A stretch of DNA of 64,000 nt from Anatilimnocola aggregata (GTDB lineage Bacteria > Planctomycetota > Planctomycetia > Pirellulales > Pirellulaceae). The translations under genes were made by a program, and so were the position numbers. Positions 1 through 64,000 of this stretch are shown one piece after another (the first letter of the stretch is position 1; each line of letters starts with the position of its first letter). The notes under the pieces were generated by a model. The model did no database searches. It was given only the letters and a program-made list of their open reading frames with translations, and was not told the DNA's origin. Where the stretch lies: positions 62,001 to 126,000 of the forward strand of contig NZ_CP036274.1 of NCBI RefSeq assembly GCF_007747655.1. Reading direction: 5' to 3'.

Positions 1-1182
1 GTCGAGATGGCTGCCGTGCTTCAGGCCGAGGTCGGAACCGCCGGCGAGGACCAACGGAAGATTGGCGTTGCCGTGGCTGTGGCCGTAGGACATGCCGCTG
101 CCGAAGAGCGCCATCGTTGTCCCCAAGAGTGGCTTACCGTTGAGGTCTTTCGTCTCGGCGAGTCGCGTGAGGAAGTAGCTGTATTGCTCGATGGCGAACG
201 TGTCGTAGTTCGTGAGCTTCTCCATATAGCCCGCATCGCCGCCGTGATGGCTGAGTTGATGGCGCGACTCGGTGATGCCGATCTCGGGAATCGCAAACGC
301 ATCCCCTTCGCCGCCGAGACTGAACGTGGCGACGCGCGTCAGGTCGGTCTGAAACGCGAGCACAATCAAGTCATAGACGGTGCGGAAGTAGTCGCCCGCT
401 TGCGTGTGGGGGATGTCGCGATTGGTCCGTTTGCGATCGTCGTCGGCGATGGTCGGCAGCGGAGTATCAAGCCACGCATCGGCTCGTCGCGTGCGAACTT
501 CGGCTTCTCGAACGGAAGTCAGATATTGATCGAGCCGACCTTTATCCGCCGCTCCCATCGTTTGTTCGAGCTTCCGCACTTCCGCGAGGTTGGCATCGAG
601 CACGCTCCCTTTGCGGCGCAGTGTTCGTCGCTGGGCCGTCTTGCCGCCTTTCGGTTCTTCAAACAGCGACGCGAAGATCTCGCTGCAGCGACGCATCGAA
701 GGCAACCGGACGCCATCCGCCGTCCAGCCAAGCGAATCTCCCGTGAGGGCGATCTCCATCGAGGAATAGCGAGTGTGCTTCGCGGTGATCTCGGCCATCT
801 TCTGATCGACCGAGATCGTGTTCTTATCCGAAGGCCCGAGCTTCCCGCCGGTCAGCCACACCGAAATGCAATTGTGGTGGTGACTGAGAGCACCGGGATG
901 ATGCAGCCCGCTGATCGGCGTGATCACTTCCCGGTGCTTTTCCAACGGCTTAAGCGACCGCGAAAACTGGTAATCGCGTCCCGGTGTGGTGATCTGGTAG
1001 TTGAGCGAATGCACGCCGTTCGCCAGGTAGATGAAGGCACTGCGCTTCGGCGTTGCCACCTGTTGTTCCGCCGCTCGCAATGGAACCATGCACTCCAGGA
1101 ACGGGAGCGAGATGCAGGTCCCCATCGCACGCAGCGCGTGCCGGCGGTCGATCAACCAGGACTGTGAAAGAAAGTGACTCAT
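1..1182 (-). CDS. DUF1552 (HXXSHH) protein, C-terminus beyond window
   Basis: This is an exported planctomycete DUF1552 family protein of unknown biochemical activity. The frame is open from the ATG at 1182 to base 1, giving 394 residues with no stop, so the C-terminus lies outside the window. The N-terminus has a twin-arginine-like signal ([10 protein letters not shown], residues 12-21) followed by a hydrophobic stretch. The family motif HQLSHH is at residues 308-313. A late conserved block reads [18 protein letters not shown], followed by an LAGG segment. AAGGA lies about 9 bases before the ATG. It sits 30 bases downstream of the DUF1592 cytochrome gene on the same strand, the usual pairing. 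The family call is secure; the function is unknown. Confidence 0.93.
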
Positions 1183-1212
1183 AAGTTTTTCCTTGAAAGG
1201 GATTGGTGTGAT

Positions 1213-3642
1213 TCAGCGTTTGCGGAGTAAGTCGGACATCGCGACGGCGCGGATGATGTCTTTGACTCGGTACTGATTTTTCTTGGCTTCGGCTTCGATC
1301 AGCTTCAGGTCGTCTTGATCGTCGACGGTCAGCACTCGGCGCAGAGCGTAGGTGCAGAGGTGCTCGATGAAGGCTCGGGCGATTTGGGCTCGGTCTTGGA
1401 TTAAGAGTTGTTTGAACTGCACGGAGTCTTTGAACGAGCGGCCGTCAGGCATCACACCGGAGGCATCCACGACGGGATTTTCACCGACGCCTGTGGGAAC
1501 CAACTCGCGGGTTCGCCATTGGCCAACGGCGTCGTACTGGTCGAACGCCAGTCCCAGCGGGTCGATGTTGCGATGGCACGCAGCACAACTCGCGTTCTTG
1601 GCATGTGTTTCAATTCTCTGGCGGATGGTGATCTTGGTTCCCGTGGGCGGGATCGGTTCGATCGGATCGACGTTGGCTGGCGGCGGCGGCGGGGTCTTGT
1701 TGAAGATCGCTTCGCTGAGCCACACGCCGCGATGCACCGGTCGATGGCGTGTGCCATCCGACGTCAGGCCGAGCACCGCGCCCATCGTCAGCAGTCCGCC
1801 GCGATGATCTTCGGGCTTCAGCGCGACTCGTTGAAAGCCGCCGGTCTTCGGTTCGAGCAGTCCGTAGAAATCACAGAGCCGCGCGTTCGCCATCGTCCAG
1901 TCAGAATCAATGAAGCTGTCGACGGGCATGTTCTTGGCGAACATCTCGCGGAAGAACTCGACAGGCTCAACTCGCAGGCTGGTTTCGAGCCATGCGTCGT
2001 AAGTCGGATACAGCTTCTTGTCCGGCGGGAACATCCCGAGCCGATGCAGTTGCAGCCACTGCCGCACGAAGTCATTGATGAAGCGATTCGTCTTACCGTC
2101 GGCGAGCAACCGGTCGACTTCTTTCTTCAGCCCCTCGCCTTGCAGCGCTCCACTTCGCGCTGCCGCGAACAGCCCATCGTCGGGCATCGAACTCCAGAGG
2201 AAGTACGACAGCCGCGAGGCGAGTTCCGCATCGTTGAGCCGTTCGCGCGCGACCGGGTCGCCTTCCACGAGATAGATGAAGTGCCGCGATGTCAGCACGC
2301 CCTGCATCGCGACTCGATAAGCATCGGCAGGCTTCTCACCCGCGTCGCGCTCCGAACGATAAGCCTGTAAGTAATCTGACAGCTCATCCTTCTTGACTGG
2401 TCGCCGCCAAGCTCGTTCGGCAAAGCGATGCAGGTGCTCGGCGACGACTTCGATCGTCGGGTCATCGGGCGGCAGCAGACCGTTGCGTCGCGACTTCTCG
2501 GCGTCGGTTTCGAGCGGTCCTGCCCACTCGATCCAATCGAGCAGCACGGTCGAGAAGAGTCCGTTCCCCTTGCCATCGAACATCTGCGGAGCGTTCGGGG
2601 TCAGCAGTCTCGTCTCGCTGCTGTGCGTGAAGATGTAGCTGTTGCCGTTGAGTGCGTTGCGGAAGGCGGCACCGGCGCGGCGATCGACCACATCCGTCGA
2701 GACGACGCAGAAGTCGAGCGACATTGGCATCTCCAGAAACACTTCGAACTCATGCACCTGCGGGCTGTCTTCGGGAGCCGTGATGTCAAACTCGATGAGG
2801 CCATCGACGGTCTCTTCACCAGTTCGCTTGCCGATGCTGAGGTGCGCCGTCTGGCCGCCGATCGGACGAATCCCGCTCGCCTGAATGCGGACCTTGTAAA
2901 GCCCGCTGTGCTCCGGCCCGACCTTGCCAAACCAGTTCGCCGAGAGTGCGTTGTGAACGCTGCCGGGATAGAGCAGATAACGCAGCGGTCGCTTGATGCC
3001 GAATCGGTCCAGCGTTTCTTGCTGATTCTTGCCGCCGTTGTAACGCAGCTCTGCAGCCGTCTTGCGAATCTTGCGGGCATCGCCCGAAGTCACCGGAAAG
3101 GCACGGTCCAGCACGAGCCCCGCCGCTCGGTAGTAGCGATCGACATGCGACGGCGAGAGCGACAACTCCGAGCCAATCCGCTCGAACCCGTGCCACAGCG
3201 TGTCTTCATTCAACTCGCCGGGCTTCGTCGGGTCGTACCGCACGCCGAGCAGGTCGTAGACGGTGTTCTGATACTCCTTCCGACTCAGCCGGTAATGGGC
3301 CACAGCTGGGCGTGCCGCCATCCGCGCCGCTCGCCCTTCCTTCAGCCGCGCGTCGAGACTCGTCACGAACTCGGAGATCTCCGCCTGTGTCGGCTGCGGC
3401 TCTTTCTTCGGAGGCATCTCGCCGCTATTGATCTTGTCGAGGGCCTCCGCCCAGTGATGCGTATGCGCGCCCGACTTGAAATCGCGCGACAACCGATCGA
3501 GTCGGATGTCACCCTCTTCCTTCTGTGGTCCATGACATCGAAGGCAGTGCTTCTCCAGAAAGGCTTCAAACGGCTCGGCCGCGCTGACGGCGCTGCCGAA
3601 CCCAAGGCAGGCGGCAAAAATCATCAATGTTCGGACAAGCAT
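1213..3642 (-). CDS. DUF1592/DUF1588/DUF1585 planctomycete cytochrome c-like protein
   Basis: This 809-residue protein begins with a Sec-type signal peptide (about residues 1-22). A first heme-binding site, CLRCH, is at 33-37 in a PSCyt-like domain with a GEMPPK motif near 74-79. A DUF1587-type block follows ([16 protein letters not shown], about 118-133), then the DUF1592 and DUF1588 regions. The second heme site, CAACH, is at 686-690 and leads into [21 protein letters not shown]1585-like C-terminus ends the protein. In this family the two CXXCH sites imply covalent heme and possible electron transfer at the cell envelope, but no member's reaction is established here. It lies between a GntR regulator upstream and its DUF1552 partner downstream. 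AAGGAA precedes the ATG. Confidence 0.94.
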
Positions 3643-3680
3643 CAGATTTGGTTCCTTGCAGCTTTAGGTGAGGCCCAGCT

Positions 3681-3731
3681 TCAGGGCTGTTCGGGCACTC
3701 GATATTCGATGGTGGCAATCACGTGAATCAT
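3681..3731 (-). pseudogene. 16-residue ABM-like remnant overlapping the regulator stop
   Basis: An ATG overlaps the GntR stop codon (ATGA) and reads MIHVIATIEYRVPEQP before a stop. MIHVIATIE resembles the start of antibiotic-biosynthesis-monooxygenase (YgiN-like) domains, which are normally about 95 residues long. The rest of such a domain is absent before the next gene begins 39 bases later. The likeliest explanation is a deletion remnant of a translationally coupled gene. Chance similarity in so short a peptide cannot be excluded. Confidence 0.3.
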
Positions 3732-4402
3732 GGCAATCGCTCCTTGTGACTCTCGATGTGCTTCCGCAACTCGGCCGTCGCAGCAGCGACATGGCCTTTC
3801 GCCAGCTCATCCACAATGCGTTGGTGACTTTCGACGCCCCTCTGCCACTCGGCCTTCTTCACGCTCTCGCGGAAGCGTTGAAAGAAAACATGCAGTAGGT
3901 CGCCGAACGCGACGAGCGGTTGCAGTCCGCTTGCGTTCAGCAACGAACGATGAAAAAGGATATCCAACTCGATCCAAGTCTTCAGATCGCGCGCCGACCG
4001 AAACTGCTCGACGAGCTCCCGCAGTCGCGCCTCAATCGCCGGGTCATCCTTCATCCGTCGCGCGACATGCGGCAGCACTCCGGTTTCCAGAATCACGCGG
4101 CTGTCAATGAGCTGCTGCGGATCGGCCTCCAGCAAGCCGGCATGAAAGCTCAAATGCTCCGTGAGCCGTTCCATGTCGATGCGTCCGACCGTCAGCCCGA
4201 CGCCGGTTTTCGATTCCACGATCCCGAGAAACTCGAGCGACTTGGTGGCTTCACGCAGGCTCAGCCGACTGATGCCAAACGTCTCCGCAAGCTGAGTCTC
4301 CGTCGGCAGTCGATCACCCGGCCCAAGCTTCTGGTCGACGATGTATTGCTGAATTTGACCAGCAACCTGATCGCGGACTTTGGGGCGACGAAGCGTTTGC
4401 AT
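3728..4402 (-). CDS. GntR-family (FadR subfamily) transcriptional regulator
   Basis: This 224-residue cytoplasmic DNA-binding regulator has an N-terminal winged helix-turn-helix (about 5-70), including GPGDRLPTETQLAETFGISR and the recognition-helix segment SLREATKSLEFLGIV. An FCD ligand-binding domain follows (about 85-220), with an acidic-His start (ELDILFHRSL) and late His residues (ESHQRI, RKHIESH). FCD domains usually bind organic acids through a metal ion. It is transcribed divergently from the catabolic operon at 4515 and is the first gene of the operon holding the DUF1592 and DUF1552 genes. It therefore probably controls both directions in response to a pathway acid. GGAGG lies 6 bases before the ATG. 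Confidence 0.92.
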   Translation of the reverse strand: MQTLRRPKVRDQVAGQIQQYIVDQKLGPGDRLPTETQLAETFGISRLSLREATKSLEFLGIVESKTGVGLTVGRIDMERLTEHLSFHAGLLEADPQQLIDSRVILETGVLPHVARRMKDDPAIEARLRELVEQFRSARDLKTWIELDILFHRSLLNASGLQPLVAFGDLLHVFFQRFRESVKKAEWQRGVESHQRIVDELAKGHVAAATAELRKHIESHKERLP

Positions 4403-4447
4403 GAATTTCCTCCGGTACGATTGCGAGCCGCGAGCCTGGACGATAGA

Positions 4448-4458
4448 TTATCAGACAA
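4448..4458. promoter_or_regulatory. FadR-type operator candidate between divergent operons
   Basis: TTATCAGACAA reads TTGTCTGATAA on the other strand. It is a near-palindrome, one base from perfect, that fits the TNGTNNNACNA-like pattern of FadR-subfamily GntR operators. It lies midway between the divergent regulator (start 4402) and the dehydrogenase (start 4515). For the plus operon, TTGCGA (4421-4426) and TAGATT (4445-4450), 18 bases apart, could be the -35 and -10 boxes, which places the operator over the -10. Promoter boxes are weak matches. Confidence 0.45.
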
Positions 4459-4514
4459 TCAGATGCCGTGCAAGCCTCCCCCAGACCATTTCAGCCCCGA
4501 GGAGCAAGTTCGCC

Positions 4515-5480
4515 ATGCCGACGGTCGCCATCACCGATTACTCGTTCCCCGATCTTGAACTCGAGCGGGCGATCCTGTCCGCCGCCGGATTCGAGTTACA
4601 AAGCGGAAACGACAAGCAGACTTCCGCCCTGAAATCGATCGTCGCTGAGGCCGATGCGGTCATCACGCAGTTCGCCCCGATCAACTCGGACGTCATCGGA
4701 GCCATGCAGCGGGCGAAGGTCATCGTTCGCTACGGCATCGGTTACGACAGTGTCGATGTGCAGGCGGCGCGCGAGCGCGGCATTCCCGTCTGCAACATTC
4801 CCGACTACTGCATCGATGAAGTTGCCGACCACACGCTGGCGTTCATTCTTGGCGTCACACGGCAGGTCGTTCCCAACACGTTGCACGTGCGCGACGGCAA
4901 GTGGGGACTGGCAACGCCGCTTGATCAACTGCGAACTCTGCGCGATCAAACCGTGGGGATCGTCGGCTTCGGTCGCATCGGGCGTGAAGTCGCAGCGCGA
5001 CTTGCTCCGTTCAAGAGTCGCCGGCTGGTGTTCGACGCCTTCGTTCCGACCGAAGTCGTGCGAAACGCCGGTTGCGAACCGGTGTCGCTGGATGACCTGC
5101 TCGGTCAGTCCGACATCGTGACGCTGCACTGTCCTTCGACTCCCCAGACGAAAAAGCTGCTCAACGCGACTTCCATCGCGAGGATGAAGCCCGGATCTGT
5201 GGTCATCAATTTGGCTCGGGGCGATCTCGTCGACACGGCGGCCCTCGTCGCTGCGCTGCAATCCGGACATCTGGCCGGGGCGGCGATTGATGTCTGCGAC
5301 CCGGAGCCGATTCCGACCGACGGTCCCCTACGTTCGCTTCCCAATGTCATCGTCGCTTCGCACATTGCGTCCGCGAGTCCAAAGGCCGTGCGGACGTTGC
5401 GCGAAACAGCGGCCCACATCGCGGTCATGGCATTGCGAGGCGAACCGCTGCCGAACGTGGTCAATGGAGTCAAACCGTGA
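4515..5480 (+). CDS. D-isomer-specific 2-hydroxyacid dehydrogenase, CtBP/SerA-like
   Basis: This 321-residue cytosolic NAD-dependent enzyme interconverts a 2-hydroxyacid and a 2-oxoacid. The Rossmann motif GFGRIG is at 151-156. The catalytic set is complete: Arg235 (NLARGDLVD), Glu264 (CDPEPIP) and His283 (ASHIASAS). VRYGIGYDSVDV (71-82) matches the C-terminal-binding-protein/phosphoglycerate-dehydrogenase branch. The ATG at 4515 was chosen because family homology begins there and GAGGAG lies about 12 bases upstream; longer in-frame starts read into the control region. It is the first gene of a nine-gene plus-strand operon and overlaps the next gene by four bases (GTGA). A paralogue lies at 31537. 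Confidence 0.93.
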   Translation: MPTVAITDYSFPDLELERAILSAAGFELQSGNDKQTSALKSIVAEADAVITQFAPINSDVIGAMQRAKVIVRYGIGYDSVDVQAARERGIPVCNIPDYCIDEVADHTLAFILGVTRQVVPNTLHVRDGKWGLATPLDQLRTLRDQTVGIVGFGRIGREVAARLAPFKSRRLVFDAFVPTEVVRNAGCEPVSLDDLLGQSDIVTLHCPSTPQTKKLLNATSIARMKPGSVVINLARGDLVDTAALVAALQSGHLAGAAIDVCDPEPIPTDGPLRSLPNVIVASHIASASPKAVRTLRETAAHIAVMALRGEPLPNVVNGVKP

Positions 5481-6400
5481 GTCATTCGGTTCTTGTGACG
5501 GGCGGGAGCGGCTTTATCGGCACGTGGGTGCTGCGCGAGCTGCTGGAATCGGGAGCGCGCGCCGTCGCACTCGACGTTCGCCCGGCGACGGAGCGTTGGA
5601 ATCGCGTGCTTGGCGACCGGGCAAAGGACGTCATCTTTTCCGACGTGTCGCTCACCGATCGCGACGGGCTGGCCGCACTGATGAAACAACACGACGTGTC
5701 GCATGTGATTCACCTGGCGGCGCTGCTCACCCCCGATTGTCAGCAAGATCCCTTTTGCGGCTGCCAAGTGAACGTGCTCGGCAGCACGGCCGTCTTTGAT
5801 GCGGCCCGTCGCGTTGGTTCTGTTCAGGCGATTGCGTTGGCCAGTTCGTACGCGGTCTACGGCGATGGCGGGGCAGACGCATCTCAGCCGCCGATGTTTT
5901 ACGGCGCGTTCAAGCAGTCGGTCGATCTGATTGCGGCTCAGTATTGGAGGCATTTCGGCCTGCGTTCGCTAGCCATTCGCCCACACGTTGTCTACGGGCC
6001 CGAGCGTGAAGCGGGGCTGACCGCGGGGCCTTCGCTGGCCTGTCGCGCCGCCGTGCGGGGAGCGCAATACGAGATTGGCTACAGTGGAACGGCCGGATAC
6101 GACTACGTTGAAGATGTTGCCCGGGCCTTTGTGCGCGGCGCACTGGAATGCCCTCCGGGCGCCACGATCGCGGACCTGCCGAGCGAACCGGCAACCACCC
6201 AAGAGGTCGTGCAATGGATCGAGCGTTCGGCCCCAGAGTCGCGCGGCCGGATCACTGTTTTCGGCCCCCCTATTCCTTCGAACGTCCCATCGGAACCGCG
6301 AGACATACGTCAGGTTCTGCCTGGCTGGCAGCCGACTCGGCTCGCGGAAGGCATCGCGAAGACGATTGCTTTCTATCGAAACGCAGGGGGGACGGCATGA
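5477..6400 (+). CDS. NAD-dependent epimerase/dehydratase (extended SDR)
   Basis: This 307-residue enzyme starts at a GTG overlapping the preceding stop. The nucleotide-binding glycine motif GGSGFIG is at 9-15. The catalytic residues are Ser123/124 (ASSYAVYG), Tyr142 and Lys146 (YGAFK). Arg-rich substrate-domain segments follow (LAIRPHVVYGPERE). Extended SDRs of this type epimerise, dehydrate or oxidise nucleotide sugars or free sugar acids (uronate-dehydrogenase-like members exist). The catabolic neighbourhood favours a free sugar or sugar acid, which is inference. It overlaps the next gene by four bases (ATGA), so translation is probably coupled. Confidence 0.9.
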   Translation: MSHSVLVTGGSGFIGTWVLRELLESGARAVALDVRPATERWNRVLGDRAKDVIFSDVSLTDRDGLAALMKQHDVSHVIHLAALLTPDCQQDPFCGCQVNVLGSTAVFDAARRVGSVQAIALASSYAVYGDGGADASQPPMFYGAFKQSVDLIAAQYWRHFGLRSLAIRPHVVYGPEREAGLTAGPSLACRAAVRGAQYEIGYSGTAGYDYVEDVARAFVRGALECPPGATIADLPSEPATTQEVVQWIERSAPESRGRITVFGPPIPSNVPSEPRDIRQVLPGWQPTRLAEGIAKTIAFYRNAGGTA

Positions 6401-7464
6401 CAAATCCAGTCGAGATTGGAAAGCTCGTTCATTTCGCCCGCTCGTGTTTCCAATTCGTTGGAATGAACGAATTGAATGCGAGCGAAGCCGCCGAGGCGCT
6501 GGTCGTCACCGACGCGATGGGTGTCTTCACGCACGGAACGAAGCTGTTGGCGGGATACCTCAAAAAACTTCAAGGGGGGGGCTACAACCCGACTGCTAAA
6601 CCACGCATCGAGCGCGAAGGTCCGGGCTGGGCGATCATCGACGGGCAATCGGCGCTCGGCCAGGTTGGCAGCCTGTTTGCCCTGCGCACGGCTATTCAAA
6701 AAGCGCGACAGGTCGGAATCGCCTATGTCGGCCTGAGAAACACCGGACATATCGGAGCCGCAGGATACTACGCGGCACTCGCAGCGCGCGAGGGGATGAT
6801 CGCGATGGCGACAGGAAACGACATTCCGAGCGTCGCGGCTCCCGGATCTCGCACCGCGGTCCTTGGCAGCAATCCGTTAGCGTATGCGATTCCCGTGGGC
6901 GACGGCGATCCGATTCTGCTCGACATCGCGACCGCAGCCGTCGCCGGGGGGAAAGTCTACGCGGCGATTCAACGCGGCGAGCCGATTCCAAACACCTGGC
7001 TCATCGGTCCCGAGGGACAGCCCACGACCGACGGCTCGCTTTATCCGAAAGACGCCGCGCTTGCGCCAATGGCCGGGCATAAGGGGTATGGTTTAGGGCT
7101 GTGGTGCGAAATCCTCTCGGCGATTCTCCCTGGCGGAAACATCACCTGGCAGGTTGGCAGTTGGATCTTCGACGAGCCTGGACGTCCCTCCTGGCACAAC
7201 GCCTCGTTCACGGTGATCGACGTGGCCGCGATGTCGCCCATGGGCGAGTTTCAACAGCGAATGCGGCGTTTGATCGATGAGTTGCACGGCGCGCCCACGG
7301 CGAACGGCGTCGAGCGCGTGTTGCTGCCAGGCGAACGGGAGTGGAATAGCTATCGTCTCGCGCAAACGCAGGGCATCACCTTGCCGCCCGACGTTCAAGA
7401 AAAACTGAAGCAGGCGTCCGAGATGACCGGCGTTGCGCTTGGAGATTTCGTCATCACTCGATAG
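6397..7464 (+). CDS. Ldh2/YlbC-family malate/L-lactate-type dehydrogenase
   Basis: This 355-residue NAD(P)-dependent oxidoreductase belongs to the Ldh2 family, which is unrelated to classical LDH/MDH. Family landmarks are DAMGVFTHGTKLLAGYL near the N-terminus, VGLRNTGHIGAAGYYA with its conserved His, ATGNDIPSVAAPG, LGSNPLAYAIP, DIATAAVAGGKV and MAGHKGYGLGL. Members reduce 2-oxoacids or oxidise hydroxyacids such as ureidoglycolate, malate or 2,3-diketogulonate, and the exact substrate cannot be read from sequence. The start at 6397 overlaps the upstream stop (ATGA) and matches the family N-terminus. Third gene of the operon, it is a second hydroxyacid oxidoreductase beside the CtBP-like one. 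Confidence 0.9.
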   Translation: MTNPVEIGKLVHFARSCFQFVGMNELNASEAAEALVVTDAMGVFTHGTKLLAGYLKKLQGGGYNPTAKPRIEREGPGWAIIDGQSALGQVGSLFALRTAIQKARQVGIAYVGLRNTGHIGAAGYYAALAAREGMIAMATGNDIPSVAAPGSRTAVLGSNPLAYAIPVGDGDPILLDIATAAVAGGKVYAAIQRGEPIPNTWLIGPEGQPTTDGSLYPKDAALAPMAGHKGYGLGLWCEILSAILPGGNITWQVGSWIFDEPGRPSWHNASFTVIDVAAMSPMGEFQQRMRRLIDELHGAPTANGVERVLLPGEREWNSYRLAQTQGITLPPDVQEKLKQASEMTGVALGDFVITR

Positions 7465-7479
7465 CCGTGGATCCTCACT

Positions 7480-8292
7480 ATGAAAATCGTTCGATACCAA
7501 ACCTCGACCGGCCAGATCGCAGACGGGCGACTTCACGCCGACGGACGCACCACGCGACTTGCCGGGGAGATTCTCGGCGAGCTGACCGACACGGGCGAAC
7601 CGGCAGCCGTCGCGAAGATGCTGGCTCCGCTGGAGCCGCGAGACATCATCTGCATCGGCTTGAACTATCGAAAACACGCTGCTGAGGGTAACCAGCCGAT
7701 TCCGGAATGGCCCGTTGTTTTCATGAAGAACAGCGGCACGCTCCAGCATCCGGGCGACCCGATCATCCTGCCGCGACGGCTCAAGAGCGACGCCGTCGAC
7801 TACGAATGCGAACTGGCCGTGGTGATCGGCAAGGAGTGTCACAACGTTTCTAAGGCTGACGCCCTGCAGTATGTGCTCGGCTACACTTGTGCCAACGACG
7901 TCAGCGCTCGCGACTGGCAGATGAAGTACGGCGGCAGCCAATGGTGCCGCGGCAAAACGTTCGCCACGTTTTGCCCCCTTGGCCCGTGCCTCGTCACCCG
8001 CGACGAGATCCCGAATCCGAACGCACTCGGGATTCGGACGATCCTGAACGGCCAGACGATGCAGGACTGGAACACCAACGACATGATCTTCGATGTGCCG
8101 ACTCTCATCGAATTCCTCAGCGGCAGTACGCGACTGGCTGCGGGGACCGTGATCTTGACGGGAACGCCGCACGGAGTCGGCGGCGCTAGAAAACCTCCCG
8201 TGTTCCTGCAACCCGGAGACAGCGTGACCATCGAGATCGAAGGCATCGGCTCATTGACGAATCCGGTTATCGCAGAAGGAGAATCAGCATGA
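7480..8292 (+). CDS. Fumarylacetoacetate hydrolase (FAH) family protein
   Basis: The 270-residue protein has the complete FAH fold signature. Metal ligands are Glu109 and Glu111 (DYECELAVVIGKE) and Asp140 (ANDVSARDWQ). Further motifs are IGLNYRKHAAE (59-69), WCRGKTFATFCPLGP and ILTGTPHGVG. The family hydrolyses or decarboxylates acylpyruvates and includes 2,4-diketo-3-deoxy-sugar-acid hydrolases that release pyruvate. In an operon with SDRs, an epimerase, a sugar-type MFS importer and a 2-oxoacid dehydrogenase complex, a late cleavage step yielding a 2-oxoacid is the best guess. It overlaps the next gene by four bases. Confidence 0.93.
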   Translation: MKIVRYQTSTGQIADGRLHADGRTTRLAGEILGELTDTGEPAAVAKMLAPLEPRDIICIGLNYRKHAAEGNQPIPEWPVVFMKNSGTLQHPGDPIILPRRLKSDAVDYECELAVVIGKECHNVSKADALQYVLGYTCANDVSARDWQMKYGGSQWCRGKTFATFCPLGPCLVTRDEIPNPNALGIRTILNGQTMQDWNTNDMIFDVPTLIEFLSGSTRLAAGTVILTGTPHGVGGARKPPVFLQPGDSVTIEIEGIGSLTNPVIAEGESA

Positions 8293-10007
8293 GTTCAACG
8301 TTACCCCGGCTGTCCGCATCTCACTGGAACTGGTCCGTGCTGGTCGCCGTCGTCTTCGTGTTGAGTCACGGTGTCAACGCGTGGAGTGAGGAGCCGCGAT
8401 TCATTGACCATTCGCTGCTGATCGCTCCGGAGTATCCCTGTACATGGCCGAGTCACCCATTTCCTCGCTTTGCCTTGATCCATCAGCGAACGATCGGACC
8501 CGAGTCGGCCTATAACATCGATACGCTGCTGATCGACGGCAACACGGGAACGCAGCTCGATGTGCCGCCGCACTCGGTCGCCCGGCCGGACCTGAAGCGA
8601 GAGAAGTCGGGGCCGCTCGGGCTGGCTTACACGGACAAGATCGAACCGTGGCAATTCGGCGGCGAAGCCTGTGTGGTCGATGTGCGCGATCTCCTGGATC
8701 AGGCGCCTAAGGGTGTCAGCCCGTTGGTCAAGCCGGCGCACATCGAGCGGTTCGAGAAACAGCATCGACAAGTTCGCTTCGGCGACGTCGTCTTGTTTCG
8801 CAGCGGCTATTCGGACAAGTACTACCGACCGCTGCCCGAAGGTCGCCGCTTCATCGCTGAAATTCTCGATCGCAAGGCACCCGGCTATCCCGATCCCGAT
8901 CCGGAATGCATGGAGCTGCTTGGGAAACGAGGTGTGCTCACGCTCGGAACCGACAGCGCCAGTATGGGACCGCTGCCGGATCTTGCTGAACCCACACACT
9001 ACGCGGGGCTCAAGTACGGAATGATCTGGACGGAGGGGGCGTCGAATCTGGGAGCGTTGCCCGCAACTGGCGCGTTCTATTGTCTGCTCGGTCCGAAACA
9101 TAAAGATGGCCCTTATAGCGAAGGCCGTGCCTTTTCGATTGTCGGAGGCGACCTGCCGATGCGGCTCATCAACTCGTGTCGCAACAAGCGAGCCGTCGAT
9201 CTGTCGCCGACACTCGCGCCCCAACGGCCACTCACGCATCCGGGCATCGGCACCGGCGATCATCGTCAGGTCTACTTGAAGATCGACTTCCTGTACTCCG
9301 AGTATCTCGACATGTGGCATCACGGCCATCTCATGGATGCCATGACCGGAACCCATCTGGTACCTCCCAGTTTCGCCCTGCCTGCTGCGGAGCTGCCGAT
9401 TCCCTACGCCCCTGAGATTCGTGGTTGGCTGCAAGAGTACGAAAAGAAATACGGCCGACGCGGGACCAGTTCGCTGACAACCGAGCAGGTACCTCTCGAC
9501 TGGACTTGTGGCGAGACACGAGTCATTGACGTCCGGTCGCTAGTGGGTTCGACCCAATCGACGAACTGGCCCGCATCGCCCGAGATTACCGTTGCACACG
9601 TAGAGGCTTACGAACGAACGACAAACCCATTGCGGCCCGGTGACGTCGTCATTTTTCGTACGGGACATAATGACCGAAATCTTCTGCCGCCGATGGACAA
9701 TTCCGGAATGTGGATTGATCCGCTCCGCGGCAAAACCGAAGGCTGGCCCGCTCCAGGTCCCGACGTGATCGTTTACCTCAAGGAAAAGGGCATTCGCTGC
9801 GTAGCGAGCGATGCGCCCGACCTCGGTGGCGTCGACCCACGGCGGGCGCTGATGACGTATTGGGCACTGGGCAGCCGTGAGATGGTCGGCGTCGAGTTCC
9901 TGGTGAATGTCGACAAGATTCCCGCGAAGGGCGCCTACTTTCTATTTGTCGCAGTCAAGGTCCGCGATTGTCATGGCGGCCCGGGCCGCGCCATCGTGTT
10001 GTATTAG
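8289..10007 (+). CDS. Exported tandem cyclase-family protein (two kynurenine-formamidase-like domains)
   Basis: The 572 residues comprise a signal-like hydrophobic N-terminus (about 12-32) and two cyclase-family halves (about 37-295 and 325-570). Both halves share VVxFRxGxxD and late conserved blocks. Cyclase-family enzymes hydrolyse amide or ester bonds at a divalent-metal site set by HxGTHxDxPxH. Here the first half reads NTGTQLDVPPH (85-95), keeping only the Asp and last His. The second reads MTGTHLVPPSF (352-362), keeping only the middle His. The two halves have thus lost different ligands, and the protein may be inactive or use an altered site. AGAAGGAG precedes the ATG. Encoded between the FAH-family hydrolase and the importer. 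Confidence 0.88.
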   Translation: MSSTLPRLSASHWNWSVLVAVVFVLSHGVNAWSEEPRFIDHSLLIAPEYPCTWPSHPFPRFALIHQRTIGPESAYNIDTLLIDGNTGTQLDVPPHSVARPDLKREKSGPLGLAYTDKIEPWQFGGEACVVDVRDLLDQAPKGVSPLVKPAHIERFEKQHRQVRFGDVVLFRSGYSDKYYRPLPEGRRFIAEILDRKAPGYPDPDPECMELLGKRGVLTLGTDSASMGPLPDLAEPTHYAGLKYGMIWTEGASNLGALPATGAFYCLLGPKHKDGPYSEGRAFSIVGGDLPMRLINSCRNKRAVDLSPTLAPQRPLTHPGIGTGDHRQVYLKIDFLYSEYLDMWHHGHLMDAMTGTHLVPPSFALPAAELPIPYAPEIRGWLQEYEKKYGRRGTSSLTTEQVPLDWTCGETRVIDVRSLVGSTQSTNWPASPEITVAHVEAYERTTNPLRPGDVVIFRTGHNDRNLLPPMDNSGMWIDPLRGKTEGWPAPGPDVIVYLKEKGIRCVASDAPDLGGVDPRRALMTYWALGSREMVGVEFLVNVDKIPAKGAYFLFVAVKVRDCHGGPGRAIVLY

Positions 10008-10077
10008 GTCTGCCTGTGGTCGAGTCGCCGAGCGACTCAGCCACATCGGTTGGTGACGCCCGAGATCAGAGAACCTC

Positions 10078-11370
10078 ATGAACCAAGACCTCGAACAATC
10101 GACATTGCGGAGAGTGGCCTGGAGGATAGTGCCCTTCATCTGCCTGTTGTATGTGCTGAACATACTGGATCGCGCCAACGTCGGCTTTGCGCGGCTGGCC
10201 ATGCAGGATGATCTGGGACTGACGAAGGCCATGTTCGATCTTGGCTATGGAATGTTCTACGTAGGCTACATTCTGTTCGAAGTGCCCAGCAATCTGCTGA
10301 TGCGCCGCTTCGGTGCGCGCAAATGGATTGCTCGGATCATGATCACCTGGGGGCTCGTCTCAGCGGCCACCATGTTCGCCCAGGACGTTTGGACTTTCTA
10401 CGGGCTGCGCATCCTGCTGGGCGTCGCCGAAGCGGGCTTTTTCCCGGGAATCATTCTGTACCTCAGCGATTGGTTTCCGGATCGTCAACGAGCTCGGATG
10501 ACCGCCTTCTTCATGCTGGCGATTGGTCTGTCCAACGTGCTCGGCAATCCGCTGTCGGGCTGGATCATGGACCACTTCGACGGCATGAGCGGCTTGCATG
10601 GCTGGCAATGGTTGTTCCTTCTCGAAGGACTGCCGACGGCCGTCGTGGGCATTGCCGTGCTGTTCTACCTGGACGACTCGCCGCGCAGCGCTCGTTGGCT
10701 TTCCGACACACAGCGCGACTGGCTGATGAAACATATGGCCGAGGAAGACCGAGTCCGCCGACAGCAGCATGGCCCTGACAAATGGCATGCGATGTTGCAG
10801 CCACGCGTTTGGCTCTTGATCGCCATCTATTTCACCGTCGCGGTCGGTTCCAATGCAGGCGGCGCTTATTTTCCGACGATCATTAAGGAGCAATACACGC
10901 AGACGTCGAACTTTCAGATCGGATTGCTCACCGCACTGCCGCACCTGTGTGCGATCGTCGCCATGTCACTGGTCGGCATCAGTTCGGACCGGACAGGCGA
11001 GCGCCGATGGCACCTGGCCGGCTCGGCACTGATGGCGGCGATTGGTTGGAGCCTGGTGGCGTGGGGGCCGACGCCGTTAATCGCACTGGCCGGTTTGTGC
11101 GTGGCTCAGGCCGGCATGATGAGCATGCTGCCGGTGTTTTGGACGATTCCCAGCACGTTTCTTTCTGGAACCGCAGCCGCAGGAGGAATCGCACTGATTA
11201 ACTCCGTTGCTAACATCGGTGGCTTTTTCGGAGCCACCATTTTGGGACAACTGGGTCTCTGGTCGATGGCAGGTATTCTGCTGGCTGGCGGCCTGATGAC
11301 GGCAGCGACGATCCGTAATCCCATGCGTGTACGAGTGCCAATTCAAGGAGAAGCTTTCAATGAACGATGA
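10078..11370 (+). CDS. MFS transporter, anion:cation symporter (ACS) type
   Basis: This 430-residue inner-membrane protein has about 12 hydrophobic segments. The ACS-family signatures are clear: LNILDRANVGFARLAMQ in the first helix region, YVGYILFEVPSNLLMRRFGAR (split here by family convention) around helices 2-3, and GVAEAGFFPGIILYLSDWFP. ACS members import organic anions such as sugar acids, phthalate, tartrate or 4-hydroxyphenylacetate with a cation. The operon context makes it the likely importer of the pathway substrate. It overlaps the following SDR by 11 bases, and the AAGGAG for that gene lies inside this one. Confidence 0.93.
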   Translation: MNQDLEQSTLRRVAWRIVPFICLLYVLNILDRANVGFARLAMQDDLGLTKAMFDLGYGMFYVGYILFEVPSNLLMRRFGARKWIARIMITWGLVSAATMFAQDVWTFYGLRILLGVAEAGFFPGIILYLSDWFPDRQRARMTAFFMLAIGLSNVLGNPLSGWIMDHFDGMSGLHGWQWLFLLEGLPTAVVGIAVLFYLDDSPRSARWLSDTQRDWLMKHMAEEDRVRRQQHGPDKWHAMLQPRVWLLIAIYFTVAVGSNAGGAYFPTIIKEQYTQTSNFQIGLLTALPHLCAIVAMSLVGISSDRTGERRWHLAGSALMAAIGWSLVAWGPTPLIALAGLCVAQAGMMSMLPVFWTIPSTFLSGTAAAGGIALINSVANIGGFFGATILGQLGLWSMAGILLAGGLMTAATIRNPMRVRVPIQGEAFNER

Positions 11371-12193
11371 CCTCTTTTCACTCGCCGGCCGAGTTGCAGT
11401 CGTCTCCGGCGCAGCACAGGGACTAGGGCAAGCCACCGCGCTCGCGCTGGCTCAGCATGGCGCCGACCTAGTACTCTTGGATCGCAATCTTGCCGGAGCG
11501 GAGGCGACGGGCGAGAGAATTCGCGCGATCGGTCGGAGAACGCTCGTCGCTGGCACGGATGTCTCCGACCCGCTCGCCATTGCAGAACTGTTTCGGCAAG
11601 TCGACACTGCATTCGGACGTATCGATTTCCTGGGAAACATCGCCGGCGACGGGCATCTTTCCAAACCCGAAGACCTGACGATCGCCGACCTTCACCGCGT
11701 CTTACAAAACCTCGTCGTCGGACGGTTCGCGATGTGCCAGGAGGCGGGAAAGAGAATGCTGGCTCAGGGGCGCGGCTCGATCATGAATATCGGCTCGCTC
11801 GCCAGCTCGACGGCGCTGGGACGCGGACATATCGCCTACAGCATGGCGATGGGCGCGGTCCTTCAGATGACCCGCGAACTCAGCACGGAATGGAGCTACC
11901 GAGGCGTTCGCGTGAACTGTGTCACTCCGGCGCAAGTGGTCAACCCGAGCCTCGAAGCCCGCATGGCCACCGATCCGACTCTAGAAGGCCGGTTCCTGAA
12001 AGGGATCCCCGCCGGACGACTCGGCCAGCCGAAAGACATCATGGGCCTCGCGGTGTTCCTGGCTTCTGACAGTTCGGAATGGATCACCGGAGCCATCATC
12101 CCCATGGACGGCGGCAACATGGCCATGAACGCGGGTGGGACACCAGGTCATGAACAGCGTACCGTCCAGTCGTTTCGCGCGGAGAGCAAGTAG
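11360..12193 (+). CDS. SDR-family protein lacking the catalytic lysine
   Basis: This 277-residue classical short-chain dehydrogenase/reductase fold has a dinucleotide motif SGAAQGLGQA (16-25), a NIAG block at 93-96, an active-site Ser near 146-150 (IGSLASS) and Tyr160. The lysine of YxxxK is replaced: the sequence is YSMAM, with Met at 164. The surrounding bases are unambiguous in frame. Family enzymes need this Lys to lower the Tyr pKa and bind the nicotinamide ribose, so normal dehydrogenase activity is doubtful. The C-terminus keeps MDGGN. The ATG at 11360 has AAGGAG upstream and lies inside the end of the transporter gene. A normal SDR with intact YCTSK is encoded at 32656. Confidence 0.9.
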   Translation: MNDDLFSLAGRVAVVSGAAQGLGQATALALAQHGADLVLLDRNLAGAEATGERIRAIGRRTLVAGTDVSDPLAIAELFRQVDTAFGRIDFLGNIAGDGHLSKPEDLTIADLHRVLQNLVVGRFAMCQEAGKRMLAQGRGSIMNIGSLASSTALGRGHIAYSMAMGAVLQMTRELSTEWSYRGVRVNCVTPAQVVNPSLEARMATDPTLEGRFLKGIPAGRLGQPKDIMGLAVFLASDSSEWITGAIIPMDGGNMAMNAGGTPGHEQRTVQSFRAESK

Positions 12194-12199
12194 GAAACT

Positions 12200-14200
12200 A
12201 TGAACCAGAACCAGCCCCTGTCTGACGAGCAGATCCTCGCCCTCTATCGGACGATGCAGACTATCCGTCTGACCGAAGAAGAACTCGCACGCTGTCACCA
12301 GCGCGGGCTTATCCACGGTGCCTGCCATACCTATGTCGGTCAGGAAGCGATTGCGACGGGCGTTTGTGCACATCTTACCAGCAACGATTGCGTCTTCAGT
12401 ACGCATCGCGGTCATGGCCATGCCTTGGCGAAAGGGATGCCGCCTCGCGAACTCATCGCCGAGTTGTTCGGCCGCGCGACCGGTTGTTCGCGCGGACGCG
12501 GCGGCAGCATGCATCTCTTCTCACCAGAGATCGGCATGATGGGAACCAGCGGCATCGTAGGCCCCTGCATTCTACAAGCCTGTGGCGGCGGATACAGTTC
12601 GAAGATCCTTAAGAACGGAACGGTTGGAGTTGCCTTCTTTGGAGATGGTGCTGTCAATAACGGTGCGTTCCATGAGGGGATCAACATGGCCAGCATCTGG
12701 AAACTGCCGGTGCTGTTCATCTGCGAGAACAATCAATACGCGACGGAAGTCCCGTTCTCCTATTCCAGCGGGATCCCCGATGTCGGACGGCGGGCAGCGA
12801 ACTACGGAATCCCCGGTTTCGAGGTGGACGGCAACGATGTCGTCGAAGTGCATCGAGTGCTCGGTGAAGCGATCGACCGCGCTCGCCAGGGCGGCGGTCC
12901 GACACTGATCGAATGCAAGACCTATCGCACGCGTGCCCATGCCGAGGGAATGGGCGACTTTACTTATCGCACGCGTGAAGAGGTTGCCGACTGGAAAGAG
13001 AAATGCCCCATCGCGCGGCTGCGGACCGCGTTTCCTGATCTGGTCACCGAATTCGATCGGATCGATCAAGAGGTCGCCACGCTCGTGCAAGAGTCTCGCG
13101 ACTTCGCAGAAGCAAGCCCCGCCCCCGATTCATCGACCGCGACCGACTACGTCTATTCCATTCCCCCTTTTTCTCCCCCGCCCCCGCCCCCGCCTCCGCC
13201 TGCCGATTGCCCACTGCCCTCTTCTCGCACCATTTCCTTCGTCGCCGCCACGCGTGAAGCGCTCGACCAGGCAATGGCCGCCAACCCAACCATCTTCGTG
13301 ATGGGGCAAGGGATCGGCGTCCGCGGCGGCAATTTCACCACCACGCTCGGCCTGCACGCCAAGTATGGAGCGGAGCGGCTGTGCGATGTGCCGATCTGTG
13401 AACGCGGGTTCGTCGGTCTTGCGTGCGGGGCGGCCATGTCCGGGACTCGGCCCGTCGTCGACTTCATGTTCATCGACTTCATCAATGATTCGTTCGGCGA
13501 ACTCGTCAACCAGATCACTAAGATGCAGTTCATGAGCAGCGGACGGCTCAAGATGCCAGTGCTGCTGCGAGGCTGCGGAGGCGTCGGTCACTCGGCGGCC
13601 ACTCACCATTCGGGCATGTATCATTCGATCTATTCGCATATTCCGGGATTGCGAGTCGTGATTCCGTCGAATCCGTTTGATGCCAAGGGGCTAATGGCCC
13701 ACGCATTGCGTAGCGACGATCCTGTTTTGTTTCTTGAACATCGCGAGCTGATGCAGAGTAAGGGGCCCGTCCCCGAAAACCATTATGAGATTCCGTTCGG
13801 CCAGGCTCGCGTCGCCCGTGCTGGTAGCGATGTCACGATTGTCGCGCTATCATTCATGGTGACACACGCCCTCTCCGCCGCTGAGCAACTTGCATCCGAG
13901 GGCATCTCGGTGGAAATTATCGATCCTCGCACCGTGTCGCCGTTGGACTTGGACAGCATCCTGAGGTCGGTTGCCAAGACGGGACGGCTATTGGTTGTGG
14001 ACGAAGCGTTTGGTCCCTGCGGTATCGCTTCCGAGATCGCAGCACAGGTGGCCGACGCCGGCTTTAATGACCTGGACGCGCCTATTAAGCGATTACACGG
14101 AGCATTCGCGCCGACACCTTATGCCCCGTCGCTCGAAGAAGTGGTCGTGCCGAACGTCGCTCGGATAGTCCAGGCCATTCGTGATTTGTTGGAGGAATAG
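12200..14200 (+). CDS. 2-oxoacid dehydrogenase E1, alpha and beta subunits fused
   Basis: This 666-residue thiamine-diphosphate enzyme combines two subunits that are often separate. Residues 1-300 form the E1 alpha part, with the ThDP/Mg motif GDGAVNNG (148-155) and VLFICENNQYATE (171-183). Residues 305-342 form a linker containing nine consecutive prolines (326-334). Residues 343-666 form the beta part (QGIGVRGG, FIDFINDSFGELVNQ, RGCGGVGHSAATHHSG, EIIDPRTVSPLD, VDEAFGPCGIASEIA). It decarboxylates a 2-oxoacid and passes the acyl group to E2. The close match of both halves to pyruvate/acetoin/branched-chain types does not settle substrate. TAGGAAA lies before the ATG, and the E2 gene starts two bases after its stop. 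Confidence 0.93.
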   Translation: MNQNQPLSDEQILALYRTMQTIRLTEEELARCHQRGLIHGACHTYVGQEAIATGVCAHLTSNDCVFSTHRGHGHALAKGMPPRELIAELFGRATGCSRGRGGSMHLFSPEIGMMGTSGIVGPCILQACGGGYSSKILKNGTVGVAFFGDGAVNNGAFHEGINMASIWKLPVLFICENNQYATEVPFSYSSGIPDVGRRAANYGIPGFEVDGNDVVEVHRVLGEAIDRARQGGGPTLIECKTYRTRAHAEGMGDFTYRTREEVADWKEKCPIARLRTAFPDLVTEFDRIDQEVATLVQESRDFAEASPAPDSSTATDYVYSIPPFSPPPPPPPPPADCPLPSSRTISFVAATREALDQAMAANPTIFVMGQGIGVRGGNFTTTLGLHAKYGAERLCDVPICERGFVGLACGAAMSGTRPVVDFMFIDFINDSFGELVNQITKMQFMSSGRLKMPVLLRGCGGVGHSAATHHSGMYHSIYSHIPGLRVVIPSNPFDAKGLMAHALRSDDPVLFLEHRELMQSKGPVPENHYEIPFGQARVARAGSDVTIVALSFMVTHALSAAEQLASEGISVEIIDPRTVSPLDLDSILRSVAKTGRLLVVDEAFGPCGIASEIAAQVADAGFNDLDAPIKRLHGAFAPTPYAPSLEEVVVPNVARIVQAIRDLLEE

Positions 14201-14202
14201 AG

Positions 14203-15624
14203 ATGGCCCAGGAAATCACCATTCCGCGCCTTGGCTGGTCTATGGAGGAAGGAATCTTCGTCAAGTGGCTAAAGGCGCCCGGCGAATTCATCCGCACCGG
14301 CGAGATGGTCTTCTTGCTCGAAGGAGAAAAGGCGGCCCACGAGATTGAGTCTTTGGATTCGGGTTACCTGAGTGTGCCCGATGATGCGCCGCGCCCCGGC
14401 GCCACCGTCAAAGTCGGACAAGTGATCGGCTTTCTCCTGGCCGAAGGCGAAGCCCCGCCAGCGTCCGTGGGGAAACCGCCGGCCAGCACTTCCCCGGCCA
14501 GCAGCTTTCCCGCGTTCGCGAGGGCCACGTCTTTGTCGCTGCCCGCAGTGGCGCCGCCTTCCGTGAAGATGCCGCTCGCGCCTGCAGTGCTGGCTGCCAC
14601 TGGAACAATGCCACGCGCCGCCGGTCCGGCCGCTCGAAGACTCGCCCGGCAATTGGGGATCGACCTCAACGCGGTCTTCACACCCGACCCGACAGACCGG
14701 GTCCTCTGCGAGGATATTCAACGAGCTGCCAAGACCCAGTGGCACTCCGACCAGCCCGCGGGGCCGGCACAAATCGCTACGCCGCGCGCCCGTCGTCGGG
14801 CGAGAGAACTCGGCGTGGACTGGACGCAGCTCCCTGGAACCGGACGCAACGGGCGCATTCGCGAGCGCGATGTCATTTCGCAATCGATGGCGACAGCAGG
14901 AAGCCAGACCCACTCGCCCGAACCCGCGCCGGTAACTCTTGGCAAACACACTCCTGCTTCCAAACTGCGCCGCATCCTGGCACAGCGCATACTCGCCGGA
15001 GTGACACAAGCCGCGCCGGTCACCTTGACCACCAAAGTCGATGCCGCCCCGCTCGTGGCCTATCGTGCCAACCTCAAGAACCTCGCTCCGCAAGGCCAGG
15101 CGCCCAGTTTCAACGACATCCTGATCGGGCTGGCCGCACAAACCCTGCGAGCCCTGCCGGAACTCAACGCCTGTTGGCATCGGGACGGAATCCACGCCTA
15201 CGAGGCCATTCACATCGCCACCGCAGTCGACACCCCTGCGGGTTTGTTGGCCCCGGTCATTCGTCATGCGGACCAATTGAGCGTCGCGCAAATCGCCGAA
15301 CAGACTCGTCAACTGATCGCGCAGGCGCGGGCCGGTCGGCTGAATCAAACGTATCTCGAAGGTGGAACGTTCACGGTGACCAACCTGGGAATGTTCGGCA
15401 TCGACACGTTCACGCCGATCCTCAACCTGCCTCAAGCCGGGATTCTCGGAATCGGTCGGATTGTGGAAGAACCGGTCGTGAGAGCCGGCCGCCTGGAGAT
15501 CGGACACACCCTCTCCCTCAGTCTCACATTCGATCATCGCGTCGTCGACGGCGCCCCTGCCGCCCGCTGGTTACAGCGCCTTTGCGAACACATACAAACA
15601 CCCGAGAACCAACCCGGCTCTTGA
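14203..15624 (+). CDS. Dihydrolipoamide acyltransferase (E2) of a 2-oxoacid dehydrogenase
   Basis: This 473-residue E2 has an N-terminal lipoyl domain (about 3-80) with the lipoylated Lys43 in LEGEKAAHE. Two peripheral-subunit-binding domains follow. The first (about 137-174) is atypical: it lacks the usual GTGxxGR turn and reads FTPDPTDRVLCEDI. The second (about 192-225) is normal, with LPGTGRNGRIRERDV. The C-terminal catalytic domain contains DHRVVDG (444-450) with His445 and Asp449. It transfers the acyl group from E1 to CoA. GGAGGAAT precedes the ATG. No E3 (dihydrolipoyl dehydrogenase) gene follows, so E3 must come from elsewhere. Last gene of the operon. Confidence 0.94.
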   Translation: MAQEITIPRLGWSMEEGIFVKWLKAPGEFIRTGEMVFLLEGEKAAHEIESLDSGYLSVPDDAPRPGATVKVGQVIGFLLAEGEAPPASVGKPPASTSPASSFPAFARATSLSLPAVAPPSVKMPLAPAVLAATGTMPRAAGPAARRLARQLGIDLNAVFTPDPTDRVLCEDIQRAAKTQWHSDQPAGPAQIATPRARRRARELGVDWTQLPGTGRNGRIRERDVISQSMATAGSQTHSPEPAPVTLGKHTPASKLRRILAQRILAGVTQAAPVTLTTKVDAAPLVAYRANLKNLAPQGQAPSFNDILIGLAAQTLRALPELNACWHRDGIHAYEAIHIATAVDTPAGLLAPVIRHADQLSVAQIAEQTRQLIAQARAGRLNQTYLEGGTFTVTNLGMFGIDTFTPILNLPQAGILGIGRIVEEPVVRAGRLEIGHTLSLSLTFDHRVVDGAPAARWLQRLCEHIQTPENQPGS

Positions 15625-15994
15625 CCAGATGATCGGATTCATTGACACCTCCACGATGAGAGTCACGCACTCGGAAAACATCGAGCCAACAGAGAGTCGT
15701 TCCGAAGAGCGTTTGGTCCGGTGTACTATTTCACTTTCTCGAACGCCGAGTGACACGGCAGTTAGCTCTGAGGGTGAAATCCTTGGTTTTCACGGGCCGC
15801 CACTTATCCGCAAGTGGCAAAAGAGTTTGCGAAGATTGCCGTCATGGCGATGCGCTCTCGGTTTTTCCGTGTAGAGCGCTGCGGGCGAGGGTTGCTTCCG
15901 TCCCGCCGAGATTTGGCCCGCGAACTCTCGCGCTCTCGATTGAGAAACCCCTTGCTTCTTAGCAACCTGGTTGCGTTCGAGGGGCGAAGCCAAC
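15625..15994. other. Intergenic stretch holding one structured repeat
   Basis: No supportable gene is visible. It contains the 85-bp repeat at 15692-15776. The remaining sequence, up to the end of the minus-strand HTH gene at 15995, shows no recognisable coding signature in either direction. Confidence 0.5.
15692..15776. repeat. 85-bp structured intergenic repeat, copy 1
   Basis: This segment aligns without gaps to 33505-33589, with 12 mismatches in 85 (about 86% identity). Both copies contain a small hairpin: here the arms are CTCG (15738-15741) and CGAG (15747-15750), with loop AACGC. The arms differ from copy 2 at two base pairs, and both changes are compensatory. An outer TCA/TGA pairing (15731-15733 with 15751-15753) is conserved in both. 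This favours a structured RNA or DNA element over a coding remnant. The role is unknown. Confidence 0.75.
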
Positions 15995-16402
15995 TTACCG
16001 CCAACTGGTTTCAACCTCGCCGAGTCTCTGCCGCAATGCCGCCGCTGCTTGCGCCAATCGAGTGTTCTGGCGATCGGCCGGATGTCGGCTTCCTTTTCGG
16101 CCACGCTCGTTACGCGGAAGAAACAGAATCTGTTCCTGCAGGTCGGGGGCCAAGTTGAGCAGCGACATAATTTGCGTCATGCGGGACGTGGTGATCTGGC
16201 GGAAGCGGGCCAGTTCGGATTGATCGGTCATAACGCCGTCGCGAATCAGTCGCTCGCAACGAAGCGCCAAGGCCATGAGCCGAGCGATTCGGGGAACGCG
16301 ACCGACCGGTACATCGGGAGCCATACCGTCACGGAACTGTTTGCGGCCATGGTGCCTGCGGTTAATGTGAAATTCACGCGTAATGGTGAGCTGTTGGTTC
16401 AT
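15995..16402 (-). CDS. ParB/KorB-like HTH protein paired with a recombinase tail
   Basis: This 135-residue protein has a central helix-turn-helix-like segment: SELARFRQITTSRMTQIMSL, then LNLAPDLQEQILFLP. It resembles the ParB/KorB-type DNA-binding helix pair. Basic N- and C-termini (INRRHHGRKQF, RNERGRKGSR) are consistent with nucleic-acid binding. Its ATG overlaps the stop of the upstream recombinase fragment by four bases (ATGA). A small HTH gene directly behind a large serine recombinase is an arrangement I associate with planctomycete genomes, from memory and unchecked. Since the recombinase here is truncated, this gene is probably a relic that may no longer be expressed. Confidence 0.6.
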   Translation of the reverse strand: MNQQLTITREFHINRRHHGRKQFRDGMAPDVPVGRVPRIARLMALALRCERLIRDGVMTDQSELARFRQITTSRMTQIMSLLNLAPDLQEQILFLPRNERGRKGSRHPADRQNTRLAQAAAALRQRLGEVETSWR

Positions 16403-16785
16403 GCGATGTGCTCCTGGTGATGGGCGATTTCCTGAGTAAGCGATTGAATGCCGGTCGGCTGAAGCGTGAGTGACACCTTGCCGCGCTGACCGTCGTGGTC
16501 GACGCGAGCCACCAGCAATTCCAACACGCGGGCTTGCTCACGAGGCGCGAGGGCTTCCCAAAGTTGGTCGAACTCCGCCAGTGCGGCGGCGACCACGCTT
16601 TCATCGAGGGTTTGGTCGCGCAACGCGATCAGTTCGTTGTCGATCTCCGTCAGGCGGCGTTCGGCGGTGCGAATGTGATCCTGAAGATCGGCCAAACCGG
16701 AGACGCGATCCAGGTGATTCGTCGCTTGCAGGCGGGCGTAGTCATCGCACAGTTGCTGCTGCAAGGCGGTACGTTCGTGGTTCAA
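16399..16785 (-). pseudogene. C-terminal fragment of a large serine recombinase
   Basis: About 128 residues remain, comprising a coiled-coil-like stretch (LDRVSGLADLQDHIRTAERR and onward) and ending ARVLELLVARVDHDGQRGKV then SLTLQPTGIQSL. This resembles the last part of large serine recombinases, after the catalytic and zinc-ribbon domains. The frame stays open only to about 16810, and no catalytic N-terminus (which is normally about 300 residues) is found upstream. Plus-strand sequence of a different origin (16863-17171) occupies that place. It is therefore a 5'-truncated pseudogene whose junction lies near 16790-16860. Confidence 0.6.
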
Positions 16786-16862
16786 TTGCTCGGTGCCACA
16801 TCCGATCGGTCACAGATGCGAGTATCCACCACGATGAGCATGATCCTCGGATTGCGTGGTGT

Positions 16863-17171
16863 GTGGGCAAACGGATCTACCTGGGCGACGACAGCCAGAT
16901 CAGCCGCTTGTTTTGGCTGCTGGCTTCACCCATTGGTCGAGCCTGCAAGCTGGCCGAGGTGCAACGAGCGGTGGATGGGTTAGAAACAACCCGCGACATG
17001 GACCCGACTGGGGAAGAATACAAGAAGGCCAGTCAACGGGTCCGCAAGGCGATTTCCAAGTTGCGGGCAGCGATCGAGGAAGGAGGGGCTGCGGACCATT
17101 TGCTCATCGTCCGCGGCGGCAATGCTAAGTACCCCGAATACACAATGGTGTTGCGGCTTGGTCGTTCCTAA
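16863..17171 (+). pseudogene. Winged-helix-like fragment, copy 1 of a duplicated gene piece
   Basis: An in-frame GTG gives MGKRIYLGDDSQISRLFWLL and continues ASPIGRACKLAEVQRAVDGL, then a basic helix RVRKAISKLRAA and a C-terminal DHLLIVRGGNAKYPEYTMVL. The helical AEVQRAV segment and the beta-like tail suggest a small winged helix; the family is not recognised. Bases 16951-17020 match 33680-33749 with two mismatches in 70, and the rest matches at protein level with mainly synonymous changes. This implies former coding function. It could be a complete 102-residue gene or a 5'-truncated one; absence of an upstream SD favours the latter. Confidence 0.45.
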
Positions 17172-17194
17172 CGAAACTTGGAACAGCCCGAGGT

Positions 17195-17223
17195 TTGTTT
17201 TACGCATTGCTCCCTGCTAAGAT
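17195..17223 (+). promoter_or_regulatory. Sigma-70-like promoter candidate of the second GntR gene
   Basis: TTGTTT (17195-17200) and TAAGAT (17218-17223) are separated by 17 bases. The -35 shares only TTG with consensus and the -10 matches four of six. The spacing, the position about 40 bases before the ATG at 17262, and the abutting operator support it. Confidence 0.4.
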
Positions 17224-17232
17224 GTCTGACAT
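17222..17232. promoter_or_regulatory. Palindromic FadR-type operator candidate
   Basis: ATGTCTGACAT is a perfect 11-bp palindrome around a central T. It fits the GTNNNAC core of FadR-subfamily GntR operators, and a further GACAT half-site lies at 17236-17240. It overlaps the last bases of the -10 candidate and ends 29 bases before the GntR start codon, a position suited to autorepression. Confidence 0.55.
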
Positions 17233-17261
17233 CAGGACATTCGGTAAATGGGGAAACATAG

Positions 17262-17957
17262 ATGCAACTTGAAGCCATTGATCGGCATACCACGGCGGAT
17301 TTGATCGTCGAGCGAATCGCCGGTGTGATTAAAGATCGCAAACTGGCGGCGGGAGAGCGTTTGCCGGGCGAGCATGAACTCGTGGCACAACTCAAGGTGA
17401 GTCGGCCGATTTTGCGAGAAGCGCTCGCGCGGCTGCAAAGCATGGGGCTGGTAGATATCCAGCGTGGTCGCGGAACGTTCGTCGGTAATGCGACGAGTCT
17501 CGCGAACTGCGTGCGGCTGCTGCGATCGGCAGTCACGATATCGCCTCAGGAATTGATTTCGTATGCCGAGTTGCGATCGGCGATCGAAGTCCAAGCGGCG
17601 CGTCAGGCGGCGGAGAATGCCACGGATGAAGATGTCGCCGCATTGACGGCCATTCTGAAAAAGCTCGACGACGATGACCTGCCTTACCCGGAAGCCCTGG
17701 AACTCGATTTCCAGTTTCATCGCAAATTGCTCGACATCGCCGGCAATCCGTTGATGCGGAATCTGATGGAAGTGATTTATGAATTCGTGCTAACACAGAT
17801 GGCACGCACCACTCCCTCGCAGCGAGACAATCAAGTAGGACGACGACTTCACAAGGCGATTCTACGGGCGGTTCGGGAACGAAACCCCGATGCGGCCGCC
17901 GAGGCTATGCAACGGCACATGCAAGCGGTACGTGATCGCTTGTGCATGGTCATGTGA
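17262..17957 (+). CDS. GntR-family (FadR subfamily) transcriptional regulator
   Basis: This 231-residue cytoplasmic regulator has a winged helix-turn-helix (about 8-75: AGERLPGEHELVAQLKVSRP, then ILREALARLQSMGLVDIQRG). A helical FCD effector domain spans about 95-225, with the acid-binding-type segment ELDFQFHRKLLDIAGN and later His residues (RRLHKAIL, MQRHMQAV). It is a paralogue of the regulator at 3728. It sits first in a plus-strand block whose next gene begins 16 bases after its stop, so it probably regulates the DUF1549/DUF1592/DUF1552 genes behind it and, through the palindrome upstream, itself. GGGGA lies before the ATG. Confidence 0.92.
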   Translation: MQLEAIDRHTTADLIVERIAGVIKDRKLAAGERLPGEHELVAQLKVSRPILREALARLQSMGLVDIQRGRGTFVGNATSLANCVRLLRSAVTISPQELISYAELRSAIEVQAARQAAENATDEDVAALTAILKKLDDDDLPYPEALELDFQFHRKLLDIAGNPLMRNLMEVIYEFVLTQMARTTPSQRDNQVGRRLHKAILRAVRERNPDAAAEAMQRHMQAVRDRLCMVM

Positions 17958-17973
17958 TTAAGGAGAACTTGGC

Positions 17974-20541
17974 ATGAGTATGCGAATGCTCCCGCTCATC
18001 TGCATTGGTATTTTCACTTTGATCGCCACGGTGGCTGCGGAGGATCGAGCCGTACCGACACCAGAGCAACTCACGTTCTTTGAAACGAAGATTCGTCCGG
18101 TGTTGGTAACGCATTGCTATGAATGCCATGCGGCAGGTGCGAAGATTATTCAAGGTGGATTGCGGCTCGATCATCGCGCCGGATTGCTTAAAGGAGGCGA
18201 CACCGGCGCAGCGATTGTGACGGGCAAAGCAGAGCAGAGCCTGCTCATCAAGGCGATGAAATATGACGGCCTCGAAATGCCGCCGAAGAAAAAGCTGCCG
18301 GACGCGGTGATCAAAGATTTCGAAGCCTGGATTGCCATGGGAGCAGCCGATCCCCGCGAAAGCGACGATCTTCCGGCCGCCATACGCACCATTGATCTCG
18401 AAGCCGGACGAAAGTTCTGGGCGTTTCAATCGGTCACCGATCCTGTCGTGCCGAAGGTGAAGGACGAGTCCTGGCCGATCGATGCCCTCGATCGTTTTAT
18501 CTTGGCTCGATTGGAGCCGGCAAACCTAGGTCCGGCCGTTGATGCCGATCGATACACATGGCTGCGGCGAGTGAGTCTCGATCTGACCGGTCTGCCACCG
18601 ACGCCCGGCGAGATTGACGCCTTCATCCGCGACAATTCACCGCGTGCTTGCGAGACGGTCGTCGACCGCCTGCTGAGTTCTCGCGCCTATGGCGAGCGCT
18701 GGGCCAGGCATTGGCTCGATCTCACCGGCTATGCCGACATGATGGGAACTTCGAATAACGTCTTTGCCGAGCATGCGTGGCGCTATCGTGACTATTTGAT
18801 CGAAGCGTTTCATAAGGACAAGCCATTCGATCGCTTCGTGCGCGAACAGATCGCAGGTGACTTGCTTCCCGCCGCATCACCGCCGGAACGAGCGGAGAAC
18901 ATTACGGCCACCGGTTTTCTCATGGTCGGCGATGTCGAGATCGTCGAGCCCGACAAAGCGAAAATGGAAGCCGATCACATCGACACACAGGTGGCCAAGA
19001 TCGGCACGGCATTTCTCAGCATGACGCTCGGCTGTGTGCGTTGCCACGATCACAAGTTCGATCCCATTGCACTGCCTGATTATTACGGCATCGCGGGAAT
19101 CTTACGCAGTTCGCCTTCCACGCACAAAATTCCTTTTGGTGTGTGGAGTTTGCTCAACTCAACCGACTTACCCGAGACACCTGATCAACTCGCCGCGCGG
19201 CAACAACTCGAAGCAGAACACGCGGAGAAAATCGCGGCGATGAAGGCCGAACGCGACCGACTGGAAGCTGAAAAGAAAACGATCATGGAAGAACTCGCGC
19301 TATTGGAGAAAGCCGAGAAAGAGATCAAGAAAGAAGGCGAAACGCCGCCGCCAGCGGAGCAAGTTGCAGCGCATGAAGACAAAAAGCAAACGCTCACGAA
19401 GCGGCGCGATGAACTCAATGAGCAAACACGAAAACTCGGACCGGCCGTCCAACACGCGGAGTTCTTCTCATCGAAGACGCCCCAAGCGTTCGCCATGCAC
19501 GACGGCGATCAACCTGCCGACATGCCGATTTATATTCGCGGGAATCCTTATTCTCCAGGTGCTGTTGTTCCGCGTGGCGTGATACAGGTTGCTTCCTGGG
19601 ATAAACTTCCCGCGATTCCATCCGGTCAAAGCGGTCGTTTGCAACTCGCCGACTGGCTCGCCGACAAACGCAATCCACTCACGCCGCGCGTCACGGTCAA
19701 TCGCATCTGGCAGAAGCTGTTCGGGGAAGGACTGGTCCGTAGCGTCGATTATTTCGGCACACGCGGAGAATTGCCTTCGCACCCGGAATTGCTCGATCAT
19801 CTCGCGACCCGATTCATGCAACACGGCTGGTCGCAGAAGCGTTTGATTCGTTCGATCGTGCTCAGCCGGACTTATCGCATGAGCAGTACGAACGATGCGG
19901 CGGCCATGAAAGTCGATCCCGACAATCGTTTGTTGTGGCGGATGAATCGTCAACGACTCGATGCCGAAGCGTTGCGTGATCAACTGCTGGCGGTGAGTGG
20001 TGAACTCAAGCCGAGCGCAGGCGGACCAGCCTTGGTTCTGGAAGAACCTGAGAATTGTGGTGAACTGCGGAAGTCGGGAGTGAATCCACCCAACTACTCG
20101 CATCGCAAACCGCGTGCGGGTGAAGAGTACATCCGCACGATTTACCTTCCCGTGATGCGCACCAACACCGCGACGCATGATCGCCTGCGATCGTTCTTCG
20201 ACTTCGTGAATCCCGCGCAGATCGCAGGACAACGGAGTCAAACCGTCGTGCCGACCCAATCGCTGTTCCTGTTGAACAACGACCTATTCCGCAAACGCGC
20301 GAAGTCATTAGCCGATCAACTCATCGCCGAATTACCACAGCCTGAAATGCGACTGAATCAACTCTGGCTACGAGTCTTCAATCGCCCCATCACCTCCGCC
20401 GAGCGCGACGATGCCCTGGCCTTCCTCACGCAACTCGAAACAACTCTTGAAACCAAGGACGCCGCTGCGCGCGAGTCGCTCCGCTGGCAAGAACTTTGTC
20501 ACACGCTGTTGGCATCGAATGAATTCCTGTTTCGAATTTAG
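17974..20541 (+). CDS. PSCyt1-DUF1549-DUF1553 planctomycete cytochrome c-like protein
   Basis: The 855-residue exported protein has a signal peptide (about 1-22) and a PSCyt1 domain with CYECH at 48-52, ending in an EMPPKKKLP segment. The DUF1549 region (about 166-380) opens with WPIDALDRFILARLEP and VSLDLTGLPPTPGEID. It carries a second heme site, CVRCH, at 354-358. A charged coiled-coil segment (about 400-490) separates it from DUF1553 (about 555-815: NRIWQKLFGEGLVRSVDYFG, SRTYRMSS, and TQSLFLLNN). No function is established for the family; two hemes suggest redox work outside the cytoplasm. A strong AAGGAGA precedes the ATG. First structural gene behind the regulator. Confidence 0.94.
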   Translation: MSMRMLPLICIGIFTLIATVAAEDRAVPTPEQLTFFETKIRPVLVTHCYECHAAGAKIIQGGLRLDHRAGLLKGGDTGAAIVTGKAEQSLLIKAMKYDGLEMPPKKKLPDAVIKDFEAWIAMGAADPRESDDLPAAIRTIDLEAGRKFWAFQSVTDPVVPKVKDESWPIDALDRFILARLEPANLGPAVDADRYTWLRRVSLDLTGLPPTPGEIDAFIRDNSPRACETVVDRLLSSRAYGERWARHWLDLTGYADMMGTSNNVFAEHAWRYRDYLIEAFHKDKPFDRFVREQIAGDLLPAASPPERAENITATGFLMVGDVEIVEPDKAKMEADHIDTQVAKIGTAFLSMTLGCVRCHDHKFDPIALPDYYGIAGILRSSPSTHKIPFGVWSLLNSTDLPETPDQLAARQQLEAEHAEKIAAMKAERDRLEAEKKTIMEELALLEKAEKEIKKEGETPPPAEQVAAHEDKKQTLTKRRDELNEQTRKLGPAVQHAEFFSSKTPQAFAMHDGDQPADMPIYIRGNPYSPGAVVPRGVIQVASWDKLPAIPSGQSGRLQLADWLADKRNPLTPRVTVNRIWQKLFGEGLVRSVDYFGTRGELPSHPELLDHLATRFMQHGWSQKRLIRSIVLSRTYRMSSTNDAAAMKVDPDNRLLWRMNRQRLDAEALRDQLLAVSGELKPSAGGPALVLEEPENCGELRKSGVNPPNYSHRKPRAGEEYIRTIYLPVMRTNTATHDRLRSFFDFVNPAQIAGQRSQTVVPTQSLFLLNNDLFRKRAKSLADQLIAELPQPEMRLNQLWLRVFNRPITSAERDDALAFLTQLETTLETKDAAARESLRWQELCHTLLASNEFLFRI

Positions 20542-20555
20542 CACGACTTATACTC

Positions 20556-23141
20556 ATGAAACCCACCCTCACTCTGCTCACTGCCCTGCTGCTCGCAATG
20601 CGTGCCGTAGAACCCGCCGGCGCTGGTGAATTGCCGCTCGTGTTTATCAAAAAGCATTGTGTGGAGTGTCACGACAACTCGACCACCGAGGGCGGCTTCC
20701 GGGCCGATCTTCTCGGAAAGGAACTTGCCGACTCGGCGAATCACAAGGCTTGGAGTCGCGTGCTGGCGCGGGTGCAAAGCGGCGAGATGCCTCCCAAGGA
20801 CGCGGCACGCCTTCCGGAAACGGAGATCGGCGCGGCGCTCACGGCGTTGAAGACTGCGTTTCATGAGGACGCGCAGATTCGTCACCGCGTAGCCGGACGT
20901 GTGCGGGTGCGTCGGCTGACACGGCTCGAGTACGAGAACACGGTTCGCGATCTGCTCGACATCGACACGCCGCTGCGCGATCTGTTGCCTGAGGATGATC
21001 TGCGCGATGGGTTCGGCAATCAGACGGAAGCGTTGAGCATCTCACCCGTTCACATTCAGCAGTACATGGCGGCGGCGGATCGAGCGATCGAAGCGGCGAG
21101 CGCGCGGCAGGCGCGGCCGGAAACGAAAACGCATCGCTTCGCTTTCAATCACGAGGCGGAAAAGCCGTGGTCCGCCTACGCCCACAATCGTCTGCAATGC
21201 AACCTACACGGCGAGGACTTGCACTTCTTCCTCGACACGCACATCGAAGTGCCCGTTGCTCTGCGACAGTTTGAAGCGGTAACACGCGAGACACCGGGGC
21301 GATATCGTATTCGCGTCGCGACGGAATCGCGCGACACGACCGACGGCGAGGATCTCATTTTCAGCGTTTGGGTCGCTGCCGGCGGAAAGCGGAAGGAACT
21401 GCTCGGGCACTTCGACGCGAAGCATCGCCAAGAGAGCGTTGTTGAGCTGACTCGTCCGTTTGAGCGCGGCGAGACGATCATCATCGCGCCTTATCGAATG
21501 GCGAAAGTGCGGATCGACTCGGGCTACAGCGTGTATTTGCCCGACAAGCCGGAGAAGATTCCGAAAGGTTGGCACTTTATCAACAACCCCAATCCGCCCA
21601 TTGCCACGGTTGGTCCTGCAATCGTGGTGAAGCCCATTGAGATCACCGGACCGCTGCTGGAGAGCTGGCCGCCGGCGGGGCATCGGCTGCTTTACGGGAA
21701 TGAAGCCGAGTCGGCTCCGGCTGTCGAGATCGCGAAAGCCGCGCGAGTGCCCGATGTGATTCTGCGTCCGGTGCGAGCGGGCCGAGCGCTTAAAGATCCG
21801 CTCACCGTGCGATTGCCGACAGAGAAGGCCGAAGCCGCCTTGAGCGAGGCGCTCACGCGTTTCATGAGCCGCGCCTTTCGTCGGCCCGCGACCGTCGACG
21901 AGGTCGAGTTCTATCACGCGATGGCTCGCGCGCGACTGGCGAAAGGCGAGTGTCTCGAAGTCGCGATGAATGCCGCGCATCGAGCCGTGCTCTGTTCGCC
22001 CGACTTTCTGTTTCTGGTCGAGCGCGAGCCGAAGTTAAAGAGCCATGAGTTAGCCTCGCGACTCTCATACTTTCTGTGGCGTACGGCTCCCGATGACCGG
22101 TTGCGCGTCCTCGCAGACAAGGGCGAACTCTCCAAACCCGATGTGTTGCGTAACGAAGTCGCTCGCATGCTCGCCTCGCCGCGCTTTGAGAATTTCGTTC
22201 GTGACTTTCCGGCTCATTGGCTCAACCTGCGCGAGATCGACGCAACGACGCCGGACCGCGATCTCTTTCCCGAATACTTCGAGGCCATTCACGACGGACG
22301 GCAAGACGTGCTACTACACGATTCGATCGTGGGCGAAACGCGCGCTTTCTTCCGGGATCTCGTGGAGCGTGATCTCGGAGCGGCAACGCTCGTCTCGGCG
22401 CGGCATGCGTTTCTCAATCAACGCTTGGCCGAACACTACGACCTACCGGGAGTGAAAGGTGCCGGCCTGCGTCGAGTGGACTTGCCTGAAGAGAGCGTTC
22501 GCGGCGGATTGCTCACGCAGGCGAGTATTCTCAAAGTGACCGCCAATGGAGCGAACACATCGCCGGTCCTGCGCGGCGTGTGGCTCTTGGAGCGAATCGT
22601 CGGCACGCCCGCTCCGCCTCCGCCGCCGAATGCCGGAGGCATCGAACCCGATACGCGCGGATCAACCACCATCCGCGAGCAACTCGCCAAGCACCAATCG
22701 GTGAAGAGCTGCGCCGGCTGTCATCAGAAGATCGATCCGCCCGGCTTCGTGCTTGAGGCATTCGATCCGATCGGGCGTTACCGCGACTACTACCGCACGA
22801 CGGAAACCGGCCAAAAATTGCCGAACGAGCGAGTCTTCTTCGGCGGTCATTACGGCGGCGTGAAATATCTTAAAGGCCATTCGGTTGACACGCGGAGCCG
22901 GCTTCCCGACGGCACGGAGGTCGTCGATGTACGAGCCTACAAAGCCGCCCTCGCTGCGCGACCCGATATGCTCGCTCGCAACCTCGTCCGCAAGCTCGCA
23001 ACCTTCGCCACCGGAGCGAGTGTGGAGGTCGGCGACGAACTAATCGTCGATACCATTCTGAAGAAAGCCGAATCGTCGCAATTCGGCCTTCGCACTCTCA
23101 TTCATGAAGTCGTGCAGAGCGAACTCGTCACTCGGAAATAG
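20556..23141 (+). CDS. DUF1592/DUF1588/DUF1585 planctomycete cytochrome c-like protein
   Basis: The protein has 861 residues. A signal peptide (about 1-24) is followed by CVECH at 35-39 with GGFRADLLG, a GEMPPKDAARLP segment, a DUF1587 block (RRLTRLEYENTVRDLLDID), and a long middle part with a beta-rich segment. The DUF1592 block includes [16 protein letters not shown]. The DUF1588 part (GGLLTQASILKVTANGANTS) leads to CAGCH at 719-723 and IDPPGFVLEAFDPIGRYRD, and a DUF1585 C-terminus (RNLVRKLATFATGASVEVGD) follows. There is no clear SD, so it may be translated by coupling to the gene 15 bases upstream. Its DUF1552 partner follows at 23189. Confidence 0.94.
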   Translation: MKPTLTLLTALLLAMRAVEPAGAGELPLVFIKKHCVECHDNSTTEGGFRADLLGKELADSANHKAWSRVLARVQSGEMPPKDAARLPETEIGAALTALKTAFHEDAQIRHRVAGRVRVRRLTRLEYENTVRDLLDIDTPLRDLLPEDDLRDGFGNQTEALSISPVHIQQYMAAADRAIEAASARQARPETKTHRFAFNHEAEKPWSAYAHNRLQCNLHGEDLHFFLDTHIEVPVALRQFEAVTRETPGRYRIRVATESRDTTDGEDLIFSVWVAAGGKRKELLGHFDAKHRQESVVELTRPFERGETIIIAPYRMAKVRIDSGYSVYLPDKPEKIPKGWHFINNPNPPIATVGPAIVVKPIEITGPLLESWPPAGHRLLYGNEAESAPAVEIAKAARVPDVILRPVRAGRALKDPLTVRLPTEKAEAALSEALTRFMSRAFRRPATVDEVEFYHAMARARLAKGECLEVAMNAAHRAVLCSPDFLFLVEREPKLKSHELASRLSYFLWRTAPDDRLRVLADKGELSKPDVLRNEVARMLASPRFENFVRDFPAHWLNLREIDATTPDRDLFPEYFEAIHDGRQDVLLHDSIVGETRAFFRDLVERDLGAATLVSARHAFLNQRLAEHYDLPGVKGAGLRRVDLPEESVRGGLLTQASILKVTANGANTSPVLRGVWLLERIVGTPAPPPPPNAGGIEPDTRGSTTIREQLAKHQSVKSCAGCHQKIDPPGFVLEAFDPIGRYRDYYRTTETGQKLPNERVFFGGHYGGVKYLKGHSVDTRSRLPDGTEVVDVRAYKAALAARPDMLARNLVRKLATFATGASVEVGDELIVDTILKKAESSQFGLRTLIHEVVQSELVTRK

Positions 23142-23188
23142 CTCACGAACTCTCCCGCCAAACAGACCCGAACTCCAGGAAATCAATC

Positions 23189-24502
23189 GTGATATCACTT
23201 CCACGCCGTCACTTTCTGAAGAACGCAGGCATTGCCATAGGCTTGCCGTTGCTTGATTCCATGCTCCCCTCGAAAAGCTTCGGCGATGCGCCGACCTCTC
23301 CGCTGCGACGCATGGTCTGCATTGGCGTCCCCTTCGGCTTTGATCCGACGGCGTTCGTGCCTGTTGCGACAGGCAGCGATTACGTCTTGCCCTCGCACCT
23401 TACTCATCTCGAAGACTATCGCAACGACTTCACGGTGATCAGCGGTTTGAGTCATCCCAACACCGGCGGCGGCGGACACAAGGCCGAGGCCGTCATGCTC
23501 ACCGGTGCGCCTTATCCCGACTATTCTTACAATCTCAAAAACACGATCTCGGTCGACCAAGCATTCGCCGCGCGATTTCGTGGTGAGACTCGCTACGAGA
23601 GCTTCGTGCTCACTACGCAAGGCCAATCGCTTTCGGTGACCTCCAACGGCGTGGCGATTCCCGCGATGGACCGCCCCTCGGCGGTATTCAAGAAACTGTT
23701 CCTCGCCGCCACTCCCGCGGAGATGGAAGCCGAACTGCACCGCATCGATGAAGGGCGCAGCATGCTCGACTTAGTCGGCGACCGGGCGAAGAACCTCAAT
23801 CGTCAGCTCGGCACCGCCGACCGACAACGCGTCGAAGAGTACTTCGAATCGGTTCGCGATGTGGAACGCCAGCTCAAGATGACGCGTGAATGGGTGAATC
23901 GCCCCAAGCCCCAGGCCGTCGGCGGCGAACCGAAAGACATTAGCGACAATCAACTGCAGAAGGCGAAGTTCCAATTGATGATCGACATGATCCATCTCGC
24001 GCTGGTCACGGACTCCACCCGTGCAGTCAGCCTGATGACCTTCGGCATGCATCACGATCTGTCTCATCACGGCAAGGAGCCGAAGAAGCTCGCCGCCTGC
24101 CGGCAGGTTGAAGTGGAATTAATTCAGGCGTTCGGCGGTCTACTCGCCAAGCTTAAAAACTCCAAAGAGGGAGGCTCCACGTTGCTCGATTCCACCATGG
24201 TGTTGATGACCAGCAATCTGCGCGACGGCAATACCCATTGGACCTACAATCTGCCCGCCATTCTCGCCGGCGGCGGTTTCAAACACGGCCGGCATCTTGC
24301 CTTCAACCAGCCTTATCTCCAAGAAGTCAAGCAGGAACTCAACGCCGCGCCGGACTCGAAGTTCAACCCCGAGAAAAAGATTCCGCTCATGGGCCAGGAT
24401 CAACAGCCGCTCTGTAATCTCTACACTTCGATGCTGCGAAATGGAGGCGTCGAGGTCGAGCGTTTCGGCTCCGCCACCGGTCCGCTCGAAGGGCTTGTGT
24501 AA
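23189..24502 (+). CDS. DUF1552 (HXXSHH) protein
   Basis: The 437-residue protein starts at a GTG with AGGA upstream. The N-terminus has a twin-arginine-like RRHFLKNAG (about 6-14) and a hydrophobic stretch, indicating export. The canonical family motif HDLSHH is at 289-294, and LMTSNLRDGNTHWTYNLPAI followed by LAGGGFKHG forms the late conserved block. The protein is the usual downstream partner of the DUF1592 cytochrome, which ends 47 bases before. Activity is unknown. Compared with the four divergent DUF1552 copies of the sigma-led block, this one keeps all motif histidines. Confidence 0.94.
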   Translation: MISLPRRHFLKNAGIAIGLPLLDSMLPSKSFGDAPTSPLRRMVCIGVPFGFDPTAFVPVATGSDYVLPSHLTHLEDYRNDFTVISGLSHPNTGGGGHKAEAVMLTGAPYPDYSYNLKNTISVDQAFAARFRGETRYESFVLTTQGQSLSVTSNGVAIPAMDRPSAVFKKLFLAATPAEMEAELHRIDEGRSMLDLVGDRAKNLNRQLGTADRQRVEEYFESVRDVERQLKMTREWVNRPKPQAVGGEPKDISDNQLQKAKFQLMIDMIHLALVTDSTRAVSLMTFGMHHDLSHHGKEPKKLAACRQVEVELIQAFGGLLAKLKNSKEGGSTLLDSTMVLMTSNLRDGNTHWTYNLPAILAGGGFKHGRHLAFNQPYLQEVKQELNAAPDSKFNPEKKIPLMGQDQQPLCNLYTSMLRNGGVEVERFGSATGPLEGLV

Positions 24503-24568
24503 GCGATGGCCCATCTGTTGAAACGAATGATGCGACTTCCAGAAAGCACGACAGGAACAGGTAACCAC

Positions 24569-25966
24569 ATGTCACATGCACTCCACCTCTCACGTCGACG
24601 AATGCTACAAAGTTCCGCCTGCGGGTTCGGCTCGTTGGCTCTGGCCGATATTCTTCATGCCGCTGCAATCACCAATGCGCGCATTCCGGGAATGACACCC
24701 AAAGCGAAACGCGTCATCTTTCTGTTCATGGCGGGCGGGCCTTCACAGATGGATCTGTTCGACCCCAAGGATTTCATCCGCGAGCGACATGGTCAAAAGA
24801 TCGATTCGCCGTTGCGGAAGGAAGTGATTCAAGTTGGCACGGAGAAGTATCTGGCCCTCGGAGCAATGGCACCCGTCAAGCCGCGAGGTGAGTCGGGAAT
24901 GATGATCTCCGATCTCATGCCGCAGCTGTCGAGTGTCGCCGATGACATCTGCCTGCTGCGCGGCATGAACGCCGACAACCCGCAACATGCCAGTGCGACG
25001 AACCAGTTTCACACCGGTGTCTTCACCGAAGTGCGGCCTTCGATGGGCGCGTGGATTAGTTATGGACTCGGAACCGAAAATCAAAACCTGCCGAGCTTCG
25101 TCAGCATTCACGCACCCGGCTTGCGAACATACACATCTGGGTTTCTCCCCGCGGAACATCAAGGCACACCGCTGACAGTGCCGCTCAACGACAAGACATT
25201 GCCGATCGAGAACCTGCGGAATGCATCGAGTAGCGAGGCCGTTCAGCGGCAACGCATCGATTTGACAAAGCGTCTGAATCAGAGGCTGATCGACGATTTG
25301 CACGGCGACGCCAACATGGAAGGGATGATCCAAAACATGGAACTCGCCTTCCGTATGCAGACCACCACGCCGCAGCTGGTCGACCTCTCGAAAGAATCGA
25401 AAGAAACACTCGAACGGTACGGAATCGGCGGCAAGGATTCCGACAAGCACGGCCGTGCTTGCCTGTTAGCTCGCAAGCTGAGCGAGTCGGGCGTCCGCTT
25501 CGTCCAGGTAACGATGGATGGCTGGGACCATCACGGCGACATTCGCGGAAACCTGCCGAGACTCTGCAATCAGACGGATCAACCGGTTGCCGGGCTGCTG
25601 AAGGACTTGAAGCAGCGAGGCTTGCTCAACGACACGCTGGTCCTCTGGAGCGGCGAATTCGGCCGCACGCCGTGGAGCCAGGATCTCAGTGGCACCGCTC
25701 CGATCGACAAGCACGGACGTGAACATCAGCCCGAGAGTTTCTGTGCCTGGATGGCCGGCGGCGGCGTGAAAGGGGGCTTCACATTCGGCGAGACCGACGA
25801 GATGGGCTATCGCGTCATCAACGGCAAGATCCACATCCACGACCTGCACGCGACGATGCTGCACCTGCTCGGCATCGACCACACTCGCCTCACCTGGAAC
25901 CACGTCGGCCGTGACTTCCGCCTGACCGACGTGCATGGCTCGGTGGTGAAGGAGATCCTGGCGTGA
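24569..25966 (+). CDS. DUF1501 protein
   Basis: This 465-residue exported protein belongs to a family placed in the alkaline-phosphatase/sulfatase superfamily. The N-terminus reads MSHALHLSRRRMLQSSACGF, a twin-arginine-like signal. Family landmarks are FLFMAGGPSQMDLFDPKD, LLRGMNADNPQHASATNQFH, TMDGWDHHGDI, LVLWSGEFGRTPWSQD, and a late DLHATMLHLLGIDHTRLT. An ATG at 24506 is in frame, but the ATG at 24569 gives the family-like signal and has AGGAACAGG upstream. The stop overlaps the next gene's GTG (GTGA). The reaction is unknown. Confidence 0.93.
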   Translation: MSHALHLSRRRMLQSSACGFGSLALADILHAAAITNARIPGMTPKAKRVIFLFMAGGPSQMDLFDPKDFIRERHGQKIDSPLRKEVIQVGTEKYLALGAMAPVKPRGESGMMISDLMPQLSSVADDICLLRGMNADNPQHASATNQFHTGVFTEVRPSMGAWISYGLGTENQNLPSFVSIHAPGLRTYTSGFLPAEHQGTPLTVPLNDKTLPIENLRNASSSEAVQRQRIDLTKRLNQRLIDDLHGDANMEGMIQNMELAFRMQTTTPQLVDLSKESKETLERYGIGGKDSDKHGRACLLARKLSESGVRFVQVTMDGWDHHGDIRGNLPRLCNQTDQPVAGLLKDLKQRGLLNDTLVLWSGEFGRTPWSQDLSGTAPIDKHGREHQPESFCAWMAGGGVKGGFTFGETDEMGYRVINGKIHIHDLHATMLHLLGIDHTRLTWNHVGRDFRLTDVHGSVVKEILA

Positions 25967-28521
25967 ATCGACTGGTCCTTGGCGGCGTGTTCTTCATTCC
26001 GCTTTTTGCCTGCGCTAGTGAGCCCCCTCCATCAGCTTCGTTGTTGCTCAAGCATTCGTGCTTTGGATGTCACGATAAAGAGACAACCGAAGGCGGGCTG
26101 GATCTCACGGTGTTGTCGTTTGAGCTGAGTAATCGAGCGGTGCGCGATCGTTGGGTGCGCATTCACGATCGCATTGGGAAAGGCGAGATGCCTCCCAACG
26201 CTGATGACCTGCCAAAGGACTCGCGGGCGGTGTTGGTGAAGTCGCTCAAGGTAGCGATTCATGATGCAGACCTAGCCGACATCAAGGCGCACGGTCGCGG
26301 GCCAATGCGGCGGCTGAATCGGGATGAGTACGAGCAGAACCTGCGCGATGTTCTCAAGCTGCCGCAGTTGGATATTCGGGACATGCTTCCCGAAGACCGC
26401 GAAGGGCATCGTTTCAACAAGACTTCGGAAACGCTCGACATGTCGCGCGTGCAGTTGGCCGCCTATCTCGATGCCGCCGATGCCGCGTTGCGACAAGCGA
26501 TGGCCAACGGTCCCAAGCCGCCGCCGGTAACGAAGTTTCGCGCGGTCGCGACGGGCCTCTTTCCAGAACGATCCACCTTCGGCGAACGCGAGGCGATGTT
26601 CTTCACCAAGGACTACAAGGCCGTCGACGGCAAGCAACTGGATGAGTTGAAGGACGATCCGGCGGTGGAACTCGCGCTGTTTCGGTCGGCGCACTGGCCG
26701 TACTACGGCTACCCGCGCGGCTTTATCGTCAAGCTACCGGGCGAGTACCGCGTTCGCTTTTCGGCTCGTGCGGTGTTGCAGGTGAAGGGTTACGAACTCA
26801 AGCCCGCATCGCAGCCCGTGCCGATGACCTTTCGAGCCCGCAAGCCATCCGGTCCTGATGTCTCCGGCGACGTCCGCGCGACAGGTGGCATCATCGATAT
26901 TCAGCCAACGGTCGCGACCTACGAGACCACGATCCGGCTGCGCGAACGCGAGACCTTCGAATACAGCCTGCTGGGGCTGCCCGTGCCTCTAGCCCGCAAC
27001 GTCGACGGCGGCCCGCCGACCTATCGCTATCCGCCGTTCCCCGCAGAAGGTCAGCCGGGTGTCGCGTTTCAGTGGCTGGAAGTGGAAGGCCCGATCTCCT
27101 CCGACGAATGGCCGCCCGCGTCTCATCGCGTGCTGCTTGATGAACAGAGCGGGATAGGCTTGCCTCTTGTCAACAAACCAGGGGCAGAAGTGCCAACGGC
27201 AGACAGTCTGAACGCGGATCGTGTCGCAGCCAGTCGCCTGCTCCGACGCTTTGTGAACTTTGCGGCGCGCGAACCCGTGCCGGAAGACGCGATTCAGAAA
27301 TTCGAGAGGCTGATCCAAGCACGACTCGAGTCGCGGGAGCCTTTCACCGACGCCGTGCTGGCGGGCTACAAGGCCTTCTTGTGCTCGAGCCACTTTTTAT
27401 ACCTGCGCGAACCCGAGCGGTCCGACGATCACTACGCCATCGCTTCGCGGTTGTCGCACTTCCTCATCAACTCGCGCCCCGATACCGAGTTGCTGGAGCT
27501 GGCTCGAACGCAGCGACTTCGCAACGCGGAAATCCTTTGCGGCGAGGCCGACCGCTTGATCGCCAGCGCCGGCTTCGAGCGGTTCATCCGCAGTTTCACC
27601 GACTACTGGCTGAGTCTCCGGCATATCCGACGCGATGAGCCCGACATCCGGCTCTATCCCGAGTACCGCTTCGACGATTATCTCGTCGAGTCGATGGAAA
27701 TGGAGACGCGAGCCTTTGTCACGGCCATGATCCGCGAGAATCTGCCTTCGCGAGTGCTCGTCGATGCCGACTTCGCGTTCGTCAACGATCGACTCGCCCG
27801 GCACTACGGACTGCCGGACGCAACGAACATCACCGGCTCAGCGATGCGCAAGATCGCGCTCCCCCCGGACAGTCCGTTCGGCGGCCTGTTGACTCAGGCG
27901 GCCATCCTGAAAGTCACGGCGAACGGGACATCCACTTCACCCGTCGTTCGCGGCGCCTGGATCATGGAACGCCTGATCGGCGAGCCGCCGCCACCGCCGC
28001 CGCCCAGTGTGCCAGCCGTCGAACCCGACATCCGCGGCGCGAAGACGATTCGCGATCTACTGGCTCTGCATACGAAATCCGAGAGCTGCGCGGGATGTCA
28101 CGCCAGGTTCGATCCGGTCGGTCTTGCCTTGGAGAATTTCGACATCTTCGGAGGTTGGCGGACGCGGTATCGGGGTGTCGAGCAGGGTGAACGCATTACG
28201 GGCATCGACCGCGCGGGACACGACTTCGTCTACACGCTCGCCGAACCCGTTGATGCGGCAGGGCAACTGCGGGATGGCCGCCGTTTTCAGAACATCCGCG
28301 AACTGAAAGCCATCCTCGCCTCCAACCCGCGACACCTTGCTCGCAATCTGTTGCATCAGTTCACGCTGTACGCAACCGGCACCCCCGTGCGATTCGCCGA
28401 CCGCGTCGAAATCGATGCGATGCTCGATGGTTGTGCCGCCGACGGCTACCGCGTGCGCGATCTGTTGCATGCATTTGTGCAGAGCAGGATTTTCCTCGGA
28501 TCGGAGCGGCCTCGTGACTGA
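25963..28521 (+). CDS. DUF1592/DUF1588/DUF1585 planctomycete cytochrome c-like protein
   Basis: The 852-residue protein begins at a GTG overlapping the previous stop. The signal peptide (about 1-19) is short and Cys-containing. The first heme site, CFGCH, is at 33-37 (HDKETTEGGLDL). A DUF1587 block (RRLNRDEYEQNLRDVLKLPQ) and a long insert precede the DUF1592 part (SRLSHFLINSRPDTELLEL). DUF1588 (GGLLTQAAILKVTANGTSTS) leads to CAGCH at 709-713 with FDPVGLALENFDIFGGW, and DUF1585 follows. It overlaps the downstream DUF1552 gene by eight bases. With the pair at 20556/23189 it makes two consecutive cytochrome-DUF1552 pairs separated by one DUF1501 gene. Confidence 0.94.
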   Translation: MNRLVLGGVFFIPLFACASEPPPSASLLLKHSCFGCHDKETTEGGLDLTVLSFELSNRAVRDRWVRIHDRIGKGEMPPNADDLPKDSRAVLVKSLKVAIHDADLADIKAHGRGPMRRLNRDEYEQNLRDVLKLPQLDIRDMLPEDREGHRFNKTSETLDMSRVQLAAYLDAADAALRQAMANGPKPPPVTKFRAVATGLFPERSTFGEREAMFFTKDYKAVDGKQLDELKDDPAVELALFRSAHWPYYGYPRGFIVKLPGEYRVRFSARAVLQVKGYELKPASQPVPMTFRARKPSGPDVSGDVRATGGIIDIQPTVATYETTIRLRERETFEYSLLGLPVPLARNVDGGPPTYRYPPFPAEGQPGVAFQWLEVEGPISSDEWPPASHRVLLDEQSGIGLPLVNKPGAEVPTADSLNADRVAASRLLRRFVNFAAREPVPEDAIQKFERLIQARLESREPFTDAVLAGYKAFLCSSHFLYLREPERSDDHYAIASRLSHFLINSRPDTELLELARTQRLRNAEILCGEADRLIASAGFERFIRSFTDYWLSLRHIRRDEPDIRLYPEYRFDDYLVESMEMETRAFVTAMIRENLPSRVLVDADFAFVNDRLARHYGLPDATNITGSAMRKIALPPDSPFGGLLTQAAILKVTANGTSTSPVVRGAWIMERLIGEPPPPPPPSVPAVEPDIRGAKTIRDLLALHTKSESCAGCHARFDPVGLALENFDIFGGWRTRYRGVEQGERITGIDRAGHDFVYTLAEPVDAAGQLRDGRRFQNIRELKAILASNPRHLARNLLHQFTLYATGTPVRFADRVEIDAMLDGCAADGYRVRDLLHAFVQSRIFLGSERPRD

Positions 28522-29803
28522 CCAGCGCCTCCATCGTCGCCGCTTTCTGCGCAGTGCGGGTGTGATGCTCGCCCTGCCGTTACTCGATTCATTGTCGCCG
28601 AAATCACTTCGAGCTGCGGAGTCGGCAAGTCCCCGACGCATGTTGCTCATCTCGAACAATCTCGGCGTGCTGCCGAAACCATTCTTTCCGCAAACAAATG
28701 GGCGCGACTACGAGGTTTCTCCATACCTCGTGCCACTGGCTGAGTTCCGCAACGACTTCACGATTTTCAGCGGCCTCTCGCATCCCGGTGTCGTTGGCGG
28801 GCACAGCACCGAGAACTGTTTCCTCACAGCGGCGCGTGGACCGACCAAGAGCGGCTTTCGCAATCAGATTTCGCTCGATCAGTTCGCCGCCGAAAAGCTC
28901 GGTCCGGTCACGCGTTTTCCCACACTTAATCTTGGTGTGAACATCGACAAGGCGAATCGCAGCCTGGCCTGGACACGCGACGGAGTGCTACTGCCAGCGG
29001 AAGACAAAGCCTCCGCTCTGTTCCAGAAGATGTTTGTGCAAGGGGATGCCGCCGCGGTTCAGACGCAACTCAAGAAGCTGGAAGAGCGCGGCAGCATCCT
29101 CGACACGTTGCTCGATGACACGAAGCAGGTCCGCGAAAGACTTGGCCGCGACGATCAATCACGGCTCGATCAGTACCTGACCTCCGTCCGCGAGATCGAA
29201 CAGCGACTTTACACGGCACGCGAGTGGGAACTGCGGCCCAAGCCGACTACGACGCAATTGCCCCCAGCGGACATTCAGGATCAGAAGCTGTTCTTCGAGA
29301 AGTTCGACCTGATGCTTACAATGGCCCGGCTCGCGCTGGAGTCGGATTCCACTCGCATTGTGACGCTGATGGTCGATGCCTTCGCGACGCCATCCTTCAA
29401 ACTGGGCGATAAAGAGCATTCGACGACCGGTTACCACGATCTGAGCCATCACGGACAGGCCGCAGACAAGGTGAGGCAGCTTGAAGAGGCTGACCGCCGA
29501 CAGATGACGCTGTTGAAGAAGCTACTGCAAAGCCTCGCCGACAAGCGAGACGGTGACGCACGACTGCTCGACCGCACGATGGTTCTGTTCGGCAGCAACA
29601 TGGGCGACTCCAACACGCACGACAACACAAACCTGCCGATCCTGCTCGCGGGCGGCGGCTTCCGGAACGGTCAGCATCTGGCCTTCAAGCGCGACAACAA
29701 CACGCCCCTGTGCAACCTGTTTGTGACCATGCTGCAACGTCTGGGGGTCGAAACCGATGCCTTTGGTTCGAGCACCGGCACCCTAAACGAAATCAACACA
29801 TGA
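28514..29803 (+). CDS. DUF1552 (HXXSHH) protein
   Basis: The 429-residue protein starts at a GTG inside the end of the cytochrome gene. Upstream in-frame starts would lie within the cytochrome coding region and lack family similarity. The N-terminus HRRRFLRSAGVMLALPLLDS is a twin-arginine-like export signal. HDLSHH is at 308-313, and LFGSNMGDSNTHDNTNLPIL followed by LAGGGFRNG is the late conserved block. It forms a translationally coupled pair with the upstream cytochrome and ends in ATGA, overlapping the CocE-type hydrolase. Confidence 0.93.
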   Translation: MTDQRLHRRRFLRSAGVMLALPLLDSLSPKSLRAAESASPRRMLLISNNLGVLPKPFFPQTNGRDYEVSPYLVPLAEFRNDFTIFSGLSHPGVVGGHSTENCFLTAARGPTKSGFRNQISLDQFAAEKLGPVTRFPTLNLGVNIDKANRSLAWTRDGVLLPAEDKASALFQKMFVQGDAAAVQTQLKKLEERGSILDTLLDDTKQVRERLGRDDQSRLDQYLTSVREIEQRLYTAREWELRPKPTTTQLPPADIQDQKLFFEKFDLMLTMARLALESDSTRIVTLMVDAFATPSFKLGDKEHSTTGYHDLSHHGQAADKVRQLEEADRRQMTLLKKLLQSLADKRDGDARLLDRTMVLFGSNMGDSNTHDNTNLPILLAGGGFRNGQHLAFKRDNNTPLCNLFVTMLQRLGVETDAFGSSTGTLNEINT

Positions 29804-31524
29804 GATCCTCGATGAAAGCCAACCTCGCCATTCTTATGACTCTGGTGCTCTGCAGTTCGGTGCAGGCAGAGGTCAAAACGGAAACGCTCAACGTGGTGAT
29901 GCGCGACGGCGTCAAGCTCGCCACCGATGTTTATCGCGACGACGCTGTGAAGCAGGCTCCCGTCGTGCTCATTCGCACTCCTTATGATCGTACGAAACAG
30001 AAGGGAATCGCCGAGCGTTGGGTGAAGGCGGGCTATGTGTTCGTGGCTCAAGACTGTCGTGGCACGCGGGCATCAGAAGGGGTGCTGGCTCCGTACAACA
30101 ACGAAGGACAGGATGGTTACGACTCGATCGAATGGCTAACACGTCAGCCGTGGTGTAATGGGCGTGTCGGTATGGTGGGCGGTTCGTATGTCGGCGCGGT
30201 ACAATGGCAGGCGGCTGTCGAGAATCCACCAGGGCTGGCGGTTATCGCTCCACAAGCAACGTGGAGCAGTTTTTACAAGAACCTCTATCTGGGCGGCGCG
30301 GTGCGGTTGTCGCTCATCTCAAACTGGATTGCAGGCAACACGCCGAAGCCCGAGGGACTGAAGCCACGCGATATGAACGACGCCTTGATGCGTCTGCCTC
30401 TTAGCGATGTCGACGAGGCAATCGGCTGGCCGATGCCTTGGCTCGATGCATATCTCACCCACCCCGAGCCGAATGGTTTTTGGACGCGGCTCGATCTGAC
30501 GTCACGGTTGCCCGAACTGCAACTCCCGGCGTTGCATGTCGTGGGCTACTACGACTTTTTCTCGCGCGAGTCCGTCGACAATTTCGTGATCATGCAGACT
30601 CAGGCACGAGATCCGACGACGCGGCAAAACCAGCGACTCGTGCTCGGTCCGTGGGATCATGGCACGATCGGGAAGTCACAGGTGGCGGAAGTCGACTTTG
30701 GCCCCGAGGCGGCGCTCGACATCTCCGCGATTCAGTTCGATTGGTTTGATCGTCATCTGAAGCAAGATCCTGCTGCACAGGCGAAGTCGTTCCCACCAGT
30801 GCGTTATTTCTCGATGGGAGACAATGTGTGGCGCGATGCGCAGCAGTGGCCGCCGGAAGGTGTCACCCCGACATCGTTCTTCCTACACTCCGATGGCAAA
30901 GCCAACACTCGCAAAGGAACCGGTCGGATTTCGCGGGAAGCTCCGACGAAGGAGCAACCCGCCGATACCTTCCGCGCCGATCCCGCAATTCCAGTGCCTG
31001 CTTGCCCGGTCACGGCGACGCGACCGATCAAAGCCGCCGTGTGGGGACCGGTCGATCAGTCGGCGTTGGAAGACCGCGATGACATGCTCGTCTACAGTAC
31101 GACTCCTCTTACAGAGCCGCTGACGTTCGCTGGCAATCTCGAAGCGAAACTCTTCGTCAGCACCGACACGCCGGACGCCGACTGGGTCGTGAAGATCGTC
31201 GATGTTCGGCCCGACGGCGCGGCGATCAATCTCGCGACCGGCATTTTGCGCGGCCGCTATCGAAAGTCGTTGCTCAAGCCCGAACTGATGAAGCCGGGCG
31301 AGGTTTACGAAATCAGGGTCGACCTCGGACCTTGCGCCGCGACAATCGCTCAAGGCCATCAACTTCGTGTCGATGTTTGTGGCTCGCTGTTTCCGCTGTT
31401 CGATCGGAATCCGAACACAGCCGAGGGGATCTTCAGCGACAAGACAGCCATGGCCACGGAGCAATTGCATCATCGCCCCGCCGCACTATCGCGAATTATC
31501 CTTCCCATTTCTTCGACCAAGTAA
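29800..31524 (+). CDS. CocE/NonD-family exported alpha/beta hydrolase
   Basis: The 574-residue protein has a signal peptide (about 1-23) and an alpha/beta-hydrolase domain. The nucleophile is Ser129 in GGSYVG, with probable acid Asp252 (GYYDFFSRES) and His287 (LGPWDHG). The C-terminal jelly roll (about 355-570) matches the X-Pro dipeptidyl-peptidase C-terminal type (LTFAGNLEAKLFVSTDTPDA, VDVCGSLFPLFDRNP). Relatives hydrolyse esters (cocaine esterase), cephalosporin esters or glutaryl amides. The substrate is not readable here. The ATG overlaps the DUF1552 stop; a second ATG at 29812 is an alternative. A periplasmic ester-cleaving step feeding the downstream hydroxyacid dehydrogenase is conceivable. 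Confidence 0.91.
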   Translation: MRSSMKANLAILMTLVLCSSVQAEVKTETLNVVMRDGVKLATDVYRDDAVKQAPVVLIRTPYDRTKQKGIAERWVKAGYVFVAQDCRGTRASEGVLAPYNNEGQDGYDSIEWLTRQPWCNGRVGMVGGSYVGAVQWQAAVENPPGLAVIAPQATWSSFYKNLYLGGAVRLSLISNWIAGNTPKPEGLKPRDMNDALMRLPLSDVDEAIGWPMPWLDAYLTHPEPNGFWTRLDLTSRLPELQLPALHVVGYYDFFSRESVDNFVIMQTQARDPTTRQNQRLVLGPWDHGTIGKSQVAEVDFGPEAALDISAIQFDWFDRHLKQDPAAQAKSFPPVRYFSMGDNVWRDAQQWPPEGVTPTSFFLHSDGKANTRKGTGRISREAPTKEQPADTFRADPAIPVPACPVTATRPIKAAVWGPVDQSALEDRDDMLVYSTTPLTEPLTFAGNLEAKLFVSTDTPDADWVVKIVDVRPDGAAINLATGILRGRYRKSLLKPELMKPGEVYEIRVDLGPCAATIAQGHQLRVDVCGSLFPLFDRNPNTAEGIFSDKTAMATEQLHHRPAALSRIILPISSTK

Positions 31525-31536
31525 GAAAGGCCGAAT

Positions 31537-32532
31537 GTGAGCAAGCTGCCCCGAGTCGTCGTGACCGATTTGATCCCCGAACCTCTGGAGTGCGAGCGTC
31601 GCGTGCTGAATGGCCACGCGGACGTGATCGCTCTGGACATCAAACATCAAGCGGAGCTCGACGGTCAACTTGACAATGCCGACGCGGTGATGATTTATCA
31701 CTATCTGCGTTTGGGCCGCGAGCAGATCGAGCGGCTCCGCCAGTGCAAGGTGATCGTGCGGCCTGGAGTCGGCTACGACAACATCGATATCGTCGCCGCT
31801 CGGGAACGCGGCATTCCCGTTTGCAACGTGCCCGATTACGGCACCGAGGAAGTCGCCGATTCAGCTTTGGGAATGGCGCTCACCTTGGCGCGCGGCACGC
31901 ATTTTCTCAATAGTCGACTGCGGCGCGGCGTCGGTGCGTGGAACGTGGATCAGGCCACACCGATTCAGCGGCTGCGGGGCCGAGTGTTCGGCCTCGTCGG
32001 TTGCGGACGAATTGGAGCGGCTGCGGCATTGCGGGCTAAAGCGTTCGGGTTTGACGTGGTGATCTACGATCCGCCGCTGCGTGACGGTGTGGAAAAGACG
32101 CTCGGCGTGCGCCGCGTCGATTCACTCGAAGCACTCCTGCGTCAGAGTCACATTCTCAGCCTGCATTGTCCGCTCACGCCCCAAACGCGTAACATGATCG
32201 GCGCCGCGGAACTCGCCCTGTTGCCCGCCGGTGCGATCATCGTCAACACGGCGCGCGGAGGCGTTGTCGACACGGACGCCGTGGTCGCGTCATTAGCTAA
32301 TGGGCATCTGACCGGAGCCGGAATCGACGTGCTCGAACAAGAACCGCCGCCGGAAGATTCGCCTGTGCTCCGCGCCTGGCGCGATCCGGCCCACCCGGCC
32401 CACGACCGCCTGCTGCTCAATCCGCACACCGCGTTCTATTGCGAGCAAGGTTGCGACGAATTCCGCACCAAAGGTGCGCTGGAGGTGTTGCGCGCGTTGC
32501 AAGGCCGGCCGCTGCGGAACCAGGTGAGCTAA
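31537..32532 (+). CDS. D-isomer-specific 2-hydroxyacid dehydrogenase, CtBP/SerA-like
   Basis: This 331-residue NAD-dependent enzyme starts at a GTG with AAAGG upstream. The Rossmann motif is GCGRIG (155-160), and catalytic Arg240 (TARGGVVD), Glu269 (EQEPPPE) and His297 (NPHTAF) are all present. VRPGVGYDNIDIVAARERG parallels the paralogue at 4515, as does IPVCNVPDYGTEEVADSALG. It oxidises or reduces a 2-hydroxy/2-oxoacid. It closes the second regulator-led block, 12 bases after the CocE-type hydrolase, and faces the SDR gene on the other strand across a hairpin. Confidence 0.93.
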   Translation: MSKLPRVVVTDLIPEPLECERRVLNGHADVIALDIKHQAELDGQLDNADAVMIYHYLRLGREQIERLRQCKVIVRPGVGYDNIDIVAARERGIPVCNVPDYGTEEVADSALGMALTLARGTHFLNSRLRRGVGAWNVDQATPIQRLRGRVFGLVGCGRIGAAAALRAKAFGFDVVIYDPPLRDGVEKTLGVRRVDSLEALLRQSHILSLHCPLTPQTRNMIGAAELALLPAGAIIVNTARGGVVDTDAVVASLANGHLTGAGIDVLEQEPPPEDSPVLRAWRDPAHPAHDRLLLNPHTAFYCEQGCDEFRTKGALEVLRALQGRPLRNQVS

Positions 32533-32535
32533 GCG

Positions 32536-32598
32536 ATGCCCACCTACGAGTATCACCGGGCCGAGGATTACGGGCAGAACACTTTGGCTAGGCAATAA
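32536..32598 (+). other. 20-residue open frame resembling an FmdB start
   Basis: The frame reads MPTYEYHRAEDYGQNTLARQ then stops. MPTYEY is the typical start of FmdB zinc-ribbon proteins, but no Cys follows and the frame ends inside a hairpin. It is either a truncated relic or chance similarity. No SD of note is present. Confidence 0.2.
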
Positions 32599-32611
32599 GG
32601 CAGCCAAAGTG
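32580..32611. terminator. Perfect 10-bp inverted repeat between convergent genes
   Basis: CACTTTGGCT (32580-32589) and AGCCAAAGTG (32602-32611) are exact reverse complements around a 12-base loop. The hairpin lies 48 bases after the dehydrogenase stop (+) and 45 bases after the SDR stop (-). This suits a shared bidirectional terminator. There is no T-run on either side, so it is not a classical intrinsic terminator. Confidence 0.5.
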
Positions 32612-32655
32612 CCATCAGCGACGGGAGGTGTCGTCGGTTTGAACGTGCTCCCGGT

Positions 32656-33432
32656 TCATCGCGCCGTCCATCCCCCGTCGACGGCCAGCATACATCCCGT
32701 GGTGTAGCTCGAAGCGTTTGAGGCCAGGTACAGCGCCGCACCTTGAATCTCGTGCAACTCGCCCCAACGTCCGAGAGATGTCGAACCAAGGATAAATTGC
32801 TTGAATTGTGGATCGTCTTTCACCGGCACGTTCATCTCAGTGAGAAACGGCCCGGGCAGAATCGCATTCACCGTAATGTTGAACGGTGCCAACTCGGCAG
32901 CCAGTGCTCGAGTCATCTGTACGACCGCCCCTTTGCTCGTGCAGTACGGTGTGCGATCGGGCATGCCCACCGCTCCAAGGGCACTGGCAAGATTGATAAT
33001 TCGTCCCGATTTGTTCGACTTCATGTGAGGAATGACCGCCTTGCACGTAAGCCACACGCCTTCGACGTTTACCTGCTGAACTTGGCGGAACTGATCGAGC
33101 GTTAAGGAGTCGATCGAACCGCGGATGTTGATGCCCGCATTGTTAATCAGAATGTCGATGCGGCCGAACTCTTGCGTCACTCGGTCAGCCAAAGCTTTGG
33201 TATCTGCTTCGACCGCAACGTCTGCCTGTACGCCGATCGCACGATGACCGAACTGTGTCGCCAGTTGCTCGGCAACCGCTTTTGCTTCAGCCTCGTGACG
33301 GCTGACGATCACGATCTCGGCGCCGGCCGACGCTAAGCCGGTGGCCATCGACAATCCCAATCCCTTCGAGCCGCCCGCAACGCGCCCCGACAAGTCAAAT
33401 TGCTTCAAACCTATCATAATCGCAGACCCCAT
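32656..33432 (-). CDS. SDR-family oxidoreductase with shortened first strand
   Basis: This 258-residue classical SDR has NNAG (97-100), Ser150 (NLASALG), Tyr163 and Lys167 (YCTSK), so the catalytic set is complete. The N-terminus is odd. SDRs normally read GRVAxVTGG before the glycine turn, but here GRVA runs straight into GGSKGLG (20-26), missing about three residues of the first strand. The C-terminus (LAVDGGWTAR) is normal. Two starts are possible, at 33432 or 33417 (second Met). It is monocistronic and convergent with the dehydrogenase at 31537. The substrate is unknown; similar SDRs oxidise gluconate or other sugar acids. Confidence 0.9.
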   Translation of the reverse strand: MGSAIMIGLKQFDLSGRVAGGSKGLGLSMATGLASAGAEIVIVSRHEAEAKAVAEQLATQFGHRAIGVQADVAVEADTKALADRVTQEFGRIDILINNAGINIRGSIDSLTLDQFRQVQQVNVEGVWLTCKAVIPHMKSNKSGRIINLASALGAVGMPDRTPYCTSKGAVVQMTRALAAELAPFNITVNAILPGPFLTEMNVPVKDDPQFKQFILGSTSLGRWGELHEIQGAALYLASNASSYTTGCMLAVDGGWTAR

Positions 33433-33504
33433 AAAATGTTGTAATCGAATCGCCCCAAAAAAGCCAATCGACCGTCGTATCTACTTCACAAAGCGACTGT
33501 GAGC

Positions 33505-33589
33505 GAGAGTCGTTACGAAGAGAGTTGCTTTCGGTGTACTATTTCACTTTCGCTAACGCAGCGTGAGACGGCAGTCAGCTCTGAGGGTG
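33505..33589. repeat. 85-bp structured intergenic repeat, copy 2
   Basis: It aligns gap-free to 15692-15776. The hairpin arms are CGCT (33551-33554) and AGCG (33560-33563) around the same AACGC loop. Outer TCA (33544-33546) and TGA (33564-33566) can also pair. It lies about 70 bases upstream of the SDR start and 90 bases before the winged-helix-like fragment. Confidence 0.75.
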
Positions 33590-33668
33590 TGTTTGGTCCG
33601 AATTTCGGCGACGATGAAATCTGCCAATGTGTTACATATGCTCGCCGTGACCTCGGTGTCCGCCATAA

Positions 33669-33896
33669 TTGGAAGGCTTGGCCGAAGTGCAACGAGCGGT
33701 TGATGGGTTAGAAACAACCCGCGACATGGACCCGACTGGGGAAGAATATGCGAAAGCGGGCCATCGTCTCCGCAAAGCCATCTCGAAATTACGGGCGGCG
33801 TTTCTGGAAGCCAAGGTCGATGATCACCTCCTCATCGTCCGTGGCGGGAATGCCAAATTCCCCGAGTACACGATGATGCTGCGGTTTCCTGGATGA
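33669..33896 (+). pseudogene. Winged-helix-like fragment, copy 2
   Basis: It encodes LAEVQRAVDGLETTRDMDPT and continues to RLRKAISKLRAAF, DHLLIVRGGNAKFPEYTM and a stop. It matches the copy at 16863-17171 from base 16951 onward. An in-frame TAA lies immediately upstream (33666-33668), so the N-terminal half present in copy 1 is missing. It is a truncated pseudogene. The first 70 bases are almost identical to copy 1, while the remainder differs mainly at third codon positions. Confidence 0.6.
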
Positions 33897-33906
33897 TGCT
33901 GCGGTT
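33872..33906. repeat. 15-bp direct repeat
   Basis: GATGATGCTGCGGTT occurs at 33872-33886 and again at 33892-33906, spaced 20 bases start to start, across the stop codon of the winged-helix-like fragment. It probably arose by a local slippage duplication. The rest of 33907-34103 holds no gene and no clear signal. Confidence 0.6.
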
Positions 33907-34103
33907 GCGGGCGGGCGATGCTGAACAACCTCGTCGCTATGCACCGAGCGGGGAGAAATCCGAAAATTTCAACGCGGGATTTGAGGAGTTTCGGCTAAAT
34001 GAGGATGGGGAGTGGCCCGACTGGTTTTGAACCTGCTGCGTCTCCGTGTGCAGGGATCTGCAGAAACTCCCTACTGCGAAACGCTTTGCGACATTGAAGA
34101 CTC

Positions 34104-34622
34104 ATGACAGCATCCGCTGAATTTGTGACACAGATCACCCGCGTCCAGCGGCAGTTGCACGCGTTCATCCTGTCGATGGTCTGGAATGCGACGGAAGCGG
34201 ATGACGTTTTACAGCAGACCAACTTGGTGCTGTGGGAGAAATCGGCAGAGTTTGATGCAAGTCGCCCGTTTCTTCCGTGGGCGATGCAGTTCGCTCAATG
34301 GCAGGCGCTGGCGTGGCTCAAGCAGCGCCAACGACAGCGGCTCGTGTTTGATGACGATCTTGCCAAGTTGCTTGCGGACGAGGCGGTGGCCGATGAACGG
34401 GCGTTTGAGGCTCGGCGGAACGCGCTGGCGTCATGTCTGCAGAAGCTAGGACCCGAGCAACGCGAACTGATCGCTCGGCGCTACGAACCGGAGGCATCGG
34501 TAAATGCTCTAGCCGCGGCCGGCGGAGTGACTGCCAAGGCGCTTTCGGACCGACTCAGGCGCATCCGCCACGCGTTGTTGGAGTGCATTCAGAGGACAAT
34601 CGCCGAGGAGGCATTCTCATGA
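34104..34622 (+). CDS. ECF-type RNA polymerase sigma factor
   Basis: This 172-residue sigma-70-family protein has regions 2 and 4 only. Region 2 (about 10-78) contains ATEADDVLQQTNLVLWEKSA and RPFLPWAMQFAQWQALAWLK. Region 4 (about 105-165) contains CLQKLGPEQRELIARRYEPE and the HTH ASVNALAAAGGVTAKALSDR. The sequence resembles the planctomycete/verrucomicrobial ECF groups that are followed by a membrane FecR-like protein. It redirects RNA polymerase to its own promoters; the genes it controls probably include the long plus-strand run behind it. The stop overlaps the next start (ATGA). Confidence 0.94.
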   Translation: MTASAEFVTQITRVQRQLHAFILSMVWNATEADDVLQQTNLVLWEKSAEFDASRPFLPWAMQFAQWQALAWLKQRQRQRLVFDDDLAKLLADEAVADERAFEARRNALASCLQKLGPEQRELIARRYEPEASVNALAAAGGVTAKALSDRLRRIRHALLECIQRTIAEEAFS

Positions 34623-36214
34623 ATTCGATCGACGCGGACCTCGAATCCCTGTTCAATCGCCTCGTGGATGGCATCGCTTCGGAAGCGGACGAGCAACAAC
34701 TGAGCGAGCTGTTACGTTCCGGTCCCCAAGCGCGGCGGGCGTATCGGGAATTTATGAGTTTACATTCGGCGCTGCATTGGGATTTCGTGGCCGCGTTATC
34801 GCCGGAAGTGGCAGGCGACAATTCGCCGAAGTCGCCGCCTTCCGTTTCGCTTCCAGCGTCACGGTTTGGCTGGATGCTGGCCTTCGCGGCGGGAACGATT
34901 GTCGCCAGCGTGGTTGCTTTTTTCTGGCCGAGTACGAATGTTGATCGTGCTCCGAATGAAATCGTTGCGACACACCAACCGCGAGAAACTACGAATGCCG
35001 CCCCCGCGACCGACTCCATTGCAGCACTCATGGTAGATCAAGCGGGAGCGGAATTCGCCGCGGGGCGAGCGCCCGATGGGGTTCGCATTGGTCCGGGCGA
35101 GTACGAGTTGCTCAAGGGAATTGTACATTTGCGATTTGCGCAGGGAGCCGACGTTGTCATCGCCAGTCCGGCGCGGCTGGATGTCCGCGACGCGCAACAT
35201 ACTCGGCTCGTATACGGCAACGTGCGCGTCACTGCGCCGCCAACCGCGCGGGGATTCACGATTGCCACCGACGCGGCGGACTACGTGGATCTGGGAACGG
35301 AGTTTGGTCTGCGCGTCGATCCGCGTAGCGGCGCGAGCGATCTGTACGTGTTCGACGGGCAGGTGAACGTCGCGGATCCTCGGACGGGAAAGGTGTTATC
35401 TGAAGTCGTGGAGGGTGAGTCGTCGCGCTATGTGGACGGCACCGTCGGGGCGGTACCAGAAATTAACAAGGATGCGTTCCCAACTCCCGGAGCGATTGGA
35501 TTTCAGCGTTGGCAGCAATACGAACGCGAGATGCGCGGGAATGATCGGCTGTTGGCGTTTTATCCGTTTCTCCGCACGGCCGATGAGAACGTGCTGGTCA
35601 ATGCGCTCCACGACGATGGAAAGGCCGACGGTCAGATCGAGGGAGCTCGCTGGACGACCGGACGTTGGCCCGGCAAAGAGGCGCTACTTTTTGATCGGGA
35701 CACGGACTTCGTGCAGCTCGACATTCCCGGCGAACATCAGGAGTTGACGATCGCCGCGTGGCTGAAGCTGGATCGGTTGGACTTCGTGTTCAACGCGATT
35801 CTGAACTCCGATGGATACGACCTGGGCCACGTCCACTTACAGTTGACGAGGCAGGGGCATCCGCGCGGTGGTGTGGCGGTCGCGGGTCAGTACGAGGACC
35901 GGATCGCGGGGAATCCGGTTCCTCTGGGGCTCTGGACTCATGTCGCCTCCGTTCTGTCGATGCGAACTCATTCGCATCGTGTATACGTGAATGGCGTCCT
36001 GGCTCTCGAGCGTCACTGGCAGAGCGAACAAGTCCTACGTCCCGGATCGTGCCGGCTCGGGAATTGGTTGTCGGTCGCGAATGTGGGTCCCGAGCATCGC
36101 GCGTTGCGTGGTCGGGTGGACGAGCTTGCGATCTGGAGCCGCGTCTTGTCGGTAGATGAGATCAAGAACCTCGTGGAAGTGGGACGCCCGGGAATGCTGG
36201 GGAGTGCCGAGTAA
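34619..36214 (+). CDS. Membrane FecR-domain protein with C-terminal LamG-like domain
   Basis: This 531-residue protein is probably the partner (anti-sigma or sensor) of the sigma factor. The N-terminal cytosolic part (1-82) includes LESLFNRLVDGIASEADEQQ and RRAYREFMSLHSALHWD, as in planctomycete FecR proteins. One transmembrane helix spans about 84-103. The exported part has a FecR domain (about 150-280: SPARLDVRDAQHTRLVYGNV, TDAADYVDLGTEFGLRVD) and a LamG/concanavalin-like domain (about 355-525: ELTIAAWLKLD, HRVYVNGVLALE, RVDELAIWSRVL). LamG domains often bind glycans, so extracellular polysaccharide sensing is a fair inference. The ATG at 34619 is coupled to the sigma stop. Confidence 0.9.
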   Translation: MNSIDADLESLFNRLVDGIASEADEQQLSELLRSGPQARRAYREFMSLHSALHWDFVAALSPEVAGDNSPKSPPSVSLPASRFGWMLAFAAGTIVASVVAFFWPSTNVDRAPNEIVATHQPRETTNAAPATDSIAALMVDQAGAEFAAGRAPDGVRIGPGEYELLKGIVHLRFAQGADVVIASPARLDVRDAQHTRLVYGNVRVTAPPTARGFTIATDAADYVDLGTEFGLRVDPRSGASDLYVFDGQVNVADPRTGKVLSEVVEGESSRYVDGTVGAVPEINKDAFPTPGAIGFQRWQQYEREMRGNDRLLAFYPFLRTADENVLVNALHDDGKADGQIEGARWTTGRWPGKEALLFDRDTDFVQLDIPGEHQELTIAAWLKLDRLDFVFNAILNSDGYDLGHVHLQLTRQGHPRGGVAVAGQYEDRIAGNPVPLGLWTHVASVLSMRTHSHRVYVNGVLALERHWQSEQVLRPGSCRLGNWLSVANVGPEHRALRGRVDELAIWSRVLSVDEIKNLVEVGRPGMLGSAE

Positions 36215-36266
36215 CCGGACGAAGAGCTTGAATAATTGAGGAAGTGAAGTCTTAGGAGCACAGCGA

Positions 36267-37649
36267 ATGAACTTGACACCTTGTAACGGACCATTCTCAC
36301 GGCGGTCGTTTTTGCAAATGGGCGCCCTGGGGGTCGGCGGACTGGGCCTCAGCGACGTGATGCGGGCACGGGCAGCGGCGGGACAAGTGACGGCGGCTCC
36401 GGATACGTCGGTGATCTTCATCTGGCTGGCCGGTGGGCCTTCGCACCTGGAGACCTACGACATGAAGCCGGACGCCCCGGAAGAATACCGGGGGCAGTTC
36501 TCGCCGATTTCAACCAACGTGCCGGGAATGGACGTGTGCGAATTGCTACCGCTGCATGCCAAGTGCGCAGACAAGTACACGCTGATTCGCAGTATCTGCC
36601 ACACGTTCAACGATCACGGCGGCGGGAGTAAGCGTGTGATGACCGGACGCATTCCCGCCACGCCCACGGAAACAGTGAACGACGCGCCGTCCGTCACGTC
36701 CATCGTCGCGAAGATGCGGGAGAAGATCGAAATCGGCTTGCCCAACTGCATTGCTGGCGCGGATGGCGGGCGAGACAGAGTGGATACCTACGCGATGGGC
36801 TCGGCGTATCTGGGACCCAAGTACGTACCGTTCATTTTTGGTGGCGACCCCAGCAGTGCGAAGTTCGAGGTCAAGAACCTGTCCATCAACGCCGAAGTCG
36901 CGGAACGGCTCGATGATCGCATGCAATTGCTCCAAGGGTTTGACCGCCTGCGTCGCGATGTCGATTCCAACAAAGTGTTCTCCTCGATGGACAGCTTTAA
37001 CCAACAGGCGATCAGCCTCATGACCAGCCCGAAGGCTCGCGAGGCGTTCGACCTGTCGCGAGAACCGCAGGCGCTGCGCGATCGGTACGGCAAGCACGCG
37101 TGGGGCCAGCGGGCGTTGCTCGCGCGGCGGCTGGTCGAGGCCGGGTGCAGCTTCGTGACGATGGTCTTCGAGAACCCGAACATCAACGGTTGCTTCTACA
37201 ACTGGGATACGCACGCCGTGAACCACGACCACTTCAAGGACGCGGTCAAACGCAGCCCGGTGTACGACCAGGCTGTGACGGCGCTGATCGAGGACCTGCA
37301 CGAGCGGTCGCTGACAAAGAAGGTGTTGCTTGTCGTCACCGGCGAGTTCGGCCGTTCGCCACGGATCAGCAAGTCGAGCGATGGGCCGAAGGGGATGCGG
37401 TACGGCCGCGAACACTGGCCCCAAGCGATGTCGGTGCTCGTCTGCGGTGGCGGCATGCGGCACGGCCAAGTGGTCGGCGCGACGAACGACAAAGGCGAAC
37501 ATCCCGTCGACCGCCCGCTGACGCCGAACGATCTCTGGGCAACCGTGTACCGCCACCTCGGCATCAACCAGCACGACGCCATTCTCGACTACACCGGCCG
37601 CCCGCAGCACATCTTGCCGTTTGGAGAGCCTATTCGTGAATTGCTGTGA
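36267..37649 (+). CDS. DUF1501 protein
   Basis: The 460-residue protein has a twin-arginine-like N-terminus (SRRSFLQMGALGVGGLGLSD, about 11-30). Family blocks are IWLAGGPSHLETYDMKPDAP, LIRSICHTFNDHGGGSKRVM, YLGPKYVPFIFGG, WDTHAVNHDHF, LVVTGEFGRSPRIS and DLWATVYRHLGINQ. The closest resemblance in this window is to the copies at 45887 and 52102 (shared DTF/ETYDMKP). AGGAG lies 8 bases before the ATG. It is the first gene behind the sigma/FecR pair, 52 bases after it, and starts the long array. Confidence 0.93.
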   Translation: MNLTPCNGPFSRRSFLQMGALGVGGLGLSDVMRARAAAGQVTAAPDTSVIFIWLAGGPSHLETYDMKPDAPEEYRGQFSPISTNVPGMDVCELLPLHAKCADKYTLIRSICHTFNDHGGGSKRVMTGRIPATPTETVNDAPSVTSIVAKMREKIEIGLPNCIAGADGGRDRVDTYAMGSAYLGPKYVPFIFGGDPSSAKFEVKNLSINAEVAERLDDRMQLLQGFDRLRRDVDSNKVFSSMDSFNQQAISLMTSPKAREAFDLSREPQALRDRYGKHAWGQRALLARRLVEAGCSFVTMVFENPNINGCFYNWDTHAVNHDHFKDAVKRSPVYDQAVTALIEDLHERSLTKKVLLVVTGEFGRSPRISKSSDGPKGMRYGREHWPQAMSVLVCGGGMRHGQVVGATNDKGEHPVDRPLTPNDLWATVYRHLGINQHDAILDYTGRPQHILPFGEPIRELL

Positions 37650-37671
37650 CGCCCATGCTGCAACGCATTCG

Positions 37672-39951
37672 ATGAAAGTCATCATCACTATCACCGTCGC
37701 TTTCGTGCTCGCGTTGCTTGTTCCTGTCTGCGCAGACGCCCAGGAGCCAACCGACGCGAAGTTCGTCGAAGTCTTTCTGCAGACTCACTGCGTCCGTTGC
37801 CACAACGCAGACAAGAACAAAGGCGAGTTGAATCTTGACGATCTTGGAACGAATCTGGCTGCGGGGCGTGCCAGTTTCGCGGCTGCGTTGGAGCGGTTGG
37901 AAGCGGGAGATATGCCGCCCAAGGACGAACCCCGGCCCGACCCGACCGCTGTCCGTCGCGTGACAAAGTGGTTGCAACAAGGACTTGACGCATTGCCGGC
38001 CGCGCCGGTTGATAAGGATAAGGCAGCAGTCCGGCCTGACGAAGGAAACCATCTTCCGCACGCCCAGTTGTTCGGCGGCAAGCCCGGCCCGAGCGTGCCG
38101 CCGCCGCCGCGACTGTGGCGGCTTTCGCCCACAGGTTATTCGGCGGGATTCCTCCGGTCCCTGCGGGTTAAAGCTGGCAACATCTCCCAACCGTTTGCGC
38201 TGCGTTCCGACCCCGGCATCAAAGACTATTCGGCTTTGTATTGGCTCGACGAGGGTAGCACCGACTTGCTTATCCGGAACGCCGAGAAAATCGTGGGCGC
38301 GATCACCAGCCACAAATTGTCTACAAACGGAGGCTCGGTTCGGGCTTCGATGGCCAGATCTGGAGGCCAGGCCCAGGCCTTCGAGGAGTTCGCTCCACTG
38401 CTGCATCCGACGGTCGCTCCGAAGAGGGAACAACTCGAAACCGCCATCCGCGTGCTCTATCGGAATGCCCTGGTGCGTGAGCCATCGGCCGATGAAACCG
38501 AGTCGCTGATTCAGCTTTACCACGAGGCTTCCAAGTCGCCCGGGGACCCGGTCTCCGCCAGCAAAACGATGCTCATGGCACCGCTCCTCTCGCCAGAGGT
38601 ACTGCACCGCTTCGAGATCGGTCGCGGAGCCGAGGTGCGGCCGGGCGTTCGCATGCTTTCGCCGGACGAACTTGCCTTCGCGCTCAGTCTGGCTTTCTCG
38701 GGCGAGCGCGAGCCGAGGCTTTTCGCGGCCGCCGCGTCTGGCGGACTCAAGACGCGCGAAGACGTCGAGAAACATGTTCGACGCATCCTCGATGACCCTG
38801 AAGTTTACAAGCCGCGCATTCTCGGGTTCTTCCAGGAATACTTCGGCTACGACCGAGCCCCCGAGGTCTGCAAGGACGCCCAGCCCGACTACGTCCACAA
38901 CGCCGATCAGTTGGTCCTCGATACGAACATGCTTGTGTTGAGCATCCTGGAGAAAGACCAGAACGTGCTCAAGGAACTGCTTACCACGCCCAAGTCGTTT
39001 GTGAATGGTGTCAAGATGACAAGAGATGGCGCAAGCGTGGGACTTGGGGGTGACACGAGCTTAACTAAAGTACTATCCCAGAGTATGGCCTCGAAGATTG
39101 GGTACTCCGCAACGGACAAACTGGCAACGTCCAAACGCCCGAAAGACAAGAGCAAAGATGGCGTCGAGGCCGCCTACGGGCTGAAGGAATGGCCGGCCAG
39201 TCAGCCGGTCGACCTGCCAGGCGACCGCATCGGCATCCTGATGCAACCGAGTTGGCAGGTCGCCTGGTCGTCGAACTTCTTCAATGACCCCGTGCGCCGC
39301 GGACTCTGGATTCGGGAACATCTGCTGGGCCACTCCGTGCCGCAAGTTCCGGTCGGCGTCGTCATTGTGCTGCCCGACGATCCAACACAGACTCTGCGTC
39401 AGCGAATGCAGATCACCAAAGATCAGAAGTGCTGGAGTTGTCATCAGAAGATTGATGACTTGGGATTCCCATTCGAGGCTTTCGACCACTTCGGCCGCCC
39501 TCGTGACGTCGAGAAGCTGGCCGACGACGCGGCGATTGCCAAGAACAAAGCCAACGCCAGCCGGCAGTATGTCAAAGGCGAGAAGAGGCCCGAGAAGATT
39601 CCCGAGTATCGCGAGTTGCCGTTCGACAGCACGGGAATAATCTACGCCAGCGGCGATCCGAAGCTCGATGGCCCCGTTAAGAACGCCCAGGAATTGATCC
39701 GCCGACTGGCTGAGTCAGACCGTGCGCGGCAGGTCTTCATCCGCTACGTCTTCCGCTATTTCATGGGCCGCAACGAGACGGTCGGCGACGGTGCCACACT
39801 GCAAGAGGCTGACAAGGCCTACGTCGAAAGCGGCGGCAGCTTCAAGGGACTGGTCGTGTCGCTGTTGACTTCAGAAGCATTCCTCTATCGAACCTTACCT
39901 GTCCAACCAAACAAGCAAGCCGCCAACTCCCCAGCAAAACCCGCACGCTAA
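37672..39951 (+). CDS. Cytochrome c-like DUF1592/1588-type protein, RLWRLSP lineage
   Basis: The 759-residue protein has a signal peptide (about 1-24), CVRCH at 40-44 (NADKNKGELNLDDL), EAGDMPPKDEP, and a second heme site CWSCH at 587-591 with QKIDDLGFPFEAFDHFG. In place of the usual RLTRxEY DUF1587 start it has PPPRLWRLSPTGY, also found in the proteins at 48365 and 55063. The DUF1592-like core contains ALSLAFSGEREPRLFAAA and VLSILEKDQNVLKELLTT. The C-terminus (RQVFIRYVFRYFMGRNETVG) is DUF1585-like. The ATG at 37672 gives the signal peptide; an earlier in-frame start overlaps the DUF1501 gene. DUF1552 follows 12 bases later. Confidence 0.91.
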   Translation: MKVIITITVAFVLALLVPVCADAQEPTDAKFVEVFLQTHCVRCHNADKNKGELNLDDLGTNLAAGRASFAAALERLEAGDMPPKDEPRPDPTAVRRVTKWLQQGLDALPAAPVDKDKAAVRPDEGNHLPHAQLFGGKPGPSVPPPPRLWRLSPTGYSAGFLRSLRVKAGNISQPFALRSDPGIKDYSALYWLDEGSTDLLIRNAEKIVGAITSHKLSTNGGSVRASMARSGGQAQAFEEFAPLLHPTVAPKREQLETAIRVLYRNALVREPSADETESLIQLYHEASKSPGDPVSASKTMLMAPLLSPEVLHRFEIGRGAEVRPGVRMLSPDELAFALSLAFSGEREPRLFAAAASGGLKTREDVEKHVRRILDDPEVYKPRILGFFQEYFGYDRAPEVCKDAQPDYVHNADQLVLDTNMLVLSILEKDQNVLKELLTTPKSFVNGVKMTRDGASVGLGGDTSLTKVLSQSMASKIGYSATDKLATSKRPKDKSKDGVEAAYGLKEWPASQPVDLPGDRIGILMQPSWQVAWSSNFFNDPVRRGLWIREHLLGHSVPQVPVGVVIVLPDDPTQTLRQRMQITKDQKCWSCHQKIDDLGFPFEAFDHFGRPRDVEKLADDAAIAKNKANASRQYVKGEKRPEKIPEYRELPFDSTGIIYASGDPKLDGPVKNAQELIRRLAESDRARQVFIRYVFRYFMGRNETVGDGATLQEADKAYVESGGSFKGLVVSLLTSEAFLYRTLPVQPNKQAANSPAKPAR

Positions 39952-39963
39952 CAGGAGCATTCC

Positions 39964-41319
39964 ATGAACATCATCGACCGCAGATCATTGCTCAAAGGCG
40001 TCACCCTCGGCGCCGGAGCTTTTGTCCTGCAGCCTGTGCTTCGAAGCCTTGCGGCCGAGGCCGCCGGCAAAGCAGCGCCACGGCGAATCGTCTTCTTCAT
40101 TGAAGGCAACGGCATGAACCCCGACCACATCCAGCCGCTGGGACTGGAACGCCCAGAGAAGGGGAGCGACAAGCTGATCGACGATTCCCTGGCGAAGTAC
40201 AAATTGCCCGATCCGATCATTGCCCTGTCTCCCTTCAAGGACCGCATGACGATCATTCAGGGACTTTCGCACAAGATCGCTTCGGGGCGCGGTCACTCGC
40301 CGGAGTATGGATCTCTGGGTTGCTACAGCGGCGCGGCCGGTCCGATCGAGCAGACGATCGACGCGGCGCTGGCAGCCAAATTGCCGAGCGTTGTGCCGCA
40401 TCTTGGTTTGGCTCTGACTCCCGGTGCCGACCAGATTGTCGATTATTCCTGTTCGGTCACGTCCAAAGGAAAGCCGCTTCCGTTCCATTGCCAGCCGGAA
40501 CTCGCCTTCCAGTCGCTGTTCGGCAGCGCAGCCGGCGGAGAGGCTGCCAAGATTCCGTTCCTGCGGAAGAAGCTGATGGATTACATGAGCGGGGATATTA
40601 AGCGAGTCCAGTCGCGGTTGGCTGGACCGGAGCGTGAGAGCCTCGATCGGTATCTCGAAGCCTACGAGTCCATGCTGGACCGTCAGCAAGGCATCGCCGG
40701 CATGAAGGACGCTCTGAGGGCGAACATGCCGAATACCGACAAGTTCAAAAGCACGGCCGAGACCGACCGTCTCGAAGCGCAGTGCGACATGGCCGTCAGT
40801 TCGCTGCTGTCGGGCCTGACCAATGTGGTCACGATCGCTGCCTGTACGGGGAACAAGTACATGCAGTGGAACAGCCTAGGCATGGCGCTGCGCACCAACG
40901 CCATCGGTCACGGTGGGGGCGAGAATGGAAAGACATCAGATGAACTGCTGAGAATCATTCGATCGTTCCATGCCGAGCGGATCGCCGCCTTGGCGAAGAA
41001 ACTGGACGCCGTCAAAGAAGGCGACGGCACGGTGCTCGACAACACGCTGATCGTCTACATGAGCGATTACGGCGACCGGCATCACCCGTCGTACACGCAA
41101 TGGCCGGTCGTTCTTATCGGCAACCTGGGGGGCCAGCTGAAAGCCAACGGACGCTACCTGGAGTATCCTCGCTATGGTGTCACAGGGCATCGAACCCTGG
41201 GCACGTTGTATCAAGGGCTGCTCCACGCGGTGGGAGACAAGCGCGAGCAGTTCAACAACGTCGATCTGGCGCTCGACAAGAACGCCACGCAGGGACCTTT
41301 GTCTGACATTTTGGCATAG
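39964..41319 (+). CDS. DUF1552-family protein, divergent HXXSHH motif
   Basis: The 451-residue protein has the export-type start DRRSLLKGVTLGAGAFVLQP. Family blocks are RRIVFFIEGNGMNPDHIQPL, FKDRMTIIQGLSHKIASGRG, SLFGSAAGGEAAK and TLIVYMSDYGDRHHPSYTQW. The HXXSHH position reads NAIGHG (312-317), keeping only one histidine. It belongs with the copies at 42827, 57566 and 59110, which also have GH in place of SHH. AGGAG precedes the ATG; it is paired with the cytochrome just upstream. Confidence 0.9.
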   Translation: MNIIDRRSLLKGVTLGAGAFVLQPVLRSLAAEAAGKAAPRRIVFFIEGNGMNPDHIQPLGLERPEKGSDKLIDDSLAKYKLPDPIIALSPFKDRMTIIQGLSHKIASGRGHSPEYGSLGCYSGAAGPIEQTIDAALAAKLPSVVPHLGLALTPGADQIVDYSCSVTSKGKPLPFHCQPELAFQSLFGSAAGGEAAKIPFLRKKLMDYMSGDIKRVQSRLAGPERESLDRYLEAYESMLDRQQGIAGMKDALRANMPNTDKFKSTAETDRLEAQCDMAVSSLLSGLTNVVTIAACTGNKYMQWNSLGMALRTNAIGHGGGENGKTSDELLRIIRSFHAERIAALAKKLDAVKEGDGTVLDNTLIVYMSDYGDRHHPSYTQWPVVLIGNLGGQLKANGRYLEYPRYGVTGHRTLGTLYQGLLHAVGDKREQFNNVDLALDKNATQGPLSDILA

Positions 41320-41330
41320 AAGGATAAGTC

Positions 41331-42158
41331 ATGATCTCCCGACAAGATCTACATCGCGCCGCCGCCCTGGCGGCCTTCGTGCTGCTTGGCGGGCACCACT
41401 CGGCTCACGCGCAGGAACCGAAGCCGATGTCGCTCACGGTCGAGCAGGCGAAGGAAATCGTTGCCGGCAAAAACGTCGAATTGCTCCAAAGCGTTACCGA
41501 ACTGAGCGTGGACGTGGCGCAGGTCCTCAGTCAGTACGGCAAGGGTGATCTCCGTCTCCATCGCGTGCAGACGATCACACCGGAGGTTGCCAGGGTGTTA
41601 GCTCCCGAGAAAAAAGGAGTTACGCTCTGGCTCGGTCTGACGACCGTCACGCCGGAAGTTGCCACAGCGCTGGCCGCGCACTCCCGCGGGATGCTCGCCC
41701 TTAACGCCTTGGACAAGATATCCGTGGAAGTGGCCAGGGAACTCTCCCAGTTCCGAGGCAAGCTCACGCTCAATGGGCTTCGCACCCTTTCGCGAGAAGT
41801 CGCCATCGAACTGGCGAAGCACCGCAGTAAATTCACGCTCTTTGGCCTGACGGAGATTTCCGACGAAGCCGCCGAAGCGCTATCCCACCACCGCTCGACG
41901 ATGCTTCTCAACGGACTGACGAAATTGACCTCCGTACCGTTGACTACCACGATGCTGAAATCGAACGATGGCTTTCTCAACCTGTCCAAAGTCCAGACCC
42001 TCGGCGACGAAGTGATGCAGGTATTCGCGGAATACCGCGGAACGAAACCGATTCGACTTACCGGATTAACCGAGCTTTCCGCGGCGAATGCAGTTGGCCT
42101 CCGGGCGAATGACAAAATCGTCCTCCCATCGATATTTCAACAGGCTGAACAACAGTGA
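41331..42158 (+). CDS. Exported Leu-rich repeat protein (planctomycete LNGL repeats)
   Basis: This 275-residue protein has a signal peptide (about 1-28) followed almost entirely by about nine copies of a 20-24-residue repeat. The unit is roughly LxLxGLxxLSxEVAxxLAxHxx; examples are LTLNGLRTLSREVAIELAKH and FTLFGLTEISDEAAEALSHH. The pattern suggests a strand-helix solenoid like leucine-rich repeats, probably for binding. The same unit forms the N-terminal half of the cytochrome at 48365. No enzyme domain is present. AAGGA precedes the ATG. It is embedded between a cytochrome/DUF1552 pair and a nuclease-like gene, 11 bases from the former. Confidence 0.85.
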   Translation: MISRQDLHRAAALAAFVLLGGHHSAHAQEPKPMSLTVEQAKEIVAGKNVELLQSVTELSVDVAQVLSQYGKGDLRLHRVQTITPEVARVLAPEKKGVTLWLGLTTVTPEVATALAAHSRGMLALNALDKISVEVARELSQFRGKLTLNGLRTLSREVAIELAKHRSKFTLFGLTEISDEAAEALSHHRSTMLLNGLTKLTSVPLTTTMLKSNDGFLNLSKVQTLGDEVMQVFAEYRGTKPIRLTGLTELSAANAVGLRANDKIVLPSIFQQAEQQ

Positions 42159-42189
42159 TCGCTCCGGAGTTTCATTCCAAACTACATAA

Positions 42190-42765
42190 ATGAGTCAAGA
42201 AATGAATGGCCTTATCCGCCTCACCGGGAGTGTCAGTTTCCTCACGTTGGTCATCTGGGTGAATACTCTCCACGCCGCACCGTCGACGAATGTGGTCGTC
42301 GAAGTGATCGACGGGGACACAATAAAGATAAGGCATAAGGACGACGGTGGCGGTAAGGCCGGTAAGGAGGCGATTCACTGCCTCCGCGGAGCGGCGGCCC
42401 CCCGCCTCGAACAACCGTTTGGAAAGCAGGCGCGGGATCGACTCAAGGAACTCGCCGTTGCGGGAAAAGAAATTACCCATAGCGGTCCAGTAGGGCGGCC
42501 ATACAAGAAGCATAGCGCGGTTCGCTTCAAAAACGAGAAGGGAAACCTCGCGGTCACGATGGTCTCGGAAGGACTCGCCTGGGTTATCGAGAGCGAACTC
42601 GAGGATAAGCATGCCAAGCCCGGCAGTTCGAAAAAGTTGATTGATGAAGCCGACGCGATGCTCAAGGCCCAGGAGGAAGCACGCAAGGCAAAGCGTGGCC
42701 TGTGGTCAGATGAGAAACCCATCGCTCCTTGGGAATGGCGAGGGCGGGAAAAGGCCGGGAAATGA
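42190..42765 (+). CDS. Staphylococcal-nuclease-like exported protein, catalytic residues lost
   Basis: This 191-residue protein has a signal peptide (about 1-29) and a TNase/SNase fold recognisable from VEVIDGDTIKI (37-47), QPFGKQARDRLKEL, MVSEGLAWVI and the C-terminal ARKAKRGLWS. The Asp pair of DGDT (41-44) is kept. The active-site GIDAPE is replaced by GAAAPR (67-72), so the metal-binding Asp is Ala69 and the general base Glu is Arg72. The first catalytic Arg aligns with Cys64, and the YGR arginine is Lys. It is therefore probably not an active nuclease. No good SD is visible, so translation may depend on the upstream gene. Confidence 0.85.
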   Translation: MSQEMNGLIRLTGSVSFLTLVIWVNTLHAAPSTNVVVEVIDGDTIKIRHKDDGGGKAGKEAIHCLRGAAAPRLEQPFGKQARDRLKELAVAGKEITHSGPVGRPYKKHSAVRFKNEKGNLAVTMVSEGLAWVIESELEDKHAKPGSSKKLIDEADAMLKAQEEARKAKRGLWSDEKPIAPWEWRGREKAGK

Positions 42766-42826
42766 ATCTAACCGTCATGTCGGCGCTCGTGCTTTGGCGT
42801 CCTTCAAACGTAAAGGTAAATTGAAC

Positions 42827-44212
42827 ATGCACAATCCACTGAAAATGATCACGCCCACCCAACTTGAACGGCGGTCCGTTCTCAAGGGCATCACACTCGG
42901 GGCCGGGGCCGTCGTGTTGGAGCCGTTCCTGCAACGGCTCGCGGCCGAGCAAGCCGGGCAGGCACCGCCGAAGCGGGTCGTGTTCTTCCTGGAAAGCAAC
43001 GGCCTATATCCTCGCCACGTTCAGCCCAATGGAGTGGACCCGAAATCGTCCGGGAAGCTCGTCGACCTGCCGCTCGCCGATCTGGAATTGAATGAGGCGA
43101 TCGAGCCGCTGACGCCGTTCAAGAATCGCCTGGGGCTGATCCAAAAGCTCTCGCACAAGATTTCCGGCGGCGGCGATCACGGCAAAGGCTACGGCGGGCT
43201 GGGCTGCTTCCACTGGCGACGAGGGATCGCCGGCCAAACCATCGACCACGCGCTCGCCTCGGCCCAACCGAACATCATTCCGGTGCTCGGGCTGGGCGTG
43301 CCACCTTCCGCAGACGCAGCGTTCGTCAACTCGGTCTCGGCCAGTGGTCCCCGCCGGCCGACCCCCATGATCTGTCAACCGGATCTCGCCTTCCGGATGC
43401 TGTTCGGCAGCGTCGCGGAAGGGGACGCGAGGCGTCAGTTTCAGGCGCGGAACAAGCTGCTGGACTGGTGCCGTTCCGACATCAAGCGCGTCCAGAACGA
43501 GTTGCCCGCGATGGACCGCGAGAAGCTCGATGTCTACCTGGACACCTTCGAGCAGATGCGTACCCGCCAAGACCGCATCAATGACAACCGCGATCTGCTC
43601 CAGGCCAATCTGCCGGCGATCAACAAGTTCGAGACCCAACGGACGACGCAGCGGTTCGAGGCACAATGTGCGATCGCCACGGCTTCTCTCGCGTCGGGGC
43701 TCACGAATGTGGTGACGATCGATGCGGCGGGCGGCATCGGCCAGTATCACACCTGGAAGGAACTCGGCGTCACCAAGGACGGCCATGCGATCGGCCACTC
43801 GGCCGATGCACCCGACAGCGTGAAGTTCGCCATTGCGATTCGCCGCTTCCATGCAGAGCGTGTCGCCGACCTGGCCCGCCGCCTGGATGCGGTGAAAGAA
43901 GGCAACGGAACGATGCTCGACAACACGCTGATTGTCTGGATGAGCGACTCGGGCGAGGGACATCACGGCTTCTGTGGCGAATGGCCGTTGATCTTGGTCG
44001 GCGGTCTGGGAGATCGGCTGAAGACGTCCGGCCGGTTCCTGCAATTCCCCGGATATCAGGAGGACGCGAAGGAAACGGCAAACCGGACCATTCGCAACTT
44101 TTACCTCTCTCTGCTCCACGCCGTGGGTGACAAGCGCGAGCAGTTCGGCGAACTGGATTCGAAAATGCCCGCCGCCGCTCAAGCCGGCCCGCTGGCGGAG
44201 ATCTTGGCATGA
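42827..44212 (+). CDS. DUF1552-family protein, divergent HXXSHH motif
   Basis: The 461-residue protein begins MHNPLKMITPTQLERRSVLK, followed by GITLGAGAVVLEPF, an export signal almost identical to that of the gene at 59110. The motif position reads HAIGHS (320-325). Other blocks are FKNRLGLIQKLSHKISGGGD, MLFGSVAEGDARRQF, DNTLIVWMSDSGEGHHGF and a C-terminal LLHAVGDKREQFGELD, then PLAEILA. The ATG at 42827 follows AAAGG. It has no cytochrome immediately before it; instead it is coupled by four bases (ATGA) to a DUF1549/DUF1553 gene, a different pairing from the rest of the window. Confidence 0.92.
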   Translation: MHNPLKMITPTQLERRSVLKGITLGAGAVVLEPFLQRLAAEQAGQAPPKRVVFFLESNGLYPRHVQPNGVDPKSSGKLVDLPLADLELNEAIEPLTPFKNRLGLIQKLSHKISGGGDHGKGYGGLGCFHWRRGIAGQTIDHALASAQPNIIPVLGLGVPPSADAAFVNSVSASGPRRPTPMICQPDLAFRMLFGSVAEGDARRQFQARNKLLDWCRSDIKRVQNELPAMDREKLDVYLDTFEQMRTRQDRINDNRDLLQANLPAINKFETQRTTQRFEAQCAIATASLASGLTNVVTIDAAGGIGQYHTWKELGVTKDGHAIGHSADAPDSVKFAIAIRRFHAERVADLARRLDAVKEGNGTMLDNTLIVWMSDSGEGHHGFCGEWPLILVGGLGDRLKTSGRFLQFPGYQEDAKETANRTIRNFYLSLLHAVGDKREQFGELDSKMPAAAQAGPLAEILA

Positions 44213-45867
44213 TCCATTACACGGGCGAACAATATATGCTTCTAAAGCGAATCTTGGTCGGGTTATTCGTCGCGTTGGCAGGGCTGACCCCCGAGTCGGT
44301 GCGAGCCGAAAATATCAGTCTGCGCGACGTGATCGATCGCGAAGTCAAAGCAAGCTGGGAAAAGGAAAAACTCGCGCCGCCCGCGCGTTCGTCCGATGTC
44401 GTGTTCCTGCGGCGCATCTACCTCGATCTCATCGGCATGATCCCGAGCTACGAGGAAACGACGACGTTTCTCAACGACAGCGATCCGCAGAAACGCGAAA
44501 AACTGATCGACTTGTTGTTGGCCGATGCGCGTTACGCTCGCCAGCAGGCCCAGGTGTGGGACCTCGCCATGCTGACCCGCAATCAAAAAGTGGTCGAAGG
44601 GCAGGTTGGTTATCGCAATCGCGGCAGGTTCCGCCAGTGGCTGGCCCAGCAGTTCGAGACCAACGAACCCTACGACCGCATCGCCGCCAAAATTCTCCAG
44701 GCAGAGGAAGAAGGTTCGCAGCTCTATTTCGCCGTGTACAACGGCACGGACGAGATGGTCAACGCGGTCTCGCGATTCTTCCTCGCCACGCAAATTCAGT
44801 GTGCCAAGTGCCACAACCATCCGTACGAGTCCTGGACGCAGAAGGACTACCACGGCTTGGCCGGCTTCTTCGTCCGCACCATGTCCGTGGAAGTTCCGGG
44901 GAAGCCTGAGATCACCAATCAAAAGGGCAAACAGTACCTGGTTGGCGAGAAGACGGTCGGCGAAGCACTGTTTTCGCTCGAAGAAATCGACCCCAAAACC
45001 AAGAAGAAGCAAACGATCCCCATCAAGCCGAAGTTTCTCACCGGCGATGAGCTGACGGAACCAGAACCGCCCAAGGATTACGTCGAACCGAAACTGAAGC
45101 CGGGTGAACTGCCGCCGAAGCCGTCGTTTTCGCGGCGCGAGAAGTTCATTGAATGGATGACGGCAAAGGACAATCCATTCTTCGCGAAGGCACTGGCGAA
45201 TCGCGTGTGGGCTCAGTTCATGGGACGCGGCTTCGTGCATCCGGTCGACGATTTCAACTCGTCCAACACGCCGAGCCATCCCGAGTTGCTCAGGGCGGTC
45301 GAGACCGAGTTGGTGGCCCACAAGTTCGACTTGAAGTGGCTGATTCGCGAAATCGTCAACAGCGAGTCCTATCAGGCGGCTGACGTCGGCGAGGTGACCG
45401 ATGCGATGCCGAAGTTCTACGAGCGCGCCAGGATTCGTCCGCTGACCGTCGAAGAGCTGACGTCGTCGCTGCACATTGCCATGGGGCTTGGAGTCGAATC
45501 CGCCCTCAAGACCGAACCGAGCAAGGATCTGTTGCAATACCTAGGCGAACCAACCGATGGCCAGGGGAGATTCCAAGGGAGCCTGTCGGAGCATTTGTTC
45601 CTGCACAACGGCGACGTTTTCCGCGGCCTGTGCCGGCCCAACAAAGGGAACTTGTCCGAGAAGCTGGTCACAGGCACCGAGGATTGGAATGAAAAGGTCG
45701 AGCGCATGTTCCTATCCGTCCTAAGCCGGCCAGCCACAAGCGAGGAGCGCGAGCGATTCGTCCAGTACCTGAGCGTGGAGGAGAAGGACCCGAAGCTGAA
45801 GGGGCAACGCATGGAAGACGCGCTGTGGGTGTTGGTTTCAGGTTCTGAGTTTCGGTTTAATCGATAG
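44209..45867 (+). CDS. DUF1549/DUF1553 protein without PSCyt1 domain
   Basis: The 552-residue exported protein has a hydrophobic N-terminus (about 10-31) and then DUF1549 (about 40-250: FLRRIYLDLIGMIPSYEETT) with a single heme-type site CAKCH at 198-202 in CAKCHNHPYESWTQKDYHGL. DUF1553 follows (about 300-550: ALANRVWAQFMGRGFVHPVD, RPLTVEELTSSLHIAMG, FLSVLSRPATSEERERF). Unlike the 855-residue protein at 17974, it lacks the N-terminal PSCyt1 heme domain and the coiled coil. The ATG at 44209 overlaps the DUF1552 stop; Met10 (44236) would give a tidier signal peptide. DUF1501 follows 19 bases later, a common pairing for this family. Confidence 0.93.
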   Translation: MIHYTGEQYMLLKRILVGLFVALAGLTPESVRAENISLRDVIDREVKASWEKEKLAPPARSSDVVFLRRIYLDLIGMIPSYEETTTFLNDSDPQKREKLIDLLLADARYARQQAQVWDLAMLTRNQKVVEGQVGYRNRGRFRQWLAQQFETNEPYDRIAAKILQAEEEGSQLYFAVYNGTDEMVNAVSRFFLATQIQCAKCHNHPYESWTQKDYHGLAGFFVRTMSVEVPGKPEITNQKGKQYLVGEKTVGEALFSLEEIDPKTKKKQTIPIKPKFLTGDELTEPEPPKDYVEPKLKPGELPPKPSFSRREKFIEWMTAKDNPFFAKALANRVWAQFMGRGFVHPVDDFNSSNTPSHPELLRAVETELVAHKFDLKWLIREIVNSESYQAADVGEVTDAMPKFYERARIRPLTVEELTSSLHIAMGLGVESALKTEPSKDLLQYLGEPTDGQGRFQGSLSEHLFLHNGDVFRGLCRPNKGNLSEKLVTGTEDWNEKVERMFLSVLSRPATSEERERFVQYLSVEEKDPKLKGQRMEDALWVLVSGSEFRFNR

Positions 45868-45886
45868 CATCACCAAGGGGAAGTCG

Positions 45887-47176
45887 ATGATTACAAACTT
45901 TCAAGCGGGCATGTGTAACACGGGCCACCACCTGAACCGTCGTTCGCTGATGAAGGGGCTGCTCACCACGGCTGGTGGAATGGCCGTCGCGAACTGGGGC
46001 GCGCTGACCCATTCACAATCGATCGCCGCGGAGGCGAAGCGCTCCGGCAAACGCTGCATCATGCTCTACATGGGTGGCGGCGTGAGCCAAATCGATACCT
46101 TCGACATGAAGCCGGGGCGGCCGACCGGCGGTGAGTTCCGCCCAGTCCAGACCAAGGTGCCCGGCATTCACGTCTGCGAATTCCTGCCGAACATCGCCCG
46201 CCACGCCGACAAGCTCGGCATCATTCGCAGCATGCGGACGAAAACGCCCGATCACGGCCCCGGCGGCTATTACATGCACACGGGCTATCATCCGAACGAA
46301 AAATTTCCGCATCCTGAAGTCGGCGCGATGGTCGCCAAGTACTGCGAAAACCCGGAGAGTGATCTGCCAAGCTTCGTCAAGATCGGTAGCGGTAGCGGCG
46401 TGTACGGCGCCGGGTATCTTGGTCCGCAGTACGAACCGTTCGTGGTGGCGGAAGATGGCAAGGTTCCCTCCTTCGTCAACCCGAGCTTGTCGCCAGAGAT
46501 TCAGGGCCGGCGCGGTGAGTTGCTGAGCTTTATGGAACAGCGCTTTGCCGAGCAGCGTCCCGGCGAACCGTTCGCCGCTCATCGCTCGGCGGAGCTACGC
46601 ACGATTCGCCTGATGCGAGCCCGCCAGACGTTCGACGTCGGCGCCGAATGGGAGAAAGCCAAGGACCGCTACGGCGACAGCAAGTTCGGTCGCGGTTGTT
46701 TCACGGCGATGAAGCTCGTCGAGGCCGGCGTATCGTTCGTGGAGGTTGGGCATGATGGGCACGACACCCACATGGACAACTTTCCAATCTCCAAGGCGCT
46801 TTATTCGACCTTGGATCCTGCCTGGGGTTCGCTGCTGGAAGATCTGACGCAGCGTGGCCTGCTACAAGACACGTTGGTCGTGTGGACAAGTGAGTTCGGC
46901 CGCACGCCGGCGATCAACGTCCGAGCCGGCCGCGATCACTTTGGCCGAGCGTGGACGGTCGTTTTGGCTGGCGGCGGCATCAAAGGGGGCCAGCACTACG
47001 GTTCCAGCGACCGCGATGGTTTCGAGGTCGCGGAGAATCCGGTCAGCGAAGCGGACTACTTGGCGACCATCTACAAGACTATGGGTGTTGACCATCGCGC
47101 CCAGCACTTCCTTGGCGCCCGCCCGATCTGGGCCACACCGGAAGGCTCCAAGCCAATTATGGAATTGATTGGGTAG
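45887..47176 (+). CDS. DUF1501 protein
   Basis: The 429-residue protein has an NRRSLMKGLLTTAGGMAVAN export-type start (about 17-36). Family blocks are MLYMGGGVSQIDTFDMKPGR, IIRSMRTKTPDHGPGGYYMH, YLGPQYEPFVV, EVGHDGHDTHMDNF, LVVWTSEFGRTPAINVRAGR and DYLATIYKTMGVDHRAQHFL. It is the classical partner of the DUF1549/DUF1553 gene just upstream. AAGGGGA lies before the ATG. The activity is unknown, though the superfamily suggests metal-dependent ester or sulfate chemistry. Confidence 0.94.
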   Translation: MITNFQAGMCNTGHHLNRRSLMKGLLTTAGGMAVANWGALTHSQSIAAEAKRSGKRCIMLYMGGGVSQIDTFDMKPGRPTGGEFRPVQTKVPGIHVCEFLPNIARHADKLGIIRSMRTKTPDHGPGGYYMHTGYHPNEKFPHPEVGAMVAKYCENPESDLPSFVKIGSGSGVYGAGYLGPQYEPFVVAEDGKVPSFVNPSLSPEIQGRRGELLSFMEQRFAEQRPGEPFAAHRSAELRTIRLMRARQTFDVGAEWEKAKDRYGDSKFGRGCFTAMKLVEAGVSFVEVGHDGHDTHMDNFPISKALYSTLDPAWGSLLEDLTQRGLLQDTLVVWTSEFGRTPAINVRAGRDHFGRAWTVVLAGGGIKGGQHYGSSDRDGFEVAENPVSEADYLATIYKTMGVDHRAQHFLGARPIWATPEGSKPIMELIG

Positions 47177-47226
47177 TTGGAAGGCGCCACTTTCGTTGAA
47201 CGCCGAGGTTCGAGAGGAGAACGATC

Positions 47227-48342
47227 ATGAATGACTTCGCGACTTCCAAACTCCTGTTCACGCTGTCCTGGAACAGCGACGTGGTTTTCGCCGTCACGTT
47301 CATCGGCAGCGACAAAGTCGCGGCCGCCAACCGACGCGGCGACATCCTGATCTGGGACCTCCCAGCGTCCGGCGACAAGAGCCCCGATCCGGTTCGACGG
47401 CTGGTCGGACACACCAGCGCGGTCAATCGCCTTCGGCTAAGTCCCGACGGCAAGACGCTGATTTCCGCGAGCACCGATCGCACCGTGAAATTCTGGGACG
47501 CACTCCAGAGCGACGGCGAACCCGGCACGATCGTGATGAACGACGGCTACTCGTTCGTGGGCGTCACGGAGAAGGTCGACAAGCTTCCGGCTCCGCCGCC
47601 ACCGATTACCGTGAAGGTCGTCGAGCAGAAGCCGATCCGTGAATTTACGGGCCATAAGGATTGGATCTGGGGGCTAGGCATTTCCGCAGACGGCAAATCG
47701 TTGGCCACCGGCGACGACTCGAAATGGGTCGTACTCTCGGACCCACAGACGGGCACCGAACAGCGCCGTTGGCAGGTGAACCAATGGATTCGCTCGCTCG
47801 ACATCTCGCCCGACGGCCAGGTCGTGGTAACGGCGGAGCACTTCCCGCATACGAACAACAACTTTGTCGAGGCCGGCCTGCGCGGCTGGGACGCCCAGAC
47901 GGGCAAGATGAAGTTTGATGCCAGCAAATTGCTGAAGAGTGGTGTGAACTCAGTTCGGTTCTCCGAGGACGGAAAACATCTGGCAGTCGGTGTAGGCCAC
48001 ATTGACCGCGACGGAGACAACGGCAAGGTGTTTCTGCTCAACCCCACGACCGGCGAGAAAGTTCGCGAACTGACTCCGTCGCATCTACGAGGGGCCACCG
48101 ATTTGGCCTTCCACCCGGACGGCGAGCACCTCTTCACTTGCGGCCGCGATCGAATGGTAAAGATCTGGCGCCTCAGCGATGGCGGGCAGGTACATGAAAT
48201 CAACCAATCGCTCCAGGACAAGGCTAAACAGGGCCCATTCACTCCCACGCTCCACGCGATTTCGATCTCTCCTGACGGGAAACTGTTGGCCGTTGCCGAT
48301 GCCGAAAGAAAAGTTGTGATCTATTCGCTGACATCCACGTAA
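47227..48342 (+). CDS. WD40-repeat beta-propeller protein
   Basis: The 371-residue protein contains seven recognisable WD40 blades, enough for one complete propeller. Examples are VGHTSAVNRLRLSPDGKTLI then TVKFWD, TGHKDWIWGLGISADGKSLA, and TDLAFHPDGEHLFTCGRDRM then VKIWRL. No signal peptide is visible, in contrast to nearly all neighbours, so it may stay in the cytoplasm as a scaffold, although the start could be mis-set. WD40 genes often sit beside DUF1549/DUF1501 genes in planctomycetes. AGGAGA precedes the ATG; it lies 50 bases after the DUF1501 gene and 22 before the repeat-cytochrome gene. Confidence 0.9.
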   Translation: MNDFATSKLLFTLSWNSDVVFAVTFIGSDKVAAANRRGDILIWDLPASGDKSPDPVRRLVGHTSAVNRLRLSPDGKTLISASTDRTVKFWDALQSDGEPGTIVMNDGYSFVGVTEKVDKLPAPPPPITVKVVEQKPIREFTGHKDWIWGLGISADGKSLATGDDSKWVVLSDPQTGTEQRRWQVNQWIRSLDISPDGQVVVTAEHFPHTNNNFVEAGLRGWDAQTGKMKFDASKLLKSGVNSVRFSEDGKHLAVGVGHIDRDGDNGKVFLLNPTTGEKVRELTPSHLRGATDLAFHPDGEHLFTCGRDRMVKIWRLSDGGQVHEINQSLQDKAKQGPFTPTLHAISISPDGKLLAVADAERKVVIYSLTST

Positions 48343-48364
48343 TGACCTCCACAGAGAGTGACTC

Positions 48365-51300
48365 ATGATCCTGCGGGCCTGTGTTTTCAGTTGGTTCTGT
48401 TTTTGTGTCTTCTGTGTTGGCTCGCTCGATGCGAATGACACGCAGCAGCTTCAACAACTCACGGTCGAAGAGTCCCAAAGGCTGACGCAAGACAAGTCGG
48501 GGCGGCTGTTGCTCGACGGACTGAAGACGCTGTCGCCCAAGGTGGCGAACGAACTGGCGAAGCACGAAGGTTGGCTGTCGCTCAACGGGCTGACGGAAAT
48601 TTCGAACGAGGCCGCCGCGGCGCTCGGACAGCACAAGGGTTGTCTGCATTTGAATGGGTTGACCAAGGTTTCCGATGAGGCGTCCAAGTCGATCGCTGGC
48701 CATCGGGGCGAGTTGTCGCTCAACGGGCTGACTTCGATCTCGGACGAAGCGGCAAAGGCACTCGCCAAACACTCCGGCGGGCGGTTGATGTTGAAAGGGC
48801 TGACGACGCTTACGGGCGAAGCGGGCAAGGCGTTCGCACAGCGCAAAGGGGGCGGGCCGATGAATCAGATCACCCTCGATGGCCTGACCTCCATGACGCC
48901 CGAGGCGGCTGCGGCGCTGGCGGAAACCCATGGTCACAACTGGCGGGGAGAACTGCCCGCATTCAAATCGATTTCGGTCGAAGTGGCCCAGGCGTTGGCG
49001 AAGCGGCAAGGAGGGCTGTCGATGCCGGAGCTGACCACGCTCTCGGACGACGCAGCCAAGGCACTGCAAGGAAAACTGGGAGGCAATCTGCCGCGATTGA
49101 CGTCACTCACCGTCGAGAGTGCGAAGGCGATCGCTGGACCCATCCCAGGACAATTCCATCGCACGCTCAATCTTGATGGCCTCACGTCGCTGCCCGACGA
49201 GATTGCCCTGGCCATCGGTGGCAAAGACAGCCGCGGCAACCTGTACCTTAATGGCCTTAAGTCCCTCACTCCGCTCGCGGCGAAAGCGATCTGCCAGCGC
49301 GAAGGCGATCTGTATCTCAACGGGCTGACCACGATCTCCGATGAAACGCTCAAGGCGCTGGCCGAGCATAAGGCTCCAGGCTATGCCCGGCCCATCGTTC
49401 ATCTCCACGGTTTGACCAGTCTCTCCGACGACAGCGCCATGATCTTGGCGGCGTGGCCCAAGTGGAGCGGCGAACTTCCTAAGCTGCCGACGCTCTCGGA
49501 GAAGACCGCCGTGGCACTGGCAGCCTCGCGGAAATGGGATGGAAAACTGCCGGCGGTGAAGTCGATCTCGGGCGAATCGGCCCAGGCGATCGCGCAGCGA
49601 AACGGCAACCTCGCGCTCGATGGGCTGACGACGCTCACCGAAGACGTTGCGGCGGCGCTGGCGAAACACCAGGGCGGCACGCTGTCGCTCAACGGACTGA
49701 AGGAACTGTCGGACAAAGCCGCGGCAGCGTTGGCTGAGCATGAGGGGAGACTCTCGCTCCGTGGACTGACAACGCTTTCCAGCGGCGCGGCCCAGGCACT
49801 CGCCGGGTACAAGGGGGACTGGCTGATTCTGGACGGTTTGCAGACGCTCGACGACCCGGCGGCGAAGTCGCTCGCACAGCGCAAAGGAGTGGTCTCCTTG
49901 GCTGGTCTGAATACCATTTCCGCAGAGGGGACCAAGGCGCTAACCGCCAACCCCAAAGTGGTGATTCCTGCAAAGTTCCACGCGCTGGCCGTCCGCCAAG
50001 GCGTCGTCGCCGATGAAAAAGTCGTGCGGTCGTTTCTCTCGTCGCACTGTGCCGACTGCCACGATGGCGGCGAGCAGGAAGGCGAATTCGCGCTCGACAG
50101 GTTGGCGAACGACAATGTCGTTGGCCGGGTAGCATTCGCCTTGATCTTCGAGCGGCTCCGCGCAGGCGACATGCCGCCGCCGTCCGAAGCGCGACCGAAG
50201 GCCGACGATGTGGACAAGGTCGTTTCCTGGATCCAAGCAAGACTCGACTCGCCGCTCAGCACGCCGCCCGTTCCGTATGCTGTCAAGGAAAAACCGATCG
50301 ACGGCAACCGGCTCCCGAACGCGATTCTCTTCGGCGGACCGCGCGGACCGAGCGTGCCGCCGCCGCCGCGACTCTGGCGGCTTTCCCCTTCGGCCTACAA
50401 CAAGTGGACTGGCGAGTTCAACTCCCAGACCAACGGGCTGCAGCAGCCGTTCGGCGTGATTCAGGAGGCCGGCTTCAAGGATTTCTCCGCCCTCTACTCG
50501 CCCGATGAAGGGGCCTCCGGCCTGCTGCTCACGAATGCCGAGTTGATAGTGGCGGGCCAGACTCGCGTGCATACACTGGTGAACGTCAACGACCCGGCAT
50601 TTGCGAAGGAAACCCTCTGGCCGAATGAGGCGCGGGCGAAAGCGGCCACCGCCGCCGAACAAGAGGCGCTCAAGTCGGGCGTGCGTGTGCGTCAGGGCAA
50701 TGGCGTTTTCGCCCCGCTGCTGCACCCGCAGGTGAAGGCGACTCGCGAGGAATTGGAAAAGGCGATTCGGCAGCAATACCAGACCGCTGTGGCCCGCCTG
50801 CCCAGCGAGCAAGAATTGGCGAGCGTGGTCGCACTCTACGACGCCATCGCCGCCGACGGGGATTGCTCGATTGCCGGCAAGACGGCACTGATGGCCCCGC
50901 TGATGACGCCGGAGGCGATTTTGCGGTTCGAAGTCGGATTGGGGCCTGAGGTGCTTCCGGGCGTTCGCTCGCTCTCGCCGCGCGAGACGGCGATGGCGAT
51001 CAGCCTGGCTTTGTCGACGAAGCGCGACCCCGGCCTGTTGTCGGCCGCCGCCGAAGGCAAGCTGACGACGCGCGAGGAGGTCGCGGCGAGCGTCCGTCGC
51101 ATCCTCGACGATCCAAAACTCAGCAAGCCGCTGGTGCTTGGATTCTTCCGCGAGTACTTCGATTACTACCGTGCTCCCGAGGTCTTCAAAGACCCACTCC
51201 CCGATTACCTGGGGCGACGCGGCATCAGTCACAACCCCAAGTCCTACGTCGAAGATACCGATGTAATGGTGCTGAGCATTCTGTCTCGCGACCAAGACGT

Positions 51301-52105
51301 GCTGAAGGAACTTCTCACCACGCCCGAGTCGTATCGCACGCACGAGCTGTTTGGCGTGAACGGTACGCTCGACGGACTCCGCAACGGCGAGTCCCTGTTT
51401 CGCGCGTTCGGCCCGGTGGCGGTGGAACACCGCCGTCCGCAAAGTGATCGCATCGGCATCCTGATGCAGCCGAGTTGGCATGTGGCCTGGTCGACCAATT
51501 TTCATAACGACATCGTCCGCCGCGGCCGCTGGGTGCGCGAGCATCTGCTGGGAGGTCGCGTTCCCGATCTGCCGATCAACGTGGCGGCGATGGTCCCCGA
51601 TGATCCGCACCGCACGCTGCGCCAGCGACAGATGGTCACGCGCGCCGGTGAGTGCTGGAAGTGCCACAACAAGATGGACGAACTCGGCCTGCCGTTCGAA
51701 GACCTCGACCACTACTCCTTGCCCCGTCGTGGTGAAGAGGTGCTCGACCTCGAAGCAATGGAACAGACCAAGGACAAGAACCAGAAGATCTACCGCGAGG
51801 CGCCGCTCGATACGACCGGCACGATCGCCTACAGCGGCGACCCCGCGATTGACGGTCCGGTCCGTGACGCGCCCGAGATGCTCCGCCGCCTCGCCGAGTC
51901 CGACCGTGTGCGACAGATCTTCATCCGCCACGTCTTCCGTTTTTTCCTTGGCCGCAACGAAACGCCCGGCGACGCCGCCAGTCTGCAAGAAGCTGAAAAA
52001 GCCTATCTCGATAACGGCGGCAGCTTCAAGGCACTGCTCGTGTCGCTGTTGTCATCCGAGTCCTTTCTATACCGAACAGTCCCTACCCAAGGAAGCCAAC
52101 CATGA
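48365..52105 (+). CDS. Leu-rich-repeat/cytochrome c-like fusion protein
   Basis: The 1246-residue exported protein joins two modules. After a signal peptide (about 1-23), residues 33-525 hold 20 copies of a repeat of about LxLNGLTxLSxEAAxALAxH, the unit that makes up the stand-alone protein at 41331. From about 545 it is a cytochrome of the RLWRLSP lineage: CADCH at 562-566, AGDMPPPSEARP, PPPRLWRLSPSAYNKW, a DUF1592-like core (MAISLALSTKRDPGLLSAAA), and CWKCH at 1097-1101 with NKMDELGLPFEDLDHY. A DUF1585-like end completes it. The repeats probably provide a binding surface that positions the heme module. The stop overlaps the following DUF1501 start (ATGA). Confidence 0.92.
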   Translation: MILRACVFSWFCFCVFCVGSLDANDTQQLQQLTVEESQRLTQDKSGRLLLDGLKTLSPKVANELAKHEGWLSLNGLTEISNEAAAALGQHKGCLHLNGLTKVSDEASKSIAGHRGELSLNGLTSISDEAAKALAKHSGGRLMLKGLTTLTGEAGKAFAQRKGGGPMNQITLDGLTSMTPEAAAALAETHGHNWRGELPAFKSISVEVAQALAKRQGGLSMPELTTLSDDAAKALQGKLGGNLPRLTSLTVESAKAIAGPIPGQFHRTLNLDGLTSLPDEIALAIGGKDSRGNLYLNGLKSLTPLAAKAICQREGDLYLNGLTTISDETLKALAEHKAPGYARPIVHLHGLTSLSDDSAMILAAWPKWSGELPKLPTLSEKTAVALAASRKWDGKLPAVKSISGESAQAIAQRNGNLALDGLTTLTEDVAAALAKHQGGTLSLNGLKELSDKAAAALAEHEGRLSLRGLTTLSSGAAQALAGYKGDWLILDGLQTLDDPAAKSLAQRKGVVSLAGLNTISAEGTKALTANPKVVIPAKFHALAVRQGVVADEKVVRSFLSSHCADCHDGGEQEGEFALDRLANDNVVGRVAFALIFERLRAGDMPPPSEARPKADDVDKVVSWIQARLDSPLSTPPVPYAVKEKPIDGNRLPNAILFGGPRGPSVPPPPRLWRLSPSAYNKWTGEFNSQTNGLQQPFGVIQEAGFKDFSALYSPDEGASGLLLTNAELIVAGQTRVHTLVNVNDPAFAKETLWPNEARAKAATAAEQEALKSGVRVRQGNGVFAPLLHPQVKATREELEKAIRQQYQTAVARLPSEQELASVVALYDAIAADGDCSIAGKTALMAPLMTPEAILRFEVGLGPEVLPGVRSLSPRETAMAISLALSTKRDPGLLSAAAEGKLTTREEVAASVRRILDDPKLSKPLVLGFFREYFDYYRAPEVFKDPLPDYLGRRGISHNPKSYVEDTDVMVLSILSRDQDVLKELLTTPESYRTHELFGVNGTLDGLRNGESLFRAFGPVAVEHRRPQSDRIGILMQPSWHVAWSTNFHNDIVRRGRWVREHLLGGRVPDLPINVAAMVPDDPHRTLRQRQMVTRAGECWKCHNKMDELGLPFEDLDHYSLPRRGEEVLDLEAMEQTKDKNQKIYREAPLDTTGTIAYSGDPAIDGPVRDAPEMLRRLAESDRVRQIFIRHVFRFFLGRNETPGDAASLQEAEKAYLDNGGSFKALLVSLLSSESFLYRTVPTQGSQP

Positions 52106-53469
52106 CCGCCAAGAAAGAGAGCCACTTGTGGGACGGTTTCCACCGGCGAACGATTCTCCAAATCGGCGCCGTCGGCGTTTGTGGATTGACTTTGGCGGAT
52201 TTCTTGCGAGCCGACACTCGCTCGGCGCTAGATTCTTCGTATCGCAAGCGATCGATCGTGAACGTCTGGCTGGCCGGCGGCGCGTCGCACCTGGACACGT
52301 TCGATATGAAGCCGGATGCCCCGGCGGAATTTCGTGGGGAATTCGAGTCGATCGCCACCCGGATTCCGGGCGTGCGGATTTGCGAGCATCTGCCGCGCAT
52401 CGCCGAGAGACTGGACCGCATGGCCCTCATTCGCTCGCTCACCGGTATGGTCGACTCGCATGACGGCGCGATGAACGCCACGGGCTGGCCGCCGGGCAAC
52501 ATGAAAAACCTCGGCGGACGCCCGAACATCGGCTCCGTCGTGTCCAAACTGCAGGGGCCCACGAACGGCAATGTGCCCACGGCCGTGGCCATGATCTCCG
52601 GGTACAACCCCAGCGAGCAGGCGTATTTTCGCTCGGCCGGGTTTCTGGGCCCGGCCTTCGACTGCTACACACCGGACAGCGAAGATGGGCGGGCCAACCT
52701 GACTGCGCGTCTCATCACACAGGACCGCCTGAGTCTTTTGACGAGATTGGACACATTGCGTCGAGACTTGGATGCCCGCGGCAATATTCAAGCGATGGAT
52801 GCTTACACCGAGCGGGCCGTGCAGTTCGTGACTTCCCGCGAGTTCGCGGATGCGCTCGACATTACCCGCGAACCGCCGGCCGTGCGGCAACGCTATGGCA
52901 TCGGCGTCGATTACCGGAGTCGCGGTGCACCATTAGCGAAATCGAATCTTGGCCAGCAAAACGCCCGGTTTCTTATGGCTCGCCGGTTGATCGAATGCGG
53001 AGCACGCTGCGTCAATGTGACTTGGGAAGAGGGCGCTGCGCGGCGGTGGGACACTCACCAAGACAACTTCAATGCCCTGCGCAATGAACTGTTGCCCCCG
53101 TTCGACATCGGCCTCAGCGCCTTTTTCGACGATCTCGAATCCCGCGGCATGTTGGAAGATGTCCTCGTGCTGGTGTGGGGCGAGTTCGGTCGTACACCGC
53201 GAATCAACAAGGATGCTGGACGCGACCACTATGCGCCCGCCGCCTCAGCGCTCCTGTTCGGCGGCGGACTCAAGGTAGGCCAGGTGATCGGTAGCACGAC
53301 CCGCAACGGCGATCTGCCAGCCGATCGACCGATCCAATTCCAGCAGATGTTCGCCACGCTTTATCGACACCTCGGTATCGATCCGGTGCAAGCCACGCTG
53401 GTGGATACAAACAACCGGCCGCAGTACCTGATTACACATACCGATTCGATCCGTGAACTGACTGGGTAA
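52102..53469 (+). CDS. DUF1501 protein
   Basis: The 455-residue protein is coupled to the repeat-cytochrome gene by ATGA. The N-terminus (HRRTILQIGAVGVCGLTLAD, about 14-33) is twin-arginine-like. Family blocks are NVWLAGGASHLDTFDMKPDA, LIRSLTGMVDSHDGAMNATG, SAGFLGPAFDCYTPDS, RWDTHQDNF, LVLVWGEFGRTPRINKDAGR and MFATLYRHLGIDPVQATLVD. Direct coupling to the fusion protein suggests the two products are needed in similar amounts. Confidence 0.93.
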   Translation: MTAKKESHLWDGFHRRTILQIGAVGVCGLTLADFLRADTRSALDSSYRKRSIVNVWLAGGASHLDTFDMKPDAPAEFRGEFESIATRIPGVRICEHLPRIAERLDRMALIRSLTGMVDSHDGAMNATGWPPGNMKNLGGRPNIGSVVSKLQGPTNGNVPTAVAMISGYNPSEQAYFRSAGFLGPAFDCYTPDSEDGRANLTARLITQDRLSLLTRLDTLRRDLDARGNIQAMDAYTERAVQFVTSREFADALDITREPPAVRQRYGIGVDYRSRGAPLAKSNLGQQNARFLMARRLIECGARCVNVTWEEGAARRWDTHQDNFNALRNELLPPFDIGLSAFFDDLESRGMLEDVLVLVWGEFGRTPRINKDAGRDHYAPAASALLFGGGLKVGQVIGSTTRNGDLPADRPIQFQQMFATLYRHLGIDPVQATLVDTNNRPQYLITHTDSIRELTG

Positions 53470-53558
53470 GGCCCGCGCGAAGCCGCTTTGATTTCTTCCA
53501 TCACTAGGTGGGATCGACTGGACCGAACAATTGGGACGGTCGCCGAAACAAGGAAACT

Positions 53559-55010
53559 ATGATGTTTACAATCCGGCCGAGCTACTCCGCTAACTGTTCG
53601 CGGCGTGCGTTTCTGCGCGTCGGCGCGGCCGGGTTGGGCGCGGTCGGTCTAACCCGACTCCTCCGTGGCGGCGAGCCGGCGGATAAGCCGTGGTTGCGAG
53701 ACAAGTCGGTCGTGTGGCTGTGGCTTGGCGGTGGTCCGCCACAGGCCGAAACGTGGGATCCGAAGCCCGACGCGCCGGAATCCGTGCGCACGATGTTCGG
53801 GGAAATTCAGACTTCGCTCCCCGGAGTCGCTTTCGGCAGCCACCTTCCGAAGCTGGCGGAGCGAGCGAACCGGCTCGCGATCATTCGCTCGTTCCAAACG
53901 CCGTGCAAGGACCATCAGGACAACTGGGTCCGGGCGATGCTCACCGGCAGCGAGGCGAAGATGTCGCCGCCCAGCGCCGGGTCAGTGTATGCGTACCTGC
54001 GAGGCACGAACAATCCGCACACGGGCGTGCCCAGCTACATCGTGCTCGACAGCGGCAACAACCAGGAGTTTCTGCAGGAGCACTTTCTCCGCGGCAATAC
54101 CCACGGCGACCTTTCTGTAGCGTATGCCCCGTTCAATCCGGCCGGCGTCATCACAAGGTCGCCGGAGCCGACCGGCCCGCGGCGGAAGCCGGACGGTGAC
54201 GTCACCTTCTCGCCTCTGGTCCAGAACATGGAGCTGCGGATCCCGGCCGACCGCGCCGCGAACCGCCGCGAGCTCCTCCGCGGGCTCGATGCCGCGACTC
54301 GCAGGCTGGAATCGGACCCAATGTGCGCGGCCCACGACGCTTACACCGAGCAGGCGTACAAGGTGCTCCAGGGGAGCGTCGCGGAGGCGTTCCGGCTCGA
54401 CCGCGAGGACCCGCGGACGGTGGAGCGGTACGACACGAGTCACATCACGCTGACGTGCCCGAACTTTCTCAAGCTGCCCGATTTCCCGCGGCGCCCGTCG
54501 CTGCTCGGCCGGCAAATGCTGATGGCCCGGCGGCTATGTGAGGCCGGTGCTGGGCTGGTGATGGTCGAGAATTGCGGGTGGGACTTCCACGGCGGCGACG
54601 GGCTTAATCCCAATGTGAAGGACGGGCTGGAGGGTTTCGGGCCGCAGCTCGACCACGCGGTGTCGGCGTTCCTCGACGACGTCCGCGACCGCGGCCTCAA
54701 GGACCGCATCCTGCTCGTCGTATGTGGTGAGATGGGTCGCACGCCGAAGATCAACCCAAAGGGTGGTCGCGACCACTGGCCGAGCCTTGCCCCGCTCCTC
54801 CTCGCAGGCGGTGGGTTCAAAATGGGCCAGGTCATAGGCGAATCGGACTCGCAGGCCGGTCGCCCGGTGACGACGCCCGTGACCCCCGCCGACCTGATCT
54901 CGACCGTGCTACGAACCTTGCTCGATCCGACGAAGCTGCGACTGTTCCCGAATATCCGTCCCGACCTGCTCCGGCGCGTCGAGGGAGTTCCGATTCCCGG
55001 CCTGTCCTGA
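53559..55010 (+). CDS. DUF1501 protein
   Basis: The 483-residue protein has a SRRAFLRVGAAGLGAVGLTR export-type start (about 14-33). Family blocks are VWLWLGGGPPQAETWDPKPD, IIRSFQTPCKDHQDNWVRAM, VENCGWDFHGGDGLNPNVKD, LLVVCGEMGRTPKINPKGGR and LAGGGFKMGQVIG. Relative to the other copies it has QAETWD instead of the usual DTFD and GEMGRTP instead of GEFGRTP, marking a separate subgroup. Codon choice in the middle of the gene is visibly more G/C-rich than its neighbours, which may indicate separate ancestry. AGGAAA lies before the ATG. It follows another DUF1501 gene by 89 bases. Confidence 0.93.
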   Translation: MMFTIRPSYSANCSRRAFLRVGAAGLGAVGLTRLLRGGEPADKPWLRDKSVVWLWLGGGPPQAETWDPKPDAPESVRTMFGEIQTSLPGVAFGSHLPKLAERANRLAIIRSFQTPCKDHQDNWVRAMLTGSEAKMSPPSAGSVYAYLRGTNNPHTGVPSYIVLDSGNNQEFLQEHFLRGNTHGDLSVAYAPFNPAGVITRSPEPTGPRRKPDGDVTFSPLVQNMELRIPADRAANRRELLRGLDAATRRLESDPMCAAHDAYTEQAYKVLQGSVAEAFRLDREDPRTVERYDTSHITLTCPNFLKLPDFPRRPSLLGRQMLMARRLCEAGAGLVMVENCGWDFHGGDGLNPNVKDGLEGFGPQLDHAVSAFLDDVRDRGLKDRILLVVCGEMGRTPKINPKGGRDHWPSLAPLLLAGGGFKMGQVIGESDSQAGRPVTTPVTPADLISTVLRTLLDPTKLRLFPNIRPDLLRRVEGVPIPGLS

Positions 55011-55062
55011 TATGCGATTCGGAGAGCGACCAAAGCTAACCTGCAAGAATCCGAGAAATCCC

Positions 55063-57561
55063 ATGAACAGCGACATACCGTTCACCGAGTTGACTTCCGA
55101 TCAACTCGAACGACGCTCGGTGCTCAAGGGCATCACGCTCGGTGCCGGTGGACCCCTGCTCGCCCCGCTGCTGCAGAAGATCGTCGCGGCCGCCGAGGTC
55201 AACGTCACGCCGCCAGAGCCCTGCGAGTATTTGCGATTCCTGCCGAAACTGATCCTGGCGTTTGCGCTGGCGGCATGCTGCTGCTCCCAGGGGATCGTTG
55301 CCCAGGAGGCCCCGTTCGAACCGTCCAAGGCGCCGAAGGAGAATCAGAAGGAGGCGGCCGACTCCCAGCACCTGCGCTCATTCCTCGATACCTATTGTGT
55401 TCGCTGCCACAATGCGAAGAAGCAATCGGGCAAGGTAACTCTCGATCAATGGCCTGACGTCCAGCTTTGGCAGCAGGTGTTCGCGGTGGTGGACGGGGGC
55501 GAAATGCCGCCCGAAGATGCAAAGCAGCCTCCACCAGTGGAACGCGCGGTCGCCCTCCGCTGGATGCGGCAAGTACTTAAGAGCATGGGGGTCGCACTCG
55601 ACGAGAGCGCAACCGTTGCGGCAAATCGCGGGAATAGTGTCGATCACGATGCCCTGTTCGGCACGGGGGTAGGTAAGGCGGGTACTCCCGCTCCTAGTAC
55701 CCGGGCTCGTCTTTGGCGACTGACTCCCAAGGCCTACGAAAACTTTCTAGACGAGAAGATACAGCAGTTCCAGCTCGACTTGCCGCTCTGTTCCCAGAAA
55801 CCGAAAGAATACGGGTTCGGGATGCCACACTTGCCGCAGGGTCAATTGAAGGCGCCGTGGTCCTTCACTCCACAATGGGATTTCACCAACTATGCTCAGA
55901 CCTTGCGCGTCGGCGAATCGGAAATTGAGATCCAGTTGCGCAATGCCAAAGCGATGGCCGATGCCATACTCCTGAAATTCGCAGGGAAATTGCGTAATGG
56001 CAAGCCGATCAGCCCAAGCAAGATCAAGGAAGGGGACCGGATCGCGCAACTCGACGCCATGATGAAGGCTGGCAAGGCGACGACATCTGATCAGGTCAGG
56101 TCGGCCGTCTCGGAAACCTTCAGCAAGATCCTGGGGCGGGAACCCGATGCCGATGAATTGGCTCGGTACTCTGCCGTGATCCAAAAGGAGCTGGAAGCAA
56201 ACGGCACCGAAGACGCGGCGCGGCAGTTGCTGATTGCAGTGCTATGTACCCCGCGATTGGTTTATCGGGTCGAGACGACCGGAGACGGCAGGAGGATACT
56301 GGCTCCGCATGACCTCGCCCGAGCAATCGCCTTCACCCTCACCGACAGCGAACCTGACGCCACGTTGCTTCAGGCGGCCAAGGAAAACAGACTCACCACC
56401 GTGGAGCAGGTTCGTGAACAGGTCGTCCGCATTCTCGACGACAAGACCATCGAGAAACCACGACTCCTGCAGTTTTTCCGTGAATACTTCGGCCACCACG
56501 CCGCCAAGGAGGTGTTCAAGGATGAGCAAACGTTGCGACGGCTGCTTCCCAATTTCGGCGGTCGGCTCGTTCTGAATAGTGACCCGACTTTCAACGCGGA
56601 GTTCTTCGTCAACGACACCGACCAATTGATTCGGTGGGTGATAAAGGAAGATAAAGATGTCCTCCACCAGCTTCTGACCACCAACAAGATCTTTGTGCTT
56701 GCGTACAATCCGGACCTCCCCAGCCGACAATCCGATCGCAGGGCGAATCTCGTGAATGTTCCTGCCGACATGCCGATGGACGTCAAGCTGGCGGCCTATG
56801 AACGACATGCGCCGAATCTCTACGAAATCGGCGATTACGATCCCAAGACATTCACGCTCACTGGTTGGACGCCGGAACGTATCTACGACATGCCGGCCGA
56901 ACATCGCATGGGGATTCTTACCCATCCCAGTTGGTTAATGGCGCAGTCGAGCAATACCGACAATCATCCCATTCACCGGGGCAAATGGATTCGCGAGAAG
57001 CTGCTCGGCCAGCGCATTCCCGACGTGCCGATCACCGTCGACGCCAAGCTCCCTGACGAACCGCACAACACGTTGCGGACGCGGATGCAGGTGACCCGGG
57101 AGGAATATTGCTGGAAGTGCCACAAGCAGATGGACCCGCTAGGTCTGCCCTTCGAGCAGTTCAACCATGTTGGCCGTTTTCGGACTACTGAAGAGGTGGT
57201 CGACAACGAAAAAACCAACGACAAGAAGAACCTCGGCAAGGACGGCAAGCCCATGGGGACGAGGTACACCACGGCGCCGCTCGATACGACGGGCGTCCTG
57301 GACGGCACCGGCGATCCCAAGCTGGACGGCGAGGTGAAGGATCCCTTCGACCTAATCCGCCGATTGGCGGCTTCGCAACGAGTGGAACAGGTCTTCGTGC
57401 GGCATGTGTTCCGGTTCTTCATGGGTCGCAACGAGACAGTCGAAGACGGACCCGTGCTGGTCGCCGCTCATCAGGCCTACCGGGACAGCGGCGGCAGCTT
57501 GAACGCTCTGCTGGCATCACTATTGACATCCGATTCGTTCCTGAGCCGAACCAAGGAGTAA
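55063..57561 (+). CDS. Chimeric cytochrome c-like protein with a DUF1552-type N-terminus
   Basis: The 832 residues have two successive export-type segments. Residues 1-45 (TSDQLERRSVLKGITLGAGG, then LLAPLLQKIVAAAE) match the start of DUF1552 proteins such as those at 42827 and 59110. Residues 57-80 (LRFLPKLILAFALAACCCSQ) are a second, Sec- or lipoprotein-like signal with a possible lipobox LAAC (69-72). The rest is an RLWRL[ST]P-lineage cytochrome: CVRCH at 112-116, GGEMPPEDAKQPP, RLWRLTPKAYENF, a DUF1592-like core, and CWKCH at 683-687 with KQMDPLGLPFEQFNHVGRFR. A TTG at 55231 could start the protein without the captured head. DUF1552 follows 4 bases later. Confidence 0.9.
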   Translation: MNSDIPFTELTSDQLERRSVLKGITLGAGGPLLAPLLQKIVAAAEVNVTPPEPCEYLRFLPKLILAFALAACCCSQGIVAQEAPFEPSKAPKENQKEAADSQHLRSFLDTYCVRCHNAKKQSGKVTLDQWPDVQLWQQVFAVVDGGEMPPEDAKQPPPVERAVALRWMRQVLKSMGVALDESATVAANRGNSVDHDALFGTGVGKAGTPAPSTRARLWRLTPKAYENFLDEKIQQFQLDLPLCSQKPKEYGFGMPHLPQGQLKAPWSFTPQWDFTNYAQTLRVGESEIEIQLRNAKAMADAILLKFAGKLRNGKPISPSKIKEGDRIAQLDAMMKAGKATTSDQVRSAVSETFSKILGREPDADELARYSAVIQKELEANGTEDAARQLLIAVLCTPRLVYRVETTGDGRRILAPHDLARAIAFTLTDSEPDATLLQAAKENRLTTVEQVREQVVRILDDKTIEKPRLLQFFREYFGHHAAKEVFKDEQTLRRLLPNFGGRLVLNSDPTFNAEFFVNDTDQLIRWVIKEDKDVLHQLLTTNKIFVLAYNPDLPSRQSDRRANLVNVPADMPMDVKLAAYERHAPNLYEIGDYDPKTFTLTGWTPERIYDMPAEHRMGILTHPSWLMAQSSNTDNHPIHRGKWIREKLLGQRIPDVPITVDAKLPDEPHNTLRTRMQVTREEYCWKCHKQMDPLGLPFEQFNHVGRFRTTEEVVDNEKTNDKKNLGKDGKPMGTRYTTAPLDTTGVLDGTGDPKLDGEVKDPFDLIRRLAASQRVEQVFVRHVFRFFMGRNETVEDGPVLVAAHQAYRDSGGSLNALLASLLTSDSFLSRTKE

Positions 57562-57565
57562 TACC

Positions 57566-58990
57566 ATGACGATTAATCGTCGCACACTGTTGCAGCAGTT
57601 TTCCGTTGGCGCCGGCGGCATGCTGCTCACCCCCTTTCTCCAGAAACTGGAGGCCCAGGAACGCGGAACCTACCGGACTCCCAAACGCGTCGTATTCGTG
57701 CTGTTCGGCAATGGCTTTCCCGAATTTGGCTCGGTTCCCACGGGCGTGTCGCTCGAAGTCCAGGAGACCCAGCAGATTCCGCTCGACCAGCACGAGTTGC
57801 CGTTCGACATCGAACCGTTCAAGCCCTACAAGGATCGGTTGGCCATTCTGCACGGCCTGCGCGGCGGGCGCGTGATGCCCTATCACGGCGGCGGTTTTGG
57901 CGCCCTTTCCGGCCTCTTCAACGGGGCAGGTACAGAACGCTTTACCAAGGTCGCTGGCGAATCGATCGACGCCGCCATTGCCCGGAAGCTGCCTGGAATC
58001 TTTCCGATTCTGAATCTGGGCATTGATCCGGGATCGGCTTCGACCCAGGCGCATTACTGCTCCTCAGCCTGGGGACCGGGGCGGCCCATCGCCTCGCAGT
58101 GCCGTCCGGAACTCGCTTACCAATCGCTCTTCGGAAGCATCGGCGCTACGAAGAACGATTTTGCGTCGCGTCGGAATCTGCTCGACTTGATGTCCGGTGA
58201 CATCAAAAAGCTGGAAGCAAATCTGACGGGAATAGAGCGAGAACAGCTCGATCATCACATCGCCGCGCTCGAAGCGCTGTCGAAGCGTGAATCGAATCTA
58301 TCTAACAAGTTCGAAGCAGGCACGCTGGCCGAGTCGGCGCCTCAGCTCCCCTCTCCTTTTCCCGTCACCTGGAAAGACACGGTCACCGCGCAGTTTGACA
58401 TTGCCGCCTCTGCTTTGGCGGTGGGTCTGACCAACGTGGTGACGATCACTTCGGAACTCTGCGCAATTCGCGGCAAATACTCCGGCATCTCCGACGTCAC
58501 CACGCACCAGTTGGGCCACGACGACCCGGACAAGGAATTGAACCTGCAGGGCTTCAAGGTTCTGGCGCTGACACGACGGCACATGGCCGAACGGACAGCC
58601 GCGCTGCTCGAGAAACTGAAGAGCACACCCGAGGATTCCGGCACGATGCTCGACAATACGCTCGTCGTATTCATGAGCGACAGTGCCGAGACCCAGCACA
58701 GCGCGGCGAACAACTGGCCGTTTGTGCTGCTGGGCAATCTCGGCGGCCGCATCCGCACCAACCAGCTCGTGCTTTACCCGATGCGCGAACATAGGCTAGG
58801 CGACCAGAGACCTGGTGAAGTAATGAAAGGGTTCGGCGGCAAAGGCCTTTCGTCGAATCCAACGATCAACACGCTGTACAACACGCTCTTGCACGCCGTG
58901 GGCGACCCGCGGCCGCATTTTAATCTGATCGGCGCAGACAGAGAGAATCCTGCGCTCGCCGGACCTCTCAAGGAGTTGCTGGTCGCGTGA
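57566..58990 (+). CDS. DUF1552-family protein, divergent HXXSHH motif
   Basis: The 474-residue protein has the start INRRTLLQQFSVGAGGMLLT, an export-type signal. The motif position reads HQLGHD (314-319). Family blocks are KRVVFVLFGNGFPEFGSVPT, YKDRLAILHGLRGGRVMPYH, YQSLFGSIGATK, MLDNTLVVFMSDSAETQHSA and LGNLGGRIRTN; a longer C-terminal loop precedes LLHAVGDPRPHFNL. It is more divergent than the 42827/59110 pair. AAGGAG lies 9 bases before the ATG, inside the end of the upstream chimeric cytochrome gene, so the two are tightly coupled. Confidence 0.91.
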   Translation: MTINRRTLLQQFSVGAGGMLLTPFLQKLEAQERGTYRTPKRVVFVLFGNGFPEFGSVPTGVSLEVQETQQIPLDQHELPFDIEPFKPYKDRLAILHGLRGGRVMPYHGGGFGALSGLFNGAGTERFTKVAGESIDAAIARKLPGIFPILNLGIDPGSASTQAHYCSSAWGPGRPIASQCRPELAYQSLFGSIGATKNDFASRRNLLDLMSGDIKKLEANLTGIEREQLDHHIAALEALSKRESNLSNKFEAGTLAESAPQLPSPFPVTWKDTVTAQFDIAASALAVGLTNVVTITSELCAIRGKYSGISDVTTHQLGHDDPDKELNLQGFKVLALTRRHMAERTAALLEKLKSTPEDSGTMLDNTLVVFMSDSAETQHSAANNWPFVLLGNLGGRIRTNQLVLYPMREHRLGDQRPGEVMKGFGGKGLSSNPTINTLYNTLLHAVGDPRPHFNLIGADRENPALAGPLKELLVA

Positions 58991-59109
58991 TTTCGGTAGG
59001 CTCTCCCGTTCGGAGTAAAGGCAAGCAGTTCAGATATCAGCCAACACGGTAGAACCAGCCAAACCAAAGGCTTCCAATGAACTTGAGTCTTATGCAAGGT
59101 GAATTGAAC

Positions 59110-60507
59110 ATGCACAACCCACTGAAAATGATCACCCCCGACCAACTCGACCGCCGCTGTGTACTCAAGGGCATCACGCTCGGCGCCGGGGCGGTCGTGC
59201 TTCAGCCGTTTCTCAACGCTCTGGCGGCCGAGGCCGCAGGCGAGGCGCCGCCGCCACGGATCGTGTTCGTGATCGAGAGCAACGGGCTCTGGCCGTACCA
59301 TCTCCGGCCGAAGAGCTTGGATGTGAAGAAACGGGACCAATGGCTGGAAGCTTCGCTCGCCGATCATGAGCTTCCCTCGCCGATCTCACCGCTCGCTCCT
59401 TTCAAGGACCGAATGACGATCATTCAAAACCTTTCGTGCAAACATGCCTTTCCGAATCATGGGTCCGGGTACGGCGCGCTGGGCTGTTACAACGCTCGTG
59501 CGAGCCAGGCCAACGGCGGGTTCAATGATCCTTTGGCTCAGACGGTCGATCATGCTCTGGCCGGATCGCTCCCCGGCATTATTCCAGTTGTCGGCTTGGG
59601 CGTGCATATGAATCCGGAGACCGCGTTTGCCAACACCGTGTCTGTCGTCGCCCGTAAGCGGCCGCTCCCCATCATCTGCCAGCCCGACATCGCCTTTGGT
59701 TCGCTCTTCGGCAGCGTCGCCGAGGGTAATGCAGCCAAGGTCTTCAAGTCGCGAAACAAACTGCTGGACTGGATTCAGTCCGACATCAAACGGGTTCAAA
59801 ACGAGTTGCCGGCAATGGATCGCGAGAAGCTCGATATCTACCTCGACACGTTCGAGCAGATGCGCTCCCGCCAGGAAAAAGTCGCGACGATCAAGGACCG
59901 CCTCAAGGCCAACCTGCCCACGATCGATAAGTTCAACAGCAAGCTCCAGACCGATCGCTTCGAGGCGCAGTGTGTCGTAGCCGTCGCGGCGCTCGCGTCG
60001 CGTTTGACGAACGTGGCGGTCATCGATGCCTCCTGCGGCCCGCACGGCTACAAAACGTGGAAGGAACTGGGCGTGAACATCGACGAGCACGGGATCGGTC
60101 ACACGCACCCGGACAGTCCCGAGCGCGACAAGAACGCCGTGCCGATCCGCCAGTTCCACGCTACGCGGGTCGCCGACCTGGCGAAGCGGCTCGCGGCCAT
60201 CCCGGAAGGCAATGGCACCATGCTCGACAGCACGCTCATCATCTGGATGAGCGACTCGGCCGAGGAGCATCACGGCCAGGGTGAACAGTGGCCCCTGGTT
60301 CTCGTCGGCAACTTGGGCGGAAAGCTCAAGACCGCCGGGCGATACCTGCAGTTCCCAAAGTACGGCGAAAAGGGACACCGCACGCTGGGCAACTTCTATC
60401 TCTCCCTACTGCACGCCGTCGGCGACAAGCGCGAGAAGTTCGGCGATTCCGATCTCGCGCTCAAGGACATCGACACCGCCGGTCCGCTGATGGAGATCTT
60501 GACGTAA
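59110..60507 (+). CDS. DUF1552-family protein, divergent HXXSHH motif
   Basis: The 465-residue protein begins MHNPLKMITPDQLDRRCVLK and continues GITLGAGAVVLQPF. This start and the leader AAGGTGAATTGAAC before the ATG are near-copies of those at 42827, indicating a recent duplication that included the ribosome-binding region. The motif position is HGIGHT (327-332). Other blocks are FKDRMTIIQNLSCKHAFPNH, SLFGSVAEGNAAK, STLIIWMSDSAEEHHGQGEQ and a C-terminal LLHAVGDKREKFGDSDLALK, then PLMEILT. It follows another DUF1552 gene directly, with no cytochrome of its own. Confidence 0.92.
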   Translation: MHNPLKMITPDQLDRRCVLKGITLGAGAVVLQPFLNALAAEAAGEAPPPRIVFVIESNGLWPYHLRPKSLDVKKRDQWLEASLADHELPSPISPLAPFKDRMTIIQNLSCKHAFPNHGSGYGALGCYNARASQANGGFNDPLAQTVDHALAGSLPGIIPVVGLGVHMNPETAFANTVSVVARKRPLPIICQPDIAFGSLFGSVAEGNAAKVFKSRNKLLDWIQSDIKRVQNELPAMDREKLDIYLDTFEQMRSRQEKVATIKDRLKANLPTIDKFNSKLQTDRFEAQCVVAVAALASRLTNVAVIDASCGPHGYKTWKELGVNIDEHGIGHTHPDSPERDKNAVPIRQFHATRVADLAKRLAAIPEGNGTMLDSTLIIWMSDSAEEHHGQGEQWPLVLVGNLGGKLKTAGRYLQFPKYGEKGHRTLGNFYLSLLHAVGDKREKFGDSDLALKDIDTAGPLMEILT

Positions 60508-60548
60508 CCGAGAAGTTAAAATCCGACACAAACCAACAGGAGAACGCC

Positions 60549-61787
60549 ATGAAAAACCGAAAGACAAAAGCTCGGCCTGCCGTTTCGCGGCGTGATTTTC
60601 TGGCCGGTTCGGCGGCTGCGGCCGCGTTCACGATCGTGCCCCGGCACGTGCTCGGTGGTGAAGGTCAGACGCCGCCCAGCGAGCAGATCCGCGCGGGGCT
60701 AATCGGCTGTGGAGGCAGAAGCTCCGGGACGTTTAGTCTGCTTGGCAAGAATGCGGTGAAGGTGGCCGAGTGTGATGTCAAGTTCAAGGACAAGGCCGAC
60801 AACAAGACGGTCTACACCGATTTTCGCCGAGTGCTCGAACGAGACGACATCGATGTGATTGCGATCGCCACGCATCCCGGCTGGCACGCGTTGATCTCGA
60901 TTGCCGCCATGGAGGCCGGCAAAGACGTGCTTTGCGAGAAGCCGCTCTGCCGATTCATTTCCGAGGGCCGCGCGATTGCCGACGCGGAAAAGAGGACCGG
61001 CCGTATCTTCCAGATCGAAAGCAAGGGCGCCCCAGGAAAGTCGAAGCTCCGCAAGATTCTCTACCACGGGCTTGTGGGCAACAAGTTCGACCGCACCGCG
61101 ATTGTTCGCGGCGGCTTCAAGCTCGATCAGTGGTATGGGCAGTTGGAATACGGCGTGGGTGCTGGCAAAGGTCTGGATTGGGATATGTACTGCGGGCCAG
61201 CGCCGCTGCGGCCTCTCAATGGGCATCGGGTCGGGGGTTCGCATCGTGGCTACTGGGATTATGACGGCGGCGGTTTGGGGGACATGGCGACGCATCATTT
61301 GTGGGGGCCCGCCTGTGCAACGGGACGAGACCTTTCCTGCCCGGTGGAGGTCATTCCCTATGCGCCACCGCAGCATCCCGAGGCAGCAGGCATGTGGGGC
61401 TGGTGCGAGGTGAAATTTGCGGATGGCTTCAAGATGGTTCTTGAAAGCACTGAATGGGGGAAGCCTTATGTGCAGCCCGAGAAGCCTGCGGATAGCGATG
61501 AAAAGTACCTGCTGGGCCTTCTCAGTCCCGAAGATCTTAAGAAGTTGGACACCTTGCCAGACGGCCCGGGAGGCGAGCCCGGCTTTTTGGAGGCGATCCG
61601 CACACGGAAGCAGGCCGGAGGCCACGCCGAGCGGGCACACAAGGTGACCATGATCTTCCACATAGCCAACGTGGCGTTTCGCTGCGGACGAACTGTGCGC
61701 ATGGACCCTGTCACCGAGCAGATCATCGGCGACGAAGAAGCCAACCGCCTGGTCAATCAGCCGATGCGAGCTCCCTGGCGGCTGTAA
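60549..61787 (+). CDS. Exported Gfo/Idh/MocA-family oxidoreductase
   Basis: The 412-residue protein has a twin-arginine signal (SRRDFLAGSAAAAAFTIVPR, from residue 13), a nucleotide-binding GLIGCGGRSSG (about 51-61), and the family catalytic-region motif CEKPLCRF after DIDVIAIATHPGWHALISIA. The C-terminal part has DYDGGGLGDMATHHLWGPAC. Such enzymes use NAD(P) to oxidise or epimerise sugars or inositols; exported Tat-type copies are numerous in planctomycetes. The ATG at 60549 follows AGGAG; earlier in-frame starts lie inside the DUF1552 gene. It sits 41 bases after that gene and 52 before the HEAT protein. Confidence 0.92.
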   Translation: MKNRKTKARPAVSRRDFLAGSAAAAAFTIVPRHVLGGEGQTPPSEQIRAGLIGCGGRSSGTFSLLGKNAVKVAECDVKFKDKADNKTVYTDFRRVLERDDIDVIAIATHPGWHALISIAAMEAGKDVLCEKPLCRFISEGRAIADAEKRTGRIFQIESKGAPGKSKLRKILYHGLVGNKFDRTAIVRGGFKLDQWYGQLEYGVGAGKGLDWDMYCGPAPLRPLNGHRVGGSHRGYWDYDGGGLGDMATHHLWGPACATGRDLSCPVEVIPYAPPQHPEAAGMWGWCEVKFADGFKMVLESTEWGKPYVQPEKPADSDEKYLLGLLSPEDLKKLDTLPDGPGGEPGFLEAIRTRKQAGGHAERAHKVTMIFHIANVAFRCGRTVRMDPVTEQIIGDEEANRLVNQPMRAPWRL

Positions 61788-61839
61788 TCAGAGATTCCGG
61801 CTTACCATCCGACAAGAACCAAAACAGGACACATTCACC

Positions 61840-62697
61840 ATGGCTATCACCGAACAGTTGAAAACGCTCGTCGAGCAGATGCCGAATTCAGCAATGCAGA
61901 AGAAAGAAGATCGAATCGGCAAAGACGAGATCAAGGAGTCGATCGAAAAGACGGTGGCCGCGATTGCCGCCGGGGGAAGGGAAAACGTCCTCGGTCTGAT
62001 CGAGATGCTCGCGGAACCCGGCAGCATGGAGGACTGTAGACCGCACTTCGCCCTGCACTGTGTGGTCAACTATCCGCTCGTGACCCGCGACGAGAAGATG
62101 CGGAGCGAGACCTGCGAGACATTGGCCTCGCAACTGGGCAATGGCAAGCTCAGCGCCTACAACCGCAGTTACCTCTGCCAGGAATTGCAGTGGGCTGGCC
62201 GCGACGAGGCCTGTACCGCGCTCGGCAAGGCGGTTCTGGACGAGGGCACATCCGACGCCGCCGCGATGGCCCTGGTGGCCATCGGCGGCGAGCGGGCGGC
62301 GGCGCCCTTGCGCGCCGCGGCGGAAACGGCCAAGGGGAAAGTGCGGCTCAATGTCATCGACGCCCTGGCAAAGCTGGCCGACTCCAAGTCGGAGGCGGCC
62401 TTTACCGCGGCTCTCAGCGACCCCGATGAAGAAGTCCGTCTCGCCGCGGCCGCCGGACTATCGAAGGCGGGTTTGCCGACGGCGGCCAAGCCGTTGCTCA
62501 CTGCGGCGGAAGCAGCCAAAGGGTGGCAGCGGATCCAGCTTACGAAGTCCTGCCTAGTACTGGCCGAGAAACTAGCTGCCGCCGGAAAGAAGCCGGAGGC
62601 CAGGCAAATCTACAAACAGCTAAAAACGACTCGGACAGCCGACAACGAACGGCATGTTCGCGAGTTTGCGGAGATTGGGCTTAAGGCAATCGCTTGA
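61840..62697 (+). CDS. HEAT-repeat protein
   Basis: The 285-residue all-helical protein has no signal peptide. HEAT/PBS-lyase-type repeats are clear in the middle and C-terminal half: TSDAAAMALVAIGGERAAAP, KVRLNVIDALAKLADSKSEA and SDPDEEVRLAAAAGLSKAGL. Such repeats form a curved scaffold for protein contacts; no enzymatic motif is seen. AGGA lies about 12 bases before the ATG. It is placed between the Gfo/Idh/MocA gene and a fossil DUF1552 tail. Homopurine Ala/Glu/Lys-rich composition is typical of such solenoids and gives no hint of substrate. Confidence 0.85.
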   Translation: MAITEQLKTLVEQMPNSAMQKKEDRIGKDEIKESIEKTVAAIAAGGRENVLGLIEMLAEPGSMEDCRPHFALHCVVNYPLVTRDEKMRSETCETLASQLGNGKLSAYNRSYLCQELQWAGRDEACTALGKAVLDEGTSDAAAMALVAIGGERAAAPLRAAAETAKGKVRLNVIDALAKLADSKSEAAFTAALSDPDEEVRLAAAAGLSKAGLPTAAKPLLTAAEAAKGWQRIQLTKSCLVLAEKLAAAGKKPEARQIYKQLKTTRTADNERHVREFAEIGLKAIA

Positions 62698-62726
62698 GAA
62701 TCCTCGCCGATTATCCGGTCAGATGA

Positions 62727-62825
62727 CTGCACGCGGTCGGCGACCGGCGTGAGAAGTTCGGCGAACCCGACCGCGACCTCGCGGACATCGACACCGCCGG
62801 GCCGCTGACGGAGATCTTGGCGTGA
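62727..62825 (+). pseudogene. Orphan C-terminal tail of a DUF1552 gene
   Basis: Thirty-two codons and a stop read LHAVGDRREKFGEPDRDLAD, then IDTAGPLTEILA. This corresponds to the last residues of the gene at 59110 (LHAVGDKREKFG through DIDTAGPLMEILT) and of the gene at 42827. Nothing of the rest of a DUF1552 gene lies upstream; the preceding sequence is the HEAT-protein gene. It is therefore a deletion or recombination relic. The remaining 62826-62896 stretch holds only a small AGGCC-AAAA-GGCCT hairpin (62867-62880). Confidence 0.8.
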
Positions 62826-62896
62826 CGCGATCTTTCCTAATGCACCTTCAATCACTTTCCACCGGCAGGCCAAAAGGCCTAACCAAATGAGTTCCC

Positions 62897-64000
62897 ATGC
62901 GAACCCTATCCGTCTTGTGTTGCCAGTTTACTTCGTTGATTGTCGGTGTCTACCTCATCGCGGTCACGGCCTCGGGTGCCGAACCCGGTTCAGATCGGGG
63001 GAGCGTCCAGGAAATCAAAAATAGCGTGGGGATGAAACTCCTGTTCATCCCGCCGGGAAAGTTCTTGATGGGCTCGCCGGAAAGCGAACCCGGTCGCGAG
63101 GCTCAAGAGGTCCAGCACGAGGTGGAACTGACGAAGGGGTTTTACCTGGGAACGCATGAAGTCACATTCGGCCAGTTCAAGCAATTCGTCGCCGACACGA
63201 ATTACCAGACCGAAGGCGAGCGCGACGGCAAGGGGGCCTACGGCGCCAACGAGGCGGGCAAGATCGAAGAGATGCACGCCCGGTTCACCTGGAAAACCCC
63301 TGGGTTCGAGCAGACCGACGAACATCCGGTGGTCGATGTGTCGTGGCAGGATGCCAAAGCGTTTTGTAATTGGCTGAGCGAAAAGGAGAAGAAGACCTAT
63401 CGCTTGGCGACCGAAGCCGAATGGGAATATGCGTGTCGCGCCGGCACGAAGACGGCGTACGTGCATGGCGACGATCCCGAAGGCTTGGCGACCGTGGGCA
63501 ACGGAGCCGACGCTACGGCGCGAGCCAAGTTTCCCGGCTGGTCCATCGGCATCCAGGGGAAGGACGGGCACCTCTTCACGGCCCCGGTGGGCCAATTCAA
63601 AGCGAACGCCTTCAGCCTGTATGACATGCACGGCAATGTGTGGGAGTGGTGCGAAGACTGGTACGTGCCGAACAGCCATCCCCAAGAAAAGCAGATCGAT
63701 CCGACTGGGCCAGCGACAGGCAAAGCCAAAGTGCAACGCGGCGGCGGTTGGTCGAGCGACTCAAAGCGCCTGCGATCCGCAGCTCGCGTTGGTCGCGATC
63801 AATCGGCCTATCGCGGCTGCTACCTCGGCTTTCGCGTGGTCCTGGAGCAATCGCCGGCCGAGGCTCCCAAGGAATCGGGAACTGCTGCGGAAAAACCCGC
63901 CGGAGGGCGCGTGGCCTACATGCTGCTCGTCAACGGCGCGGTGACCGATGCCGTCGTCAAGGCCGCAAATATCGAAGGACATAGGTCCGTCGTTGCTCCT
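62897..64000 (+). CDS. SUMF1/formylglycine-generating-enzyme-like exported protein, 3' end beyond window
   Basis: The frame is open from the ATG at 62897 to the window edge (368 residues). A signal peptide (about 1-32) precedes a SUMF1/FGE-sulfatase fold: MKLLFIPPGKFLMGSPESEP, YLGTHEVTFGQFKQFVADTN, HPVVDVSWQDAKAFCNWLSE, TYRLATEAEWEYACRAGTKT, LYDMHGNVWEWCEDWYVPNS, RGGGWSSDSKRLRSAARVGR and GFRVV. The paired cysteines of true formylglycine-generating enzymes are not present in the RGGGW segment, so a different role (binding or regulation) is likelier than sulfatase activation. A further domain starts after a linker (about 325-340) and is cut off. The SD is weak. Confidence 0.9.
   Translation, partial: MRTLSVLCCQFTSLIVGVYLIAVTASGAEPGSDRGSVQEIKNSVGMKLLFIPPGKFLMGSPESEPGREAQEVQHEVELTKGFYLGTHEVTFGQFKQFVADTNYQTEGERDGKGAYGANEAGKIEEMHARFTWKTPGFEQTDEHPVVDVSWQDAKAFCNWLSEKEKKTYRLATEAEWEYACRAGTKTAYVHGDDPEGLATVGNGADATARAKFPGWSIGIQGKDGHLFTAPVGQFKANAFSLYDMHGNVWEWCEDWYVPNSHPQEKQIDPTGPATGKAKVQRGGGWSSDSKRLRSAARVGRDQSAYRGCYLGFRVVLEQSPAEAPKESGTAAEKPAGGRVAYMLLVNGAVTDAVVKAANIEGHRSVVAP

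What the first reader, a model, noticed from the sequence alone, without database searches (positions are those of the whole stretch)
48365..52105. Cytochrome fused to twenty Leu-rich-type repeats
About 490 residues of a repeat LxLNGLTxLSxEAAxALAxH are fused in frame to a two-heme RLWRLSP-type cytochrome. The arrangement suggests a solenoid binding surface that brings a redox module to a large substrate, cell wall or partner. I do not recognise this domain combination.
Basis: partly seen in the sequence, partly recalled or inferred. Interest (0 to 1): 0.72.

Follow-up and report, generated by a model that had tools for sequence, protein, structure and literature searches.

The report
Leucine-rich-repeat arm on planctomycete cytochrome
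A planctomycete bacterium carries a conserved, probably secreted protein in which twenty leucine-rich repeats are joined to a planctomycete-type cytochrome with two heme motifs; the repeats probably act as a docking arm, and the protein is a new variant of a known but functionally unexplained cytochrome family.

Summary
Window 48365-52105 (+) is one 1,246-aa ORF: putative signal peptide, 20 units of mostly 23 residues (residues 48-535), then PSCyt1 (CADCH), PSD4/DUF1592, PSCyt3/DUF1588 (CWKCH) and PSD2/DUF1585. The fusion is conserved: 16 distinct fused ORFs were found, two of them in this genome; their cytochrome halves group together (100/100) and the repeats are under purifying selection. 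AlphaFold models the repeats alone at pLDDT 91.6, and fold and profile searches point to leucine-rich-repeat (LRR) proteins, FBXL2 or ribonuclease inhibitor first. It is a divergent LRR that no Pfam LRR model recognises, joined to several other domains in planctomycetes. An unfused repeat gene lies in the same window; in a relative one sits 19 bp upstream of an unfused homologue of the cytochrome. The fusion's stop overlaps an ATG (ATGA) in 12 of 13 loci with an intact end; in 9 that ATG starts a DUF1501- or DUF1552-like gene. Best reading: an exported diheme cytochrome with an LRR docking arm, working with that neighbour. Partner, ligand and redox chemistry are inferred. PSCyt proteins with other interaction domains are published: a new variant of a known kind.

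The parts
48365..52105 (+). LRR-PSCyt fusion gene, 1,246 aa
   Evidence: ORF; Pfam; 15 other distinct fused homologues
48365..48436 (+). putative Sec signal peptide, residues 1-24 (inference from the hydrophobic N terminus; no predictor was run)
   Evidence: translation; similar hydrophobic N termini in L021-L023
48506..49969 (+). 20 LRR-like units, residues 48-535
   Evidence: AF2 pLDDT 91.6 for residues 25-543; LRR matches
50048..50182 (+). PSCyt1 domain with heme motif CADCH (residues 562-566)
50369..50389 (+). RLWRLSP motif, residues 669-675; invariant in the four fusions; R-L-W-R and the final P invariant in all 18 rows of A3, three unfused homologues included
50972..51349 (+). PSD4 / DUF1592, residues 870-995
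51449..51715 (+). PSCyt3 / DUF1588 with second heme motif CWKCH (residues 1097-1101, bases 51653-51667)
51860..52066 (+). PSD2 / DUF1585, residues 1166-1234
52102..52105 (+). ATGA overlap of the fusion's stop with the next gene's start
   Evidence: ATGA in 12 of 13 distinct loci with an intact C terminus
52102..53469 (+). DUF1501 gene whose start overlaps the fusion's stop
47227..48342 (+). WD40 protein gene directly upstream
44209..47176 (+). PSCyt2/PSD1 gene (44209-45867) and DUF1501 gene (45887-47176), upstream in the same order as at L021, L022 and L023
41331..42158 (+). stand-alone protein of the same repeat, 275 aa, 8 units, hydrophobic N terminus
37621..39951 (+). unfused homologue of the cytochrome half (48% identity over 749 columns), in the group nearest to the fused ones

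Best explanation
A divergent LRR solenoid, of a kind that still exists as a separate protein next to PSCyt genes, became joined, most simply once, to the front of a PSCyt1/PSCyt3-type cytochrome with two heme motifs (one ORF and one group in the tree: shown). The product is exported, carries two c-type hemes, and works with the DUF1501- or DUF1552-type protein encoded by the overlapping next gene (inferred). The LRR is a docking arm that holds the redox half against a protein partner, most likely that DUF1501/DUF1552 protein or another protein of the same island (inferred; a polymer ligand is the main rival).
For: Fused in one ORF in 16 distinct genes: window, L021, L022, L023, L026-L036, L083. 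On one side of a 100/100 branch against 10 unfused rows; the nearest unfused group holds window 37621. Repeat dN/dS 0.16-0.30 and cytochrome 0.10-0.22 over 10 comparisons with the window gene. Unit order kept: 219 of 280 units match best at the same index. Repeat model pLDDT 91.6, pTM 0.82; best VIA matches FBXL2 Z 18.0, rmsd 6.8, 322 aligned, and RipG4 LRR Z 18.0, rmsd 6.3, 330 aligned; the repeat profile finds FBXL2 first among PDB sequences, E 1.7e-4. Split version: LRR gene 19 bp upstream of an unfused homologue of the cytochrome (L025). ATGA at the fusion's stop in 12 of 13 loci; in 9 the overlapping gene resembles DUF1501 or DUF1552 window genes. In the four held genomes known to have a fusion, each divergent-repeat locus at E<=0.001 is either fused to a CxxCH protein or inside a PSCyt cluster: 3 of 3 in G000, 6 of 6 in G020 (a seventh, weak hit is a canonical-looking LRR), 3 of 3 in G080, 1 of 1 in G368.
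Against: No binding, heme or activity data. Conservation does not single out the usual concave LRR face: mean identity is 0.58 at strand position 2 but 0.73-0.80 at positions 20, 22 and 23 (0.53 at 21; the Gly at 22 may be structural). Trp 70, 193, 364, 367 and 486, invariant in 15 of 15 fusions, would also suit a sugar ligand. At L021 the overlap is absent and no DUF1501/DUF1552-like gene was seen downstream in the 2.8 kb held; at L033 the DUF1501-like ORF starts 15 bp after the stop, so its ATGA may be chance. L038 shows a repeat start not followed by the cytochrome. Most of the cytochrome half models poorly, so the orientation of the halves is unknown. The same repeat is joined to unrelated domains elsewhere, so it is not specific to redox proteins.
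Confidence: 0.5

Rival explanations
1. The LRR arm binds a polymer (sulfated or other polysaccharide, or cell wall) and delivers the redox module to it, like a carbohydrate-binding module.
For: PSCyt proteins with CBMs and with sulfatase neighbours are reported (PMC5615132, passages); five Trp invariant in 15 of 15 fusions, at or near the loops between units; an LRR-FGE fusion lies in a G020 PSCyt cluster and an FGE gene at the end of the window.
Against: No glycan-binding family matched the repeats credibly (LRR_EndoS reached E 0.033 at best in 5 of 16 members); LRRs usually bind proteins (general knowledge); no substrate data.
Confidence: 0.27
2. The LRR drives self-assembly or surface attachment, and the cytochrome simply passes electrons on in an assembled layer.
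For: Very long, regular solenoid; two fusion copies each in G000 and G020.
Against: Not testable here; a short stand-alone LRR beside PSCyt genes suggests a partner-type role.
Confidence: 0.13
3. The two halves act as separate proteins after processing.
For: Low-confidence stretches at model residues 517-525 and 539-549 (window residues 541-549 and 563-573), around the junction; unfused versions of both halves exist.
Against: One fused ORF in 16 distinct genes with purifying selection on both halves.
Confidence: 0.06
4. The repeats are histone-fold-like (Pfam TAF) or otherwise low-complexity helices, not an LRR.
For: PF02969 TAF scores 22.1 bits (cut-off 21) on the isolated window repeats and hits 15 of 16 members, best E 2.2e-13.
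Against: In the window protein the best stretch covers only profile positions 17-37 of 66, one helix; in the whole protein TAF is below its cut-off (15.4 v 21); the models alternate strand and helix and match LRR structures.
Confidence: 0.02

Closest known systems
Planctomycete-specific cytochrome (PSCyt1/PSCyt3 + PSD) proteins, e.g. window 37621-39951
   Same: Same domain order PSCyt1-PSD4-PSCyt3-PSD2, two CxxCH, RLWRLSP motif, 48% identity; DUF1501/DUF1552 neighbours
   Different: No N-terminal LRR; the fused ones group apart
PSCyt proteins with CBM or protein-interaction domains (He et al. 2017, PMC5615132; passages and a figure legend seen)
   Same: PSCyt/PSD protein joined to a binding module
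   Different: The modules listed in the legend are Laminin_G_3, Bac_rhamnosid_N, NPCBM, CBM_6, PA14, Big_2, WD40 and F5_F8_type_C; no LRR is named in the passages seen
LRR proteins of the FBXL2 / ribonuclease-inhibitor / RipG type
   Same: Strand-helix solenoid; best fold and profile matches
   Different: About 23-residue unit; the leading Leu of LxxLxLxxN is missing and Leu/Val stands where N or C is usual (the canonical motif is recalled); no Pfam LRR model matches above its cut-off
Single-CxxCH protein + same repeat (L024 twice, L091, L092)
   Same: Same repeat joined to a heme motif in the same bacterial family
   Different: Heme motif N-terminal; no PSCyt/PSD domain found in the two L024 proteins (L091 and L092 were not scanned)

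Membership tests
PSCyt/PSD cytochromes (PSCyt3 group) | PSCyt1 domain with CxxCH | tested here: met
   23.5 bits v cut-off 22; CADCH at 562
PSCyt/PSD cytochromes (PSCyt3 group) | PSD4, PSCyt3 (with CxxCH) and PSD2 in order | tested here: met
   47.4, 74.6 and 47.6 bits, all above cut-off
PSCyt/PSD cytochromes (PSCyt3 group) | PSD5 and PSD3 domains, present in many but not all members | tested here: inconclusive
   PSD5 20.1 bits v 34.2 and no PSD3; window 20556, 25963 and 1213 have both; unfused window 37621 has PSD5 below cut-off and no PSD3
PSCyt/PSD cytochromes (PSCyt3 group) | covalent c-type heme and redox activity | not testable with these tools
   sequence motifs only
Leucine-rich repeat fold | tandem 20-30 residue units, strand then helix, forming a solenoid | tested here: met
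   (predicted, not solved)
Leucine-rich repeat fold | structural similarity to solved LRR proteins | tested here: met
   FBXL2 Z 18.0, rmsd 6.8, 322 aligned; Foldseek E 1.5e-9; but low global TM-scores, 0.20-0.46 by query length in the 50 rows shown
Leucine-rich repeat, named sequence classes | canonical 11-residue LxxLxLxx(N/C)xL (recalled) | tested here: not met
   consensus lacks the first Leu and the N/C position; no Pfam LRR family at E<=0.1 on the whole protein; LRR_EndoS only weakly, 5 of 16 members, best E 0.033

The most novel reading that the evidence does not exclude
Some planctomycetes use a class of divergent LRR proteins as heme-carrying or heme-positioning docking proteins: LRRs fused to PSCyts with two heme motifs, joined separately to a single-CxxCH protein, or encoded beside PSCyt/DUF1552 genes. 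With DUF1501/DUF1552 proteins they form a modular extracytoplasmic redox machine with swappable recognition arms, analogous in logic to polysaccharide-targeted oxidative systems.
Probability: 0.2. Interest if true: 0.66.

Novelty: new variant of a known kind. Interest (0 to 1): 0.42.

Why it matters
[quoted passage not shown] A conserved fusion to a separable, confidently modelled docking domain, plus a split version and an overlapping partner gene, gives a concrete handle: the LRR can be expressed alone and used as bait. The repeat itself is a planctomycete LRR class that no Pfam LRR model recognises and that is joined to kinase, Sel1, FGE, helicase-like and heme-motif proteins.

Tried and rejected
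Pfam TAF on the repeats: rejected as a one-helix coincidence. One search, run up to E 10, also gave scattered hits of unrelated families to some members (Sigma54_activ_2 in 12 of 16, best 1.5e-5; STAS_2 in 8 of 16, best 0.00057; NCBP3 in 5 of 16, best 5.9e-7; and others); they disagree with one another and I take them as repeat-driven chance. Similarity to outer surface protein A (phmmer E 0.29): not significant. NCBIfam and PADLOC: no match to the fusion. No match to the repeat in the plasmid collection. Idea that the array grows or shrinks freely: not supported, since the same scan counted 20 units in 8 and 21 in 2 of the 10 fusions scanned (the other 6 of 16 were not scanned) and unit order is largely kept. 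Idea of a decaying or accidental read-through fusion: rejected by conservation and dN/dS (NG86, with dS above 1 in several pairs, so values are rough).

Limits of the counts: one search scored only 4 candidates per genome, at most 26 and at most 17, so those genome tallies are lower bounds. The tree is rooted at the midpoint only and the tool warned of long branches among the outer rows; the fused rows on one side of a branch do not by themselves prove one origin.
Full report
Observation. The ORF at 48365-52105 (+) encodes 1,246 residues. It has 20 units spaced 22-29 residues (mostly 23) between residues 48 and 535, far above shuffled controls. Pfam finds PSCyt1, PSD4, PSCyt3 and PSD2 in the C-terminal half and nothing credible on the repeats. 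The two CxxCH motifs and RLWRLSP are in the sequence.

The fusion is real and conserved. The same genome holds a second copy (L021, 1,271 aa), and relative G020 holds two (L022, L023). A scan of named genomes gave 13 loci, all metagenome-assembled planctomycetes, some from lakes by their titles. Repeat and cytochrome lie in one ORF in 11 of 13; L037 is cut by a contig end, and in L038 the repeat runs into other sequence after a few units. G080 adds one more (L083); G368's copy is identical to L035. That makes 16 distinct fused ORFs; L026, L029, L030 and L032 are open at a contig or locus end. Their cytochrome halves lie on one side of a 100/100 branch against 10 unfused rows, and the nearest unfused group holds window 37621-39951; the root is the midpoint, and long branches among the outer rows were flagged. 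Against the window gene, dN/dS is 0.16-0.30 in the repeats and 0.10-0.22 in the cytochrome over 10 comparisons. In 14 other fusions, 219 of 280 units match best at the same index. In the family 3 of 241 genomes have a close cytochrome half at E<=1e-130 (5 matches, all in open frames of 1,247-1,411 aa; 4 candidates scored per genome). The same-genus genome G001 had no repeat match. The gene is therefore accessory.

What the repeat is. The isolated repeat region (residues 25-543, 16 sequences) models at mean pLDDT 91.6 and pTM 0.82, with alternating short strands and helices; in the 1,200-residue model (mean 70.7) it is the best part. Foldseek's 50 best PDB rows for it are LRR proteins as far as I recognise their names, apart from 9ijj_4X, which I could not place. 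VIA-align ranks FBXL2 (Z 18.0, rmsd 6.8, 322 aligned) and the RipG4 LRR domain (Z 18.0, rmsd 6.3, 330 aligned) highest; for the long model it ranks ribonuclease inhibitor first (Z 16.1, rmsd 10.2, 367 aligned). TM-scores are modest (0.20-0.46 by query length) and rmsd large, so the overall curvature differs. A profile of four-unit windows finds FBXL2 (E 1.7e-4) and LRR repebodies (E 0.001-0.003) first among PDB sequences. The same profile weakly hits a canonical-looking LRR protein of G020 (E 7.3e-4). The unit lacks the full LxxLxLxxN/C motif, so I call it a divergent LRR-fold repeat and not a member of a named class.

Distribution of the repeat. Matches to the profile occur in 51 of 199 family genomes and 15 of 294 phylum genomes, own genome included. 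Ten repeat proteins were scanned against Pfam: one has Sel1 repeats, one a protein kinase domain, one WD40 with a kinase match below its cut-off, one DUF4011 plus an AAA helicase-type domain, one an FGE domain; five had no family above its cut-off. Other forms are a single-CxxCH protein (L024 twice, L091, L092) and stand-alone proteins, some with lipoprotein-like N termini. The repeat is thus a general planctomycete module. In the four held genomes known to have the fusion, each divergent-repeat locus at E<=0.001 is either fused to a CxxCH protein or lies in a PSCyt cluster: 3 of 3 in G000, 6 of 6 in G020, 3 of 3 in G080 and 1 of 1 in G368; these four were chosen because they have the fusion.

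Surroundings. Upstream lie PSCyt2/PSD1, DUF1501 and WD40 genes, in the same order at L021, L022 and L023 (labels there are by BLAST to window genes, which Pfam named). Downstream, the fusion's stop overlaps an ATG (ATGA) in 12 of 13 distinct loci with an intact C terminus, L021 being the exception. In nine of them (window, L022, L023, L028, L031, L032, L035, L036, L083) the overlapping gene resembles DUF1501 or DUF1552 (for L022 the start was placed from the aligned range). In L033 the DUF1501-like ORF starts 15 bp after the stop, so its ATGA may be chance; L027 holds only 200 bases beyond the stop, too few to tell; in L034 no such gene was seen in the 374 bases held. A DUF1501- or DUF1552-like gene is somewhere in 13 of the 16 fusion loci; L026, L030 and L034 are short contigs without one. 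This fits the published remark that PSCyt2- and PSCyt3-encoding genes usually sit next to each of two families of unknown genes (PMC5615132, passages seen).

Split version. In G020 (L025) a stand-alone repeat gene ends 19 bp before an unfused homologue of the cytochrome half, in the same order as in the fusion. In the window the stand-alone repeat gene 41331-42158 follows a DUF1552 gene and the unfused cytochrome 37621-39951. Genes that are fused in one place and adjacent in another often work together; that is inference.

Mechanism. Shown: one ORF, LRR fold predicted, two heme motifs, stop-start overlap with a DUF1501/DUF1552-like gene. Inferred: export, heme attachment, docking to a protein partner. 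The polymer-binding rival is serious, because related PSCyts carry carbohydrate-binding modules and five Trp are invariant in 15 of 15 fusions. Conservation among 13 fusions is higher at positions 20, 22 and 23 (0.73-0.80; 0.53 at 21) than at strand position 2, which usually faces the ligand (0.58).

Literature. Searches for PSCyt, DUF, planctomycete and LRR terms in the held open-access library listed no paper on an LRR joined to a PSCyt. That library misses most subscription papers, and some lists were capped. Papers were seen as passages only: PMC5615132, PMC5587647 (DUF1501 is often annotated among WD40 gene neighbours in planctomycetes), PMC8567305, PMC2754498, PMC12078418, PMC11495043.

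Verdict. A confirmed, conserved new variant of the PSCyt family with a divergent LRR arm. Moderately interesting, mainly as a handle on a large family of unknown function.

Noticed in passing
window 36267-61787: Island of PSCyt, DUF1501 and DUF1552 genes with WD40, SNase and GFO/IDH/MocA-type genes; a second such group lies at 17974-28521.
   Followed up: partly
window 62897-64000: FGE-sulfatase (formylglycine-generating) domain gene running off the window end; G020 has the LRR repeat fused to an FGE domain (L025 3078-4748).
   Followed up: partly
L024 3993-6599 and 6662-9292; L091 2087-4684; L092 4373-7024: A second kind of heme-motif LRR protein: one CxxCH near the N terminus followed by divergent repeat units (17 and 16 counted in the two of L024).
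   Followed up: partly
L026 835-3582 compared with window 48365-52105: Repeat part nearly identical (dS 0.07) but cytochrome part more diverged (dS 0.39), suggesting recombination or gene conversion between fusion copies.
   Followed up: no
L036 1-399: C-terminal 132 residues of another close homologue of the cytochrome half (72% identity), two genes upstream of the L036 fusion; whether it is fused cannot be seen.
   Followed up: no
window 34433-36214: Protein with FecR and Laminin_G_3 domains at the edge of the island.
   Followed up: no
L038 333-2534: Repeat array that begins like the fusion but leaves it after a few units; real truncation or assembly chimera.
   Followed up: no
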